This document shows, one piece after another, positions 1 through 64,000 of a DNA stretch of 64,000 nt. Location: assembly GCF_030913365.1 (NCBI RefSeq), contig NZ_CP133160.1, positions 2,456,001-2,520,000 of the forward strand, written 5' to 3'. Positions within the stretch are counted from its first letter, which is position 1; each line of letters opens with the position of its first letter. The translations under genes were made by a program, and so were the position numbers. The stretch is from Stenotrophomonas sp. 24(2023) (GTDB taxonomy: Bacteria > Pseudomonadota > Gammaproteobacteria > Xanthomonadales > Xanthomonadaceae). The notes beneath the pieces are model-generated. The model had not been told where the DNA came from and did not search any database. It was given only the letters and a program-made list of their open reading frames with translations.

Positions 1-381
1 GCGCGCGCTTTCGCGGAGCGTCTGCAGCACCAGGTCCTTGCTGGGCAGGTGCTCCAGGAAATTGCTCATGAACACCGCGTCCACGCTCTCGCTGGGGATC
101 GAACTGACGGCCGTGCACGATTCATTGATGATGTGGACGTCATCGTGGGCGAACCGGCGGATATCCGGATTGAGGTCCACGGCGATCTTGTTCGCCGCGG
201 GGATGTTGTTGATGAACTCGCAGTAGCCGGCCCCGATGTCGACAACGGTGTCGCTGGGCGCGACATAACGATTCAGGTAGCCGGTGCACAGTACTTTCCA
301 GATCCGGTTCTTGTTGGCCAGTTCCTCTTCCGGGAACCGGTGCTGGTAGAGAACATCTAGATCGAGATCAATATCGGGCAT
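1..381 (-). CDS. class I SAM-dependent methyltransferase, C-terminus cut by window edge
   Basis: Only the first 127 residues are in the window. They form the start of a Rossmann-fold methyltransferase. The glycine-rich motif I (VVDIGAGYC) lies at residues 46-54, the acidic turn expected to hold the SAM ribose (AVDLNP) at 67-72, and a post-motif segment FMSNFLEHL at 104-112. The ATG at 381 has AGGA a few bases upstream. The gene follows the large polytopic protein on the same strand after a 114-nt gap, so it is probably the next gene of the same glycan cassette. A role in O-methylating a surface sugar is an inference from this position; the substrate cannot be read from the visible part. Confidence 0.75.
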   Translation of the reverse strand, partial: MPDIDLDLDVLYQHRFPEEELANKNRIWKVLCTGYLNRYVAPSDTVVDIGAGYCEFINNIPAANKIAVDLNPDIRRFAHDDVHIINESCTAVSSIPSESVDAVFMSNFLEHLPSKDLVLQTLRESAR

Positions 382-495
382 CGTCCTGATTCTTTTCGTT
401 GTTGAAACATGAATGGGCAGTGGATCAGCGGGTCCGGCGTTTCCCTGGCTAGAGTGCGTGGCACCACTGCGCGAGTCAAAGGGACCGGGAGCGGG

Positions 496-2670
496 TCATG
501 CCAAAGCGTGGTTGCGGTCCGTCTCCTGTGTTGCTGCGATCAAGGACAGCAGCAGGCCACCGGCGAAGAGTACCGCGCCGAGCAGGTAGAACGCCTGCTG
601 CCCCGGCAGCAGGTGGCGGTCCAGTACGTAGGCCGTTGCCGCGACCACGATGTTTGCCGAGCAGATCACGTAGAACAGGGCGCTGCGCGTGCACCAGGCT
701 GCGGCCAGCACGGCCAGCTGCAGCATCAGCTGGCCGGCATAGGCGCCGGTGTTGATGGTGGTCGTGCCGCCCTCGAAGATGGCCGTCGTCCAGACCAGGA
801 TGAACAGCGCGGTGGTGATGACCATCTGCAGCAGCGAGGGCAGCACAGGCACGGGCATGCGTACACGCCGCCCCCGTGCGTACAGCACGGCCAGGCAGGG
901 AATCAACAGCAGGGGTGAGGCGAACCACAGGGAATGGAACGTGTGGAAGAAATCGTTGTCGATGAACTGCTTCCACGTGGTGGCATCATGCAGGTAGGTG
1001 ATGCGCACGGCATCGAGCGGCCCGGTGAAGGTGCCCTTGAACACGATGGCCAGGTTGTCGATGCGCGCGCAAAGCCAATCCCACGGGGTGACATGCCGGT
1101 AGGCATTGGCGATGGTCTGCAGTGCTCCTTCGCTGCTGATGGGCACCTGCCCGCCGAAATGCCATTTGATCAGCCGGTCTCCCGGCGGGTCGATGAATTT
1201 CTGGTAGGCAACCCAGGGCAGGTACAGGGCCAGCGCGACCGGCGCGCTGCGCAGCAGCAGCATGAAGCTCTGGCGGCGATGCCAGGCCAGGCTGGTCAAT
1301 GCCGCGCCGACCAGGAAGAACAGCGAGCCGCCATGTGACAGCAGCGCCATCGCCGAGGCGATGCCCGCCAGCCCCCACTGTCTGGGGGCACCCCGCGGTG
1401 GGAACAGGGCGATGAAGAAGATCAATGAGAACGCCGCTGCCAGCAGCTTGGGCCAGACATAGAGCGTGTTGAGCAGCATCAGGGGGGACAGGCACAGCGT
1501 GAACAGGGCGATGGCCTGCGCACGTCGGCCCATGAAACGCCCCAGCAGCGCTGCAAGCGGCAGCAGGACCAGAGCCTGTGCCCAGGTGGAAATGCCCTGG
1601 TAAACCAGCTCATGGCTGCCCGGCACCAGCGCGCGTACCAGCAGATAGGTACCCACCTGCAGGGGCGGCCGGTCGCTGCTGAGCCAATCGCCCACCATCG
1701 GCACGTCCAATGCCCCGCGCGCCAGCATTTCGCCGAACATCAGGGGCAGCCAGGCATCGGTGGACAGGTGCGGCCAGCGCAGAGCGGGGTCCCCGTTGGG
1801 GTGGCCATTCCAGGTGAACGGATAGAGGCCGATCCAGAGCACCAGCAACGACAGCGCGAGCACCGGCAGCAACGCTTTCTGCAGGCCTGCGATGTCTGCC
1901 ATCACAGGGCCCTGGCGCCGCCGGGCGAGGAGTGCCGCGGCGGGGAAGGGCAGCGCCAGTACCAGCAGGGCGGTTGTGCTGCCCAGCTGCGGCGACCTGA
2001 CATAGGCGATGAAGATGAGCAGCCACAGGCAACCGGCCGCCAGCATGCCCTGCAGCAAACGCTCCAGCGCAGGGCGGCGGGGACCGGGCAGGCACAGCGA
2101 CAAGGCCAGCAGCCATGCGTTGCCCACCACGATGGCCAGCAGCATCGGCAGCGCGTGCCGGGTGAAGGCGGCCGAGGCCGTTATGTTGGATGCGCCGAAT
2201 CCTGCCCAGCCGAACTTTTCCGTCGAGCGGTCATCGATCTGCAGGTAGAAGCCGCTGCGTGCGATATCGGCGGGTATTTCCAGCTGCACCCGCTCCCAGC
2301 GTTCCCTGGGCTGGTGCGTGGAAAAATCGAACCGGGCCTGTCCATCGCTGCCGACGGCGCTGACAGTCACCCCGGGCGTGGTGGGATAGCCGGCCAGCAT
2401 GACTTCAACGTGCTGCGTGCCCGGAGGGTAGGAGCCGGAGGTGATCGTACCGGTCCAGCCATCATCGCCTTCGCAGAAGGTGATGCGCCCTGTGACAGCA
2501 GGGTCGGGGGACAGGAACGGCGAATGCTCGGGCGTGCAGCCACCGTCCACGCGCAGTGCGGGATCGGTCGCTGCAGCGCAGCCGCCGAGCAGCAGCACGG
2601 CGGCGCACAACAGGGCCACCAGGAGGGGGCGCACGATGACAGCCAGCACGGACGGGCGGTTGCCGGCCAT
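496..2670 (-). CDS. large polytopic membrane protein, probable GT-C type glycosyltransferase
   Basis: The protein has 724 residues. A hydrophobic N-terminus (about 8-30) ends in LGGC with Cys31, which fits a lipobox. It is followed by a soluble segment of about 130 residues (to about 165), then a run of roughly a dozen hydrophobic segments. The loop around residues 290-340 (DAWLPLMFGEML, then DWLSSDRPPLQ) has the Asp and Arg-Pro-Pro-Leu pattern common in GT-C transferases that use polyprenyl-phosphate sugars. I do not recognise a named family. Its ATG lies one base after the stop of the DprE2-like gene, so the two are translationally linked. The most economical role is transfer of the cassette's lipid-linked pentose to a surface acceptor on the periplasmic side. 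That role, and the lipidation, are inferences. Confidence 0.78.
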   Translation of the reverse strand: MAGNRPSVLAVIVRPLLVALLCAAVLLLGGCAAATDPALRVDGGCTPEHSPFLSPDPAVTGRITFCEGDDGWTGTITSGSYPPGTQHVEVMLAGYPTTPGVTVSAVGSDGQARFDFSTHQPRERWERVQLEIPADIARSGFYLQIDDRSTEKFGWAGFGASNITASAAFTRHALPMLLAIVVGNAWLLALSLCLPGPRRPALERLLQGMLAAGCLWLLIFIAYVRSPQLGSTTALLVLALPFPAAALLARRRQGPVMADIAGLQKALLPVLALSLLVLWIGLYPFTWNGHPNGDPALRWPHLSTDAWLPLMFGEMLARGALDVPMVGDWLSSDRPPLQVGTYLLVRALVPGSHELVYQGISTWAQALVLLPLAALLGRFMGRRAQAIALFTLCLSPLMLLNTLYVWPKLLAAAFSLIFFIALFPPRGAPRQWGLAGIASAMALLSHGGSLFFLVGAALTSLAWHRRQSFMLLLRSAPVALALYLPWVAYQKFIDPPGDRLIKWHFGGQVPISSEGALQTIANAYRHVTPWDWLCARIDNLAIVFKGTFTGPLDAVRITYLHDATTWKQFIDNDFFHTFHSLWFASPLLLIPCLAVLYARGRRVRMPVPVLPSLLQMVITTALFILVWTTAIFEGGTTTINTGAYAGQLMLQLAVLAAAWCTRSALFYVICSANIVVAATAYVLDRHLLPGQQAFYLLGAVLFAGGLLLSLIAATQETDRNHALA

Positions 2671-2671
2671 G

Positions 2672-3403
2672 TCAGAGCTTGATCCTGCGGAACACGAATT
2701 CGGGAATGTTCTTGATGACCATCATGATGGCCCACCAGAAGCCCGGCAGGTACGCCACGGCCTTGCGCTTGCCGATGGCTTTCAGAATGCCCGCAGCGAC
2801 CTTGTCCGGGGTTGCCCAAAGCGCGCCCTTCTTGAAGGCCGCGGTCATCGGTGTATCGACGAAGCCGGGCTTGATCACCAGGACGTTCACGCCCAGAGGG
2901 CGCAGCCGCTGGCCCAGCCCGCTCAGGTATGCGGTGACGGCCGCCTTGGCACTGCCATACAGATAGTTGCTGGCACGGCCACGGTCACCGGCCACCGACG
3001 AGATCACCGCGAGTGTCGCACCATGCTGCAGGCGCTGCGCCAGCGCTGCCGCCAGCGCGATGGTGGAGGTGCCGTTGGTGGCGAACTCACGCAGGGACAG
3101 CTCGACCGAGGCATCGCAGGCCGCCTGGTCGGGCAGGGTGCCGTGCGCGATGAGCACGGTGTCGACACCGCCCAGCGCGTTCCACGCCGCATCGAGCAGC
3201 GCACCGTGTGCGCCTACATCGTTGACGTCGAGCACACCGTACTCGGCGCGCTGTGCGCCGCGCACCCGTAGATCGGCAGCGATGGCATCCAGGCGGCCGG
3301 CATTGCGACCCACCAGATAGATTGCAGCCGCACGGGTGGCATACAAACGGGCGACAGCCTCTGCAATCGCCGAGGTGGCGCCGATGATGAGGATCTTCTG
3401 CAT
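2672..3403 (-). CDS. short-chain dehydrogenase, DprE2-like (polyprenylphospho-keto-pentose reductase)
   Basis: This 243-residue NAD(P)-dependent short-chain dehydrogenase has its cofactor-binding turn near the N-terminus (IIGATSAIAEA, residues 5-15) and a catalytic YGSAK (YxxxK) near residues 153-157. In mycobacteria DprE2 reduces the 2-keto intermediate made by DprE1 to give polyprenylphospho-D-arabinose. The gene directly follows a DprE1-like gene, separated by 2 nt, which is the standard pairing. I chose the ATG at 3403, which gives the usual short N-terminus; an in-frame upstream start would lie inside the previous gene. The family assignment rests on the motifs plus the neighbour. SDR sequence alone would not fix the substrate. 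Confidence 0.85.
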   Translation of the reverse strand: MQKILIIGATSAIAEAVARLYATRAAAIYLVGRNAGRLDAIAADLRVRGAQRAEYGVLDVNDVGAHGALLDAAWNALGGVDTVLIAHGTLPDQAACDASVELSLREFATNGTSTIALAAALAQRLQHGATLAVISSVAGDRGRASNYLYGSAKAAVTAYLSGLGQRLRPLGVNVLVIKPGFVDTPMTAAFKKGALWATPDKVAAGILKAIGKRKAVAYLPGFWWAIMMVIKNIPEFVFRRIKL

Positions 3404-3405
3404 GC

Positions 3406-4719
3406 TTACTCCATCACCCGGCGCCAGAAGCCGGATGAGAATCGAGGGTCGATGAAGCGGGAGAATGCTTCCCACGCCGGGAATGCCTGGCGGAACAAGG
3501 CACCGGACATGCGGGCATCCTTGGCCGGGTAGACGGCACCGCCTGCTTCGCTGACGATGGCGTCCAGCCGGTCGAGCATCGTCAGCAGGCCCGGGCCGTC
3601 ATTGGGGAAATCCAGGGCCAGCGTGGTGCCGGGGCGCGGGAACGACAACAGGCCCGGCGAAGGCCGATCACCAAATTCCTTGAGCACGGCCAGGAACGAA
3701 CCGCGGCCGCTGCGTGCGATTTCCGCCAGCAGGGCGGCCGTTGCCTCGCGCGCATGCTGGGGGGGCAGGACGCACTGGTGCTGCAGGAAACCCCGTGGAC
3801 CGTACATGCGGTTCCAGTGGTTGATGCCATCAAGCGGGTAGAAATAGCTTTGGTAATGGGACAGGCGGCGTGCCTGCCGTGCCGGCTGCCGCCAGTAGTA
3901 GAGCGTGTTGAAGGGCCGCAGGGTCAGGCGGTTCACCAGCGAGACCGGGGGCACCACCGGCATGCTGCGGCGCGGTGCCGAACTGGGCGTGGCTGCAAGG
4001 GCGTCGCCGGGTGCATGGTCGCCGCGCAGGAAATGCCCGCGCCCCAGTTGCCGGCCACTGGCCAGGCAGTCGATCCAGGCGACGGTGTATTCGAAATCCG
4101 CTGCGGATGCGCGCGAGAGCGCGAAGAACTCGTCCAGGTTGCCGAAGCGGATCGATTCGGTGTCGATCCATGGGCCGGGCACACGCCGCAGCTGCAGTTC
4201 GGCCCAGGTGATGAAACCGGTCAGGCCCAGGCCGCCCAGTGTCGCGCTGAACAGGCCATCGTCATCGGCTGGCGACAGCCGCCGGCGCGATCCATCGCTA
4301 CGCAGCAGTTCCAGGCAACGCACGTGGTGGCCGAAGGTGCCGGCACGGTGGTGGTTCTTGCCATGCACGTCGTTGCCGATCGCACCGCCGATCGTGGCGT
4401 AGCGGGTACCCGGGGTGACGGGCAGGAACCAGCCCTGTGGCAGCGCGATGGCCAGGATGTCGGCCAGGGTGGCGCCGGATTCACAGCGCACGATGCCCGT
4501 GGCCGGATCAAAGGCGATGAAGCGGTCCAGCGCACCGCTGTGCAGCAGCGTACCGCCGGGGTTGAGGCAGCTGTCGCCATAGCTGCGGCCATTGCCATGT
4601 GGCAGCACGCTGCTGCCATCGGGCGGCAGGGGCAGGGCACCCCCACGGTCGTGTACGGGAATGATCTGCTGCTCGGCCCGGGGGTAGCGCCCCCAGGATT
4701 GGCCGGCCGCTGGGGTCAT
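3406..4719 (-). CDS. FAD-linked oxidase, DprE1-like (polyprenylphospho-ribose 2-oxidase)
   Basis: The protein has 437 residues and the vanillyl-alcohol-oxidase fold signature. The FAD loop HGNGRSYGDS lies at 41-50. The segment DVHGKNHHRAGTFG starts at about 117 and closely resembles the DIHGKNHH block of mycobacterial DprE1. A C-terminal AKDAR matches the DprE1 lysine region. DprE1 oxidises C2 of polyprenylphospho-ribose as the first half of epimerisation to arabinose. The Cys that covalent benzothiazinones attack in the mycobacterial enzyme (Cys387, from memory) aligns with Ala in TLALDFP here. The ATG at 4719 overlaps the preceding stop as ATGA, which decides the start over one nine codons upstream. 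It is cotranscribed with the HAD-UbiA gene before it and the reductase after it. Confidence 0.87.
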   Translation of the reverse strand: MTPAAGQSWGRYPRAEQQIIPVHDRGGALPLPPDGSSVLPHGNGRSYGDSCLNPGGTLLHSGALDRFIAFDPATGIVRCESGATLADILAIALPQGWFLPVTPGTRYATIGGAIGNDVHGKNHHRAGTFGHHVRCLELLRSDGSRRRLSPADDDGLFSATLGGLGLTGFITWAELQLRRVPGPWIDTESIRFGNLDEFFALSRASAADFEYTVAWIDCLASGRQLGRGHFLRGDHAPGDALAATPSSAPRRSMPVVPPVSLVNRLTLRPFNTLYYWRQPARQARRLSHYQSYFYPLDGINHWNRMYGPRGFLQHQCVLPPQHAREATAALLAEIARSGRGSFLAVLKEFGDRPSPGLLSFPRPGTTLALDFPNDGPGLLTMLDRLDAIVSEAGGAVYPAKDARMSGALFRQAFPAWEAFSRFIDPRFSSGFWRRVME

Positions 4720-6131
4720 ATCGCTGCCAGCACGATGAGCACGCACAGGCTGATGACGATCTGGCTGCCACGGTCCGTCGCGGCGAATACGATCGGGTCA
4801 TCATGCATGTCGCCGCGGTGGGAGACGATCCACATGCGGCTGATCCAGTACAGCAGGATCGGGCACAGCAGCCACAGCAGCTTGGGGTGGCCATACAGCT
4901 CCAGGCTTTCCGGGCTGTTGATGTACAACGCGAACACCAGCACCCCGATATAGCCGGCCGCCGCACCCAGTGACTGCACCAGCGGCAGGTCGGCAACGGC
5001 GTAGCCACGGCCGATGGCCATTTCCTTGCCGTTGGCCAGGGCCGAGGCCAGTTCGGTGTAGCGCTTGAGCATGGCCAGGCTGAGGAACACGAACATCGAG
5101 AAGGCCAGCAGCCAGAACGACAGTTCCGAATCGATCGCGATGGCACCGCCGATGATGCGTACGGTATAGAGGGCGGCCAGCAGCACCACATCGATCATGA
5201 CGATGCGCTTGAGCTTGAGCGAGTAGCTCAGGGTCATCACGTAGTAGCAGAGCAGCACGCCGGCGAAGGCGGGGCTGCACAGCAGGGCCAGCGCGAAGCC
5301 GGCCAGGGTGATCAACGGCGCCAGCAGCAGGCCGTGCAGCAGCGGCAGGGTGCCGGCGGCAAACGGCCGCTTGCGCTTGCGCGGATGCATGCGGTCCGGT
5401 GTCAGATCCAGCAGGTCGTTGAGCAGGTAGACGCCCGACGCGCACAGGCCGAAGGCCAGGAAGGCGATGCCGGCATCGATGATGGCCACCGGTTCCAGGA
5501 AGCGGTGGGCCGTCAGCAGGGGCACCAGCACCAGCAGGTTCTTCAGCCACTGGTAGACACGCAACGCCTTGAGCCAGGTCAGCAGCCCGCCATTCTGCGG
5601 GGGCAGGTGTGCCAGCACCTCGGTCTGCCGGGCGGCATCGCGGGCCAGCGCCGCGCCGTTGTTGACCACGATGGCCCCGCCGGCATGGGCCCAGACCTTC
5701 AGGTCGACGCGGCCATTGCCCATGTAGTCGAAACCACGCTCACCGAACCGGGCGGCCAGTGCCTCGCCCTTGTGGGAGCCGGACAGGTTGGTCTTGCCGT
5801 CGCTGGCCATCACCTCGTCGAACAGGCCCAGGTGATCGGCGATGGGTTGCACCAGCAGGCGGTCCGATGCGGTGCACAGCACCCGCGGGCGCTGCGGGGT
5901 GGTGCGCAGGATGTCCAGGACGCGTTCGTCGTAGGGCAGTGTTTCAGCCGGCAGCTGCACCCGGGTCGCCAGTTGGCGCTTGACGAAGGCTTTGCCCTTG
6001 AGCAGCCAGAACGGCAGCAGGAACACGTACAGCGGGTTGCGTGCCAGCAGGGCCAGCAACGATTCGTAGAGGATGTCCGAACGGAGCAGGGTGCCATCAA
6101 GATCGACACACAGGGGGCGTGATGCCGTCAC
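4716..6131 (-). CDS. HAD phosphatase domain fused to UbiA-family prenyltransferase
   Basis: The protein has about 471 residues. An N-terminal HAD domain (1-165) carries DLDGT (nucleophile D10, D12), TAS near 87-89, K121 or its neighbour in HKGEA, and a motif IV written GNGRVD. A polytopic UbiA domain (about 185-471) carries NDLLDLTPD at 238-246, the Mg-diphosphate motif, and WLKN at 195-198. In mycobacteria a UbiA enzyme transfers phosphoribose from PRPP to decaprenyl phosphate and a separate phosphatase removes the 5-phosphate. Here one polypeptide could do both. The start is a GTG at 6131 chosen because the HAD motif follows directly. It has no strong ribosome-binding site but overlaps the stop of a 14-codon leader ORF. 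Longer in-frame starts would run into the flippase gene. Confidence 0.84.
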   Translation of the reverse strand: MTASRPLCVDLDGTLLRSDILYESLLALLARNPLYVFLLPFWLLKGKAFVKRQLATRVQLPAETLPYDERVLDILRTTPQRPRVLCTASDRLLVQPIADHLGLFDEVMASDGKTNLSGSHKGEALAARFGERGFDYMGNGRVDLKVWAHAGGAIVVNNGAALARDAARQTEVLAHLPPQNGGLLTWLKALRVYQWLKNLLVLVPLLTAHRFLEPVAIIDAGIAFLAFGLCASGVYLLNDLLDLTPDRMHPRKRKRPFAAGTLPLLHGLLLAPLITLAGFALALLCSPAFAGVLLCYYVMTLSYSLKLKRIVMIDVVLLAALYTVRIIGGAIAIDSELSFWLLAFSMFVFLSLAMLKRYTELASALANGKEMAIGRGYAVADLPLVQSLGAAAGYIGVLVFALYINSPESLELYGHPKLLWLLCPILLYWISRMWIVSHRGDMHDDPIVFAATDRGSQIVISLCVLIVLAAI

Positions 6132-6172
6132 GGTGAAGCTGCCCCAGCCCGGAAGGATGCGCGGTACGGCAT
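6128..6172 (-). other. possible 14-residue leader ORF coupled to the HAD-UbiA gene
   Basis: An ATG at 6172 preceded by AGAGGG opens a 14-codon frame whose TGA (6130-6128) overlaps the GTG proposed for the HAD-UbiA gene as GTGA. The downstream start has no clear Shine-Dalgarno of its own, so translation coupling through this mini-ORF is plausible. It lies in the only sizeable gap of the cassette (6132-6255), which also holds a GC-rich hairpin near 6220-6250. The peptide looks unremarkable (MPYRASFRAGAASP). This is inference from spacing only. Confidence 0.3.
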
Positions 6173-6255
6173 GGGACCCTCTTCTGCTGCCATTGGATTC
6201 AGCGCGAATGATAAAGGAAGCCGCCTGCAGGCGCAGCGCGCAGGCGGGCTGCGGC

Positions 6256-7236
6256 TCATGGGGCGTGCCGCGGGCGGAAGCGGAGTTCCAGCAGTGCGGC
6301 CGAGAACATGCCGACCAGCACGGCCAGCCACAGGCTGGCCAAGCGGATGCCGATGGCCACGGCCAGCGCGGTGTCGGTCGGGACGCCACTGGCCGCCAGC
6401 ATCAGGACAATGGCCGCTTCGGTGGTGCCGACGCCCCCGGGGACGAAGGAGAGCGCGCCGACCAGCATGGCCAGGGGATAGATGCCCAGTGCCAGCGGCC
6501 ACGCAAGCGTGATGCCCTGCGCATGGCACAGCAGGGTGAAGGCCAGGGCTGTCAGCAGCCAGGCGAGCAGGCCCAGCAGGGTTCCCGGTGCCAGCACGCG
6601 TGGACGCAGCAAGGGGCCCAGGGCACTGGCACCCCCCACCAGAAAGTGCGCCAGGCGCCGTACCGGCAGTCCCGGCAGGTGTTCGATGGCGCGGTGGGTG
6701 CCACGGGCCAGGACGGGAAGGCATCCCATCGCCGCCAGGGCCAGCAGGATGCCCAGGATGATGGCAGCGAGCATGCCGAACACCGGCACCAGCGCGGCGG
6801 CACCCACGGCCATCGCGGTGATGACCAGCAGGTCCAGCGCACGCTCGAAGATGAAGGCCGTCAACGTCGTGGCCGGAGGAATTCCCTGCCAGTTGAAGTA
6901 GCGGATGCGCAGCAGTTCGCCGGCCTTGCCGGGCGAAGCGGTGAAGGCGAAGCCTGCCAGGTAGGCCAGCAGGCCCGGTGCCCAGCCGTGCAGCGGATGG
7001 CCCAGCGTGCCCAGCACCTGGCGCCAGCGCTGGTAACGTGCGATGTAGCTGGCCAGGACCAGCAGGCTGCAGGCTGCGAGCGGTGCGGCAAGGTCCAGCA
7101 GCCGTGACAGGATGTTGCGGTCGCGGTCCAGGTACCACAGGGCGGCCAGGTAGATGGCCGCGACGGCCAGCACCCAGCCCGCCGCGCGCCCCCGGCGGGC
7201 CGGCGTTGCCGGTGCCGGGGGCGTGCGATCCGTCAT
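6256..7236 (-). CDS. lysylphosphatidylglycerol synthase TM-domain family protein, flippase-like
   Basis: A 326-residue membrane protein with about eight hydrophobic segments and the family hallmark [12 protein letters not shown] about 60 residues from the C-terminus. An SPGKAGE element near residue 100 is also typical. Proteins of this family without the soluble MprF domain are often called flippase-like and occur in glycan clusters. Its ATG shares one base with the etfA stop (TGATG), so it is translationally coupled to etfBA, and it starts the cassette that continues with HAD-UbiA, DprE1-like and DprE2-like genes. Moving the polyprenyl-phospho-sugar across the inner membrane is a reasonable inference. 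The family as a whole has no single proven substrate. Confidence 0.82.
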
Positions 7237-8174
7237 CAGAGTGCCGCTTCCAGCTCCGGCAGCAGGGTGAACAGATCCCCCACCAGGCCGATGTCGGCGA
7301 TCTCGAAGATCGGCGCGTCGCCGTCCTTGTTGATCGCGACAATGGTGCCGGCGTCCTTGATGCCGGTCAGGTGCTGGATGGCACCGCTGATGCCCACGGC
7401 CACGTACAGTTCCGGCGCGATGATCTTGCCGGTCTGGCCGACCTGCAGCTCATTGGGCACGTAGCCGGCATCCACGGCGGCGCGCGAGGCGCCCACGGCG
7501 GCACCGAGCTTGTCGGCCAGCTGGTAGATCACCTTGAAGTTTTCTTCCGAGCCGACGCCACGGCCACCGGAGACCACGCGCTTGGCGCTCTGCAGGTCCG
7601 GGCGGTCGCTGCTGGCCGCGGCCAGGCCGACGAAGCGGGTGTGGGCCGGCAGGGCCGCATCCACGCTGATCGCTTCCACGCTGGCGTTGCCGCCCTGGGC
7701 CGCTTCCGGCCAGGAGGCGGTGCGCACGGTGGCGACCACGGTCTGGTCGGCCGGGGCCTCCACGGTGATGATGGCGTTGCCGGCATAGATCGGGCGCTTG
7801 AAGGTATGGCTGCCTTCCACGGCCATCAGGTCCGAGACCTGGGCCACGCCCAGCAGGGCGGCCACGCACGGCATCAGGTCCTTGCCGAAGGTGGTGGACG
7901 GGCCGAACACGTGGCTGTAGCCGGCGGCGGCCTTGGCGATCTGCGGGGCCAGCACCTGTGCGACCGGGTGCGCATTGGCGGCATTGGCCACGGTCCGCAC
8001 CTGGGTCACGCCGCTGATCTTCGCCGCTTCGGCTGCGGCTGCGGCCGGGTCGGCGGCCAGCACCAGCACGTCGATCTGCGCGCCGCTGATGGCCGCGGCC
8101 GCACTGACGGTCTTGGCGGTGGCGGCGTTGAGCTTGCCGTCGTGGTGTTCTGCGATGACGAGAACCTTGCTCAT
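7236..8174 (-). CDS. etfA: electron transfer flavoprotein alpha subunit
   Basis: This 312-residue EtfA binds the FAD that carries electrons from acyl-CoA and related dehydrogenases to ETF-ubiquinone oxidoreductase. The C-terminal FAD domain is clear, with [13 protein letters not shown] near 200-212 and the family signature [19 protein letters not shown] near 265-283. Length is normal. The start codon shares one base with the etfB stop (TAATG), so the two subunits are made from one message. In Xanthomonas the etf pair marks the conserved edge of the LPS cluster, and here too it separates a glycan cassette from rmlBACD. Confidence 0.97.
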
Positions 8175-8920
8175 TACAGCAACCCCTTCTGCTTGAGTGC
8201 GGCCACCAGTTCGGCGGCGTCCTTGACCATCACGCCCTTGCTGCGCTTGGACGGCGCGGCGTAGTGGGTGATCTTCAGGGTATCGGCGGCATCAACGCCC
8301 AGCTCGGCCAGCGGCAGGGTTTCCAGCGGCTTGGCCTTGGCCTTCATGATGTCCGGCAGCTTGATGAAGCGCGGCTCGTTCAGGCGCAGGTCGGTGGTGA
8401 CCACGGCCGGCAGGTCCACTTCCAGCGTTTCCAGGCCGGCATCGACTTCGCGCACCACCGTGGCCTTGCCGTCGGCGATGTCCAGCTTGCTGGCGAAGGT
8501 CGCCTGCGGGCGGCCCCAGAGCGTGGCCAGCATCTGGCCGGTCTGGCTGGCGTCGTCGTCGATGGCCTGCTTGCCGAGGATGACCAGTTCCGGCTGTTCC
8601 TTCTCGATCAGCTTGAGCAGGGCACGGGCGGCGGTCAGCGGCTGGATGGCTTGGTCGGTGACGACGTGGATGGCGCGGTTGGCACCCATGGCCAGGCCGT
8701 TGCGCAGGTGGGCCTGGGCGTCGGCCGGGGCGATGGTAGCGACCACCACCTCGCTGGCGATGCCCTTGTCGCGCAGGCGCAGGGCTTCTTCCAGGGCGAT
8801 TTCATCGAAGGGGTTGGGGGACAGCTTGACGCCGTCGGTGACCACGCCGGAACCGTCCGGCTTGACCTGAATGCGGACGTTGTAGTCCACCACGCGCTTG
8901 TACGCGACGAGGATTTTCAT
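8174..8920 (-). CDS. etfB: electron transfer flavoprotein beta subunit
   Basis: A 248-residue EtfB that opens with [17 protein letters not shown], as is typical. It includes the AMP-binding/recognition region ([19 protein letters not shown], about 116-134) found in bacterial beta subunits. It forms the heterodimer with the downstream alpha subunit. The gene is first in its transcription unit, which runs leftward through etfA and possibly into the glycan cassette, and it is divergent from rmlB. A TAGAAT hexamer upstream on the minus strand is the best promoter candidate. Confidence 0.97.
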
Positions 8921-8994
8921 CTGGTACGGGGTCCTTCAGTAACAGGGAGAACGTCCGGTCCTGCAACAGCAACCGGTTCGGGGGTGGGATCCCG

Positions 8995-9000
8995 ATTCTA
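8995..9000 (-). promoter_or_regulatory. possible -10 element of etfBA
   Basis: On the minus strand the hexamer TAGAAT sits about 75 nt upstream of the etfB ATG, in GCTAGAATCGG. The same TAGAAT occurs before scoA in this window. No good TTGACA-like -35 lies 16-18 nt further up, which is common for GC-rich Xanthomonadaceae promoters. This is a motif match only. Confidence 0.35.
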
Positions 9001-9186
9001 GCGGGCTTGGGGCAACCATGCGAATGCGTATGGTTTTGCTGCGGCGCGGCAGCCGGTGTGCTCCCCCCGGGGTGTCGTTCACGTCCAGCAGGCAGTCGTG
9101 AAGACGGCTGGCATGTATGCTGTGCCGCTGTGTCGGGGTGCCTGCGGGCACGCCAGGAATGCTTTCAGAGAACAGGAGAACAGGTA

Positions 9187-10242
9187 GTGCCCACTTGGCT
9201 TGTCACCGGCGGTGCCGGATTCATTGGCGGTAACTTCGTTCTCGAAGCCGTCGCCCGCGGCATCAAGGTCGTGAACCTGGATGTGCTCACCTACGCCGGC
9301 AACCTGAAGACCCTGTCCAGCCTGGACGGCAACCCGGACCACGTGTTCGTGCAGGGCGACATCGGCGACCGCGCCCTGGTGGCCCGCCTGCTGGCCGAAC
9401 ACCAGCCCGATGCCGTGCTGAATTTCGCCGCCGAAAGCCACGTCGATCGTTCCATCGATGGGCCGGGCGCATTCATCCAGACCAACGTGGTCGGCACCCT
9501 GGGCCTGCTGGAAGCCGTGCGCGACCATTGGAAGGGCCTGCCGGCCGAACAGGGGGCGGCTTTCCGCTTCCTGCACGTGTCCACCGACGAGGTGTACGGC
9601 ACCCTGGGTGAAACCGGCAAGTTCAGCGAAACCACCCCGTATGCGCCCAATTCGCCGTACTCGGCGTCCAAGGCGGCCTCGGACCATCTGGTGCGTGCGT
9701 TCCACCACACCTACGGGCTGCCGGTGCTGACCACCAACTGCTCCAACAACTACGGCCCGTACCACTTCCCCGAGAAGCTGATCCCGCTGGTGATCGCCAA
9801 GGCGCTGGCCGGTGAGCCGCTGCCGGTGTACGGCGATGGCAAGCAGGTGCGCGACTGGCTGTTCGTCACCGACCATTGCGAGGCGATCCGCACCGTGCTG
9901 GCCAAGGGCCAGGTCGGGGAGACCTACAACGTCGGCGGCAATTCGGAAAAGCAGAACATCGAGGTGGTGCAGGCCATCTGCGCGCTGCTCGATGCGCGCC
10001 GCCCGCGCGCCGATGGCCAGCCGCGCAGCAGCCAGATCACCTACGTGGCCGATCGCCCCGGCCATGACCGCCGCTATGCGATCGATGCCTCCAAGCTGAA
10101 GAACGACCTGGGCTGGGAACCGGCCTACACCTTCGAGCAGGGCATCGCCTTCACCGTGGACTGGTACCTGGACAACCAGGACTGGGTCAACGGCGTGCTC
10201 GACGGCAGCTATCGCCTGCAGCGCATCGGCACCGCGGTCTGA
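9187..10242 (+). CDS. rmlB: dTDP-glucose 4,6-dehydratase
   Basis: A 351-residue extended SDR that catalyses the second step of dTDP-L-rhamnose synthesis. It has GGAGFIG at 8-14 for NAD, STDEVYG containing the active-site Thr-Asp-Glu, and YSASK as the catalytic YxxxK. The GTG at 9187 is preceded by AGGAGAACAG and gives the usual N-terminus right before the NAD motif; a longer frame back to 9007 has no family support. It is the first gene of rmlBACD, whose members overlap or sit within 14 nt. The product feeds rhamnose-containing O-antigen or other surface glycan. Confidence 0.97.
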
Positions 10243-10256
10243 GACCAGGAGAGAAC

Positions 10257-11144
10257 ATGACCCAACGCAAAGGCATCATCCTGGCCGGGGGCTCCGGCAC
10301 CCGCCTGTACCCGATCACCAAGGGCGTCAGCAAGCAGCTGCTGCCGGTGTATGACAAGCCGATGATCTACTACCCGCTCAGCGTGCTGATGCTGGCGGGC
10401 ATCCGCGAAGTGCTCATCATCAACACCCCGCACGAACAGGCCCTGTTCCAGCAGCTGCTGGGCGACGGCTCGCAGTGGGGCATGGACATCCAGTACGCCG
10501 TGCAGCCCAGCCCGGACGGGCTGGCCCAGGCCTACCTGATCGGCCGCGATTTCGTGGCCGGCAAGCCGAGCTGCCTGGTGCTGGGTGACAACATCTTCCA
10601 TGGCCATGGCCTGCGCGAGGTGCTCAAGCGCGCCGACGAGCGCGTGGACGGCTCCACCGTGTTCGGCTACTGGGTGAATGACCCGGAGCGTTACGGCGTG
10701 GCCGAGTTCGACAACAGCGGCAAGGTGATCGACCTGGTGGAGAAGCCGGAGAACCCGCGCTCCAACTACGCTGTGACCGGCCTGTATTTCTACGACGGCC
10801 ATGCCAGCGACTACGCGGCCGAACTGAAGCCGTCGCCGCGTGGCGAACTGGAGATCACCGATCTCAACAAGCGCTACCTGGCCGAGGGCAACCTGCATCT
10901 GGAAGCGCTGGGCCGCGGTTATGCCTGGCTGGATACCGGCACTCACCAGTCGCTGCTGGAAGCGTCCAACTTCATCGAGACCATCCAGACCCGCCAGGGC
11001 CTGCAGGTCTGCTGCCCGGAGGAAATCGCCTTCGGCAAGGGCTGGATCAGCGCCGAACAGCTGGAAGCGCTGGCCGCACCGCTGATCAAGAATGGCTATG
11101 GCCAGTACCTGCACAAGCTCGCCCTGCGTGGAGTCGTTCCGTGA
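10257..11144 (+). CDS. rmlA: glucose-1-phosphate thymidylyltransferase
   Basis: A 295-residue nucleotidyltransferase that makes dTDP-glucose from dTTP and glucose-1-phosphate. The N-terminal signature GGSGTRLYP at 11-19, followed by a conserved Lys-Gln-Leu-Leu-Pro, identifies it, and length is normal. It starts 14 nt after rmlB with GGAGAG as ribosome-binding site, and its TGA overlaps the rmlC GTG (GTGA). Feedback inhibition by dTDP-rhamnose is known for the family. Confidence 0.97.
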
Positions 11145-11713
11145 AAGTGATTGAAACCAAGTTGCCCGGCTGCGTGGTGATCGAGCCGGCCGTGTTCGGC
11201 GATGCCCGCGGTTATTTCTTTGAAACCTGGAACGCCGAGCGTTTCGCGGCGCAGGGCTTGCCGGACCGCTTCGTGCAGAGCAACGTCTCCACCTCGGCCC
11301 AGGGCGTGCTGCGTGGCCTGCATTACCAGTGGCCGCGCCCGCAGGGCAAGCTGGTCAGCGTGCTTGAAGGCGAGGTGTATGACGTGGCCGTGGACATCCG
11401 CCGCGGCTCGCCGACCTTCGGCCAGTGGGAAGCGGTGGTGCTCAGTGCAGAGAACAAGAAGCAGTTCTGGATTCCGGAAGGCTTCGCCCACGGATTTGCC
11501 GTGCTGTCCGAGCGTGCGGTGTTCAGCTACCTGTGCACCGAGGTCTACCTGAAGGACTTCGATGCCGGCGTGCGCTGGAACGATGCCGACATCGCGGTGG
11601 ACTGGCCGGTGAGTGCGCCGACCCTGTCGGCCAAGGACGAGAACGCGCCGTTCCTGAAGGATATCGCCGAAGACCGCCTGCCGGTCTACATCGCTGCACA
11701 GGGCGCGCCATGA
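11141..11713 (+). CDS. rmlC: dTDP-4-dehydrorhamnose 3,5-epimerase
   Basis: A 190-residue cupin epimerase, third enzyme of the rhamnose pathway. The substrate-binding LRGLHYQ near residue 60 contains the catalytic His, and a downstream [10 protein letters not shown] block is conserved. Translation starts at a GTG that overlaps the rmlA stop, and the gene ends in an ATGA overlap with rmlD. This overlap chain implies strict coupling of the three enzymes. Confidence 0.97.
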
Positions 11714-12615
11714 CCGTGCTGGTCTTCGGCGGCAACGGCCAGGTCGGCCAGGAGCTGCTGCGCGCGCTGGCCCCGCTGGGGCCGGTGGTGGCCACCACCC
11801 GCAGTGGCCAGCTGCCCGACGGCAGCGCCTGCGAGGTGGCCGACTTCGGCCAGCCCGACAGCCTGCCGGCACTGCTGGATCGCCTGCAGCCGTCGGTGGT
11901 GGTCAATGCCGCGGCCTACACCGCCGTGGACCGTGCCGAACAGGACGTGGAGGCCGCGTTCGCGGCCAATGCGCAGGCGCCGGGCGTGATCGCGCGCTGG
12001 TGTGCGGCGCATGGCGTGCCGTTCGTGCATTACTCCACCGACTACGTGTTCGATGGCCAGGGCAGTGCGCCCTACCGCGAAGACGAAGCGACCGCACCGC
12101 TGGGCGTGTACGGCACCAGCAAGCGTGATGGCGAGGAAGCGGTGCGCGCTGCCGGTGGCCGCCACCTGATCTTCCGCACGGCGTGGGTGTATGCCTCGCA
12201 TGGTGCCAACTTCCTGCGCACGATGCTGCGCGTGGGGGCCGAACGTGACCAGCTGCGGGTGGTGGCCGACCAGATCGGCACGCCGACGCCGGCCGCGCTG
12301 ATCGCCGATGTCACCGCGCAGGTGCTGCAGCATCCCGGGCAGTTGTCGGGTACCTGGCACCTGACCGCCAGCGGGCAGACCAGCTGGCATGGCTTCGCCG
12401 AAGCGATCTTTGCCCAGGCCCATGCGGCCGGCGTACTGGCCCGCGTGCCGGCCGTGGAGGCGATTCCCAGCAGCGAGTACCCGACGCCGGCGCAGCGCCC
12501 GGCCTGGTCCGTGCTGGACAACCGCAAGCTGCAGCAGGATGCCGGCATCGTGCTGCCGGCCTGGCAGGACGGGCTGGCGCGGGTGATCGCCGAGGTCGCC
12601 GCGGCCAACGGCTGA
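11710..12615 (+). CDS. rmlD: dTDP-4-dehydrorhamnose reductase
   Basis: A 301-residue SDR that finishes dTDP-L-rhamnose. It has GGNGQVGQ at 8-15 for NADPH, YSTDYVFDG near 103-111, and YGTSK as the YxxxK pair. The ATG overlaps the rmlC stop. It is the last gene of rmlBACD; after 118 nt comes a membrane protein gene in the same direction, and the GC-rich inverted sequence near 12640-12662 between them has no T-run. Confidence 0.97.
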   Translation: MTVLVFGGNGQVGQELLRALAPLGPVVATTRSGQLPDGSACEVADFGQPDSLPALLDRLQPSVVVNAAAYTAVDRAEQDVEAAFAANAQAPGVIARWCAAHGVPFVHYSTDYVFDGQGSAPYREDEATAPLGVYGTSKRDGEEAVRAAGGRHLIFRTAWVYASHGANFLRTMLRVGAERDQLRVVADQIGTPTPAALIADVTAQVLQHPGQLSGTWHLTASGQTSWHGFAEAIFAQAHAAGVLARVPAVEAIPSSEYPTPAQRPAWSVLDNRKLQQDAGIVLPAWQDGLARVIAEVAAANG

Positions 12616-12669
12616 CGGCATGCATGCAGCGGGGCGCGCACGCGGTATGACCGCGGCGCGTCCGTTCCT

Positions 12670-12675
12670 TTGACA
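12670..12675 (+). promoter_or_regulatory. possible -35 element before the 456-residue membrane protein gene
   Basis: A consensus TTGACA stands 59 nt upstream of the ATG at 12734. The matching -10 position, 17 nt downstream, is GC-rich (CCACCA) and unconvincing. The gene may therefore have its own weak promoter or simply be read through from rmlD. Confidence 0.25.
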
Positions 12676-12733
12676 GCCCGCTGCGATTGGCCCCACCATC
12701 GCGCGGCGCATTCATCGTCATCGGGAAGAAAGC

Positions 12734-14104
12734 ATGAGCAACGCTGTTCCAGCGCCTGCTGCAAAGAGCGGCCTGTCACCACTGGCTTTGGCGGTGGGCG
12801 TGGGAGTGCTCGCATTGCTGGTGCGCCTGCTCTACATCCATTTCTTCAGCACGCCCATGCCGTTCTGGGACCAGTGGGATGGCGAGGGCGCGACCGCGCT
12901 CAAGCCGTGGCTGGATGGGACCCTGCAATGGAACACACTGCTCACGCCGCATAACGAGCACCGGATCCTGCCGACCCGCCTGGTGACCTTGGCCAGCTAC
13001 CTGGTGACCGGGCAGTGGAACAACGTGTATGAAGCGCAGGTCAGTGCCGTGGTGTACTGCTTCATTCCGGCCTTGCTGGTCTGGTATGCGCTGCGCGATG
13101 CGGGTACTGCAGCCGGCCGCTGGCTGATGGTGCCGGCCGCCGTGCTGGTGTCGGTGCTGCCCTTTGCCCGCGAGAACTTCCTGGTCGGCTTCCAGAGCCA
13201 GTTCTATTTCCTGATCCTGTCGAGCCTGCTGGCCATCGCCCTGGTGGCCAGGCACCACCAGAGCCTGCCGGCGCTGTTTGCCGCAGTGGTGCTGAGCCTG
13301 CTGGCCAGCGTGACCCTGGCATCGGGCATGCTCACTGCCGTAGCCGTCGGCATCACCTGCGTGCTGGCCTGCCTGCTGCTGCCCGGGCGACGCCTGCCGG
13401 CGCTCGTGGCCACCGGCGCGCTGGCGGCCATCGCGCTGCTGGCCTACTGCACGCTGCCGGTCGTGGAAGGCCACAGCATGCTGCGTGCCCAGAACCTGGG
13501 CGAAGTGCTGCTGGCGGCGACGCATACGCTGGCCTGGCCGGCGCGCTCGAACTGGGTGGTTGTCATCGTGTGGCTGCCCAGCGTAGTGATGATCGGGCGC
13601 ATGCTGGTGCGCCGCAGCGCCAGCCGCACCGACCTGTTGATCGCCGGGCTGTGCATCTGGTCCGCACTGCAGGGGCTGGCCATCGCCTATGGGCGCGGCC
13701 ATGACGCCATGCGCGTTCCGGCGTCGCGCTATACGGAACTGTTCGTACCCGGCCTGTTCGGCAATGCATGGTTTGCGCTTCAGCTCTGGCGGCTGGTCCC
13801 TGCGCCGTCGCGGCTGCGTACGGCCGCGCGTACCGGCGTGGTGCTGTTCGCGGTGTTGTTCGCCGGTGGCCTGCTGGGGCAGGTTCCGAAGGATTTCAGC
13901 AAGATGCGCCAGTTCAAGGCCGATTGCATGCTGCAACAGGACAACGTCGTGCGTTACCTGCGCAGCGGTGATCCCCATGCGCTGGATGTCGGCGAGTTCG
14001 AGTTGCCGTATCCCGACGCGGCCCGCCTCAAGGCACAGCTGGATGACCCGGTGATCCGGCGGATACTGCCGGTGTCCATCGACAGCGCGGCAGGGCCGCC
14101 ATAG
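12734..14104 (+). CDS. polytopic membrane protein of unknown function, GT-C-like
   Basis: The protein has 456 residues. After a short cytoplasmic N-terminus comes a hydrophobic segment (about 15-38), then an acidic loop FWDQWDGEG near 44-52 and HNEHRILPTRL near 75-85, then about ten further hydrophobic segments. An Asp-rich first external loop is the layout of GT-C glycosyltransferases, but no family motif settles it. The ATG is preceded by GGGAAGAAAGC. It lies between rmlD and the convergent xanB gene, where the polysaccharide locus usually varies between strains, so a role in O-antigen or another surface glycan is an inference. It could equally be an unrelated membrane protein inserted there. 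Confidence 0.75.
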   Translation: MSNAVPAPAAKSGLSPLALAVGVGVLALLVRLLYIHFFSTPMPFWDQWDGEGATALKPWLDGTLQWNTLLTPHNEHRILPTRLVTLASYLVTGQWNNVYEAQVSAVVYCFIPALLVWYALRDAGTAAGRWLMVPAAVLVSVLPFARENFLVGFQSQFYFLILSSLLAIALVARHHQSLPALFAAVVLSLLASVTLASGMLTAVAVGITCVLACLLLPGRRLPALVATGALAAIALLAYCTLPVVEGHSMLRAQNLGEVLLAATHTLAWPARSNWVVVIVWLPSVVMIGRMLVRRSASRTDLLIAGLCIWSALQGLAIAYGRGHDAMRVPASRYTELFVPGLFGNAWFALQLWRLVPAPSRLRTAARTGVVLFAVLFAGGLLGQVPKDFSKMRQFKADCMLQQDNVVRYLRSGDPHALDVGEFELPYPDAARLKAQLDDPVIRRILPVSIDSAAGPP

Positions 14105-14130
14105 CGGCCTGCCGGCGTGCCGTCCGGCGC

Positions 14131-15537
14131 TCAGCTTCGGCCGTAGGTGTCTTCGAAGCGTACGATGTCGTCTTCGCCCAGGTAGCTGCCGGACTGCACT
14201 TCGATCAGTTCCAGCGGCAGCTTGCCCGGGTTGCGCAGGCGGTGGGTCACCCCCAGCGGGATGTAGGTACTCTGGTTTTCGCCCAGCAGGATCACCTCGT
14301 TGCCGCGGGTGACTTCGGCCGTGCCGCTGACCACCACCCAATGCTCGGCACGGTGGTGGTGCATCTGCAGGCTGAGCGTGCCGCCAGGTTTGACCGTGAT
14401 GCGCTTGACCTGGAAGCGCTCACCATTGTCGATCGAGTCGTAAGCACCCCACGGACGGTAGACCTTGCGGTGCCAGGTCGCCTCGCTGCGGCCTTCGGCC
14501 TTCAGGCGGGCCACCACTTCCTTGACCTCCTGCATGCGGTCGGCCTTGCCGACCAGCACGGCATCGTCGGTTTCGACAACGATGACATCGTCCAGCCCGA
14601 CCAGTGCCACCAGGCGCTGGCCATAGGCGTAGGTGTTGCGGCAGTCGATGGCGATCACATCCCCCTGGTGGGCGTTGCCGTTGCCATCCTGCTGCGACAC
14701 ATCGCGCAGCGCCGTCCATGAGCCGACATCGTTCCAGCCGGCATCCAGCGGCACCACCACCGCATCGGCGGTCTTTTCCATCACGGCGTAGTCGATGGAA
14801 TCCGATGGCACGGCGGCGAAGGCCTCCTTGTCCAGGCGGGTGAAGTCGGCATCACGGCGTGCCCCTTCCCAGGCCTGGCGGCAGGCCGCCAGCATCTGCG
14901 GGTTGAAGCGCCCCAGTTCTTCCAGGTAGCGCGATGCCTTGAACAGGAACATGCCACTGTTCCAGTAATACTGCCCGCTGGCGACGTAGCCGGTTGCGGT
15001 GGCCAGGTCGGGCTTCTCGACGAAGCGCTCGACCGCGCGCACGCCCTGGCCGTCGGCAGCCTTGATGTAGCCGTAGCCGGTTTCCGGGCCGGTCGGAACG
15101 ATGCCGAATGTCACCAGCTTGCCAGCCTCGGCCGCGCCGGCCGCGGCCTGCACGGTCGCGCGGAAAGTGGCTTCGTCGGTGATCACATGGTCCGAAGGCA
15201 GCACCAGCAGCAACGCATCGCCCTCCTGGCGGCTGGCTTCCAGTGCAGCCACTGCAATCGCCGGGGCCGTATTGCGGCCGATCGGTTCGAGGATGATCGC
15301 GGCGGGTTCCGCGCCGACCTGCTGCAACTGTTCGGCGGCAACGAAACGGTGTTCCTCGTTGGCGATGACCAGCGGCCCGCCGGCGGCGATGGGCGCCACC
15401 CGCTGCCAGGTGGCCTGCAGCATGGTCACCGCACCGGCCAGGGGCAGGAACTGCTTCGGGTAGGCTTCGCGCGACAGCGGCCACAGGCGGGTGCCGGAGC
15501 CGCCGGACAGGATCACAGGCTGGACGGTACTGGTCAT
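14131..15537 (-). CDS. xanB: mannose-1-phosphate guanylyltransferase / mannose-6-phosphate isomerase
   Basis: A 468-residue bifunctional enzyme of the XanB/AlgA/ManC type. The N-terminal nucleotidyltransferase shows GGSGTRLWP at 12-20 and makes GDP-mannose. The C-terminal cupin isomerase (about 350-465) has the RPWGAYDS start and a histidine-rich MHHHRAEHW metal site. Length is standard. It is followed upstream on the same strand by xanA, 14 nt away. Unlike the arrangement I know from Xanthomonas, where rml genes and xanAB run together, here they converge on the 456-residue membrane protein gene. Confidence 0.96.
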
Positions 15538-15551
15538 CGGGCAGGTTCCAC

Positions 15552-16898
15552 TCAGGCCTTCAGCAGGGCGGCGATCTCATCGGTACGGGCCTGCATCAGC
15601 GCCGCATCGCCGCGTGCTTCGACGTTCAGCCGCAGCAGCGGTTCGGTATTGGAACTGCGCAGGTTGAAGCGCCAGTCGCCGAAATCGGCGCTGATGCCAT
15701 CGGTGGAATCCAGCACCGGCGACCGGGCGGCGAAGTGCTCCATCACGCGGGCGACGGCGGCCTTGGCATCGGCCACCTTGAAGTTGATCTCGCCGCTGCA
15801 CGGATAGGCCGCCATGCGGTCTTCGACCCAGTCGGCCAGGGAGCGGCCGCTTTCGGAGACCAGCTGCGCGATCAGCAGCCAGGGAATCATGCCCGAGTCG
15901 GCATAGGCGAATTCGCGGAAATAGTGGTGGGCGCTCATCTCGCCGCCGTAGACGGCATCTTCGGCGCGCATCTTTTCCTTGATGAAGGCATGGCCGCTCT
16001 TGCACTGCACCGGCACGCCACCGGCCTGTTCGACCATCTCGACGGTGTTCCAGACCAGGCGCGGGTCGTGCACGATCTTCCCGCCCGGGTTGCGGGCCAG
16101 GATGGCCTTGGCCAGCAGGCCGACCAGGTAATAGCCTTCGATGAAGCGGCCGGTATGGTCGAAGAAGAAGCAGCGGTCGAAATCGCCATCCCAGGCGATG
16201 CCGAAGTCGGCGCCATGCGCGCGCACGGCGTCAGCCGTGGCGGCGCGGTTTTCCGGCAGCAGCGGGTTGGGGATGCCATTGGGGAAGCTGCCATCGGGTT
16301 CGTGGCAGATGCGGATGAAGTCGAACGGCAGGTGCGGCGCGAGCAGGTCGACGATCGCACCGGCCCCGCCGTTGCCCGCGTTGACCACCAGCTTGAGCGG
16401 CTTGAGCGCAGCGGTGTTCACATAGGACAGCAGGTGCGCGATGTAGGCGGCCTTGTCGTGCTGGGCGGACTGCCCGGCGCGCAGCGGCGCGGCCGGGGCG
16501 TCATCGGCGGCCACCACGTCGGAGATCGCGAACAGGCCGGTATCGGAGCTGATCGGGCGGGCCTGCTCCTTGACCAGCTTCATGCCGTTGTAGTCCATCG
16601 GGTTGTGGCTGGCGGTGACCATCACCCCGCCTGCCGCGCCCAGGTGGTCGGTCTGGAAATAGACTTCCTCGGTGCCGCACAGGCCGATATCGATGATCTC
16701 GCGGCCGGCGCCGCGCAGGCCTGCGGCCAGGGCGTCCTGCAGGGCCGGGCTGGTCAGGCGCACATCGTGGCCCAGGACCACCTTGCCGGGCTGCAGCTGG
16801 GCCGCCAACGCTTTGCCGATGCGGCGGGCCAGGTCCTCATTGAGTTCCTCGGGAACACGGCCACGGATATCGTAGGCCTTGAACGCGGGCAGGGGCAT
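15552..16898 (-). CDS. xanA: phosphomannomutase / phosphoglucomutase (XanA, SpgM, AlgC type)
   Basis: A 448-residue alpha-D-phosphohexomutase that interconverts the 6- and 1-phosphates of glucose and mannose. It supplies both the dTDP-rhamnose and the GDP-mannose branches present in this window. The phosphoserine loop TASHNP has its Ser at 97, the Mg-binding loop DGDFDRC lies near 240, and the sugar-binding [10 protein letters not shown] near 315. S. maltophilia orthologues have been called SpgM. It is the first gene of a two-gene unit with xanB and is divergent from scoA. Length and motifs leave little doubt about the family; substrate preference is inferred. Confidence 0.95.
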
Positions 16899-16930
16899 CG
16901 ATGGAATTCCTTGTTGGCTTCAAGGTCCCT

Positions 16931-16936
16931 AGTGTA
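16931..16936 (-). promoter_or_regulatory. possible -10 element of xanAB
   Basis: The minus strand reads GATTACACTAGGG here; TACACT is a fair -10 hexamer about 33 nt before the xanA ATG. No convincing -35 is visible. The divergent scoA candidate lies about 70 bp away. Confidence 0.3.
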
Positions 16937-17001
16937 ATCCTGCCGATGTGCGGGAAGCGTTTCCATGCCGCAACGCCACGTGACCGGCCGTCACGGTGGC
17001 C

Positions 17002-17007
17002 TAGAAT
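17002..17007 (+). promoter_or_regulatory. possible -10 element of scoAB
   Basis: TAGAAT in CCTAGAATGAG, 33 nt upstream of the scoA ATG, would give a leader of roughly 26 nt. There is no clear -35. The identical hexamer precedes etfB on the other strand elsewhere in the window. Confidence 0.35.
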
Positions 17008-17040
17008 GAGCGCCAGTACATCAACGATGTGAGGGCGTAG

Positions 17041-17775
17041 ATGAGCAATCCGGCAACGACCGGCGGCAAGCGCGGCAAGCGCTTTGCCAGCGCGGCGGAA
17101 GCCCTGCAGGGCGTGGTCGCCGATGGCCAGACCCTGGCCGTGGGCGGGTTCGGCCTGTGCGGCATTCCCGAGGCACTGATCGCCGCGCTGCGTGACAGCG
17201 GCGCCAGCGGCCTGACGGTGATCTCCAACAACGCCGGCGTGGACGGGTTCGGCCTGGGCCAGCTGCTGGCCACCCGGCAGATCCGCAAGATGATTTCGTC
17301 CTACGTGGGCGAGAACAAGGAATTCGAACGGCAGTACCTGGCCGGCGAGCTGGAGTTGGAGTTCAACCCGCAGGGCACCCTGGCCGAGCGCCTGCGTGCG
17401 GGCGGGGCGGGCATCCCGGCCTTCTTCACCGCTACCGGCTACGGCACGGTGGTGGCACAGGGCAAGGAAACCCGCGAATTCGACGGCAAGCACTACGTGA
17501 TGGAAACCGCACTGCGCGCCGACGTCGCCCTGGTCAAGGCCTGGAAGGCCGACGAGGCCGGCAACCTGGTGTTCCGCAAGACCGCGCGCAACTTCAACCC
17601 GGCCTGCGCGATGGCCGGCAAGGTCTGCATCGCCGAAGTGGAAGAGGTCGTGCCGGTCGGCAGCTTCGACCCGGACCAGGTGCACCTGCCGGGCATCTAC
17701 GTGCACCGCATCGTGCACAACCCGCAACCGGAAAAACGCATCGAACAGCGCACCGTCCGCGCGGAGGGCAACTGA
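17041..17775 (+). CDS. scoA: 3-oxoacid CoA-transferase subunit A
   Basis: A 244-residue class I CoA-transferase alpha subunit. The N-terminal [14 protein letters not shown] (about 34-47) is the signature region, and the C-terminal half has the usual [14 protein letters not shown]. With subunit B it moves CoA from succinyl-CoA to acetoacetate or a related acid. In Xanthomonas the homologous pair next to the LPS genes has been named lpsI/lpsJ because of location. Nothing in the sequence ties it to LPS chemistry, and ketone or fatty-acid metabolism is the safer reading. Confidence 0.93.
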
Positions 17776-17776
17776 C

Positions 17777-18409
17777 ATGGCGTGGACCCGTGATGAGATG
17801 GCGGCCCGTGCCGCCCGCGAACTGACCGATGGTGCCTACGTGAACCTGGGCATCGGCCTGCCGACGCTGGTGGCCAACCATATTCCCGAGGGCATGGATG
17901 TCTGGCTGCAGTCGGAAAACGGCCTGCTTGGCATCGGCCCGTTCCCGACCGAGGCGGAGATCGACGCCGACCTGATCAACGCCGGCAAGCAGACGGTCAC
18001 CGCGCGTGCCGGTGCCAGCTACTTCGGCAGCGACGACAGCTTCGCGATGATCCGTGGCGGCCACGTCAACCTGGCCATCCTGGGGGCCATGCAGGTGACC
18101 GACACGGGCGACCTGGCCAACTGGATGGTGCCGGGCAAGATGGTCAAGGGCATGGGCGGGGCGATGGATCTGGTGGCCGGCGTGCAGCGCGTGGTGGTGC
18201 TGATGGAGCACACCGCCAAGGGCGGCGAGCACAAGATCCTGCCCGCGTGCACGCTGCCGCTGACCGGCGTGGGCGTGGTCGACCGCATCATCACCGACCT
18301 GGCGGTGTTCGACGTCACCGATGCGGGCCTGGTGCTGGTGGAAACCGCGCCGGGCGTCAGTGCCGATGAGCTGAAGGAAAAGACCGGCGTGCCGTTCGCG
18401 CACGCCTGA
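17777..18409 (+). CDS. scoB: 3-oxoacid CoA-transferase subunit B
   Basis: A 210-residue beta subunit carrying the catalytic glutamate in SENG (Glu about 51), the residue that forms the enzyme-CoA thioester. The family motif [11 protein letters not shown] precedes it. It begins one base after the scoA stop, so the two subunits are coupled. It ends 12 nt from the convergent GH99-like gene. Confidence 0.94.
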
Positions 18410-18420
18410 GCCGGGTGCAT

Positions 18421-20544
18421 TCAGTGCCTGCGGGCGAAAGGATAGTCCGCAGGCCCCGGTGATGCCGGGGCGCCCTCCACCTGGGCGGTGTCCACGATCC
18501 GGTAACCGGCGGTGGTGATCACCGCGCCGGTGGCGCGCTCGATGGCGTGGGCCAGGGTGCCGTCGATCTGGCCGGCCTCCGCTTCGAAGCTGCCAGGCAG
18601 CAGATGCGCGTCCAGCAGTGGGCGCAGCGCGGGAAGGCGCGCCCAGTACATGCTGCCGGAAGCGAATTGCCCATCCTGTGGTTGCCCGTCCAGGCCCAGC
18701 TGTGCCCACAGCCGCTCCATGCGTGCTGCGTTGCCGCCCAGGTAGTCGGCAACGGGCAGCAGATGGCCGGCAGGCGCCATCAGGCCGATGTCCGGGTGTG
18801 CCTGCAGGTGGGCCAGCGTGCGGGCGGCCTGCGCTGGGCCCAGCAGCAGGTCGACCATGTCGCGGCGCCACTGGTCGCCGTTGTCGCGGTGGGTGGAGCG
18901 TTTGGTATGCAGCTTCAGCACCAGCGATTCGTTTTCCTGCAGCAGGCGGTCGGCAGCATGCAGGAACGGCAGGATGTCGCGCCCATGGTTGTCGAAGGTC
19001 CAGACCTCGGCCGTGATGCCGCAAGCGTCGGCGATGGCCTGGACCTGGGCCTGCCGCCCGGTATCGGTGGTGATCACCAGCCGTGCCTGCAGTCCACTGG
19101 CCGCCACCGACGCCAGCAACTCCTCCAGTACGTCCAGGTACCAGGCATGAATGACGATGCAGGGACGCGTGGGGGGCGCAGGGCGGGGTGACAGCGCCTG
19201 GCGGGTTGCCTGCAGCCAGGCATGCCCCAGCCGCGCATCGGGTTCCAGCACGGCGCTTTCGGCCCACTCGTTCCACGCATTGATGAACACCAGCCGTTGC
19301 CCGCGTGGTATGGCGCGCAGGCGCCCATGCACGGTGTCGTGCAGCCAGTCGCCGTAACCGCGTGGTGAAGCATGCAGCAGCACACGCCCGCGGCCGGGGC
19401 GTCGGGCCTCGTTGTCCCAGCCGGGGTTGACGCCGGGATACAGCGGGTAGTCCGGCAGGGGCGCCGCCCGCATCTGCGCGGCCAGCTCGCGCCAGTCGCG
19501 TACGTCGCCTGCGTAATCGGGGTTGAGCAGGAACTGTGCGCTGTTCAGCTGGCGCGGCGCGGCGATGTTCGGTGGGAACTCGACGGCTGCATCGAAGCCG
19601 ATATCGCGCGGGTCAGGACGTTCGAAGCTCTGTACATAGGCCAGGTGGATCTCGCCGATGCCGTTGTCGCGGCACCAGCCCCGCCAGCGGGCGGCCGTGG
19701 CTTTCGGGTCCGGCAGCAGCTGCGGGCGGTACAGCAGCAGGACAGGGCGGCCATCGACCTTCAGGGCACGGCGGTCGCGCAGGTAATCGGCAACATGGGC
19801 AATGAAGGCCAGGTCGTCCTGCGCGCTGTGCTGCTGCCCGATCAGCACGTCCTGGTTGCGGCCATCCCAGCGCCGCGTCCAGTTCTCATTGGCCCAGCAC
19901 AGGCAGAACGGCAGCTCGATCGTGCTGTCGGCCAACCACTGGCGCAGCGGCTGTTCCATCAGCGTGCGGCCACTGAACCAGTAGAAGTAGAAGCAGAAGG
20001 CGCCGATGCCATGATCGCTGGCCAGGCGTGCCTGCTCGCGCATGACTTCGGCCACGCGCAGGTCGTAGAAGCCCAGTTCGCCCGGCAGGCGCGGCTGCGC
20101 GTGACCTTCGAACTGCGGCAGCGCCCGGCTGACGTTGCGCCATTCAGTGAAGCCCTTTCCCCACCAGGCATCGTTTTCGGCAAAGGGGTGGAACTGGGGC
20201 AGGTAGAAGGCGACAAGCGTTGCCGGCAGTGGTGCCGGCAGCGCCGCCGACACGGGCGCGGCGTACCCGATGGCCCGTTCATCGGCCCGCACCAGCACGC
20301 GTGCGCCATCGTCCGTTCCGCCGGTCCGCCCGCGCGGCGGCGGGGGGCTCCAGCCACCGATATGGTCCAGCCCACGGTTGCGCAACCGGTCGCGCAGCGC
20401 GCCGGGCATCGGCACGGCCCGGAACAGGGCCCGCAGGACCGAGAAGGCGAGTTGCCGGGCGCCGGAGGCGGCAGAGCTCATGGGCGGGACCTGGCAGGGA
20501 AGGCGCGGTGCATCATCGGGAACCAGCGACGGGACTGCGGTCAT
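18421..20544 (-). CDS. glycan-associated protein: GH99-like (WbsX) domain plus RgpF-like domain
   Basis: The protein has about 707 residues from the ATG at 20544. A shorter start at 20481 is also possible, and a longer frame would overlap alkB. The N-terminal half (about 100-430) opens with FYLPQFHPFAENDAWWGKGF and contains FCFYFYWFSGR and CWANENWTRRWDG, the signature of the GH99-like family found in O-antigen clusters. The C-terminal part (about 460-690) resembles rhamnan-synthesis RgpF proteins (LHTKRSTHRDNG, IGLMAPAGH). No signal peptide is obvious. With rmlBACD nearby, a role in assembling or trimming a rhamnose-containing glycan is likely, but whether the first domain hydrolyses or transfers sugars is not known to me. 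Confidence 0.83.
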   Translation of the reverse strand: MTAVPSLVPDDAPRLPCQVPPMSSAASGARQLAFSVLRALFRAVPMPGALRDRLRNRGLDHIGGWSPPPPRGRTGGTDDGARVLVRADERAIGYAAPVSAALPAPLPATLVAFYLPQFHPFAENDAWWGKGFTEWRNVSRALPQFEGHAQPRLPGELGFYDLRVAEVMREQARLASDHGIGAFCFYFYWFSGRTLMEQPLRQWLADSTIELPFCLCWANENWTRRWDGRNQDVLIGQQHSAQDDLAFIAHVADYLRDRRALKVDGRPVLLLYRPQLLPDPKATAARWRGWCRDNGIGEIHLAYVQSFERPDPRDIGFDAAVEFPPNIAAPRQLNSAQFLLNPDYAGDVRDWRELAAQMRAAPLPDYPLYPGVNPGWDNEARRPGRGRVLLHASPRGYGDWLHDTVHGRLRAIPRGQRLVFINAWNEWAESAVLEPDARLGHAWLQATRQALSPRPAPPTRPCIVIHAWYLDVLEELLASVAASGLQARLVITTDTGRQAQVQAIADACGITAEVWTFDNHGRDILPFLHAADRLLQENESLVLKLHTKRSTHRDNGDQWRRDMVDLLLGPAQAARTLAHLQAHPDIGLMAPAGHLLPVADYLGGNAARMERLWAQLGLDGQPQDGQFASGSMYWARLPALRPLLDAHLLPGSFEAEAGQIDGTLAHAIERATGAVITTAGYRIVDTAQVEGAPASPGPADYPFARRH

Positions 20545-20596
20545 TTTCCGGCAATCTCCGCCGCCACGGCAAACCGGCCGGGTGATACCCTGGGCC

Positions 20597-21184
20597 ATGC
20601 TGTTTCCCCACGACCTGCCCGACGCCGATGTCCGCCACCTGCCGCGCTGGCTGGCGGCGGCCGAAGCCGATGCCCTGCAGCGCGCACTGCAGGAACAGGT
20701 GGCGTGGGAAACACACCGCATCCACCTGTTCGGCCGCTGGGTCGATTCGCCGCGGCTGAGCAGCTGGATGGGCGATGCCGATGCGCATTACCGCTATTCC
20801 GGTGCTGACTTCGCACCGCACCCCTGGCCACCGGTGCTGCGTGGCGTGCGCGCACGCCTGCAGCAGGCCACCGGGGCACGTTTCAACAGCGTGCTGGCCA
20901 ACCGCTACCGCGATGGCAGCGACAGCATGGGCTGGCACAGCGATGATGAGCCCGAACTGGGCAGCGAGCCGTCGATCGCCTCGCTGAGCCTGGGGGCGGC
21001 ACGGCGTTTCCTGCTGCGCCGCCGTGACGATCCCACGCGCAAGGCCGAGTACCTGCTGGGCCATGGCGACCTGCTGGTGATGGCCGGGCAGACCCAGCGT
21101 TTCTACCAGCACGCGCTGCCGAAGATGGCGCGTGTGCAGGGGGAGCGCATCAACCTGACGTTCCGTTGGGTCCAGCCCCGTTGA
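20597..21184 (+). CDS. alpha-ketoglutarate-dependent dioxygenase, AlkB family
   Basis: A 195-residue Fe(II)/2-oxoglutarate dioxygenase. WHSDDEPELG near 110-119 gives the HxD iron ligands, QHALPK near 176 supplies the distal His, and RINLTFR near 185-191 gives the Arg that binds 2-oxoglutarate. AlkB proteins repair methylated bases in DNA or RNA, and the short form without extra domains matches the AlkB-like group rather than the ada-linked gene. The ATG at 20597 has no Shine-Dalgarno; TACCCT ends five bases before it, which could mean a leaderless transcript. It is divergent from the GH99-like gene. Confidence 0.9.
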   Translation: MLFPHDLPDADVRHLPRWLAAAEADALQRALQEQVAWETHRIHLFGRWVDSPRLSSWMGDADAHYRYSGADFAPHPWPPVLRGVRARLQQATGARFNSVLANRYRDGSDSMGWHSDDEPELGSEPSIASLSLGAARRFLLRRRDDPTRKAEYLLGHGDLLVMAGQTQRFYQHALPKMARVQGERINLTFRWVQPR

Positions 21185-21192
21185 TGCGAAGC

Positions 21193-21211
21193 CGCCGGGC
21201 CATGCCCGGCG
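21193..21211. repeat. short GC-rich palindrome in convergent gap
   Basis: CGCCGGGC and GCCCGGCG arms of 8 bp around CAT. It lies between the convergent alkB-like gene and the Mla lipoprotein gene. There is no T-run, so it is either a weak terminator or a REP-type palindrome. A similar CCATGCC-centred hairpin lies at 35384-35401. Confidence 0.4.
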
Positions 21212-21228
21212 AGGACAGCGGCCGGCGG

Positions 21229-21870
21229 TCAGCGCTTGGCCGCCACCGTGTCGTTCTGTCCACTCAGCAGCGTCCAGCCGACCACATCCTGGGTGAGCTG
21301 CTGCAGGCCGGCCTGGAAGGCGTTGGCCACGGCCGGCACGTCGGTGCTGCCCACCGGCTGCTGCTGGCGGAAGGTCCGGTCGGCCACCACCCGCTGGTCG
21401 GCCACGTGGATCAGCTTGGCGTTGAGTTCGATCACCACCGTCGGCGTGGCCTGGCCCTGGTAATCGGATTCGAAGCGGCGGATGTCGGTGGTCAGCTTGT
21501 AGTCGGCACGGATGCCGGCGGCGCTGCGGGCCACGCCACGGATGCGGCCGGAATCCTCGAAGCCCCGCAGCAGGGCATCTTCCATCATGTCGGTGGCCGG
21601 CTGTGCCCAGCTGGCGCCCTTGTAGATCTCCAGCTCGTTGGGCGAAGGGCGCACGTTGATGCGCGGGCTGTCGACCATGCGCGCGGCGCTGGGCTTGGCC
21701 AGCACCAGCTGCCAGCTGGCCTGCGGCCAGCTCGGGTCCACCTTCACCTGCACGGATGGCGAATACAGGGTGACGGGATTCTTGTCGCCGCTGCCCAGGA
21801 TCGAGCAGCCGCCCAGCAGGGCGATCGTGGTGGCGGCCAGCAGCAGGCGCGGAAGGGTCATCGGGCTCAT
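21229..21870 (-). CDS. ABC-type transport auxiliary lipoprotein (Mla/Pqi-associated)
   Basis: The protein has 213 residues, with a signal sequence ending in lipobox LGGC (19-22) and acylation expected at Cys22. The body shows the ABC_trans_aux features: VTLYSP early, then RINVRPSPNELEIYKGASWAQP. Such lipoproteins accompany MCE transporters and are thought to complete the outer-membrane end of the lipid path. The ATG overlaps the mlaD stop (ATGA). It is last in mlaE-mlaF-mlaD-lipoprotein, and no separate MlaC gene is present in this cluster. Confidence 0.88.
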   Translation of the reverse strand: MSPMTLPRLLLAATTIALLGGCSILGSGDKNPVTLYSPSVQVKVDPSWPQASWQLVLAKPSAARMVDSPRINVRPSPNELEIYKGASWAQPATDMMEDALLRGFEDSGRIRGVARSAAGIRADYKLTTDIRRFESDYQGQATPTVVIELNAKLIHVADQRVVADRTFRQQQPVGSTDVPAVANAFQAGLQQLTQDVVGWTLLSGQNDTVAAKR

Positions 21871-22793
21871 TTGGGTTCGAACTCCTTCGGTGCATCGCGG
21901 CCCAGCAGGTAGCGCGCGGGGTTGTTCTCAAGGCGGTCGCTGACCCGGCGCAGGTCGCGGATCAGGCCGCGCAGTTCGGTCAGCGTCGGGCCGAGCTGGC
22001 CCAGGCCGTCGTTGGCGAAGCTGTTGATGGCCGCGCGGTTCTCGCCCAGGATCGAATCGGCGTTGCCGGCGGCCGAATCGAGCTTGCCCAGCGTGGCATC
22101 GAGCTTGTCGATGATGCCCGGCAGCTGCTGCACCAGGTTCTTGTCCAGGCGCTCGATGGTGCCGTTGGTGGTCTTCAGCGTGGTGTCCAGGCTGCGCGCG
22201 GCATCGCGCGCGCTGAGCAGCAGCGCCTGGGTGCCCTGGTCGCGGTCGGCCAGGCCGCCGCTGATGGTTTCCAGGTTGGCCAGGGTGGCGTTGATCGACG
22301 CCACGTTGCGGTCGCTGAGGATCTGGTCCATGCGCTCGACGATGCGGTTGGCCACGTCGGTGATGTTCTGCAGCGCCGAGGGCGTGGTCGGGATGATCGG
22401 GGCCGGGTCCTTGTTGACCGTGGTCAGCGTCGGCGCCTGCGGCGTGCCGCCACTGAGCTGGATGATCGACGGGCCGGTCAGGCTGGTGATGGCCAGCTTG
22501 GCGCGGGTATCGGTCTTGACCGGGGTATTGGAGTTCAGGCGGATGCGCGCGACCACCTGGCGCGGGTCATCCGGCACCAGGTTCAGCTCGGTGATCGAGC
22601 CCACTGCAATGCCGTTGTACTGCACCGGGCTGCCCACCGTCAGGCCGGTGACCGCTTCGCGGAACACCACGCGGTATTCCTGCCAGGTGCGGTCGGAGGA
22701 GTACTTGGCCGCCCACAGGCCGAAGGCCAGCAGGGCCAGGCCGGTGACCAGGGTGAACGCGCCGATCAGCACGTAGTTCGCTTTGGTTTCCAT
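21867..22793 (-). CDS. mlaD: MCE-domain substrate-binding protein, MlaD family
   Basis: A 308-residue protein with one N-terminal membrane helix (about 7-25), a single MCE domain (about 38-115, containing VGSPVQYNGIAVGSI) and a long helical C-terminal part (about 150-295) rich in heptad-like Leu/Ile. MlaD hexamers sit on the inner-membrane permease and bind phospholipid. It is longer than E. coli MlaD (about 180 residues), as in the group where an extended helical tail may span the periplasm. It lies directly after the ATPase and before the lipoprotein. Confidence 0.92.
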   Translation of the reverse strand: METKANYVLIGAFTLVTGLALLAFGLWAAKYSSDRTWQEYRVVFREAVTGLTVGSPVQYNGIAVGSITELNLVPDDPRQVVARIRLNSNTPVKTDTRAKLAITSLTGPSIIQLSGGTPQAPTLTTVNKDPAPIIPTTPSALQNITDVANRIVERMDQILSDRNVASINATLANLETISGGLADRDQGTQALLLSARDAARSLDTTLKTTNGTIERLDKNLVQQLPGIIDKLDATLGKLDSAAGNADSILGENRAAINSFANDGLGQLGPTLTELRGLIRDLRRVSDRLENNPARYLLGRDAPKEFEPK

Positions 22794-22796
22794 TGC

Positions 22797-23606
22797 TCAG
22801 GCACTCTCGGTCTGTTCGCCGCGCGCGGCACGCGCACGGGGGCCGTGGAAGTATTCCTGGATCCACGGGTGGTCCAGTCGTTCGATCTCGCGCAGCGGCG
22901 CATTGGCGATCACCTTGCGGTCGGCCAGCACCGCCACCCGGTCGCAGATCGCATACAGCGTGTCCAGGTCGTGGGTGATCAGGAACACGGTCAGCCCCAG
23001 TGCTTCCTGCAGGGTCTTGATCAGGCGGTCGAAGGCGGCCGCGCCGATCGGGTCCAGGCCGGCGGTGGGTTCGTCCAGGAACAGCAGCGGCGGGTCCAGC
23101 GCCAGCGCGCGCGCCAGCCCGGCGCGCTTGCGCATGCCGCCGGACAGCTGCGAAGGCAGCTTGTCGATGGCATCGGCGGGCAGGCCGGCCAGCTTGACCT
23201 TCAGCAGGGCCAGTTCGTAATGCCAGCGCTCGGGCAGCTCGCGGTGGTGTTCCTTCAGCGGCACCTGCACGTTCTCGCCCACGCTCAGCGAGGAGAACAG
23301 CGCGCCGTCCTGGAACAGCACGCCGGTGTTGCGCTCGATGTGCAGCCGGCTCTCGGCGTCGGCGGCGCGGGCATCACGGCCGAGTACCTCGATCTGCCCT
23401 TCGTCGGGCGTGCGCAGGCCCAGGATCGAACGCATCAGCACCGATTTGCCGGTGCCCGAACCGCCGACCACGCCGAGGATCTCGCCACGGCGCACGTCCA
23501 GGTCCAGCCCTTCGTGCACGGTCTGGCTGCCGAAGCGGTTGACCAGGCCGCGTACGCGGATGGCCAGGTTGCGCTCGTCGTCGGTGGAAACAGGGGTCTC
23601 GTTCAT
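22797..23606 (-). CDS. mlaF: Mla-type ABC transporter ATP-binding protein
   Basis: A 269-residue ATPase with Walker A GGSGTGKS at 48-55, ABC signature LSGGMRKRAGLARAL, Walker B LLFLDEPTAGLDP, and a switch His in FLITHDLD. The MRKRAGLARA wording of the signature is characteristic of the MlaF group. It energises lipid movement through the permease encoded just upstream (2-nt gap) and the MCE protein downstream (3-nt gap). The ATG at 23606 follows the permease stop; longer in-frame extensions lie inside the permease gene. Confidence 0.95.
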   Translation of the reverse strand: MNETPVSTDDERNLAIRVRGLVNRFGSQTVHEGLDLDVRRGEILGVVGGSGTGKSVLMRSILGLRTPDEGQIEVLGRDARAADAESRLHIERNTGVLFQDGALFSSLSVGENVQVPLKEHHRELPERWHYELALLKVKLAGLPADAIDKLPSQLSGGMRKRAGLARALALDPPLLFLDEPTAGLDPIGAAAFDRLIKTLQEALGLTVFLITHDLDTLYAICDRVAVLADRKVIANAPLREIERLDHPWIQEYFHGPRARAARGEQTESA

Positions 23607-23608
23607 GC

Positions 23609-24730
23609 TCACCAGTCCATATGCATGAACCACAACGCCGCGAAGGCGTCGATGATGATGACCAGCGAGATGGTCTGCACCACGCTGGAGGTCGTGCGCT
23701 CGCCCACCGACTGCGCGGTGCCGGTGACCTTCAGGCCCTCCAGGCAGCCGATCAGCCCGATCACCAGCGCGAACACCGGTGCCTTGGACAGGCCCACCAG
23801 CATGTGCCGCACTTCCATGGTGTCGTGCATGCGCGCGATGTACATCTGCGGCGGGATGTCCAGGTCGAACGCGCCGACGGTGATGCCGCCGGCCAGGCCG
23901 GCCACCATCGCGATGAAGGTCAGCAGGGGCAGGGTGACCAGCAGCGCCACCAGCCGTGGCAGCACCAGCAGGTCCATCGGGTCCAGGCCGAGGGTCTTCA
24001 TCGCATCGATTTCCTCGCGTGCCTTCATCGCGCCGATCTGCGCGGTGAACGCACTTGCGGTGCGGCCGGCCAGCACGATGGCGGTCAGCAGCACGGCGAA
24101 CTCGCGCAGGAAAGCGATGTTGACCAGTTCGACCACGTAGATCTCCGCACCGAAGTCGCGCAGGATGGTCGAGCCGAGGAAGGCGATCACCGCACCGACC
24201 AGGTAGGACAGCAGGGCCACCAGCGGGACCGCATCCAGCCCGACCTGCTCCATCTGGTGCACGGTGGCGGTCATCCGGAAGCGGCGCGGTTGCTTGATCA
24301 GCCGCGCGCCCTTGACCAGGGCCTCGCCCAGGAAGCTGGCCAGGGCCACGATGTTGTGGCCGGTGCCGTGCATGCTGATGCCCAGCCGCTCCAGGGCGGC
24401 CAGCACGCCGAAGTCGCGCTTGGGCTTGGGGCGGTCGTCGGCAACTTCTTCGATCGTGCACACCAGCGCCTGGTGTTCTTCGCGGAAACGCAGCGCATCC
24501 TCGCCCAGGTCGGCGCGGTGGGCGACGCGCAGCACCTGCAGCACGCCGGCCGAGTCGAGCTGGTCGATGCCGGTGGCGTCGATGCTGGTCAGCCGTTCGG
24601 GGGCGCCACGCAGCACCTCCGCCGCCGCCAGGGCGGTGCGCAGGGTCCAATGCCCGGACAGCCGGATCAGCCCGGGGTCCTGTGCATCGCGTTCAAGCTG
24701 GGGGGCGTGGGGTGGGGTCATGGTTGCCAT
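23609..24730 (-). CDS. mlaE: Mla-type ABC permease with N-terminal STAS domain
   Basis: A 373-residue protein. The first 95 or so residues look like a STAS domain (DATGIDQLDSAGVLQVLR near 51-68), the role played in E. coli by the separate protein MlaB. The permease domain follows (about 115-373) with the family block REEIDAMKTLGLDPMDLLV and five to six hydrophobic segments. Fusion of STAS and permease is known in several proteobacteria, so MlaB is unlikely to be encoded separately here. It is the first gene of the four-gene lipid-transport unit and is divergent from the ThrE-type exporter. Confidence 0.92.
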   Translation of the reverse strand: MATMTPPHAPQLERDAQDPGLIRLSGHWTLRTALAAAEVLRGAPERLTSIDATGIDQLDSAGVLQVLRVAHRADLGEDALRFREEHQALVCTIEEVADDRPKPKRDFGVLAALERLGISMHGTGHNIVALASFLGEALVKGARLIKQPRRFRMTATVHQMEQVGLDAVPLVALLSYLVGAVIAFLGSTILRDFGAEIYVVELVNIAFLREFAVLLTAIVLAGRTASAFTAQIGAMKAREEIDAMKTLGLDPMDLLVLPRLVALLVTLPLLTFIAMVAGLAGGITVGAFDLDIPPQMYIARMHDTMEVRHMLVGLSKAPVFALVIGLIGCLEGLKVTGTAQSVGERTTSSVVQTISLVIIIDAFAALWFMHMDW

Positions 24731-24824
24731 CCGGTCGGCAGCATACCTGCAATCGATGAAAAGCCGTGATCACGGGTGCAGGGGACTAGCCTGCGGGGCG
24801 GGATATCAGGTGATACTACGGCGC

Positions 24825-26084
24825 ATGTCCGCCGATGCTCACACGATCGCCACGCCCCAGGCCACCTACGCGCAGCGCGTGGCCTTCGTTTCCGAAATCG
24901 CCGGGCGCCTGCACAGCTATGGCACCACCGCCCAGCGCCTGGAGGCGGCCGTGGTGGCGCTGGCCCAGCAGCTGGACCTGGACTGTGAACCGTGGTCGAA
25001 CCCGACCGGCATCATCCTCAGCTTCAGCGACCCGGCGCGTGCGATCGGCTCCAGCGACATCACCCGGGTGATCCGCCTGGCGCCCGGGGAAAACGACCTG
25101 CACAAACTCAGCGTGGCCGACCGCATCGCCGATGATGTGGCCAATGGCCGGATGAGCATTGCCCAGGGCCACACCGCACTGCGGCAACTGGACAAGGATC
25201 CGGGCCTGCGCGGCAAGCTGAAGATGATTCTGTCGTTCAGCCTGGGCGCGGCCGGCGTGGCCGGGCTGTGGAAACTGCCCTGGCTGGATATCGCCACCGC
25301 AGGCGTGATCGGGCTGCTGATCGGCCTGCTCAGCCTGGTCACCGCCGCGCGCCCGGCCACCCGCGAGGCCAGCGAGGCACTGGCCGCGCTGCTGGCCGGC
25401 CTGGTGGCCACCGTGGTGGCCAGCTTCATCGGCGCGCTCAATCTCAATACGGTGGTGATCGCCTCGCTGGTGGTGCTGCTGCCGGGCATGTCGCTGACCA
25501 ATGCGGTGAACGAACTGGCCAGCCAGCATTGGGTCTCGGGCACCGCGCGCGTGGCCGGTGCGCTGACCACCATCATGAAGCTCACCGTCGGCGCGATGAT
25601 CGCGGTGACCCTGGCCGACATCCTCGGCCTGGAACCGATGGTGCGCGCGTCACGGCCGCAGGGGGCGTGGGTGGAGTGGACCTCGCTGCTGCTGGCGGCC
25701 TTCGCGTTCGCGATGCTGTTCAAGGCCAACCGGCGCGATTTCCCATGGGTGATCGCCGCTTCGGTGGCCGGTTATGCCATCTCCAAGTTCGGTGGCCATG
25801 CCTGGGGCGCACCGGCGGGCATCTTCCTGTCGGCGATGGTGCTGACCGCCGCCGGTAACCTGTTCGGCCGTCTCGTGCAGCGGCCCGGCGCGATCATCCG
25901 CCTGCCGGGCATCATCATGATGGTGCCCGGCAGCACCAGCCTGCGCGGCGTGCTGACCCTGGTGCAGCAGCAGGACGTCGGTGCCGGCCAGGGCGTGTTC
26001 CTGACCGTGCTCAACGTGGTGATGGCGCTGGTGGCCGGCCTGCTGTTCGGCAACCTGCTCATCCCGGCGCGCAAGACGCTGTGA
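24825..26084 (+). CDS. threonine/serine exporter, ThrE family
   Basis: A 419-residue two-domain membrane protein. The N-terminal cytoplasmic part (about 1-130) contains RLHSYGTTAQRLE, and is followed by about ten hydrophobic segments in two blocks, the layout in which YjjP-like and YjjB-like halves are joined as in Corynebacterium ThrE. It exports threonine and serine, driven by proton motive force. The ATG at 24825 has no clear ribosome-binding site; GATACT ends seven bases before it, which allows a leaderless message. It ends in a strong bidirectional hairpin shared with the H-NS family gene. Confidence 0.88.
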   Translation: MSADAHTIATPQATYAQRVAFVSEIAGRLHSYGTTAQRLEAAVVALAQQLDLDCEPWSNPTGIILSFSDPARAIGSSDITRVIRLAPGENDLHKLSVADRIADDVANGRMSIAQGHTALRQLDKDPGLRGKLKMILSFSLGAAGVAGLWKLPWLDIATAGVIGLLIGLLSLVTAARPATREASEALAALLAGLVATVVASFIGALNLNTVVIASLVVLLPGMSLTNAVNELASQHWVSGTARVAGALTTIMKLTVGAMIAVTLADILGLEPMVRASRPQGAWVEWTSLLLAAFAFAMLFKANRRDFPWVIAASVAGYAISKFGGHAWGAPAGIFLSAMVLTAAGNLFGRLVQRPGAIIRLPGIIMMVPGSTSLRGVLTLVQQQDVGAGQGVFLTVLNVVMALVAGLLFGNLLIPARKTL

Positions 26085-26113
26085 GCGGGCGCGGCCGGGG
26101 CGGACGCATGCGA

Positions 26114-26137
26114 AAACGCCGGCATCCGCCGGCGTTT
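26114..26137. terminator. bidirectional terminator between ThrE-type and H-NS family genes
   Basis: AAACGCCGG and CCGGCGTTT pair over 9 bp around CATCCG. T-rich ends face both ways, which suits two convergent genes. Confidence 0.75.
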
Positions 26138-26159
26138 CCGCTTCCTGCAGGGCCTGGTA

Positions 26160-26534
26160 TCAGGCCTTCTTGATCAGGAAATCTTCCGGCTTCTTGCCCT
26201 TGGCGGTCAGCTCGGCCATCCAGCGCGGCTGCTTGCCACGGCCGGTCCAGGTTTCCTTGGCGTTGGCCGGGTTGCGGTACTTCGGCGCGACCTTGCCCAG
26301 CTTGCGGCCGGCAGTCTTGGCCGGTGCCGCCTTGGCAACCTTGCGCGCGCGCGGTGCCGGGGCGCCGCCGAACAGTTCCTCCAGGGTATAACCCTCGGCC
26401 TTGGCCAGCTTGCTCAGCTGGGCCCGGACCTTGGCGATCGGGCGACGCTTGGCCACGATGGTCTGCTGCTTCTTGGCGGTGCGGATCAGGGCGCCAAGCT
26501 CACGCGCGGACAGACCGGTCAGATCGATGCTCAT
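26160..26534 (-). CDS. H-NS family nucleoid-associated protein
   Basis: A 124-residue basic protein. The N-terminal helical part (about 1-50) should oligomerise. An Ala/Pro/Lys-rich linker (about 57-82) leads to the C-terminal DNA-binding motif TWTGRGKQPRWM (about 95-106), the H-NS hook that reads the minor groove of AT-rich DNA. Such proteins silence acquired DNA; in Xanthomonas related proteins (Xrv) affect virulence genes. GGAG lies 9 nt before the ATG at 26534 and decides it over two TTG codons just upstream. Monocistronic, with its own promoter candidate. Confidence 0.92.
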   Translation of the reverse strand: MSIDLTGLSARELGALIRTAKKQQTIVAKRRPIAKVRAQLSKLAKAEGYTLEELFGGAPAPRARKVAKAAPAKTAGRKLGKVAPKYRNPANAKETWTGRGKQPRWMAELTAKGKKPEDFLIKKA

Positions 26535-26594
26535 CAACAATTACTCCGGAAACTAATAGGGACAGGGACGAGCCGGTCCGTGGCGTCGGCCCAC

Positions 26595-26623
26595 AGGATA
26601 AGGATGAATTATTGCCAGCACAA
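26595..26623 (-). promoter_or_regulatory. possible sigma-70 promoter of the H-NS family gene
   Basis: The minus strand gives TTGTGC (26623-26618), a 17-nt spacer and TATCCT (26600-26595). Transcription would begin near 26588, leaving a leader of about 54 nt. The region is locally AT-richer than its surroundings. Confidence 0.4.
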
Positions 26624-26718
26624 ATACCGCAGGCCATTCGCTGGCGTGCGGTCAGGCAAATGGCGGCGATTTTGGCCGGATTATGTCCAGCGGCCTGTCC
26701 ATTATTCCGCCAGGGGGT

Positions 26719-26748
26719 AAAAAAAACCGGGGCCTTGCGGCCCCGGTT
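26719..26748 (-). terminator. rho-independent terminator of proS
   Basis: A perfect 10-bp stem, AACCGGGGCC/GGCCCCGGTT, with a 4-nt loop, followed on the minus strand by eight T. It begins just after the proS stop. One of the best terminators in the window. Confidence 0.93.
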
Positions 26749-26758
26749 GTCATTCCGC

Positions 26759-28462
26759 TCAGTCCTTCAGGCGCCCGAACAGGGCCGCCTTGTCCAGGCT
26801 CTCGGCGTCGCTGGCACGGCGGGCACGGTATTCGAATGTACCGGCCGCCAGGCCGCGTTCGCTGACCACCACGCGGTGCGGTACGCCGATCAGTTCCATG
26901 TCGGCGAACATCGCGCCCGGGCGCAGGCCACGGTCGTCCAGTGCCGCGTCCAGGCCGGCGTCGCGCAGTTCCTGCAGCAGCGCCGTGGCGGCGTCGGCCA
27001 CGGCCGCATCGCCCTTGGGGTTGATCACGCACACCACCACCTGCCACGGCGCCATCGCGTCGGGCCAGATGATGCCGGCGTCATCGTGGTTCTGCTCGAT
27101 GGCGGCGGCAACCACGCGGGAAATGCCGATGCCGTAGCAGCCCATGCTCATCACCGCGGCCTTGCCGTTCTCATCCAGCACGGTGGCGTCCAGCGCCTGC
27201 GCGTACTTGCGGCCGAGCTGGAACACATGGCCCACTTCGATGCCCCGGGCGATTTTCAGTTCGCCGCCATCGACGGCGCGATCGCCTTCGCGCACGTTGC
27301 GCAGGTCGGCCACGTCCGGCTCGGGCAGGTCACGGCCCCAGTTGACACCGGCCAGGTGGAAACCGGCCTCGTTCGCGCCCACGACGAAGTCGGCCATCGC
27401 CGCCACCTCGCGGTCGGCGACCACGCGGATCGCCTTGGCCGGGCCGACCGGGCCGAGGAAGCCCGGTACGCTGCCCAGGTGCTCGGCGATTTCCGCCTCG
27501 CTGGCAAAGCGGTAGGTGGCCAGGCCGGGTACCTTGGCCAGCTTGATTTCGTTGACCTCGTGGTCGCCACGCACCAGCGCCAGCACGAACTGCTGCGCCG
27601 GGTCCTCGCCGGCCATCAGCGCCACCGACTTGACCGTGCGCTGCAGCGCGATGCCCAGCAGGGCGGCCACGTCCTCGCAGGTTTTCTGCGTGGGCGTATC
27701 CACCTTGCGCAGCGATTCGCCAGCGGCCGCACGTGCGGCCGGTTCAGCGGCAATGGCCGCTTCCATGTTGGCCGCATAATCCGAACCGGTGGAAAACACC
27801 AGGGCGTCCTCGCCGGAATCGGCAATGACATGGAACTCCTGCGAAGCATCGCCGCCGATGGCACCCGAATCGGCCTGCACCATGCGGAAATCCAGGCCCA
27901 GGCGGGTGAAGATGCGGCTGTAGGCGGCCTTCATGTTCTCGTATTCACGCACCAGGTCGGCGTCGTGCAGGTGGAACGAATAGGCGTCCTTCATCAGGAA
28001 TTCGCGTGCGCGCATCACGCCGAAACGCGGGCGGATCTCGTCGCGGAACTTGGTCTGGATCTGGTAGAAGTTGACCGGCAGCTGCTTGTAGCTGGACAGC
28101 TCGTTGCGGGCGAAATCGGCCGCGGCTTCCTCGGCGGTGGGGCTGTAGCAGAACACCTGGTCCTTGCGGTCCTTGATCTTCAGCAGCTGCGGGCCGAACT
28201 TTTCCCAGCGGCCGGTCTGCTCCCACAGTTCCTTGGGCTGGATCGTGGGAATCTGGAATTCCACCGCGCCGGCGCGGTCCATTTCCTCGCGCACGATGCG
28301 TTCCACCTTGCGCAGCACGCGCAGGCCCAGCGGCGACCAGGTATACAGGCCGGAAGCGAGCTTGCGGATCATGCCCGCGCGCAGCATCAGCCGGTGGCTG
28401 GTCAGCTCGGCGTCGCTGGGGGTTTCCTTGGTGGTATGCAGGTGGAACTGGGACAGGCGCAT
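26759..28462 (-). CDS. proS: prolyl-tRNA synthetase
   Basis: A 567-residue bacterial-type class II synthetase that charges tRNA-Pro. It starts [20 protein letters not shown] as in gamma-proteobacteria. The class II motif 2 region lies around [21 protein letters not shown] (seen near 139-159), and the YbaK-like editing insertion that clears alanyl-tRNA-Pro occupies about 230-380. The C-terminal anticodon domain follows. A long frame upstream of the ATG at 28462 exists but lacks family similarity. Monocistronic, closed by a strong terminator. Confidence 0.97.
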
Positions 28463-28685
28463 CGTCGGCTTCGGATAACGGCAGAGACCTCTATTCTGCC
28501 AGCCCGGCCGGGGGGAGGGGTATTGGGATGGCGGCAGGCCGGCACCCTGCCTGGCCCGCCGGGGCAGGGCAGGGGCCCAGGGCGCCAAGGCCCTGGCAAC
28601 CGGGCCACCCCGGTGTCGATTGACTGTCCACGGCGCATGCAGCGCCACGCCAGGTCGGAATGCCGGTGGATCTGCCCGGCCCTGC

Positions 28686-29063
28686 TCAGCCTGCCGGCGG
28701 GCAGTAGGCCTTGATGGCCGCGTCGGCCAGACCCCGCTGCGTGGCACGCTGTTCTTCGGTCAAGGGCGCGGCGGCCTTGCCCTCGGCATCACGCACCACC
28801 ACCGGCCCCTTGCCGTCCAGCAGGGCCAGGTTGGCGCGGGCATTGGCACACTGCTCGGGCACCGGTGTTTCGGTGGTTTCGGCCGTGCTGGCACGGCTGG
28901 CCGGGCCACGGGCCTGTTCGCGGGTTTCGAATGCCTTGCCGGCAGGCGGGGTTTCCGAATACTGGGTGACGCCGTTGGCGTCCTTCCATTTGTAGACCGG
29001 TGCCGCCACGACCGGGGCACTGGCCAGCAGCAACAGGCATCCCAGGCAGGACAGGGTACGCAT
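28686..29063 (-). CDS. DUF4124 domain-containing exported protein
   Basis: A small secreted protein of 125 residues. The signal peptide (about 1-20, [11 protein letters not shown]) is followed at once by the DUF4124 motif [18 protein letters not shown] (about 22-39), common in Xanthomonadaceae and of unknown role. The C-terminal part is Ala/Thr/Glu-rich with two Cys. The ATG at 29063 is chosen because the signal peptide begins there. It is divergent from pssA with an 80-bp gap. The 223 bp downstream, up to proS, holds only GC-rich inverted sequences and no gene that I can support. Confidence 0.82.
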
Positions 29064-29143
29064 GGCAGACTCCACGGAATGGGCGCAGGACGCCGATTGC
29101 AGCATTGCCGCCGACGGCTGGCAAGTCGATTAAACTGGATTCC

Positions 29144-29920
29144 ATGGACCCGATCACACCGCCGCCGCGCTCGCGCACGATTTACCTGCTGCCCAACCTG
29201 TTCACCACGGCCGGGCTGTTCTCCGGCTTCTACGCCATCATTGCCGCTGCCAACGAGCAGTTCGTCAATGCCGCCATCGCGGTATTCGTGGCCGCGGTGA
29301 TGGACGGCCTGGATGGCCGCGTCGCGCGCATGACCGGCACCAGCAGCGAATTCGGCGTGCAGTACGACTCGCTGGCCGATCTGGTCAGCTTCGGCATGGC
29401 CCCGGCGCTGGTGATGTACCACTGGTCGTTGTCGGAACTGAAGTTCGATGGCGAACTGGCCGGCCGCCTCGGCTGGGCGGTGGCGTTCCTGTATGCCGCC
29501 TGCGCCGCACTGCGCCTGGCCCGCTTCAACACCCAGGTGGCGGTGGTGGACAAGCGCTGGTTCGTCGGCCTGGCCAGCCCGGCCGCTGCCGGCCTGATGA
29601 TGTCCTTTGTCTGGGCCTTCGCCGACGGCACGCTGGGCTGGGATGGCAACCAGCTGCGCTACGTGGCCCTGGCGGTGACCATCGTCGCGGCATTGTTGAT
29701 GGTCAGCCGCATCCGCTTCTGGAGCTTCAAGGGGGGCGCGGCCAAGGGCGGCCGTGCCGACCGCGTGCCGTTCCTGGTGCTGGCGCTGGTGCCGATCGGC
29801 ATTGCCATCGCCGTGATCGACCTGCCCCGCGTGCTGTTCGCGGTGGGCATCCTGTACGCGCTGTCCGGCCCGGTGGCCTGGGCGGTGCAGCGCCTGCGCA
29901 AGAAGCCCGAGGCCGCGTGA
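29144..29920 (+). CDS. pssA: CDP-diacylglycerol-serine O-phosphatidyltransferase
   Basis: A 258-residue integral membrane enzyme that makes phosphatidylserine, the precursor of phosphatidylethanolamine. The CDP-alcohol phosphotransferase signature is complete: Asp54, Asp57, Gly58, Ala61, Arg62, Gly71, Asp75 and Asp79. This is the polytopic type II form, as in Bacillus and many Xanthomonadaceae, not the peripheral E. coli type. TAAACT ends seven bases before the ATG and no strong Shine-Dalgarno is present, so the message may be leaderless. Its stop overlaps the GTG of the next gene (GTGA). Confidence 0.93.
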   Translation: MDPITPPPRSRTIYLLPNLFTTAGLFSGFYAIIAAANEQFVNAAIAVFVAAVMDGLDGRVARMTGTSSEFGVQYDSLADLVSFGMAPALVMYHWSLSELKFDGELAGRLGWAVAFLYAACAALRLARFNTQVAVVDKRWFVGLASPAAAGLMMSFVWAFADGTLGWDGNQLRYVALAVTIVAALLMVSRIRFWSFKGGAAKGGRADRVPFLVLALVPIGIAIAVIDLPRVLFAVGILYALSGPVAWAVQRLRKKPEAA

Positions 29921-30408
29921 GCCAGGACCTGCCCGTGTTGTGGTCCCCGGCCCAGCAGGCCTGGCTGCAGGCCATGGGCTATACGGTCTACCACGATGGC
30001 CAGCTGGCGGCCGAACTGGATGCCGCACTGCAGCTGAGCGTGGCGCAGGCCGCACCGTCGGCACCGGAGCCGGCCCCGCCGCCGCATGCGCCGGTGCCCG
30101 GGCCGGCTGCCGCCCGCAGTGCGGAAACGCGTCGTCGTCCGCCGGTGTCCACGCCGGATACCGCGCCGGATGCGGCACCGTCGCCGGTGCGCGCCGCCGC
30201 TGCCGGCAGTGGTACCCGGCAACCGGCCGTGCGCCTGCCGGACCGCCTGCAGATCGCCCTGCTGCGTGCTTCCGGTTGCAACCCCAACGATCCGGCCACG
30301 CAGGCCGTGATGGACAGCTGGCCGCTGGACCAGCTGCGCCGCGATCCGGCCGCCAAGCGTGCGTTGTGGCCGGTCCTGCGTGCCCTGCGCCGGCAGGCCC
30401 GCCAGTGA
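29917..30408 (+). CDS. holD: divergent DNA polymerase III psi subunit candidate (HolD-like)
   Basis: A 163-residue protein with three parts. The N-terminal stretch AWLQAMGYTVYHDG (about 15-28) matches the E. coli psi opening that contacts chi (QLQQLGITQW). A Pro/Ala-rich linker of about 55 residues (45-100) is followed by a helical C-terminal part, with LLRASGCNPND near 115-125 against psi LRALTVSPD and LRRDPAAKRALW near 140-151 against psi LRANPTARAALW. The last match is the strongest. It lies directly upstream of rimI, as holD does in E. coli, and overlaps both neighbours by GTGA. The E. coli sequence is from memory. If right, it bridges holC product and clamp loader. Otherwise it is a hypothetical protein. 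Confidence 0.55.
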   Translation: MSQDLPVLWSPAQQAWLQAMGYTVYHDGQLAAELDAALQLSVAQAAPSAPEPAPPPHAPVPGPAAARSAETRRRPPVSTPDTAPDAAPSPVRAAAAGSGTRQPAVRLPDRLQIALLRASGCNPNDPATQAVMDSWPLDQLRRDPAAKRALWPVLRALRRQARQ

Positions 30409-30902
30409 GTGCGGTTGGCCAGCGCGATGTGGTGACACTGCGCCCCCTGTGCGAGCGCGACCTGAACACGGTGATGGCCATCGAGGTCCGCGGCTATCCC
30501 TTCCCGTGGACGCGCGGCATCTTCGTGGACTGCCTGCGCGCGGGCTATCCCGGCCTGGCCATGGAGCGTGATGGCCTGCTGGTGGGATACGGGGTCATCA
30601 GCCTGGCCGCCGACGAGGCGCATGTGCTGAACGTCTGCATCGACCCGCTGGTGCAGTCGCGGGGCCTGGGCAGGCAGCTGCTGCGTGCACTGGTGGCACT
30701 GGCGCGCGCGCGTGGCGCGCAGCGCGTCTTCCTGGAAGTGCGGCCGTCCAACACACCGGCGGTGGCGCTGTACCACAGCGAGGGCTTCAACGAGATCGGC
30801 CGCCGCCCGCGTTACTACCCGGCCGCCGAAGGGCGTGAGGATGCGCTGGTGATGGCCATCGAACTGGTGGCCGACGACGTGCAGGTGATGCCGCCGCTGT
30901 AA
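30405..30902 (+). CDS. rimI: ribosomal protein S18 alanine N-acetyltransferase
   Basis: A 165-residue GNAT enzyme that acetylates the N-terminal Ala of ribosomal protein S18. The acetyl-CoA loop is QSRGLGRQLL, the early EVRGYPFPWTRG is the RimI substrate-recognition segment, and SNTPAVALYHSEGF carries the C-terminal Asn/Tyr region. GTG at 30405 overlaps the preceding stop. It is third in pssA-holD candidate-rimI. Confidence 0.93.
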   Translation: MSAVGQRDVVTLRPLCERDLNTVMAIEVRGYPFPWTRGIFVDCLRAGYPGLAMERDGLLVGYGVISLAADEAHVLNVCIDPLVQSRGLGRQLLRALVALARARGAQRVFLEVRPSNTPAVALYHSEGFNEIGRRPRYYPAAEGREDALVMAIELVADDVQVMPPL

Positions 30903-30925
30903 CTGCGGCAGCGACACGCTGCCGG

Positions 30926-31747
30926 TCACACCTGCCGCAGCACGACCACGCCGCAGACCATCAGTGTGGCCGCCAGCCAGCGCACGCGTGGGACGCGTTC
31001 GTGCAGCAGGAACACCGAGATCAGCAGCGCGAACAGGATCGACGATTCGCGCAGTGCCGAGACCATCGCCACCGGTACCTGGGTCATCGCCCACAGGGCC
31101 ATCGCATACGAGGCGGTGGTGCCGATGCCACCGACCACGCCCAACGGCCAGTGCGCGCGTGCATAGGCCAGCACCTGGCGGTGGCGACGCAGCAGCGCCC
31201 ACAGCGGCAGTGGCAGGCCGGACAGCAGGAACAGCCACAACGTGTAGCCGAGCGCATGCCCGGACAGGCGCGCGCCCTGCGCATCGACCAGGGTGTAGGT
31301 GGCGATCATCAGGGCGGTCAGCAGCGGCAGGCGCAGCTGGCCGCCGCGCGCGCCCAGCGCCATGCACAGGATGCCGGTACTGACCAGCACGATGCCGGCC
31401 CAGGCCAGCGGCGGCAGCGGCTGGCCCAGCAGGCTGCCGGCCAGCGCCACCAGGATCGGCGCGCAGCCGCGCATCAGCGGGTAGGCCAGGCTCATGTCCA
31501 CCTGCTGGTAGCAGCGCGCCACCAGCGCGTAGTAGGCCACCTGCAGCATGACCGAGGCGGCCAGCCAGGGCAGGCTCTGCGGCGCGGGCAGTGGCAGCCA
31601 GGGCAGCACCGCAGCGGACAGCAGCGCGGCGCTGCCGGTGACCAGCACCGTGCCGAGGAACTTGTCCGGCCCGCGCTTGACGATGGCGTTCCAGCTGGCG
31701 TGCAGCGCCGCGGCAAGCAGGACCAGCAGGAAGAGGGAAAGCGGCAT
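30926..31747 (-). CDS. EamA/DMT-superfamily transporter
   Basis: A 273-residue protein with about ten hydrophobic helices in two repeats, the EamA layout (HASWNAIVKRG near the start is typical of this subgroup). It probably exports or imports a small metabolite; the substrate cannot be told. The ATG at 31747 gives the usual N-terminus beginning in helix 1. It is convergent with rimI. Confidence 0.85.
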   Translation of the reverse strand: MPLSLFLLVLLAAALHASWNAIVKRGPDKFLGTVLVTGSAALLSAAVLPWLPLPAPQSLPWLAASVMLQVAYYALVARCYQQVDMSLAYPLMRGCAPILVALAGSLLGQPLPPLAWAGIVLVSTGILCMALGARGGQLRLPLLTALMIATYTLVDAQGARLSGHALGYTLWLFLLSGLPLPLWALLRRHRQVLAYARAHWPLGVVGGIGTTASYAMALWAMTQVPVAMVSALRESSILFALLISVFLLHERVPRVRWLAATLMVCGVVVLRQV

Positions 31748-31776
31748 CGGCCGATGATGCCATGCGGGACAAAAGG

Positions 31777-31801
31777 AAACGCCGGGCAGTGCCCGGCGTT
31801 T
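31777..31801 (-). terminator. terminator downstream of valS
   Basis: An 11-bp stem AAACGCCGGGC/GCCCGGCGTTT with a 3-nt loop, followed on the minus strand by TTTCCTTTT. It lies between the valS stop and the next minus-strand gene. Confidence 0.75.
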
Positions 31802-31815
31802 CCGGTGCCGCACCG

Positions 31816-31838
31816 GTAGATGCCAACCTGGGTTGGCA
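31816..31838 (+). repeat. SMAG-type REP palindrome with GTAG head
   Basis: GTAGA is followed by TGCCAACC, a 2-nt loop and GGTTGGCA. A short GTAG-headed palindrome in an intergenic position is the form described for S. maltophilia REP elements. It sits just after valS, before that gene's terminator. Confidence 0.65.
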
Positions 31839-31853
31839 CCGGCCCGGCAGGCG

Positions 31854-34682
<2,829 letters not shown>

Positions 34683-34715
34683 GCGGGGGAACCGGAAAGG
34701 AAGAGAGAGGGAAGA

Positions 34716-34907
34716 TCAGCGCGCGCCGAGCGCGCGGCGGATCTTCTGGTCGGTGTGGTACTGGCTGACCGCATAGGCGGCCCAGATGGCCGCAGGCACC
34801 CAGCCGATCAGGGTGACCTGCAGGACCAGGCAGACGATGCCGGCCAGGGGGCGGCCGATGGTGAAAAAGGCCAGCCAGGGAAGGATCAGGGCGATGAGCA
34901 GGCGCAT
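34716..34907 (-). CDS. small YqaE/Pmp3-family membrane protein
   Basis: The protein has 63 residues with two hydrophobic helices (about 4-16 and 20-48). The conserved GRPLAGIVCLVLQ and the WVPAAIWAAYAV segment match the Pmp3/YqaE family, which in other organisms responds to salt or membrane stress. ATG at 34907 is used; a TTG immediately before it is less likely. It is inserted between holC (28 nt away) and valS (33 nt) on the same strand, so it is probably cotranscribed with them. Confidence 0.82.
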   Translation of the reverse strand: MRLLIALILPWLAFFTIGRPLAGIVCLVLQVTLIGWVPAAIWAAYAVSQYHTDQKIRRALGAR

Positions 34908-34935
34908 CAAGGGGCTCCGTGTCGGGCAGGGTGAC

Positions 34936-35361
34936 TTACATGTCGTGCTTGGACAGGTCGTAACCGGCGTTCTTGTACTGGCGCCAGCGCTCGCGCAGCG
35001 GTTCGCGCGCTTCCGGGTCGGCCGGCACCACTTCCAGCACCCGTTCGCACTGGCCCAGCCAGGGATCGTCGCGCAGGTTGATGACCAGCGGCCGGGCCGG
35101 GGTGTCGGTACCGGGGGCGGCGATCAGCACCACGGCTTCCTCCTCGTCCACATCCTCACCGGCGATCTGGTGCGGAATATAGGCTTCCTCGTCGAAGGCC
35201 CACAGCAGCTCGTCCAGTTCTTCGGCCTGGGTCTGGTCACGGGCCAGCACCAGGGTCGGCAGGCCGGCGTCGTTGGCCTTGCGGGCCAGTTCGCAGACCA
35301 GGCGCAGCGGCTCGGTCAGGAAGCGGGGCTTGGCGATCAGGTAGAAGTCGGCGCGGGGCAT
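34936..35361 (-). CDS. holC: DNA polymerase III chi subunit
   Basis: A 141-residue HolC. It opens with ADFYLIAKPRFLTEPLRLVCELARKA, the chi N-terminus, and ends with VVPADPEAREPLRERWRQYKNAGYDL, in which E. coli chi has a similar RxRWxxYKxxG. Chi links the clamp loader (through psi) to single-strand-binding protein. Relative to E. coli it carries an acidic insert (EDVDEEEAV near 79-87). The ATG at 35361 is set by this alignment. It follows pepA on the same strand. Confidence 0.93.
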   Translation of the reverse strand: MPRADFYLIAKPRFLTEPLRLVCELARKANDAGLPTLVLARDQTQAEELDELLWAFDEEAYIPHQIAGEDVDEEEAVVLIAAPGTDTPARPLVINLRDDPWLGQCERVLEVVPADPEAREPLRERWRQYKNAGYDLSKHDM

Positions 35362-35383
35362 GGCGGGTCCAGGGCGGGGCAGG

Positions 35384-35431
35384 GGCCCGGCCATGCCGGG
35401 CGAGGCCCTGGCGGGCAGATGCCCACCAGGG
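35384..35431. repeat. two hairpins in the pepA-holC gap
   Basis: The 82-nt gap holds GCCCGGC/GCCGGGC around CAT (35385-35401) and CCCTGG..GGGCA/TGCCC..CCAGGG with one mismatched pair (35406-35431). There is no T-run. They may be REP-type palindromes that stabilise the upstream message or attenuate holC. Confidence 0.4.
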
Positions 35432-35443
35432 TCGACAACGGCG

Positions 35444-36919
35444 TCAGGCGGCGGCCTGGTCCAGCAGCCACTGGCTCAGCAGGCCGACCGGGCGGCCGGT
35501 GGCCATGCCACGCTTGCCTTCATCGCTGGCCACGCCGGCGATGTCCAGATGGGCCCAGCGCTGGCCTTCGGTGAAGCGCGACAGGAAGCAGCCGGCGGTG
35601 ATGGCACCGGCCCAGCGGCCGCCGATGTTGTAGACATCGGCGAAGGTCGAATCCAGCATCGGCTGGTACTCATCCCACAGCGGCAGGCGCCAGGCGCGGT
35701 CGAACACGTGCTCGCCGGCGGCCAGCAGCTCGTTGGCCAGGTCGTCGTGCTTGGTCATCAGGCCGGCCGTCTGGTGGCCCAGGGCCACCATGCAGGCGCC
35801 GGTCAGGGTCGCCACATCCACCAGGGCCTGCGGCTCGAAGCGCTGCGCGTAGGTCAGCGCGTCGCACAGGATCAGGCGGCCTTCGGCGTCGGTGTTGCCC
35901 ACTTCGATGGTCTTGCCCGACATCGAGGTGATCACGTCGGACGGGCGGTAGGCATTGCCGTCGATGGCGTTCTCGACGGCCGGGACCACCACCACCAGGT
36001 TCAGCGGCAGCTGCGCCTTCACGGCGGCCACGAAGGTGCCGATGACGTTGGCGCCACCGCACATGTCGTACTTCATTTCCTCGATGCCGCCCTGGGTCTT
36101 CAGGTTGACGCCACCGGTATCGAAGGTGATGCCCTTGCCGACCAGCACATAGGGCTTGGCGTCGCCGCCGCCCGTCCACTTCAGCACGACCAGGCGCGGG
36201 CGGTTGGCCGAACCGCGGGCCACGGCCAGCAGCGAGCCCATGCCCAGCGCTTCCATCTGGTGCTCGTCCAGGATGTCCGCCTCGGCGCCGTCGTGTTCGG
36301 CGGCGAACTTCACCGCCACCTCGGCCAGATGGGCCGGGGTGCAGTAGTTCGGCGGCAGGTTGCCCAGTTCACGGGCGAACTCGACGCCGGCGGCGATGGC
36401 CTGGCCCTGGGCCAGGGCAGTGGTGTCCTCGCCGGCCACGGCCAGCTGCACCAGCCCGGCCTCATCGGCTTTCTTCTTGCCCAGCGTGGCGGTGTAGCGG
36501 TAGCTGGCGTGGTCGGCGGCGATGATGGCCTGGCGGATCGCCCAGGCGCCGTCACGGTCCTTCACGGCCAGTTCGGACAGGGTGAACAGCGCGCTGCGGC
36601 TGGCGCCGGACTTCAGGGCGCGCACGGCATCGCCGACGGCCTTGATGTACTGCGGCACGCCGAAGCGGGCGGCATCGCCCAGGCCGACCACCAGCACGCG
36701 CGGGGCGGTCACGCCCGGCAGGTCGTGGACCAGGGTGGTGGCGCCGGTCTTGCCGGACAGGTCGCCGCGCTGGGCCAGGGCGGCCAGGCGGCCACCGCTG
36801 GCGGCGTCGATGGCCTGTGCGGCCGGGGTCAGGGAGTGGTCGGCGTAGGCGCCGACGACCAGGCAATCGACCCCGGCGGAGGTCGGCGCGACGTGGTTCA
36901 GGGTGAATTCGAGGGCCAT
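35444..36919 (-). CDS. pepA: leucyl aminopeptidase (PepA, M17)
   Basis: A 491-residue M17 aminopeptidase with two-metal active site. KGITFDTGG (about 266-274) carries the metal-ligand Lys/Asp, and the family signature [10 protein letters not shown] lies near 347-356 with its catalytic Arg. E. coli PepA is also the XerA accessory factor in plasmid dimer resolution and a DNA-binding regulator; whether that holds here is not visible. It is first in pepA-holC-small protein-valS and divergent from lptF across 104 bp. Confidence 0.97.
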
Positions 36920-36944
36920 TGAGCAGATTCCGTTGGCAAATCCG

Positions 36945-36950
36945 TACAAT
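36945..36950 (+). promoter_or_regulatory. possible -10 element of lptFG
   Basis: TACAAT in CCGTACAATCG lies 73 nt upstream of the lptF ATG; a second, weaker TAGACT lies at 36975-36980. The same GGTACAAT/CGTACAAT form precedes purL. No consensus -35 is seen. Confidence 0.35.
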
Positions 36951-37023
36951 CGCGGACCGTTTACGCCCAACCGGTAGACTGGGCGGCGCCGCGAACGAAC
37001 CCGAGAGTTTAAACCACCGCCCC

Positions 37024-38112
37024 ATGTTGAAGCTCGACCGCTACCTGCTGGGCGATTTCGTCCAGAGTTTCCTGGCCACCCTGATCGTCCTGCTGGTGGT
37101 CAGCGTGGGCGGCGTCCTGGTGGACATCCTGGGGAACATCGCCGATGGCCGCCTGCCCGCCACGCTGCTGTTCTCGCAGCTGGCCCTGCAGTTCGTCGTC
37201 TACATGCCCCTGATCCTGCCGCTGGCCCTGATGCTGGGGCTGCTGCTGGCCGTGGCCCGGCTCTACCGGGACTCGGAAATGGCGGTCATCACCGCCATCG
37301 GCGTCGGCCCCGGGCGCCTGTTGCGCCCGTTGCTGATGCTGGTGGCACCGGTGGTGGTGCTGGTCGGGGCCTGCTCGCTGTGGCTGGGCCCCTGGGCCGA
37401 CCGCACCAGCGACCGGATGATCGACGAGGCCAACCGCAGCGTGCTGCTGGCCGGGCTGGAAGCCGGACGGTTCACTACCCTGCCCAATGGCGGGGTGGCC
37501 TACGTGTCCTCCATCTCGCCCAACGGGGTGGAGCTGGGGCGGGTGTTCCTGCAACGGCAGAAGCCGGGCGATGACCGCCTGCAGGTGGTGTCCGCCGCCG
37601 GTGGCCGCATGTATTTCGAGGGCGCCCACCAGCGCTACCTGGAGCTGGATGACGGCCACCAGGTGGAAGGGCCGGCCGAGGGGGGCCTGGATTACCGCCT
37701 GGCCACCTTCGCCCGCAACGATGTGGCCATGCCCGATGGCGCCCAGACCCGCCAGGACGATGACCCGGAGCTGATGACCACCCTGGCCCTGATCGGCGAC
37801 CCCCGGCCGAAGGCGCAGGCCCAGCTGCACGCGCGCATCGCCCCGCCGCTGATCGCCCTGGCCTTCGCCCTGATGACGGTGCCGCTGGCACGCAGTTCGC
37901 CGCGCCAGCAGCGCTATGGCCGCATGATGCTGGCCTTCCTGGCCTACATGGTGGGCATGAACCTGATGTTCATCGGTACCGGCTGGATCGGCGATGGCAG
38001 GATCCCGGCGGCGCTGGGGCTGTGGTGGCTGAGCCTGCCGCTGCTGGGCCTTGCCATCTGGATGTACGCCCGTGATGGCCGCCTGGGCCGTGCCAAGGGG
38101 AGCCGCGCATGA
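37024..38112 (+). CDS. lptF: LPS export ABC transporter permease LptF
   Basis: A 362-residue permease of the YjgP/YjgQ family with three N-terminal and three C-terminal hydrophobic helices flanking a periplasmic beta-jellyroll (about 130-265). With LptG, and LptB encoded elsewhere, it extracts LPS from the inner membrane and passes it to LptC. It is divergent from pepA, as in many gamma-proteobacteria, and its stop overlaps the lptG ATG (ATGA). Confidence 0.95.
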
Positions 38113-39221
38113 GCCTGGTCCTGCGCCCGATGCGCTTTGATGTCTACCTGGGCCGGGCGGTGTTCGGCACCGTGCTGCTGACCTGGGCCGTGCTGGTGGG
38201 CCTGGATGTGGTGATGGCCTTCTCCGGCGAGTTCAAGGATGTCGGCAAGGGCAGCTACACGCTGGGCCATGCCGCCGCCTGGGTGCTCTACACCGTGCCG
38301 CGCCGGGCCTACACCTTCTTCCCCACCGCTGCGGTGATCGGCGCGCTGATGGGCCTGGGCCAGCTGGCGGCCACCTCCGAGCTGACCGCGCTGCGCGCGC
38401 TGGGCCTGTCGCGCAAGCGCCTGAGCGTCTCGGTGGCGGTGGCGCTGTCGCTGCTGACCGCGCTGATGGTCATCAACGCCGAGACCCTGAGCCCGTGGGC
38501 GCAGGACCGTGCCGACAACATCAAGATCACCGCCAAGTCCGGGTCCAGCATGGCCGTGGCCCGCTATTCGGGCCTGTGGGCGCGCGAAGGCGATACCTTC
38601 CTCAACGCGCAGGGCGGTGAAGAGCAGCTGGCCGAAGGCAAGGGCACCCGCCTGGTGCTGCGCGGCGTGCGCCTGTACCGCATCGCGCCGGAAGGCAACA
38701 TCGTCTCGATCACCCATGCCCAGACCGCCCAGCATGATGGCAGTGGCTGGACCCTGACCGGCGTGCGCGAGGATACCTTCGGCGCGCGCTCGGCCACCCG
38801 CCGCGAAGCGGCCAGCGAGCCGTGGAATTCGAAGCTGGATGCCGCCGCGCTGGCCACCGGCCTGTCCAAGCCGCGCAACCTGACGCTGTCCGAACTGAGC
38901 ACCAGCATCGAGTACCGCAAGCGCAACGGGCTGGATTCGCGCGATTACCAGGACATCTACTGGAGCCGCTGGTTCTACCCGGTGAACGTGCTGGCGCTGT
39001 GCCTGGCGGCGGTCCCGTTCGCCTTCGGTTCGCTGCGCAGCGGCGGCATGGGCAAGCGCCTGTTCCTGGGCATTCTGTTCGCCCTGGGCTTCTGGCTGCT
39101 GCAGCTGTTCTTCGGCCGCATGGCCGGCGCGCTCAAGTTCGACTACCGCATCGCCTACGCGCTGCCGCCGATCGTGATGCTGGTGGTATCGGGGATGCTG
39201 TTCCGGCGCAAATCCGGCTGA
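38109..39221 (+). CDS. lptG: LPS export ABC transporter permease LptG
   Basis: A 370-residue partner of LptF with the same fold: three helices, a periplasmic domain (about 130-270) and three helices. ALRALGLSRKRLSV near 95-108 is the coupling-helix region that touches LptB. It is translationally coupled to lptF. Three REP palindromes follow before the convergent RDD gene. Confidence 0.95.
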   Translation: MSLVLRPMRFDVYLGRAVFGTVLLTWAVLVGLDVVMAFSGEFKDVGKGSYTLGHAAAWVLYTVPRRAYTFFPTAAVIGALMGLGQLAATSELTALRALGLSRKRLSVSVAVALSLLTALMVINAETLSPWAQDRADNIKITAKSGSSMAVARYSGLWAREGDTFLNAQGGEEQLAEGKGTRLVLRGVRLYRIAPEGNIVSITHAQTAQHDGSGWTLTGVREDTFGARSATRREAASEPWNSKLDAAALATGLSKPRNLTLSELSTSIEYRKRNGLDSRDYQDIYWSRWFYPVNVLALCLAAVPFAFGSLRSGGMGKRLFLGILFALGFWLLQLFFGRMAGALKFDYRIAYALPPIVMLVVSGMLFRRKSG

Positions 39222-39247
39222 CGGCAGGGCGGGTCGGTGCACGGCGC

Positions 39248-39270
39248 ATCCACGCATGGCGTGGATCTAC
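39248..39270 (-). repeat. SMAG-type REP palindrome, copy 1
   Basis: Read on the minus strand: GTAG, then ATCCACGC, CAT, GCGTGGAT. First of three copies in the 164 bp between convergent lptG and the RDD gene. Confidence 0.75.
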
Positions 39271-39318
39271 CGGTGCATCGACCGGCCGCCACACGGGCGA
39301 TCGCCCCGCACACCCGTT

Positions 39319-39341
39319 GTAGATCCACGCCATGCGTGGAT
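39319..39341 (+). repeat. SMAG-type REP palindrome, copy 2
   Basis: The same 23-nt element in plus orientation with intact GTAG head. Copies 1 and 2 face each other across 48 bp, so the transcript could also fold into one long hairpin. Confidence 0.75.
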
Positions 39342-39361
39342 GACCGGCATACCCTCGATAA

Positions 39362-39380
39362 ATCCACGCCATGCGTGGAT
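39362..39380 (+). repeat. SMAG-type REP palindrome, copy 3, degenerate head
   Basis: ATCCACGC-CAT-GCGTGGAT is intact but the GTAG head reads ATAA. It ends just before the RDD gene stop. Confidence 0.65.
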
Positions 39381-39385
39381 GCGGC

Positions 39386-39877
39386 TCACCGCACGCGCGG
39401 CATCCGCACCAGCTGCGTGCCGCTGGCGCGGTCATGCCAGGTCAGCCGTTGCCGGTCCCACAGCGCCCACCAGAAGCCCAGCCCGCCCAGCAGCAGCGAC
39501 AGCGTGCCCACCGCATAGCGCCGCCACAGCTGGCCGGTGCGCAATGGCCGGCCATCGCGTGACTGCAGGCGCAGCCGCCACGGCCGCATGCCCAGCGTCT
39601 GCCCGCCACGCTGCCAGCTGAGCGTGGCGTACAGCCCGGTGACCAGCCAGTTGCTGGCCCACAGCGCCCACTGCCACGCGCTGAAGGGCGCGATGTTCTC
39701 GCGCGTGGCATGGCCGCTGAAGGTGAAGGCCACGGTGAACAGCGTACCGACCAGCATCCACAGCGCCAGGGCCGGCCAGGCGTCGTAGAACAGGGCCAGC
39801 AGCCGCCACAGCAGCACGCTGCGCGGGCGGGACGGGACAGCAGCGGCCGGGGCCGCGTCGGTGGCGGGCGTGGACAT
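39386..39877 (-). CDS. RDD family membrane protein
   Basis: A 163-residue protein of the RDD family with three hydrophobic segments (about 23-45, 68-88 and 122-142). The RDD motif Arg-Asp-Asp is replaced by [12 protein letters not shown] near 29-40, and [13 protein letters not shown] near 92-104 is the conserved loop. Function unknown; some members act in ion antiport. It is divergent from xerD. Confidence 0.82.
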
Positions 39878-39933
39878 GCGCCGAGCATACGCAATGCTGG
39901 CCGGCCACGGGGCGGGCGCCGTATCCTGCGGCC

Positions 39934-40911
39934 ATGGCTGTCATCTCCACCCCGGCGCAACGTCGCCAGCTTGTTACCCAGCTGCCCGCACTGCGCAGCG
40001 ACGATGCCGCCGGCATCCAGCGTTTCCTGGATGCGATCTGGGCCGAGCATGGCCTGGCACGGGCCACGCTGGACAGCTACCGCCGCGACCTGGAAGGCCT
40101 GGCCCGCTGGCGCGACGGTCGCGACGGCGGCCTGGCCGGGATCGAGCGCGCGGGCCTGTTCGAGTACCTGGCCTGGCGCACCCGCCATGGCTGGTCGCCG
40201 CGCAGCAATGCGCGCCTGCTGTCGGCCCTGCGCGCGTTCTTCGCCGATGCCGTGCGCCGTGGCCAGCGCAGCGAGGACCCCAGCGCCCTGCTGGACCCGC
40301 CCAAGCTGCCGCGCCTGCTGCCCAAGGCGCTGGCCGAAAGCCAGATCGATGCGCTGCTGGCCGCGCCGGATGTCGACAGCCCGCTGGGGCTGCGCGACCG
40401 CGCCATGCTGGAACTGATGTACGCCGCCGGCCTGCGCGTCAGCGAACTGGTGCTGCTGCCGGCCACGGCGGTCAACCTGCGCCAGGGCGTGCTGCGGGTG
40501 ACCGGCAAGGGCAGCAAGGAACGGCTGGTGCCGCTGGGCGAGGAATCGCAGTACTGGCTGGAGCGCTACCTGAAACAGTCGCGCCCGTCGCTGGTCGGCA
40601 AGGGCACGGTGAAACCGCTGGCCGATGGCCAGGTGCCGCTGTTCATCGAGCCGACGCTGCAGGGCCTGAGCCGGCAGGCGTTCTGGTACCTGGTCAAGCG
40701 CCATGCCGCCGTGGCCGGCATCGATCCGGCGCGGATCAGCCCGCATGGCCTGCGGCACAGCTTCGCCACCCATCTGCTCAACCGCGGTGCCGACCTGCGC
40801 GCGCTGCAGATGCTGCTGGGCCACAGCTCGTTGTCCACCACGCAGATCTACACGCTGGTGGCACGTGAACACCTGCAGAAGCTGCACGCCCGGCACCACC
40901 CACGCGGCTGA
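39934..40911 (+). CDS. xerD: site-specific tyrosine recombinase XerD
   Basis: A 325-residue recombinase that resolves chromosome dimers at dif with XerC and FtsK. The catalytic set is complete: Arg168 in AGLRVSEL, Lys192 in [10 protein letters not shown], His271 and Arg274 in [10 protein letters not shown], His297 in LGHSS and nucleophile Tyr306. The N-terminal SAM-like domain occupies about 10-115. TATCCT ends six bases before the ATG without a Shine-Dalgarno, so the message may be leaderless. dsbC follows 86 nt downstream, the xerD-dsbC order seen in E. coli. Confidence 0.95.
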
Positions 40912-40997
40912 ATCTGCACTGCGGGCTGTGCCGGTGCGCACGGCCCGTAGCGGGGGGGTGTGGCAGAATCCGGGATCACTCCCGTGCAGGCCGCTCC

Positions 40998-41786
40998 ATG
41001 CTCCGATTCGCCCTTGTCGCCGCGCTCGGCGCCTTCAGTCTCACCGCCTGCGCGCAGCCGGCCGCGCCCGCCGCGTCATCGCCCGCCCCGGCCGCCCGCC
41101 CCGCCGCGGCCAATCCGGCCGCCGACCAGACCGTGCGCGCCGCGCTCAAGCAGCTGGACCCGAACTTCAATCCGGACTACATCGGGGCGGCGCCGTTCGC
41201 CGGCTTCCGCGAAGTGGTGGTATCCGGGCAGGTGCTGTACGTGTCCGATGATGGCCGCTACCTGATGCAGTCGCAGCCGTATGACATCCGTGCCAAGGCG
41301 CTGGTCAACAGCGAGGGGCTGCTGGGGTACCGCCGCGGCCTGCTGGCCAAGGCCAACCATGGTGACCGCATCGTGTTCGCCGCCCCCAACGCGAAGTACA
41401 CCATCAGCGTGTTCACCGATATCGAGTGCGGTTACTGCCGCAAGCTGCACCAGGACATTCCCGAACTCAACCGCAACGGCATCACGGTCGAATACCTGGC
41501 CTTCCCGCGCATGGGCCTGGGCAGCAAGGACTACACCGACATGATTTCGGTCTGGTGCGCCAGCGACCGCCGCCAGGCGCTGACCGCGGCCAAGCAGGGC
41601 AAGCCGGTAGCGGCGAAGAACTGCACCAACCCGGTGGCCATGCAGTACACGCTGGGCCAGCAGCTGGGGGTGAACGGCACGCCGGCGATCTTCGCCGACG
41701 ACGGCACCCAGCTCGGTGGCTACCTGCCACCGGCGCAGCTGCGTGCCGCCCTGGAAAAACGCGGCGCCGCCGCTGCGGCCCGGTAA
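40998..41786 (+). CDS. dsbC: DsbC-type thiol:disulfide isomerase, probable lipoprotein
   Basis: A 262-residue protein. The signal ends in LTAC (15-18), a fair lipobox with Cys18, then an Ala/Pro-rich tether (19-42), the DsbC dimerisation domain (about 43-105) and a thioredoxin-fold domain with the active-site pair CGYC at 144-147 and cis-Pro in GVNGTPAIF. DsbC shuffles wrong disulfides in periplasmic proteins. A lipid anchor is unusual, since E. coli DsbC is soluble; signal peptidase I cleavage at ACAQ-P is the alternative. It is downstream of xerD. Confidence 0.92.
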   Translation: MLRFALVAALGAFSLTACAQPAAPAASSPAPAARPAAANPAADQTVRAALKQLDPNFNPDYIGAAPFAGFREVVVSGQVLYVSDDGRYLMQSQPYDIRAKALVNSEGLLGYRRGLLAKANHGDRIVFAAPNAKYTISVFTDIECGYCRKLHQDIPELNRNGITVEYLAFPRMGLGSKDYTDMISVWCASDRRQALTAAKQGKPVAAKNCTNPVAMQYTLGQQLGVNGTPAIFADDGTQLGGYLPPAQLRAALEKRGAAAAAR

Positions 41787-41823
41787 TGCCGGGCCCTGCG
41801 GGGCGGATCGATGATGCAAACGA

Positions 41824-41854
41824 AGCCGGGGGCGCATCGCGCCCCCGGCTTTTT
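41824..41854. terminator. terminator between dsbC and the chitinase gene
   Basis: An 11-bp perfect stem AGCCGGGGGCG/CGCCCCCGGCT with a 5-nt loop and a T5 tail on the plus strand. It serves dsbC and, less perfectly, the convergent chitinase gene. Confidence 0.85.
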
Positions 41855-41879
41855 CGTTCCTGCGTCGGTGCGGTCCGTC

Positions 41880-43976
41880 TTACTTCAGCCCGTCGCTGAC
41901 CGCCTTGGTCAGCGTGGCCTGTGCATCGTCACCGCTGAACTCCCAGACGAATGCGCCGCCCAGGCCCTGCGCCTTCACGTAGCCCATCTTGCGGGTGATG
42001 TTGGCCGGGGTGTCGAAGCTCCACAGGGTGCTGCCGTTGTAGATCCAGGTCGCACCGGCGGTGTTGTCGGTGTAGACCGGCCAGTTGAGGTTCTTCAGCA
42101 CCTTCCAGTCTTCGATGCCGGCTTCATACGTGCCTGCCGCTGCGCCACCGGCGGTCTGGTACAGGCCATTGTTGCCGCTGGCCACGTTGCTCCAGCCACG
42201 CCCGTAGTAGCCGATGCCCAGGTTGAGCTTGGACGCCGGCACACCGCGGCTGATGAAGGCCTCGATGGCATCGTTGCTGTTGTACTGCTTCTGGTCGCCG
42301 GTGGACGGATCGTTGGGCGAGTTGAACAGCGCCGAGTGATGGTTGGTCCGCGCATCCCACGCACCGTGGAAGTCGTAGGTCATCACGTTGATGTAGTCCA
42401 GGTACTGGTGGTACGAGGCCGGGTCGGTCACGCGCACCTTGTCGATGCCTGCACCCACGGCCACGGTCAGCAGCAGGCCCGGGCGCACCAGGTTGAGCTG
42501 GCGGCGGAACTCGGCCAGCAGCGCGGTGAAGTTGGCATTGTCCTCGGCGCTGCCGCAGGCGATGCCACAGGCCACCGGGTATTCCCAGTCGATGTCGATG
42601 CCGTCGAACACGCCCAGTGCGGCACCGGCACCACCGGCACCGTCGGTCACCGGCAGGTTGCCCTTGATGTAGGCATCGATGCACGAGGCCACGAAGGCCT
42701 GGCGGTTTTCCGGGCGTGCGGCGCTGGAGAAGCCGCGCGACCAGGTCCAGCCGCCCAGCGAGATCAGCACCTTCACGTTCGGGTGCTTGGCCTTGAGCTG
42801 CTTGAGCTGGTTCCAGTTGCCGCGCAGCGGCTGGTCCCAGGTATCGGCGGTGCCGCTCACGCTTTCACCGGCGGCGAAGGCCTTGCTGTAATCGGCGAAG
42901 GCATCACCACCGGCACCGGTGTTGGCATCGGACGGCTGGGTCACGCCCACTTCGCAGCGGTTGTTGCGCACGTTGCCGAACGCGTAGTTGACGTGGGTCA
43001 GGCGTGCGGCCGCACCGCTGGTATCGATGTCGCGCACCTTGTAGTTGCGGCCGTAGATGCCCCACTGGGTGAAGTAGCCGATGACCCGCTTGCCGGTGCC
43101 GCCGCCGCTGTCGGCCAGGGTGCTGGCACTGATCGCGGTGCCCTGCGCCGAGGCATTGCCGGCGTTGTCACGCGCACGTACGCGGTAGCTGTAGGTGGTG
43201 GACGGGCTCAGCCCGCCATCGACATAGCTGGCACTGGACGGCGAGCCGACCAGGCTGCCGTTGCGGTACACGTCATAGCCGGCCACGCCGCTGCCGCCGG
43301 CGTTGTCGGTGGATGCACTCCAGCTCAGGGCGATGCTCGAGGACGTGCGCGTGCCCACGGCCAGGCCGGCCGGCACGCTGGGCGGGGTGGTATCGCCGCT
43401 GGCGGCGTTGACGGTGATGGTGACCGTGGCCGTGCTGGCCGTGGCGTTGTTGTTGTCGGTGGCCACCGCGCGCAGCGTGTGGCTGCCGGCGCTGGCGTTG
43501 GCCCAGCTGGCGCTGTAGGGCGCACTGGTGGCAACGGCGAAGGAGGCACCGTTGCGGAAGAATTCGACCTTGCTGACGCTGCCGTCCGGATCGCTGGCGT
43601 TGGCCGACACGGTGACCGTGCTGCCGGCGCTGAAGGTGGCCCCGTTGGCCGGCGAGGTCAGGGTGACCACCGGCGGCTGGTTGACCCCGCTGCCATCGCA
43701 GGCGCCCAGGTTGGTGTAGTACGGCGCACCGGCCGGGTGGTCCGGCGGCGCGTTCCAGATGTCCTGGTTGGCCCGGTAGAGGACGCCCCCCTTCTGCAGG
43801 GTGTCACCGGCCCGGTAGATCTTGGCCTGGTCCCATTGGGCGACGCCGGCGCAGTTGGCCGCCTGGGCCAGGCCCGGCAGGGCGACACCGGCAGCCAGGG
43901 CAAGCAGCCAGGCCAGGTGGCGCGGACGACAGGAACGGCTGGGACGTGCGGAACTGCGTGCAATCGGGTCGTACAT
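41880..43976 (-). CDS. modular secreted chitinase: CBM5/12, Ig-like, FN3, GH18
   Basis: A 698-residue enzyme that cleaves chitin. A signal peptide (1-40) is followed by a chitin-binding type-3 module (about 42-93, with the aromatic AQWDQAKIYRAGD), an Ig-like module (about 99-190), a fibronectin type III module (about 198-286) and a GH18 barrel (about 296-695). The catalytic DGIDIDWEYP puts the acid at Glu465. This order matches the ChiA-type chitinase of S. maltophilia. The type II system in this window is the likely exporter, an inference. Upstream lies a LacI-type palindrome that suggests induction by GlcNAc. No partner genes. Confidence 0.94.
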   Translation of the reverse strand: MYDPIARSSARPSRSCRPRHLAWLLALAAGVALPGLAQAANCAGVAQWDQAKIYRAGDTLQKGGVLYRANQDIWNAPPDHPAGAPYYTNLGACDGSGVNQPPVVTLTSPANGATFSAGSTVTVSANASDPDGSVSKVEFFRNGASFAVATSAPYSASWANASAGSHTLRAVATDNNNATASTATVTITVNAASGDTTPPSVPAGLAVGTRTSSSIALSWSASTDNAGGSGVAGYDVYRNGSLVGSPSSASYVDGGLSPSTTYSYRVRARDNAGNASAQGTAISASTLADSGGGTGKRVIGYFTQWGIYGRNYKVRDIDTSGAAARLTHVNYAFGNVRNNRCEVGVTQPSDANTGAGGDAFADYSKAFAAGESVSGTADTWDQPLRGNWNQLKQLKAKHPNVKVLISLGGWTWSRGFSSAARPENRQAFVASCIDAYIKGNLPVTDGAGGAGAALGVFDGIDIDWEYPVACGIACGSAEDNANFTALLAEFRRQLNLVRPGLLLTVAVGAGIDKVRVTDPASYHQYLDYINVMTYDFHGAWDARTNHHSALFNSPNDPSTGDQKQYNSNDAIEAFISRGVPASKLNLGIGYYGRGWSNVASGNNGLYQTAGGAAAGTYEAGIEDWKVLKNLNWPVYTDNTAGATWIYNGSTLWSFDTPANITRKMGYVKAQGLGGAFVWEFSGDDAQATLTKAVSDGLK

Positions 43977-44082
43977 GGTGTGTCTCCGATCGATCAGGTT
44001 GGCGCGCGGGCCCCGATGGCGCCGCGCGTGACGCAGGTCCGGACGTCGCCCGGGAAGGCGACGGTGGGGGACGGACGGAGGT

Positions 44083-44121
44083 ACCCGGCCGGCCGGGGAG
44101 AGAGAAACCGGCCGGCCGGGT
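44083..44121 (-). repeat. GC-rich hairpin in the chitinase leader
   Basis: ACCCGGCCGGCC and GGCCGGCCGGGT, 12 bp perfect, around a 15-nt purine-rich loop. It lies 107-145 nt upstream of the chitinase ATG, between the candidate operator and the gene, so it would be in the transcript if the promoter is at the operator. Confidence 0.55.
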
Positions 44122-44123
44122 AG

Positions 44124-44137
44124 GGACAACGTTGTCA
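44124..44137. promoter_or_regulatory. candidate LacI-family (NagR/NagQ-type) operator for chitinase
   Basis: GGACAACGTTGTCA contains the perfect 12-bp palindrome GACAACGTTGTC with the central CG typical of LacI-family sites. From memory, the GlcNAc regulator of the LacI family in Xanthomonadales and Alteromonadales recognises TGACARCGYTGTCA, which this matches at 13 of 14 positions. The site is about 150 nt upstream of the chitinase start. The exact promoter is not clear. Confidence 0.45.
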
Positions 44138-44146
44138 TCAATCGTG

Positions 44147-44163
44147 TGCTCAATCCGTGAGCA
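44147..44163. promoter_or_regulatory. second dyad upstream of the chitinase gene
   Basis: TGCTCA and TGAGCA separated by 5 nt, about 10 bp beyond the LacI-type palindrome. Spacing and symmetry fit a second regulator site. I do not recognise the motif. Confidence 0.3.
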
Positions 44164-44249
44164 AGCGCATGGTTCAGCGATCCGGGCGGAGAGCGGCGCT
44201 GCGCCCCTCGTGGCTGGGGCTTTTCGCGAACAGCGGATTTTTGGGGGTT

Positions 44250-44352
44250 GGCCGGGCGGGTGGGCATCGCGGGGGACGCCGTAAACCCGTCCTTGGGGGT
44301 TGGCCGCGGCATCCATGCCGCGGACACCCCCGCGATGCCCACCCGCCCGGCC
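44250..44352 (+). repeat. palindromic intergenic element, copy 1
   Basis: Outer arms 44250-44275 and 44327-44352 are perfectly complementary over 26 bp. Inside is a second hairpin CCGCGGCAT-CC-ATGCCGCGG (44304-44323) and an asymmetric stretch starting ACGCCGTAAACCCGTCC. The layout is the same as that of the element at 44574-44675, in opposite orientation. Confidence 0.75.
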
Positions 44353-44391
44353 CTGGACAGTTTCCTGCGCGGCCAGCCACGGAAGACAGAA

Positions 44392-44437
44392 CAAAAAATC
44401 AAAAGCAAAAGCAAAAAATCAAAAGCAAAAGCAAAAG
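44392..44437 (+). repeat. A-rich tandem repeat, 20-bp unit
   Basis: Two exact copies of CAAAAAATCAAAAGCAAAAG followed by a partial third (CAAAAG). The phased A-runs in a GC-rich genome suggest bent DNA. Confidence 0.8.
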
Positions 44438-44452
44438 CCGGTCGCTTCGCTC

Positions 44453-44475
44453 CCATCCACGCCATGCGTGGATGG
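44453..44475. repeat. SMAG-like palindrome without GTAG head
   Basis: CCATCCACGC-CAT-GCGTGGATGG, the same core as the copies near 39250-39380 extended by CC/GG in place of GTAG. Confidence 0.6.
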
Positions 44476-44573
44476 ATTCATCAGATATCGCAACAAATGC
44501 AGGGTCAGAGCCCGTTGCGAAGCATCGGGATCCGACCTCGTGCCGTTCCGGCAGATCGCGGAAATCTGTCGAA

Positions 44574-44675
44574 GGCGGGGTGGGTCCGGTTGCGGGGGTG
44601 TCCGCGGCATGGATGCCGCGGACAAGCCTACAGGGACGTACTTGCGGCGTCCCCCGCAACCGGACCCGCCCCGCC
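44574..44675 (-). repeat. palindromic intergenic element, copy 2
   Basis: Outer arms 44574-44598 and 44651-44675 pair over 25 bp with one mismatch. The inner hairpin GTCCGCGGCAT-GG-ATGCCGCGGAC lies at 44600-44623. Read on the minus strand its middle begins ACGCCGCAAGTACGTCC, clearly related to copy 1, though the outer arms have a different sequence. Confidence 0.75.
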
Positions 44676-44785
44676 AGCCCTCAGCGAACCGGCTGTTGCT
44701 CTGGCTCTTGCTTCGGCTCTGGCCGTCGCCCTGGCCTCTGCGGGTGCCGGGCACCGCCCGGCCAAAGCCCCACCCCCGCTTCCGG

Positions 44786-44791
44786 TACAAT
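44786..44791 (+). promoter_or_regulatory. possible -10 element of purL
   Basis: TACAAT in CCGGTACAATGTCC ends 34 nt before the purL ATG at 44826, giving a leader of about 28 nt. The GGTACAATG context recurs in Xanthomonadaceae promoters and before lptF here. The -35 region (CAAAGC) is poor. Confidence 0.45.
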
Positions 44792-44825
44792 GTCCGGCCC
44801 GTTTCCCAACTACGGTTCCCCGGAC

Positions 44826-47800
44826 ATGATGGTCCTCGAGGGCGCGCCCGCCCTGTCGCCGTTCCGCCGCGAACGCCTTGAATCCCGCCTGCAGTCCATC
44901 GCTCCCTCCCTGCGCATCAGCGGCGCCTGGCACGTCTACTTCGTCCAGCCCGAAGGCACGGCCGCCCCCGACGTGGCCACCCTGTGCCGCATCCTGGAAG
45001 CCCAGCCGCAGGCCGAGGCCGTCGCCGACGGCGCCGTCAGCCGCATCGTCGTACCCCGCCTGGGCACCCTGTCGCCTTGGTCCAGCAAGGCCACCGAACT
45101 GGTCCGCGGTGCCGGCCAGCCGGTCAGCCGGGTCGAACGCGGTCTGCGCATCGACGTACAGGGCTGGCCGGCCGATGCCGCCGCCCAGCAGGCGCTGGTC
45201 AAGGCCCTGCATGACCCGATGACCCAGTCGGTGCTGGAGACCGTGGCGCAGGGCCGGTCCCTGTTCACCACGCTGGCCCGGGGGGAACTGGAGCGCGTGC
45301 CGGTGGACCAGCTGGAGGCCGCCAACCAGCGCCTCGGCCTGGCCATGGCCCAGGACGAGATCGACTACCTGCGCGAACGCTTCACCGCGCTGGGTCGTTC
45401 GCCGTCCGATGTCGAACTGATGATGTTCGCGCAGGCCAACTCCGAGCACTGCCGCCACAAGATCTTCAACGCCAGCTGGACCATCGACGGGCAGGAACAG
45501 GACCGTTCGCTGTTCCGGATGATCAAGAACACCCACCAGCAGACCCCGCAGCACACGCTCAGCGCGTACAGCGACAATGCCGCAGTGATCGAAGGCCACC
45601 CGGCCTCGCGCTACCGTCCCGATCCGGCCAGCGGCGAATACCGCCGCGAGCCGCAGGTGCCCAGCGCCTTCCAGATCAAGGTGGAAACGCACAACCACCC
45701 GACCGCGATCGCACCGTTCCCGGGCGCCTCGACCGGTGCCGGCGGTGAAATCCGCGACGAAGGCGCGACCGGCCGTGGCGGCAAGCCCAAGGCCGGCCTG
45801 ACCGGTTTCTCGGTCTCGCACCTGCGCATTCCCGAGCTGCCGCAGCCGTGGGAAGCGCCGCGCGCATTGAACCCGCGCATGGCCCCTGCACTGGAAATCA
45901 TGACCGACGGCCCGCTCGGCGGCGCCGCGTTCAACAACGAATTCGGCCGCCCGAACCTGCTCGGCTACTTCCGCAGCTTCGAGCTGCCCGAAGGCGCCGA
46001 CCTGGTCCGCGCCTACGACAAGCCGATCATGCTGGCCGGTGGCCTGGGTGCCATCGACCGCATCCAGGTCGACAAGATCCCGCTGCAGGCCGGTGATGCG
46101 GTCATCGTGCTCGGTGGCCCGGCCATGCTGATCGGCCTGGGCGGTGGTGCCGCCAGTTCGGTGGCTTCGGGCGAGAGCGCCGAAGACCTGGATTTCGCCA
46201 GCGTGCAGCGCGACAACCCGGAAATGGAGCGCCGCTGCCAGGAGGTCATCGACCGCTGCGTGGCGATGGGCGCCGACAACCCGATCAAGTTCTTCCACGA
46301 CGTCGGTGCCGGTGGCCTGTCCAATGCCATCCCGGAGCTGCTGCACGACTCGAACGTCGGCGGTGTGATCGACCTGGGCAAGGTGCCCACCGATGACCCG
46401 TCGCTGTCGCCGATGCAGCTGTGGTGCAACGAGTCGCAGGAACGCTACGTGCTGGGCGTGGCCCAGGAGCGCCTGGCCGAGTTCGCCGCGCTGTGCGCCC
46501 GCGAGCGTTGCCCGTTCGCCGCCGTCGGCGTGGCCACCGCCGAGGAACACCTGGTGGTGGCCTACGGCGCCGTGCCGGGCCACACCCCGGCCGATGCGCC
46601 GATCGACCTGCCGATGGACGTGCTGTTCGGCAAGCCGCCGAAGATGCACCGCGACACCGCGCACCCGCCGGCACCGCGCTGGCCGGCGCTGAAGACCGGT
46701 GGCCTGGACCTGCAGGACGCCGGCCTGCGCGTGCTCGCGCACCCGACCGTGGCGGCGAAGAACTTCCTGGTCACCATCGGCGACCGCAGCGTCGGCGGGT
46801 TGACCGCGCGCGAGCAGATGGTGGGCCCGTGGCAGCTGCCGGTGTCCGACGTGGCCATCACCCTGGCCGACTTCGACGGCGTGGCCGGTGAAGCGATGTC
46901 GCTGGGTGAACGCACCCCGTTGGCCCTGCTCGACGCCGCCGCGTCGGCACGCATGGCCGTGGGCGAAGCCATCACCAACCTGTGTGCCGCCCCGGTGGAT
47001 GCACTGGATGAAGTGAAGCTGTCGGCGAACTGGATGGCCGCTGCCGGCCACCCGGGCGAAGACGCGCTGCTGTATGACGCGGTCAAGGCGGTGGGCATGG
47101 AACTGTGCCCGCAGCTGGACATCAGCATCCCGGTGGGCAAGGACTCGCTGTCGATGCAGGCGCAGTGGCACGACCAGGGTGAAGCGCACAAGAGCGTGTC
47201 GCCGGTGTCGCTGGTCATCTCGGCCTTCGCGCCGGTGGCCGACGTGCGCCAGCAGCTGACCCCGCTGCTGGACCGCGATGTGGACAGCGAGCTGTGGCTG
47301 ATCGGCCTGGGGGCCGGCAAGCAGCGTCTGGGCGGTTCGATCCTGGCCCAGGTGCATGCCGACCACGCGGACCTGCCGGCCTTCGCCGGTGCCGCGCCGG
47401 ACCTGGACGATCCGCAGCGCCTGCGGGGCTTCTTCGAGCTGATCCGCGATGCACGCCAGGCCGGCCTGCTGCGCGCGTACCACGACCGCAGCGATGGCGG
47501 TGCCTTCGCCGCGCTGTGCGAAATGGCCTTCACCTCGCGGCTGGGCCTGGACATCGCGCTGGATGCCTGGGGCGATGATCCGTTCCGCAGCCTGTTCAAT
47601 GAAGAACTGGGGGCGGTGGTGCAGATCGCCCGCGAAGACCGCGCCGCGTTCGCCGACCTGGTCGAGCGCCATGCCCTGACCGAATGCGCGCAGCGCATCG
47701 CCAGGCCGACCACCGCACCGGTGGTGCGCGTGTCGCTGGGTGGCCAGAACCTGGCCGAATGGCGCTGGGAAGCGCTGTTCGATGCCTGGTGGTCGGTGAC

Positions 47801-48761
47801 CCACGCCATGCAGAAGCGCCGTGACAACCCGGACAATGCCGATGCCGAGCGTGAGGTTGCCCGTGCCTTCACTGCGCCGGGCCTGAAGCCGAAGCTCAGC
47901 TTCGACATCAATGAAGATGTCGCCGCGCCGTACATGGCTGTACCAGTGTCGCGGGCGCAGGACGCGCAGGAGCGACCGCCGTTCATCAGCAGCGGCGCGC
48001 GCCCGCGCGTGGCGATCCTGCGCGAACAGGGCGTCAACGGCCAGATCGAAATGGCGAACATCTTCGAACGCGCCGGCTTCCGCGCGTTCGACGTGCACAT
48101 GAGCGACCTGATCGAAGGCCGCGTCGAACTGCAGTCCTTCACCGGCCTGGTGGCCTGCGGTGGCTTCAGCTACGGCGACGTGCTGGGCGCGGGCCGCGGC
48201 TGGGCGACCTCGGTGCTGGAACGCACGGCGCTGCGCGATGCCTTCGCCGCGTTCTTCGCGCGCGAGGACAGCTTCGCGCTGGGCGTGTGCAACGGCTGCC
48301 AGATGATGAGCCAGCTCAAGGACATCATCCCCGGTGCCGAGCACTGGCCGCAGTTCCGCCGCAATGCCAGCGAGCAGTTCGAAGCCCGCACCGCGCTGCT
48401 GGAAGTGGTGGAATCGCCGTCGATCCTGCTGCGTGGCATGGCCGGCTCGCGCCTGCCGGTCGCCGTGGCACACGGCGAAGGTCGTGCGGTGTTCGCCAAC
48501 ACCGTGGACCAGGCGACCGCACGCGTCTCGCTGCGTTACATCGATGGCGACGGCAAGGTGGCCAGCCAGTACCCGCTGAACCCGAACGGCTCGCCCGACG
48601 GCATCACCGGCCTGACCACCACCGACGGCCGCGTCACCATCATGATGCCGCACCCGGAACGCACGCCGCGCGCACTCAACCTGAGCTGGGCGCCGGCCGA
48701 GTGGCAGGGTGATTCGCCGTGGATGCGCATGTTCCGCAATGCACGCGTGTGGTGCGGTTGA
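44826..48761 (+). CDS. purL: phosphoribosylformylglycinamidine synthase
   Basis: A 1311-residue single-chain PurL of the proteobacterial type, which converts FGAR to FGAM with glutamine in purine synthesis. It starts [14 protein letters not shown], as E. coli PurL does. The central AIRS-like domains carry [15 protein letters not shown] and the glycine-rich [11 protein letters not shown]. The C-terminal glutaminase (from about 1058) has Cys in GVCNGCQ near 1153-1159 and PHPER near the end. Two adjacent ATG codons (44826 and 44829) are equivalent candidates. A longer upstream frame is rejected. Monocistronic, with a clear terminator. Confidence 0.97.
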
Positions 48762-48813
48762 TCGCGTGAGGCACGCTTGATGTTGCGCACGGCATCAATG
48801 CCAGTGCGTATGG

Positions 48814-48843
48814 AAAACCCGCCGGTTCGCCGGCGGGTTTTTT
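48814..48843 (+). terminator. rho-independent terminator of purL
   Basis: AAACCCGCCGG and CCGGCGGGTTT pair over 11 bp around the stable loop TTCG, with six T in a row. Confidence 0.92.
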
Positions 48844-48947
48844 GTTGCCCGATAAAAACCGTGCACGCTCCATGGGTTACACGGTTTTCCCGGATCGATG
48901 CCGCGATCACCATGTCTTCACATAATGTCGACATAAACAAGAGAAAG

Positions 48948-48963
48948 GGTGAACTAGCTCACG
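48948..48963. promoter_or_regulatory. CRP/Clp-type operator upstream of the giant adhesin
   Basis: GGTGAACTAGCTCACG contains GTGA-N6-TCAC, the core of the CRP consensus TGTGA-N6-TCACA, which the Xanthomonas CRP-like protein Clp also uses. The centre lies about 70 bp upstream of the start expected from the candidate promoter at 48990-49018, a position used for CRP-type activation. Only the core is matched; the outer T and A are G here. Confidence 0.5.
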
Positions 48964-48989
48964 GCAATGAGTTTTGCTGTGTCAAAGTC

Positions 48990-49018
48990 TTGACGATGAT
49001 TCTCCTTCACGTTAACAC
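48990..49018 (+). promoter_or_regulatory. possible promoter of the trimeric adhesin gene
   Basis: TTGACG (48990-48995), 17-nt spacer, TAACAC (49013-49018). The -35 is good, the -10 weak, as expected for an activator-dependent promoter. The leader would be about 185 nt. Confidence 0.4.
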
Positions 49019-49209
49019 TCAATCGTCATTTTGATTCTGTTCATCCCGCAGTAGCCGTCTGGTGCCGCGTCAGGATGCATGCCGCTGCGCGCCGTCCGGA
49101 AAACCCCGCAGTAAATCACGCGAATAACGCCCTCTGGGGACGTTGGACCACGCGGTCCAGCGCTGGCGTTGCTTTGCCTGAAACCAGTCCAATACAAGGA
49201 GCCGTATCG

Positions 49210-52200
49210 ATGAACCGGATTTATCGCAAGGTCTGGAACAAAGCACTGGGCCAACTGGTGGTGGCCTCGGAATTGGCCTCCTCGACAGCAGGCGGCACGC
49301 TCATCGACGCACGCCGTGCCGGTTCACCGGTCGCGATGCGGCTGGCCGCAGCACTGGCGCTGGCGGTGGGACTGTCCGCCGCCGGAGGCGCCGCGGCGCA
49401 GGCGGTGGAAATCGGCGGCAACGTCAACTGCCTGGTGTTGGGGGGCAGCATCCTGGACAAGTGCGTGGTGGATGGAAACGCCAGCGCCAAGGGCAGCAAT
49501 GCCGTGGCCATCGGTGCCGGCAGCAGCGCCAGCGGTGCCAACAGCGTGGCGCTGGGCGCAGGCTCCAAGGCCACGCGCGCCAACACGGTGTCCGTCGGTG
49601 ATGCCGGCAAGGAACGGCAGATCACCCACGTCGCGGCCGGCACCGCCGACACCGATGCGGTGAACAAGGCACAGCTCGATGCGCAGGCACGCAGCCAGAA
49701 GGCGGCGCTGGATTCGGTGGCCGCCGAAGGCAAGCGCTACTTCAAGGCTGACGGCGCGGGCAATGACAGCGACGCGGCGGTGATCGATGGCGACGGCGCA
49801 CTGGCGGCCGGTGCCGGTGCACAGGCCGTGGCCAACGCCACCACGGCCGTGGGCACGGAGGCCGTGGCCGCAGGCCTGGGGGCCAGTGCGTTCGGCCAGA
49901 ATGCGCTGGCGCTGGGCGATGCCAGCGTGGTGGTCGGGCAGAGCGCGATCGCCCTGGGCCTGGGCGATACCGCTGTCGGCGCCAGTGCCTTCGCGGCCAG
50001 TGAAAACGGCGCAGCCACCGCATTGGGTGCCTTGTCCGAAGCCACTGCCGATGGCGCCACGGCGGTCGGCGCCGGCGCCGTGGCGATGGGCCCGGGCAGC
50101 ACCTCGCTGGGGCGCGGCGCTGCCGCCGCCAACGAAGCCTCGATCGCCGTCGGTGCGTTCAGCACCGCGGTGGGTGAATTCAGTACCGCGCTCGGCAGCA
50201 ATGCCGCGGCGGTGGCCACCGGCAGTGTCGCGCTCGGCGCCGGCTCGCTGGCCGACCGCGTGGACACGGTGTCCGTCGGCGCGGCCGCCTATGGCCTGAC
50301 CCGCCAGATCACCAGCGTGGCCGCTGGCAGTGAAGACACCGATGCGGTCAACGTCGGCCAGCTCAAGGACGTGGCCGCAGTGGCCGATGGCACGGCCAAG
50401 CGTTTCCAGGCCACCGGCAGCAGCAACAGCGATGCCGGTGCGCTGGCCGAGGGCGATGACGCGCTGGCCGCCGGCGAAGCGGCTAACGCCATCGGCAACG
50501 GCACCACCGCCGTGGGCAGCGGCGCCACGGCCGTGGCACGCAACGCCACGGCGGTAGGCAACAACGCACTGGCAGCCGGGCAGAACAGCGCCGCCTTCGG
50601 CCACAACGCACAGGCCGTCGGGCCGGGCAGCGTGGCGGTCGGTGGTGCAGCGGTGGATGCCAATGGCAACCCGCTGATCACCAGCGGTGGCGTGCCGGTC
50701 GATACCGGCGCGACCAGCGCCGGTGTCGGTGGCACCGCCGTGGGCGCCAGCGCCGAGGCAGGGGGCTTCGCGGCCTCGGCCTTCGGCGTGGGCGCCTATG
50801 CCGGCGGTGCGCAGTCGGCGGCGTTCGGTGCGGTGGCCAACGCCATCGGCGATTACGCCACGGCGCTGGGCACGCAGAGCAACGCGACCGGTACCAGCAG
50901 CGTGGCCATCGGTGGGCCGGCCGACCTGATTCCAGGCCTGGGCTTCTTCGTGCAGACCCAGGCCAGCGGCGAAGCCGCAACGGCCGTGGGCGCCGGTGCC
51001 ATCGCCAGTGGCGCGTATGCCGTGGCGAACGGCAGCCTGACCGAAGCCTCCGGTGCCGAAGCGACCGCCGTGGGCTACTTCGCCTATGCGCCGGGTGAAA
51101 ACGCCAGCGCGCTGGGCGCGCAGACCTGGGCCAGTGGCGCGCAGAGCACGGCGGTGGGCTACTACGCCACCGCGCGCGGTGCCAACAGCGTGGCACTGGG
51201 CGCCAACTCCGAAGCCGTGCGTGCCAACACGGTTGCCGTCGGCAGCGCGGGCAACGAACGGCAGATCACCAGTGTCGCCGCCGGTAGCGAAGCGACCGAT
51301 GCGGTGAACAAGGCGCAGCTGGACGCCGTGGCCAGTACCGCCGGCACCACGGCGCGCTTCTTCCAGGCACAGCCGGAAAGCGGCAGCACCGAAGGCGCCT
51401 ACGCCGAAGGCGAAGGGGCCATCGCCGCCGGCTCGTCCAGCAACGCCATCGGTGCCGGTGCCGTTGCCCAGGGCGCGGGTGCTTCGGCACTGGGCGATGA
51501 CAGCGTGGCGCTGGGCCGCAACACCACTGCCAGTGGCAGCGGGGGCGTGGCCATCGGTGGCCTTGGCCAGGCCTATGATGAATTCAACCAGCCACTGGTC
51601 AACGCCGATGGCACGCCAGTGAAGGTCGGTACCACGGCCGTTGCCGATGCCACTGCAGTGGGCAATGCCGCGCAGGCCACCGGTGCCACCAGCACTGCTT
51701 TCGGCAGCGCGGCCAAGGCCAGTGGTGACAACAGCCTGGCGGCCGGTGGCAAGGCGCGCGCGACGGGCAGCTACGCCGTGGCGGTGGGTGACAGCGCGTT
51801 CGCCAGCAGCGATGACAGCACCGCGGTCGGCGGCTACAGCTGGGCGACCGCCAGCGGTGCCAGCGCGTTCGGCTCCGGTGCGTGGGCGACGGCGGCCAAT
51901 GCCTCGGCGTTCGGTACGGCGGCCTGGGCCAGCGGCATCGGTTCGACGTCCCTCGGCTACAACAGCTGGGCCAACGGCACCAGCGCCACGGCAGTCGGGC
52001 GTGGTGCATTCGGCTACGGCGACGGCAGTGTCGCGCTGGGCTTCCAGTCCCTGGGCAACAGCAGCAACAGCATCGCCATCGGCAGCAACACCGTCGCCAG
52101 CGGCGCCGCGGCCATTGCGCTGGGCGCGGGCAGCAATGCCAGTGGCAGCAATGCCGTCGCACTCGGCGCCGGTTCGGTCGCCAGCCGCGACCGCAGCGTG

Positions 52201-55200
52201 TCGGTCGGTGCGGCCGGCAGCGAACGCCAGATCACCAGCGTGGCCGCGGGTACGCAGGCAACCGACGCGGTGAACAAGGCACAGCTGGATGCGGTATCGG
52301 CGACTGCCGCTGCTGCGGCCACGGCGGCCACCACCACGGGCCGCTACTTCCAGGCCAGTGGCAGTGACGGCAGCGACGCCGGTGCCTATGTGGAGGGCGA
52401 CAACGCGCTGGCGGCCGGCGAAGCGGCCAATGCCATCGGTGACGGTGCCACGGCGCTGGGCAGTGGCGCGACGGCCGTGGGCAGCAACGCACAGGCACTG
52501 GGCTTCAACGCCGTGGCCAGCGCGGCCAACGCCAGCGCCGTCGGCGCCAACGCGCAGGCCAGCGGCGAATACGCCACCGCGCAGGGCGCCGAAAGCGAAG
52601 CCAGCGGTGAACAGAGTGCCGCCTTCGGTGCGGCGGCCGTGGCCAGTGGCGCCGGCAGCACCGCCAGCGGCGCGCTGTCCGAGGCCAGCGGCGAGGAAGC
52701 TGTGGCCGTGGGCTACTTCAGCAGCGCCAGCGGTGAGGGCGCCACCGCCGTCGGCAGCGAGAGCATCGCCAGCGGCACCGCATCGGCGGCGTTCGGTTTC
52801 GGCGCCGAGGCCACGGGCGGCTACAGCACGGCCATCGGTGGCGGCGCCATCGCCTCGGCCTTCAACGCCGCCGCGTTCGGCAACGCCGCACAGGCATCGG
52901 GTGCCAACAGCGTGGCCGTCGGTGGTGACGCACAGGCCGCCGGCGCGTACAGCACCGCCACCGGCCAGGGCAGCCTGGCCACCGGCACCAACAGCGTCGC
53001 CATCGGGGGTTCGCTGTTCGGCCTGCTGGCCACCGAAGCATCGGGCAATTACTCCACGGCGGTGGGCGGTGGTGCCTGGTCGCCGGGCACCAACAGCACG
53101 GCGCTGGGCAACGCAGCCGAATCCCGCGGCGCCAACAGTGTCGCGCTCGGCGCCGATTCGATTGCCGACCGTGATGACACGGTGTCCGTCGGCAGTGCCG
53201 GCAACGAACGCCAGGTCACCAACGTCGCGGCCGGTACCAACGGCACCGATGCGGTCAACAAGAACCAGCTTGATGCCGTCGCCGCAACGGCCGACAAGAC
53301 AGCCAAGCACTTCCAGGCCAGCGGCAGCGCCGACAGCGATGCCGGTGCCTATGTGGAAGGTGACAATGCGCTGGCGGCCGGTGAAGCCGCCAATGCCATC
53401 GGCAACGGCGCCACGGCCCTGGGCAGCGGAGCCACCGCCGTGGCGGCCAATGCGACCGCGGTGGGCTTCAACAGCCTGGCCACCGGCAGCAATGCTGCTG
53501 CGGTCGGCAGCAACGCGCAGGCCAGTGGCGCCGACAGCGCCGCCCTGGGCAGCGGCGCGGCGGCCAGTGGCATCAGCAGCGTTGCTGCCGGTGCCGGCGC
53601 ACAGGCCAGTGGGGTGTACAGCGCGGCCACCGGTGCTGAAGCCATCGCCAGCGGTGCACAGTCGCTGGCCAGTGGTTTCCGTGCATCGGCATCGGCCGAT
53701 GGCACCACCGCGGTAGGCGGCTACAGCGAAGCCAGCGGGCGGCTGGGGTCGGCACTGGGCTACGGCACGCTGGCCAGCGGCGCCAACAGCACCGCTGCCG
53801 GCGTGTTCGCCACGGCCAGTGGCGCCAGCGCGGTGGCGATGGGGGCGTCCAGCGAAGCATCCGGCGATGAAAGCGTCGCCATCGGTGGCAGCACCTTCTT
53901 CGGCCTGGTGCCGTCGCGCGCCAGTGGCTACGGTGCAGCCGCCTTTGGTGCCGGTGCCTGGGCCACCGACGATTACGCAACGGCCATCGGCTGGAATTCG
54001 TGGGCGGCCGGAGCCGAATCCACCGCACTGGGGGCCAGTGCCACCGCCAACGGTGCCAACAGTGTTGCGCTGGGTGCGGGTTCGCGCGCCGATCGTGATG
54101 ACACGGTGGCCATCGGCAGCAGCGGCGGCGAGCGCCAGCTGACCCACGTGGCCGCTGGTACCGAGGCCACCGATGCCGTGAACAAGGGCCAGCTGGATGC
54201 GGTGGCGGCAACGGCCGACAAGACGGCCAAGCACTTCCAGGCCAGCGGCAGCGCCGACAGCGACGCCGGCGCCTATGTGGAAGGTGACAACGCGCTGGCG
54301 GCCGGTGAAGCCGCCAATGCCATCGGCAACGGCGCCACGGCCCTGGGCAGCGGTGCCACCGCCGTGGCGGCCAATGCGACCGCGGTGGGCTTCAACAGCC
54401 TGGCCACCGGCAGCAATGCTGCTGCGGTCGGCAGCAACGCGCAGGCCAGTGGCGCCGACAGCGCCGCCCTGGGCAGCGGCGCGGCGGCCAGTGGCATCAG
54501 CAGCGTTGCTGCCGGTGCCGGCGCACAGGCCAGTGGGGTGTACAGCGCAGCCACCGGTGCCGAAGCCATCGCCAGCGGTGCACAGTCGCTGGCCAGTGGT
54601 TTCCGTGCATCGGCATCGGCCGATGGCACCACCGCGGTAGGCGGCTACAGCGAAGCCAGCGGGCGGCTGGGTTCGGCACTGGGCTACGGCACGCTGGCCA
54701 GCGGCGCCAACAGCACCGCTGCCGGCGTGTTCGCCACGGCCAGCGGCGCCAGCGCGGTGGCGATGGGGGCGTCCAGCGAAGCATCCGGCGATGAAAGCGT
54801 CGCCATCGGTGGCAGCACCTTCTTCGGCCTGGTGCCATCGCGCGCCAGTGGCTACGGTGCAGCTGCCTTTGGTGCCGGTGCCTGGGCCACCGACGATTAC
54901 GCAACGGCCGTCGGCTGGAATTCGTGGGCGGCCGGGGCTGAATCCACCGCACTGGGGGCCAGTGCCACCGCCAACGGCATCAACAGCGTGGCGCTGGGCG
55001 CAGGCTCCAAGGCCGAGCGCGACAACAGCGTGGCGATCGGTGCCACGGGCAGCGAACGCCAGCTGACGCATGTGGCAGCTGGCACTGACATCACCGATGC
55101 CGTCAACAAGGGGCAGCTGGATGCCGTCGCCGCCACGGCCAATGCCGTGGGCCGCCACTTCCAGGCCAACGGCAGCGGGACGGCCAGCGCAGCGGGCAGT

Positions 55201-56745
55201 GAGGCTGTCGCTGCTGGCAGTGCGGCCAGTGCGGCCGGCGCGCGCAGTGCGGCACTGGGCGCCAATGCCAGTGCCAGTGTTGCCGGTGCCACCGCGCTCG
55301 GCGCGGACAGCGCGGCGCGCGGCGCCAACAGCACCGCCATCGGCCGCCAGGCGTCCACCACCGCCAGCAATGGCGTGGCCGTGGGCTACAACGCCATCGC
55401 CAACGGTGGTGCCAACAGCGTGGCGCTGGGTGCCAACGCCGGGGTGACCGGTGCCAACAGCGTGGCGCTGGGGTCCGGCGCGCGCGCGCTGGAAGCCAAC
55501 GTGGTCTCCGTCGGCGGCGGCAACGGCACCGATGGCCCGGCCACGCGCCGCATCATCAACCTTGCCGATGGACGCATCGCCGCCGGCAGCAGCGATGCGG
55601 TCACCGGTGGGCAGCTCAACAGCACCAACCAGCGGGTCGGCGCGGTGGAAACACGGGTGGGGGATGTCGACCGGCGCATCGATACGGTCGAAACCGCCAC
55701 CGCCAACGCCGTCAGCTATGACGACGCCAGCCGCGAGCGGCTGACCCTGTCCGGCCTGCAGGGCACGGTGCTGGACAACGTGGGCGGTGGCAGCATCAGT
55801 GCCGACAGCCGCCAGGCCATCAACGGTGCGCAGCTGTTCCGCTCGCTCAGCGACGCCGCCAGCTTCCTCGGCGGCGGTGCCAGCGTCGGCCTGCAGGGCG
55901 TGTTCGTCGCGCCCAACTACGTGATCCAGGGCAGCACCTACAGCAACGTCGGCGATGCGCTGGGGGCACTGGACCGCAAGGTCAGCGAGATCGACCAGCG
56001 CGTGTCCGGCAGTGGCACATCGCGTGCCCGCGTGGCGTCGGCCAATGCGATGGCGCTGTCCGCCGAGGGTGCGCTGGCCAGTGCCGAGGCCAGCGCCGGC
56101 AGCGCGGTGCAGGGCGTTCCCGCCCCGGCCGCGGCGGCGCCGCAGCCGGCGGCGCTGCCTGCCGCCAACGGTGGTTTCAACGCCGTGGCGGTGGGGGATG
56201 GCGCGGTCGCCAGCGGCGTGTCGTCCACGGCCATCGGCCAGGGCGCGGTGGCAACGGCCAGCAATGCCGTGGCCCTGGGCCAGGGATCGGTGGCGGATCG
56301 GGCCAACACGGTGTCGGTGGGCAGCACCGGCAACGAGCGCCAGGTGACCAATGTCGCCGCCGGCACGCAGGCCACCGATGCGGTCAACAAGGGGCAGCTG
56401 GACCGTGGCGTGGCCACGGCCAACAGCTACACCGATACGCGCTTCCAGACCATGGCCGACAGCTTCGACGTGTTCAAGGGCGACGTGGACCGCCGCCTGC
56501 GCCACATCGACCGTCGCCTCGACCGCCAGGGCGCGATGGGGGCGGCCATGCTGAACATGGCCACCAGTGCTGCCGGCATCCGCACGCAGAACCGCGTCGG
56601 CGTCGGCGTCGGCTTCCAGGGCGGGGAATCGGCCCTGTCGCTGGGTTACCAGCGCGCGATCAGCGACCGTGCCACGGTCACCGTCGGGGGGGCGTTCAGC
56701 AGTGATGACAGTTCGGTCGGCGTCGGCGCCGGCTTTGGGTGGTAA
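49210..56745 (+). CDS. giant YadA-type trimeric autotransporter adhesin
   Basis: A 2511-residue surface adhesin (type Vc secretion). The N-terminus MNRIYRKVWNKALGQLVVASE is an ESPR extended signal; the hydrophobic core ends near AAAQA (about 65). The passenger consists of very many 14-residue YadA-head repeats (forms of NATAVGxxAxAxG) broken by eight neck motifs of the type ERQxTxVAAGTxxTDAVNKxQLDAV and one variant neck near 55545-55625. A short coiled-coil stalk (about 2195-2430) and the YadA anchor (last 80-90 residues) follow; the last residue is Trp rather than the usual Phe. AAGGAG lies 8 nt before the ATG, chosen over an upstream frame because the ESPR starts there. The gene contains a 924-bp tandem duplication. 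Likely roles are biofilm and attachment. Confidence 0.95.
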   Translation: MNRIYRKVWNKALGQLVVASELASSTAGGTLIDARRAGSPVAMRLAAALALAVGLSAAGGAAAQAVEIGGNVNCLVLGGSILDKCVVDGNASAKGSNAVAIGAGSSASGANSVALGAGSKATRANTVSVGDAGKERQITHVAAGTADTDAVNKAQLDAQARSQKAALDSVAAEGKRYFKADGAGNDSDAAVIDGDGALAAGAGAQAVANATTAVGTEAVAAGLGASAFGQNALALGDASVVVGQSAIALGLGDTAVGASAFAASENGAATALGALSEATADGATAVGAGAVAMGPGSTSLGRGAAAANEASIAVGAFSTAVGEFSTALGSNAAAVATGSVALGAGSLADRVDTVSVGAAAYGLTRQITSVAAGSEDTDAVNVGQLKDVAAVADGTAKRFQATGSSNSDAGALAEGDDALAAGEAANAIGNGTTAVGSGATAVARNATAVGNNALAAGQNSAAFGHNAQAVGPGSVAVGGAAVDANGNPLITSGGVPVDTGATSAGVGGTAVGASAEAGGFAASAFGVGAYAGGAQSAAFGAVANAIGDYATALGTQSNATGTSSVAIGGPADLIPGLGFFVQTQASGEAATAVGAGAIASGAYAVANGSLTEASGAEATAVGYFAYAPGENASALGAQTWASGAQSTAVGYYATARGANSVALGANSEAVRANTVAVGSAGNERQITSVAAGSEATDAVNKAQLDAVASTAGTTARFFQAQPESGSTEGAYAEGEGAIAAGSSSNAIGAGAVAQGAGASALGDDSVALGRNTTASGSGGVAIGGLGQAYDEFNQPLVNADGTPVKVGTTAVADATAVGNAAQATGATSTAFGSAAKASGDNSLAAGGKARATGSYAVAVGDSAFASSDDSTAVGGYSWATASGASAFGSGAWATAANASAFGTAAWASGIGSTSLGYNSWANGTSATAVGRGAFGYGDGSVALGFQSLGNSSNSIAIGSNTVASGAAAIALGAGSNASGSNAVALGAGSVASRDRSVSVGAAGSERQITSVAAGTQATDAVNKAQLDAVSATAAAAATAATTTGRYFQASGSDGSDAGAYVEGDNALAAGEAANAIGDGATALGSGATAVGSNAQALGFNAVASAANASAVGANAQASGEYATAQGAESEASGEQSAAFGAAAVASGAGSTASGALSEASGEEAVAVGYFSSASGEGATAVGSESIASGTASAAFGFGAEATGGYSTAIGGGAIASAFNAAAFGNAAQASGANSVAVGGDAQAAGAYSTATGQGSLATGTNSVAIGGSLFGLLATEASGNYSTAVGGGAWSPGTNSTALGNAAESRGANSVALGADSIADRDDTVSVGSAGNERQVTNVAAGTNGTDAVNKNQLDAVAATADKTAKHFQASGSADSDAGAYVEGDNALAAGEAANAIGNGATALGSGATAVAANATAVGFNSLATGSNAAAVGSNAQASGADSAALGSGAAASGISSVAAGAGAQASGVYSAATGAEAIASGAQSLASGFRASASADGTTAVGGYSEASGRLGSALGYGTLASGANSTAAGVFATASGASAVAMGASSEASGDESVAIGGSTFFGLVPSRASGYGAAAFGAGAWATDDYATAIGWNSWAAGAESTALGASATANGANSVALGAGSRADRDDTVAIGSSGGERQLTHVAAGTEATDAVNKGQLDAVAATADKTAKHFQASGSADSDAGAYVEGDNALAAGEAANAIGNGATALGSGATAVAANATAVGFNSLATGSNAAAVGSNAQASGADSAALGSGAAASGISSVAAGAGAQASGVYSAATGAEAIASGAQSLASGFRASASADGTTAVGGYSEASGRLGSALGYGTLASGANSTAAGVFATASGASAVAMGASSEASGDESVAIGGSTFFGLVPSRASGYGAAAFGAGAWATDDYATAVGWNSWAAGAESTALGASATANGINSVALGAGSKAERDNSVAIGATGSERQLTHVAAGTDITDAVNKGQLDAVAATANAVGRHFQANGSGTASAAGSEAVAAGSAASAAGARSAALGANASASVAGATALGADSAARGANSTAIGRQASTTASNGVAVGYNAIANGGANSVALGANAGVTGANSVALGSGARALEANVVSVGGGNGTDGPATRRIINLADGRIAAGSSDAVTGGQLNSTNQRVGAVETRVGDVDRRIDTVETATANAVSYDDASRERLTLSGLQGTVLDNVGGGSISADSRQAINGAQLFRSLSDAASFLGGGASVGLQGVFVAPNYVIQGSTYSNVGDALGALDRKVSEIDQRVSGSGTSRARVASANAMALSAEGALASAEASAGSAVQGVPAPAAAAPQPAALPAANGGFNAVAVGDGAVASGVSSTAIGQGAVATASNAVALGQGSVADRANTVSVGSTGNERQVTNVAAGTQATDAVNKGQLDRGVATANSYTDTRFQTMADSFDVFKGDVDRRLRHIDRRLDRQGAMGAAMLNMATSAAGIRTQNRVGVGVGFQGGESALSLGYQRAISDRATVTVGGAFSSDDSSVGVGAGFGW
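53283..54976 (+). repeat. 924-bp near-identical tandem duplication inside the adhesin gene
   Basis: The stretch starting at 53283 recurs 924 bp (308 codons) later at about 54207. Matching landmarks: CCGACAAG at 53291 and 54215, CTGGCGGCCGG at 53371 and 54295. Identity is almost complete to about 54052 in copy 1 and 54976 in copy 2, with only scattered, mostly silent differences. The other head segments of the gene are far more diverged from each other, so this duplication is recent or is kept uniform by gene conversion. Confidence 0.9.
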
Positions 56746-56751
56746 GCCCTG

Positions 56752-56780
56752 CATGCCGGCCGCGACCTGCGGCCGGCATG
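56752..56780 (+). repeat. hairpin downstream of the adhesin gene
   Basis: CATGCCGGCCGC and GCGGCCGGCATG, 12 bp perfect, around GACCT, six bases after the stop. It has no T-run; it may terminate weakly or protect the 3' end. The core resembles SMAG-type palindromes. Confidence 0.5.
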
Positions 56781-56900
56781 ACCGCAGGTGGGCCTGAGGG
56801 GCGGGTCACGGCCACCCCGGCTTGGCCGGCCGGGGAGTGATGGCCAGGGAAGCGATGGCTGAGTGTTGGTTCTATCCATGACCTAGAAGAGGATGTCGAC

Positions 56901-58799
56901 GTGATCAAGAAGCAGAACCTCCGCATCAATGTACTTGCCGCCGCCGTGCTGGCGATGACCGGCACGGGCCTGGCACAGGCGGCCTCGCCGCCGGTGAGCG
57001 CGCCGCTGTCGGCGCCCCGTACCCAGCAGGCCGACGGCATCATCGTGAAGTACCGCAGCGGCACGGCCGCCGCCAGCGACGCGGCATCCAAGGTGTCGGT
57101 GGTCAATGCCGCACTGTCGCGCGCCACCGTGGGCGGCGCCAACCTCGGTGCGGCGGCCCGCAGCGCGGCGTTCAGCCCGCAGGTGGCGCGCCGGCTGGGC
57201 ATCGGTGCCGACCTGATCCGCCTCAACGCGCGCCTCGGCGAGGGGGAACTGTCGCGGGTACTGGCTGAACTGAAGGCCGACCCGGCAGTGGAATACGCGG
57301 TGGCCGATGCCATCATGTATCCGCTCGACCTGCCGGCCAGCGCGCGGGTGCAGGCACGGCCCAGCGCCGATGCCGGCCCCAACCTGGTGCCCAACGACCC
57401 GTACTACCAGAGCCACAACTGGCACTTCCACAACCCGGTCGGGGGCGTGAACGCGCCGGCCGCCTGGGATGTGTCGCAGGGCGAGGGCATCGTGGTGGCG
57501 GTGCTCGATACCGGCATCCTGCCCGAGCATCCGGATTTCGCCGCAGGCACGCTGCTGCAGGGGTATGACTTCATCAGCGACGCACAGCGTTCGCGCCGTC
57601 CGGCCAACGGACGCGTGCCCGGCGCGCTGGATCATGGCGACTGGATGACCACCGCCAACGAGTGCTACGCCGGCTCGCCGGTGCGCAACAGCACCTGGCA
57701 CGGCACGCACGTGACCGGCACCATCGCCGAGGCAACCAACAACGGCGTGGATGCCGCAGGCCTGGCCTACAAGGCCAAGGTGCTGCCGGTGCGCGTGCTG
57801 GGGTACTGCGGTGGCACCCTGTCGGACATCACCGATGCCATCACCTGGGCATCGGGCGGCACCGTGGCGGGCATCCCGGCCAACCCGAACCCGGCCGAGA
57901 TCATCAACATGAGCCTGGGTGGTGCAGGGTCCTGTGATCCGGCCTACCAGGCGGCCATCACCGGTGCGACCAACCGCGGCACGCTGGTGGTGGTGGCGGC
58001 CGGCAACGAGGGCTACAACGTCAGCAACTCACGCCCGGCCAACTGCGATGGCGTGGTGTCGGTGGCGGCCACCGGCATCACCGGTGCGATCGCCTCGTAT
58101 TCCAACTTCGGTACCCGCATCGACCTGTCCGGTCCCGGCGGTGGCGTGGTCGATGGCAACCCCAACGGCTACGTGTGGCAGGCCGTTTCGCGCAACACCA
58201 CCTCGCCGCCGGAAAGTGGCGTGACCACCAGCTACACCATCGGTGGCAAGGCGGGTACCTCGATGGCCGCACCGCACGTGGCCGCGGTGGCCGCGCTGGT
58301 GCAGAGCGCGCTGATCGCCAATGCCCGCGACCCGCTGGCGCCGGCGGCACTGCGCCAGCTGCTCAAGGACAGCGCCCGGCCGTTCCCGGTCGCCATCCCG
58401 GCGGCCACGCCGATCGGTACCGGCATCGTCGATGCCAAGCGCGCGCTGGATCTGGCCCTGGCCGAGCCCTGCACGGAGAACTGCGAGCCGGAAGGTACGC
58501 CGCTGACCAACAAGGTGCCGTTCGCCGGTGCCAGCGGCGCGGCCGGCAGCGAGACCGTGTTCCGCTTCGAGGCGCAGGCCGGCAAGCCGCTGAGCGTGCT
58601 GACCTATGGCGGCAGCGGCAACGTGTCGCTGTACCTGGCCCAGGGACGCGTACCCAGCGCCACCGACAATGACGCCCGGTCCACCCGGCCGGGCAATTCG
58701 GAAACCGTGCGCGTGGCCGCACCGGCCGCCGGTGCGTGGTACGTGAAGGTGGTGGGCGAAGCCGCGTTCAGCGGGGTGAGCATCCTGGCCACGCAGTAA
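56901..58799 (+). CDS. secreted S8 (subtilisin-like) serine protease, StmPr type
   Basis: A 632-residue extracellular protease. A signal peptide (1-28) and an inhibitor-like propeptide (about 44-145) precede the S8 domain, whose triad is Asp203 (VLDTGI), His267 (WHGTHV) and Ser454 (GTSMAAPH), with oxyanion Asn369. A C-terminal PPC domain (about 515-630) follows and is normally removed after secretion. Four of the five Cys lie in the catalytic domain. This is the layout of the StmPr1-type protease of S. maltophilia, an Xps type II substrate, and here it sits directly upstream of the type II genes. GTG start with AGAGGA upstream. Confidence 0.94.
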   Translation: MIKKQNLRINVLAAAVLAMTGTGLAQAASPPVSAPLSAPRTQQADGIIVKYRSGTAAASDAASKVSVVNAALSRATVGGANLGAAARSAAFSPQVARRLGIGADLIRLNARLGEGELSRVLAELKADPAVEYAVADAIMYPLDLPASARVQARPSADAGPNLVPNDPYYQSHNWHFHNPVGGVNAPAAWDVSQGEGIVVAVLDTGILPEHPDFAAGTLLQGYDFISDAQRSRRPANGRVPGALDHGDWMTTANECYAGSPVRNSTWHGTHVTGTIAEATNNGVDAAGLAYKAKVLPVRVLGYCGGTLSDITDAITWASGGTVAGIPANPNPAEIINMSLGGAGSCDPAYQAAITGATNRGTLVVVAAGNEGYNVSNSRPANCDGVVSVAATGITGAIASYSNFGTRIDLSGPGGGVVDGNPNGYVWQAVSRNTTSPPESGVTTSYTIGGKAGTSMAAPHVAAVAALVQSALIANARDPLAPAALRQLLKDSARPFPVAIPAATPIGTGIVDAKRALDLALAEPCTENCEPEGTPLTNKVPFAGASGAAGSETVFRFEAQAGKPLSVLTYGGSGNVSLYLAQGRVPSATDNDARSTRPGNSETVRVAAPAAGAWYVKVVGEAAFSGVSILATQ

Positions 58800-58848
58800 C
58801 CTGCACCGTTCTGGGGGTGTTCGCCCCCGGGTGACGTTGTATCCCGTT

Positions 58849-58885
58849 GGGGCATCCGTCGCGGCACGTGACGGATGCCCCTTTT
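58849..58885 (+). terminator. terminator between the protease and type II secretion genes
   Basis: GGGGCATCCGTC and GACGGATGCCCC pair over 12 bp around a 9-nt loop, then TTTT. It separates the protease transcript from the type II operon 88 nt downstream. Confidence 0.85.
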
Positions 58886-58972
58886 CATTGTTTGGCCGTT
58901 GTACGGATGCTGGCCAGGCAGCGGAAATGCCGGGCAAACTGCTACAGTCGGGCCGATCGACAGGAGAGAAAC

Positions 58973-60694
58973 GTGAACGCCGCCGCGCCCGCCATCGTCG
59001 ACACCACCGAAGGACGCATCCTCGATGCCCTGCTTGCCCGTGGCCGGCTGAAGGAAGCGGACCTGTCGCGCGCGCGCGTGCTGCATGCCCAGGCCGGCGG
59101 CAGCCTGCTGGGCCTGCTGGTGCGCCTGGGGCTGGTGTCCGAACGTGACCAGGCACAGGCCAGTGCCGATGTCCTGGGCCTGCCGCTGGTGGAGGGCCGG
59201 CAGCTGCCCGATGCACCGCCGCAGGCGCTGTCCGAGAGCCTGCCGCTGACGTTGCGTTTCCTCAAGCAGTTCCATGTCTGCCCGCTGGCGCTGGATGAAC
59301 AGGGCGTGCGCCTGTGGCTGGCCGATGCCCACGAAGGCTACCCGCAACAGGCCGTGCAGCTGGCGCTGGGCGTGCCGGTGCAGCCGGTGATCGGCCTGCG
59401 CTCGGAAATCGACGATCTGGTCGAGCGCTGGTTCGGCCAGGGCCGCAGTGCGATGGGGGCGATCGTGGAAACCGCCGACGGCGAGGGCGGGCCGGTCGAT
59501 GACATCGAGCACCTGCGCGACCTGGCCTCCGAAGCGCCGGTGATCCGCCTGGTCAACCTGGTCATCCAGCGCGCGGTGGAACTGCGTGCCTCGGACATCC
59601 ACGTCGAACCGTTCGAAAGCCGGCTGAAGGTGCGCTACCGCGTCGATGGCGTGCTGGTGGAAGGCGAAAGCCCGCCGGCCAACCTCACTGCTGCGGTGAT
59701 CAGCCGCATCAAGATCATGGCCCGGCTGAACATCGCCGAGCGCCGCCTGCCGCAGGATGGCCGCATCATGCTGCGCGTGCAGGGCAAGGAACTGGACCTG
59801 CGCGTGAGCACGGTGCCGACCGCGCACGGCGAAAGCGTGGTGATGCGCCTGCTCGACCGTGAAACGGTGGTGTTCGATTTCCACCGCCTGGGCTTCACCG
59901 ATGCCTTCCTGCCACAGTTCCGCAAGGTGCTGGAACAACCGCACGGCATCCTGCTGGTGACCGGCCCGACCGGCTCGGGCAAGACCACCACGCTGTACAC
60001 CGCGTTGAGCCAGCTCAACACCGCCGACGTGAAGATCATCACCGTCGAAGATCCGGTCGAATACCAGATCGAGGGCATCAACCAGATCCAGGCCAAGCCG
60101 CAGATCGGCCTGGATTTCGCCAATGCCCTGCGCAGCATCGTGCGCCAGGACCCGGACATCATCATGATCGGCGAAATGCGCGACCTGGAAACCGCGCGCA
60201 TCGCCATCCAGTCCGCGCTGACCGGCCACCTGGTGCTGTCCACGCTGCACACCAACAACGCGGCCGGCGGCATCACCCGCCTGCTGGACATGGGCGTGGA
60301 GGATTACCTGCTTACCTCCACCATCAACGGCATCCTGGCCCAGCGCCTGGTGCGGCGGCTGGAACCGACCCACGCCGAGCGCTATGAGGCGTCGCCGGAG
60401 GAGATCGAACGTTTCGACCTGCGCCGCCTGCAGCCACAGGGCACGATCCACCTGTACCGCCCGCGACCGTCGGCGCTGGCACCGACCGGCTACCTGGGGC
60501 GCACCACCATCATGGAATTCCTGGTGATGAACGATGCGCTGCGGCGTGCAGTGATGCGCCGCGACGGCATGGGCGAAATCGAGCGCATCGCCCGCGAGGG
60601 CGGCATGCGCACCATGTACGAGGATGGCCTGGCCAAGGCACTGGCCGGGCAGACCACCCTTGAGGAAGTCCTGCGCGTCACCGAGGAAAGCTGA
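58973..60694 (+). CDS. gspE: type II secretion ATPase GspE (XpsE)
   Basis: A 573-residue cytoplasmic ATPase that powers pseudopilus assembly. An N-terminal domain for binding GspL (about 15-150) precedes the ATPase core, with Walker A GPTGSGKTT at 331-339, Asp box ITVEDPVEYQ, Walker B IIMIGEMRD and His box TLHTNNAAG. The four-Cys zinc element present in many GspE proteins is absent: the only Cys is 103. GTG at 58973 has AGGAGAG 7 nt upstream. It opens the operon in the E-F-G-H-I-J-K order of Xanthomonas xps. Confidence 0.96.
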   Translation: MNAAAPAIVDTTEGRILDALLARGRLKEADLSRARVLHAQAGGSLLGLLVRLGLVSERDQAQASADVLGLPLVEGRQLPDAPPQALSESLPLTLRFLKQFHVCPLALDEQGVRLWLADAHEGYPQQAVQLALGVPVQPVIGLRSEIDDLVERWFGQGRSAMGAIVETADGEGGPVDDIEHLRDLASEAPVIRLVNLVIQRAVELRASDIHVEPFESRLKVRYRVDGVLVEGESPPANLTAAVISRIKIMARLNIAERRLPQDGRIMLRVQGKELDLRVSTVPTAHGESVVMRLLDRETVVFDFHRLGFTDAFLPQFRKVLEQPHGILLVTGPTGSGKTTTLYTALSQLNTADVKIITVEDPVEYQIEGINQIQAKPQIGLDFANALRSIVRQDPDIIMIGEMRDLETARIAIQSALTGHLVLSTLHTNNAAGGITRLLDMGVEDYLLTSTINGILAQRLVRRLEPTHAERYEASPEEIERFDLRRLQPQGTIHLYRPRPSALAPTGYLGRTTIMEFLVMNDALRRAVMRRDGMGEIERIAREGGMRTMYEDGLAKALAGQTTLEEVLRVTEES

Positions 60695-60718
60695 TGCACG
60701 CACGGGGCCATCGCTGAC

Positions 60719-61939
60719 ATGCCGCATTACCGTTACAAGGCGCTCAACGCGCACGGCGAACTGTTCGAAGGACAGATGGAAGCGGCCAGCCAGGCCGAAC
60801 TGGTCGCGCGCCTGCAGGACCAGGGTCACCTGCCGGTGGAAACACGCGCCGCCGACGAAGGCAGCCTGTCGCGTTCCAGCCTGCGCGGGCTGTTCAAGCC
60901 ACGCCCGCTGCAGGGGCCGGCGCTGCTGCAGTTCACCCAGCAGCTGGCGACCCTGCTCGGGGCCGGGCAACCGCTGGACCGCGCGTTGACCATCCTGCTG
61001 GCGCTGCCGGAAGACGAGCGTTCGCGCCGCGCCATCACCGACATCCGCGACGTGGTGCGTGGCGGCGCGCCGTTGTCCACCGCGCTGGAGCGCCAGCATG
61101 GCCTGTTCTCGCGGCTGTACGTGAACATGGTGCGTGCCGGTGAAGCCGGCGGCAGCCTGCACGACACGCTGCAGCGGCTGGCCGATTATCTTGAACGCAG
61201 CCGCGCGCTGCAGGGCCGGGTGATCAACGCGCTGGTGTACCCGGCCATCCTGCTGCTGGTGGTCGGTGGCGCACTGCTGTTCCTGCTCGGCTATGTGGTG
61301 CCGCAGTTCGCGCAGATGTATGAAAGCCTGGATGTCACCCTGCCGTGGTTCACCAACCTGGTCCTGCAGCTGGGCCTGTTCGTGCGCGATTGGTGGATCG
61401 TGCTGGTGGTGGTGCCGGCGCTGCTGGCCTGGGCCTTCGAACGCAAGGCGCGGCAGCCGGCGTTCCGCCTGGCGCTGGATGGCTGGCTGCTGCAGCGCAA
61501 GGGCATCGGCCGCCTGCTCGGCCAGCTGGAAACCGCGCGCCTGGCCCGCACGCTGGGCACCCTGCTGCGCAACGGCGTGCCGCTGCTGTCGGCGCTGGCC
61601 ATTGCCCGCAACGTGCTGGGCAACCGTGCACTGGCGGCCGACGTGGACACCGCCGGCGAAGAGGTCAAGAACGGCAACGGCCTGTCCGCCGCGCTGGGGC
61701 GTGGCAAGCGTTTCCCGCGCCTGGCCCTGCAGATGATCCAGGTCGGCGAGGAATCGGGCACGCTCGATGCCATGCTGCTCAAGACCGCCGATACCTTCGA
61801 ACAGGACAGCGCGCGCAGCATCGACCGCCTGCTGGCGGCGATGGTGCCGGCCATCACCCTGGTGCTGGCATCGGTGGTCGGTGCGGTCATCATCGCCGTG
61901 CTGGTCCCGCTGTATGACCTCACCAACGCCATCGGCTGA
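60719..61939 (+). CDS. gspF: type II secretion inner-membrane protein GspF (XpsF)
   Basis: A 406-residue platform protein with two cytoplasmic helical domains (about 65-190 and 270-390) and three hydrophobic segments (about 168-195, 218-245 and 376-402). FTQQLATLLGAGQPLDRAL near 76-94 and the repeated MIQVGEESG/MVRAGEAGG motifs are the GspF/PilC family marks. It starts 24 nt after gspE and couples the ATPase to pseudopilin assembly. Confidence 0.95.
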   Translation: MPHYRYKALNAHGELFEGQMEAASQAELVARLQDQGHLPVETRAADEGSLSRSSLRGLFKPRPLQGPALLQFTQQLATLLGAGQPLDRALTILLALPEDERSRRAITDIRDVVRGGAPLSTALERQHGLFSRLYVNMVRAGEAGGSLHDTLQRLADYLERSRALQGRVINALVYPAILLLVVGGALLFLLGYVVPQFAQMYESLDVTLPWFTNLVLQLGLFVRDWWIVLVVVPALLAWAFERKARQPAFRLALDGWLLQRKGIGRLLGQLETARLARTLGTLLRNGVPLLSALAIARNVLGNRALAADVDTAGEEVKNGNGLSAALGRGKRFPRLALQMIQVGEESGTLDAMLLKTADTFEQDSARSIDRLLAAMVPAITLVLASVVGAVIIAVLVPLYDLTNAIG

Positions 61940-61987
61940 CCGCTGGCGCCCAATGCCCCTCCGTTTTCAAGACCGCAAGGAACGACC

Positions 61988-62431
61988 ATGATGCCCGCCC
62001 GCCGCCCGCTTCGACTCTCCTTTGCCAGTGCGCGTCACCAGTCCGGCATGAGCCTGCTGGAAATCATCATCGTCATCGTGCTGATCGGCGCGGTGCTGAC
62101 CCTGGTCGCCAGCCGCGTGCTGGGCGGCGCCGACCGCGGCAAGGCCAACATCGCCAAGGCCCAGGTGCAGACCGTGGCCGGCAAGGTCGACAACTACCAG
62201 ATCGACACCGGCAAGCTGCCCGGCGCGCTGACCGACCTGGTCACGGCCCCCGCCGGCGTCAACGGCTGGCTGGGCCCGTATGCCAAGGCGGCCGACCTCA
62301 ACGACCCGTGGGGCCATGCGCTGGAATACCGCGCGCCCGGCGATGGCCAGCCCTATGAACTGATCAGCCTGGGCAAGGATGGCAAGCCCGGTGGCAGCAG
62401 CGTGGACGCTGACATCCGTTACGAGCAGTAA
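61988..62431 (+). CDS. gspG: major pseudopilin GspG (XpsG)
   Basis: A 147-residue precursor. Prepilin peptidase should cut after Gly20 in QSG-MSLLE, leaving Met1 and the conserved Glu5 of the mature chain, followed by the hydrophobic helix IIIVIVLIGAVLTLVASRV. The C-terminal KDGKPGGSSVDADI is the calcium-binding loop of major pseudopilins. It builds the shaft that pushes substrates through the outer-membrane secretin. Confidence 0.96.
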   Translation: MMPARRPLRLSFASARHQSGMSLLEIIIVIVLIGAVLTLVASRVLGGADRGKANIAKAQVQTVAGKVDNYQIDTGKLPGALTDLVTAPAGVNGWLGPYAKAADLNDPWGHALEYRAPGDGQPYELISLGKDGKPGGSSVDADIRYEQ

Positions 62432-62437
62432 GGCCGG

Positions 62438-62935
62438 ATGCTGCTGCGCCTGCCCGCCCGGACGCTGCGTCCACGTCTGCCTGGCAGGCGCGTGGCAGGC
62501 TTGACGTTGCTGGAAATGCTGCTGGTGATCGCCCTGCTGGCGGCGGTCGGGCTGGTGACCGCCGCCGGCCTGTCGCGGGGGCTGGGTGGCATGCAGCTGC
62601 GCAGCAGCGGCAAGGACATCGCCAACCAGCTGCGCATGGTGCGCGCGCAGGCGATCGCCCGCGGCGAAGCCCAGCGCTTCGTGATCGAAACGCAGCGGCA
62701 CCACTGGCAGGGCATCGATGGCCGCCAGGGGAACATCCCGCCGCGCCTGCAGGTGTCCTTTGAAGGCGCCGCGCAGCTGGCAGCGGCCCCGGGGCAGGGC
62801 GTCATCGAGTTCCATCCCGACGGCGGTTCCAGTGGCGGACGCATCCAGCTGCAGCAGGGCGACGCACAGTGGCGCATCGATGTGGGCTGGTTGACCGGTG
62901 AAGTCCGTTCCGGCCCATGGCGGGGGGCGCCATGA
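62438..62935 (+). CDS. gspH: minor pseudopilin GspH (XpsH)
   Basis: A 165-residue precursor with a longer basic leader; cleavage is expected after Gly21 in VAG-LTLLE, keeping Glu5. The body is typical of GspH, a shaft-tip connector. It begins 6 nt after gspG and overlaps gspI by ATGA. Confidence 0.92.
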   Translation: MLLRLPARTLRPRLPGRRVAGLTLLEMLLVIALLAAVGLVTAAGLSRGLGGMQLRSSGKDIANQLRMVRAQAIARGEAQRFVIETQRHHWQGIDGRQGNIPPRLQVSFEGAAQLAAAPGQGVIEFHPDGGSSGGRIQLQQGDAQWRIDVGWLTGEVRSGPWRGAP

Positions 62936-63351
62936 AACAGCGCGCCCGCGGTTTCACCCTGCTGGAGGTGATCGTGGCCTTTGCCCTGCTCGGGGTGGCG
63001 CTGACCCTGCTGCTGGGCAGCCTGTCCGGTGGTGCACGGCAGGTGCGCGAGGCGGAACTGCGTTCGCGTGCCGTGCTGCATGCGCAGTCGCTGCTGGCTG
63101 CCGCCGGCGTGGAAGAGCCGCTGCACGCTGGCAGCCGCCAGGGGCAGTGGGACGACGGCCGCTACCAGTGGCAGCTGCAGGTACAGCCCTACAACGAGCC
63201 GCGTGGCGATGGCAGCCAGGACATGGCATCCCCCGGCGCACCGTGGCTGGCCGAACTGCAGCTGCAGGTACGCTGGGGCGACGATGCCCGCCAGCAGCTG
63301 CACTGGCGCAGCGTGCGCCTGTTGCCGCCGGATCTGGAGAGCGCGCGATGA
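62932..63351 (+). CDS. gspI: minor pseudopilin GspI (XpsI)
   Basis: A 139-residue precursor with short leader MKQRARG and cleavage before FTLLEVIVA; Glu5 is present. GspI nucleates the tip complex with J and K. The ATG at 62932 overlaps the gspH stop, and the gene ends in an ATGA overlap with gspJ. Confidence 0.93.
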   Translation: MKQRARGFTLLEVIVAFALLGVALTLLLGSLSGGARQVREAELRSRAVLHAQSLLAAAGVEEPLHAGSRQGQWDDGRYQWQLQVQPYNEPRGDGSQDMASPGAPWLAELQLQVRWGDDARQQLHWRSVRLLPPDLESAR

Positions 63352-63980
63352 CACGGCGTGCCGCCGGCTTCACGTTGATCGAGGTCCTGCTGGCCACCGT
63401 ATTGCTGGTGGGCGGGCTGGCGCTGGCGTTTGCCAGCGTGCGTTCGGCCATGGCGGTCAGTCAGCGCGGCGAAGCCATCGCGGCGGCCAGCGAGCGCATG
63501 CGTGCCGTGGAAGGCCTGCTGCGCCGCCAGCTGTCCGCCGCGTTGCGCAGCCCGATCGAGCCCCTGGACCCGACGCGCGAGCCGGTCTATTTCCTGGGCC
63601 AGGCGCAGCAGATGCTGTTCGTTGCCGATGTGCCCGGCTATCTGGGCCGTGGCGGTCCCTACCTGCACACCCTGCAGGTGCAGGGTGAGGCTGGCGCACA
63701 GCGGCTGACACTGGGGCTGGTGCTGCTGCAGAAGGGCGAACGCATCGAGGAAACGCCACCGCGTGCGCCGGAACTGCTGGTGGATGGCCTGCAGTCCGTG
63801 CAGCTGCGCTACCGGGGCATCGACGCGGCCACCAGCCAGCTGACCGAATGGCTGCCGCGCTGGGAGGACACCCGGCGTCTGCCGTTGCTGGTGGAGATCC
63901 GCGTGCGGCCGGCGCAGGGCGCACCGTGGCCGCCGCTGGTGGTCGCGCTCAATGCCGGTGGCACCGGCGGTGCGCAATGA
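63348..63980 (+). CDS. gspJ: minor pseudopilin GspJ (XpsJ)
   Basis: A 210-residue precursor with leader MTRRAAG and mature start FTLIEVLLA. It is larger than H and I, as expected for J, which caps the pseudopilus with I and K. The start overlaps the gspI stop and the end overlaps the gspK ATG (ATGA), which completes a chain of overlaps from H to K. Confidence 0.94.
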   Translation: MTRRAAGFTLIEVLLATVLLVGGLALAFASVRSAMAVSQRGEAIAAASERMRAVEGLLRRQLSAALRSPIEPLDPTREPVYFLGQAQQMLFVADVPGYLGRGGPYLHTLQVQGEAGAQRLTLGLVLLQKGERIEETPPRAPELLVDGLQSVQLRYRGIDAATSQLTEWLPRWEDTRRLPLLVEIRVRPAQGAPWPPLVVALNAGGTGGAQ

Positions 63981-64000
63981 GGCTGCGTGCGCGTGGGGCC
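63977..64000 (+). CDS. gspK: start of minor pseudopilin GspK (XpsK), cut by window edge
   Basis: Only eight codons (MRLRARGA) are visible, starting in the ATGA overlap with gspJ. Position and the basic leader ending in Gly fit gspK. Identity is inferred from gene order. Confidence 0.6.

Follow-up and report, generated by a model that had tools for sequence, protein, structure and literature searches.

Five adjacent genes at the etf edge of a Stenotrophomonas polysaccharide locus resemble those for the arabinofuranose donor of mycobacteria; which sugar do they make, and where does it go? An earlier note, made from the sequence, had read them as a complete pathway decorating an O-antigen, pilin or other surface molecule with D-arabinofuranose (D-Araf) or a related pentose. 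The window analysed here is a stretch of 64,000 nucleotides from Stenotrophomonas sp. 24(2023). The reading we favour, and hold to be reasonably likely, is that the five genes form the etf-proximal half of an operon which makes a lipid-linked pentose; this would be attached to an ABC-exported, probably rhamnose-rich O-polysaccharide, with an SDR epimerase and a flavoprotein of amine-oxidase fold (AO) converting undecaprenyl-phospho-arabinofuranose (und-P-Araf) further.

Operon layout and chromosomal setting

The five genes occupy positions 496-7,236 on the minus strand; all are open and free of internal stops in the ORF check, and ORFs together with Pfam and NCBIfam matches bear out the set described earlier. 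From the etf side, they encode a flippase-like membrane protein (PF03706, LPG_synthase_TM; 6,256-7,236), a HAD-UbiA synthase (4,716-6,131), a DprE1-like FAD oxidase (3,406-4,719), a DprE2-like SDR 2-ketoreductase (2,672-3,403) and a 724-residue GT-C glycosyltransferase (496-2,670). Likely starts are GTG at 6,131 for HAD-UbiA, ATG at 4,719 for DprE1, which overlaps the HAD-UbiA stop (ATGA), and ATG at 3,403 for DprE2. In all 25 related loci compared, a set picked for carrying DprE1 or HAD-UbiA, the genes for HAD-UbiA, DprE1 and DprE2 are immediate neighbours; the order of these three core genes is beyond chance.

The pathway is not complete in five genes, since the operon is cut by the window edge and continues beyond position 496. 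In order, it goes on with a SAM methyltransferase, whose 5' part lies at 1-381 on the minus strand, the SDR epimerase, the AO flavoprotein, GtrA, a 574-residue membrane protein and a GDSL hydrolase. In the extended locus L002 (subtract 16,000 for window coordinates) these lie at 15,710-16,381, 14,736-15,680, 13,397-14,704, 12,996-13,400, 11,205-12,929 and 10,456-11,208, respectively.

The operon sits in the metB-etf LPS O-antigen locus, of the Wzm/Wzt type. It is flanked by etfA (7,236-8,174) and etfB (8,174-8,920), both on the minus strand and conserved; the housekeeping gene etfB is 93-96% identical across those same-genus loci (11 of 15) in which it was matched. Divergent from etf, rmlB-rmlA-rmlC-rmlD (9,007-12,615, plus strand; translations read by eye) would supply dTDP-L-rhamnose, which points to a rhamnose-containing backbone. 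The far side of the locus carries wzm, wzt with a Wzt_C domain, WbsX, RgpF and a Cys/Met-metabolism (metB-type) gene. The polysaccharide-locus setting proposed in the earlier note is supported, and metB-etfA flanks of an LPS locus have been described (PMC3071791). The Xanthomonas metB-etfA LPS (wxc) clusters share this chromosomal site and the ABC-transporter genes; the FucNAc side branches of X. campestris B100 are attributed in PMC4878081 to wxcK and wxcN, not to this pentose module.

Enzymes of the core module

The HAD-UbiA protein combines PF12710 (HAD) and PF01040 (UbiA), matches PRK08238 with 681 bits, and contains the motifs DxDGT, NDxxDxxxDRxHPxKRxRPxAAG and KRxxE. Across 14 sequences, N238, D239, D242 and D246 of the NDxxDxxxD motif are invariant, as is the N-terminal VDLDGT with the catalytic Asp of the HAD domain. 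It scores 158 bits against NF008978, under the cut-off of 207; scores are lower against prenyltransferase NF009523 (46 bits), heme O synthase (35) and UbiA (19). In the tree, the UbiA domain groups with PRPP-type transferases, apart from UbiA and CyoE of the same genome. Profile scores and tree therefore agree on a PRPP-type domain; a grouping with non-PRPP enzymes, named in the earlier note as the result that would count against its claim, is not what they give. Motif and grouping place the protein among the polyprenyl-phosphate phosphoribosyltransferases (PPPRS/DPPRS), and the N-terminal HAD with its catalytic Asp makes it an ORF15-type PPPRS with a PRP domain. By position, the motifs of both domains correspond to residues needed in Citrobacter ORF15.

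The oxidase reaches 374 bits against the equivalog NF053785 (polyprenyl-P-ribofuranose 2-oxidase; cut-off 500) and is classed as DprE1-like, not as an equivalog under that rule. It matches the solved DprE1 structure 4aut at E 5e-81; it keeps HGKNHH and AKDAR and has Ala where the benzothiazinone cysteine aligns. A limited search found no phage DprE1 at E 1e-20. The DprE2-like enzyme passes PRK07102 (322.7 bits, cut-off 267), stays under the cut-off of equivalog NF053786 (178.9 against 250 bits) and has a YGSAK motif. Family scores, homology to 4aut and kept motifs support the DprE1-like and DprE2-like assignments. Judged by family and motifs, the three core enzymes fit a route from PRPP through polyprenyl-P-ribofuranose to the arabinofuranose.

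The 724-residue protein has no Pfam or NCBIfam family match, and Foldseek returned no GT-C match at E ≤0.001; the GT-C fold comes from the VIA second look, which bore out the earlier assignment of this polytopic protein. It has one TM helix, a CBM-like beta-sandwich at about residues 34-161 and a GT-C core at about 263-690. By profile, the 574-residue membrane protein has no relation to this GT-C family (probability 0.6%). The GT-C is the variable component of the module, so that one described pathway can be divided into a donor part that stays constant and a transferase that varies.

Among the scanned operon proteins there is no MATE-family match, and the membrane candidates for the flip are the PF03706 protein and GtrA. 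GtrA, the family to which mycobacterial Rv3789 belongs, is present in 25 of 25 loci, in the window type in 20 and in a divergent type in five. The PF03706 gene occurs in 15 of 25 loci, with a genus median identity of 67%. Its description as a flippase-like membrane protein stands (123 bits); the flippase role is doubtful because it is found in 15 loci whereas GtrA is in all 25. The PF03706 protein is an optional part of uncertain role.

Kelly et al. (2024; PMC11127046) described gene sets of this kind that add pentofuranoses to O-antigens, those for Araf including DprE1/E2, and also mention more elaborate pentofuranose sets in Xanthomonas; with periplasmic addition already in print, the general idea is not new. 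The Citrobacter youngae O1/O2 three-component systems described there share a HAD-UbiA synthase whose essential motif is the same, an optional SDR epimerase, a GT-C with a CBM and an ABC-exported O-polysaccharide. They differ in that the operon here has DprE1/E2, SDR and AO, with GtrA and PF03706 in place of the MATE-family flippase, and in that its CBM-like domain lies near the N-terminus of the GT-C while that of Citrobacter ORF12 is C-terminal. The definition of the three-component systems includes a GT136 GT-C transferase; the protein here has the GT-C fold. By homology, the first reactions are those of the mycobacterial decaprenyl-phospho-arabinose pathway (Rv3806c, DprE1, DprE2). In this operon, a HAD domain stands in place of Rv3807c, DprE1/E2 are divergent, SDR and AO are additional, and the expected carrier and acceptor differ. 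Rv3789 is a proposed small membrane exporter, SMR-like according to PMC11127046.

The SDR and AO extension

In 20 of 25 loci, the three core genes are joined in a single block by SDR, AO and window-type GtrA, so polyprenyl-P-Araf is probably an intermediate here rather than the end product; the mycobacteria-like branch continues, in a range of proteobacteria, with two more enzymes. The methyltransferase occurs in six of the 25 loci, always with SDR and AO.

The distribution of AO is nested within that of the DprE1 pathway. In 61 congeners, the genome under study included, full-length DprE1 is found in 16, AO in 13 and SDR in 13; AO and SDR occur in the very same 13 genomes, each of them among the 16 (hypergeometric 8.5e-11, uncorrected for relatedness). 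Among 369 genomes of the class, DprE1 is present in 73 and AO in 15, each of which has DprE1; AO lies within 5 kb of DprE1 in 12 and on a different contig in three. The class sample covers AO and DprE1, and nesting of SDR rests on the genus sample. UbiA, DprE1, DprE2 and SDR accompany AO in 50 of 54 named AO loci of at least 19 kb. All six genes occur in 60 of 80 named AO loci, with the order UbiA-DprE1-DprE2-SDR-AO-GtrA in 48 of the 60, and this order recurs in seven of seven AO-positive plasmid records. Nesting and gene order show that the SDR/AO step depends on DprE1/E2.

The SDR has the motifs TGAAGLVG and YTDTK, and a limited search found no close viral relative. Fold searches do not separate mutase, oxidase and desaturase for the AO. 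The UDP-galactopyranose mutase domain (GLF, PF03275) is absent from its matches and from the whole genome. An SDR-AO fusion in L022 was considered as support for joint action and rejected, its SDR part being out of frame near residue 237. No product assigned to the SDR/AO extension was found in the literature, with subscription journals thinly covered.

Proposed pathway, product and acceptor

In the proposed pathway, the UbiA domain would transfer 5-phosphoribose from PRPP to undecaprenyl phosphate, the fused HAD domain would remove the 5-phosphate, and the DprE1/DprE2-like enzymes would invert C2 to give und-P-D-arabinofuranose. In the long form, SDR and AO would then modify und-P-Araf; we infer the chemistry of this step, as we do the product, flip and acceptor. 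D-Arabinose and L-xylose are epimers at C4, so an AO acting as flavin furanose/pyranose mutase, followed by a GalE-like C4 epimerase SDR, would by the simplest route yield und-P-L-xylopyranose; the adjacent methyltransferase may then add an O-methyl group. GtrA would flip the donor, possibly helped by the PF03706 protein, and the GT-C would transfer the pentose in the periplasm onto the finished polysaccharide.

It would be a plainer explanation that the donor is und-P-D-Araf itself and that SDR/AO serve a separate sugar of the same locus. The short form HAD-UbiA-DprE1-DprE2 without SDR/AO, found in five of 25 loci with divergent GtrA directly behind DprE2 in each, is consistent with this, as are the link of DprE1/E2 homologues to Araf glycans (PMC11127046) and three distant loci (L101, L105 and L093) that show SDR-AO-GtrA with UbiA/DprE1 not in view. 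However, AO without DprE1 is absent from the genus and class samples, and SDR without DprE1 from the genus; such nesting, and an identical six-gene order on seven plasmids, would be unexpected for an independent pathway, which makes this explanation quite unlikely. The SDR might instead be a C3 epimerase giving xylofuranose or lyxofuranose (the latter not yet seen), with AO aiding by redox. Citrobacter ORF13, a single SDR, is described as converting Ribf to Xylf on the lipid, and the SDR motifs here agree with such a role, although they and the family matches do not set the carbon position. ORF13 suffices alone and is not described with DprE1/E2, while SDR, AO and DprE1/E2 occur together here; we regard a C3 epimerase as unlikely.

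Phytoene desaturases are the best fold and sequence matches of the AO, and distant AO genes in L070, L074 and L103 adjoin a methyltransferase without SDR or pentose genes. Both observations would suit an AO (and SDR) whose substrate is the carrier's polyprenyl chain and not the sugar, with desaturase or reductase activity as examples; this would leave the association of AO with DprE1/E2 and a sugar-epimerase-like SDR unexplained, and we consider it improbable. Still less probable is a type IV pilin or other protein as acceptor. Pseudomonas paraeruginosa puts D-Araf on pilin with a similar set (PSPA7_6245-6251 and TfpW; PMC12369383, PMC11127046) of the same UbiA-DprE1-DprE2 logic, and the present genome has five pilin-domain matches. 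In P. paraeruginosa, however, the phosphatase is separate and the GT-C TfpW lies in the pilin allele, whereas here the phosphatase is fused, the GT-C bears a CBM-like domain and the operon lies inside the LPS locus. At the main pilin locus, L136, PilB- and PilC-type genes flank the pilin pair, with PilS, PilR and PilD further out (Pfam), and no GT-C gene lies beside the major pilin, which weakens the earlier suggestion of pilin.

Conversion of und-P-Araf by SDR and AO remains our preferred reading; this longer, widely shared module beside O-antigen genes probably builds a rare side-chain sugar, perhaps L-xylose. More specifically, the six-gene block may be the und-P-L-xylose route that feeds the L-xylose and 3-O-methyl-L-xylose side chains in the O-antigens of Stenotrophomonas, Xanthomonas and Ralstonia, a proposal we make tentatively and think possible rather than likely. 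The reported S. maltophilia O8 O-antigen has three rhamnoses and 3-O-methylxylose, the title of a paper on X. campestris pv. begoniae names a "partially L-xylosylated L-rhamnan", and beta-L-xylose in pyranose form is reported for R. solanacearum. If L-xylose is correct, the pathway behind a surface sugar of bacteria associated with plants and hospitals becomes readable from genomes and testable gene by gene; it would also predict O-antigens with pentose side chains.

Family searches centred on two genomes (G472 and G530) and aimed at R. solanacearum led to other small families, of 23 and 25 genomes. The B. dolosa AO has 7,068 homologues; R. solanacearum is not named among the 120 listed, which include Burkholderia, Paraburkholderia, Cupriavidus, Dyella, Massilia and Pseudomonas, and one entry from Ralstonia pickettii DTP0602.

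Layout of the operon and its LPS locus

The system is a variant of the published periplasmic pentose addition to O-antigen; its new part is a predicted extension by two genes, encoding an epimerase-type SDR and an amine-oxidase-fold flavoprotein (AO). An earlier note claimed a complete polyprenyl-phospho-arabinofuranose pathway at window 496-7236, and missed the extension because the window edge cuts the operon; the next gene begins at 381 and runs out of the window, so "complete" does not hold. Its coordinates, gene order and domain calls for the five genes are borne out by ORFs and family scans.

The genome is a single contig of 4.52 Mb (window at 2456001-2520000). The genes are closely spaced on the minus strand: etfB and etfA come first, then those for a PF03706 membrane protein, a HAD phosphatase fused to a UbiA-family phosphoribosyltransferase (HAD-UbiA), a DprE1-like oxidase and a DprE2-like SDR, and last that for a polytopic protein of 724 aa. 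Beyond the window edge, the fetched stretch L002 adds a SAM methyltransferase, the extended SDR, AO (amine-oxidase family; PRK07233, 549 bits), a GtrA protein (L002 12996-13400), a 574-aa membrane protein (L002 11205-12929) and a GDSL hydrolase. Coordinates in L002 exceed those of the window by 16000. The 574-aa protein and another at window 12734-14104 are both apparently polytopic without a Pfam or NCBIfam match; they are possible extra GT-Cs.

On the opposite, plus strand of L002, a Cys/Met-metabolism (metB-type) gene is followed by wzm, wzt, a methyltransferase gene, WbsX, RgpF and, last, a protein of 785 aa with no Pfam match. The operon's site is the metB-etfA LPS locus, of the ABC-transporter type, which PMC3071791 describes from xanthomonads. 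Separated from this locus by rml, a single 766-aa protein (window 18421-20721) combines WbsX and RgpF domains; a ManC-type gene (14131-15537) and a phosphomannomutase-family gene (15552-16898) lie on the same window side. Window 49075-56745 encodes a trimeric autotransporter adhesin of 2556 aa with YadA head, stalk repeats and ESPR.

Core pentose enzymes

The earlier reading of the UbiA domain as a PRPP-type transferase is upheld. It scores 158 bits against the profile of these transferases, versus 46 for the next other prenyltransferase, 35 for heme O synthase and 19 for 4-hydroxybenzoate transferase. It shares 34% identity with an M. tuberculosis fragment. Against CyoE and UbiA of the same genome, identity falls to 19-21%, and these two pair together, apart from it, in the tree (support 0.995). 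Named close homologues of HAD-UbiA (identity about 90% or more) are mostly from Stenotrophomonas, which is accordingly taken as the genus of the window. VDLDGT in HAD and N238, D239, D242, D246, R357 and E360 in the UbiA domain are invariant across 14 relatives; matched by motif position, they are the residues mutated in ORF15, the Citrobacter HAD-UbiA synthase. According to PMC11127046, ORF15 mutants in the NDxxDxxxD motif had undetectable activity in vitro, Arg and Glu mutants kept some activity, and the HAD Asp mutant built up the 5-phosphate form while still forming a little product.

The DprE1-like oxidase matches solved DprE1 (E 5e-81) and retains HGKNHH and AKDAR. It has Ala in place of the benzothiazinone-target cysteine, C387. 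Both DprE-like proteins score under the NCBI equivalog cut-offs and are therefore so termed by sequence.

Association of SDR and AO with DprE1

SDR and AO are probably part of the pentose pathway. DprE1 matches occur in 22 of 61 congeneric genomes (own included); 16 are full-length, and the other six, left out of the 16, are weak partial matches. AO and SDR each occur in 13 of the 61, the identical 13 genomes, all within those 16 (hypergeometric 8.5e-11, kinship ignored). A class sample of 369 genomes, queried with B. dolosa AO and the DprE1 alignment A5, contained AO in 15 and DprE1 in 73; all 15 AO genomes were DprE1-positive (7.9e-12). The two genes were at most 5 kb apart in 12 and on separate contigs in 3.

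At 80 named AO loci (the best of 226 relatives), partners were UbiA (62), DprE1 (65), DprE2 (67), SDR (74) and GtrA (75). UbiA, DprE1, DprE2 and SDR were all present at 50 of the 54 loci measuring at least 19 kb. All six genes were found at 60 of the 80, in the order UbiA-DprE1-DprE2-SDR-AO-GtrA at 48. This order recurred in 7/7 PLSDB plasmid records with AO (E 1e-60), from Burkholderia stagnalis, Rhizobium (four), Agrobacterium salinitolerans and Rhodobacteraceae SC52.

DprE1 was not found at 15 of the 80 loci, four long and 11 shorter. Among the long ones, L093 has SDR, AO and GtrA without UbiA, DprE1 or DprE2, and L088 keeps DprE2 without UbiA and DprE1. At L074 (9989-12011) and L103 (9238-11296), from Thiomargarita and an alphaproteobacterial MAG, an AO-type flavoprotein adjoins a methyltransferase, without SDR or pentose genes. 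Among the shorter loci, 10 kb is visible upstream of AO in L078, L101 and L105, and downstream in L070. L101 and L105 (Sedimenticola and a proteobacterial MAG) carry SDR-AO-GtrA, with no UbiA or DprE1 within the 10 kb upstream; these may lie elsewhere in the two genomes. An SDR-AO fusion at L022 8555-10792 was rejected, since the SDR part of the single open frame is out of frame.

Conserved donor, variable transferase and probable acceptor

Among 25 loci picked for DprE1 or HAD-UbiA (15 genus, 10 family), SDR, AO and window-type GtrA occur together at 20 (long form); at five (short form), none of the three lies within the fetched stretch. All five short-form loci have a divergent GtrA behind DprE2, which brings GtrA to 25/25, whereas PF03706 is present at 15/25; GtrA is therefore the constant transporter candidate and PF03706 is not. 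The methyltransferase occurs at six of the 25, all long form.

Genus median identity is 85-90% for HAD-UbiA, DprE1, DprE2, SDR and AO, near that of etfA (89%), and lower for PF03706 (67%) and GtrA (55%). GT-C of the window's family is found at only 2/15 genus loci. The pattern is one of donor conservation and transferase exchange, which would be expected for serotype change. O-polysaccharide is indicated as the acceptor by where the operon lies, by an ABC transporter whose wzt product has a Wzt_C domain, and by the CBM-like domain of the GT-C. The main pilin locus has neighbours of PilS, PilR, PilB, PilC and PilD types.
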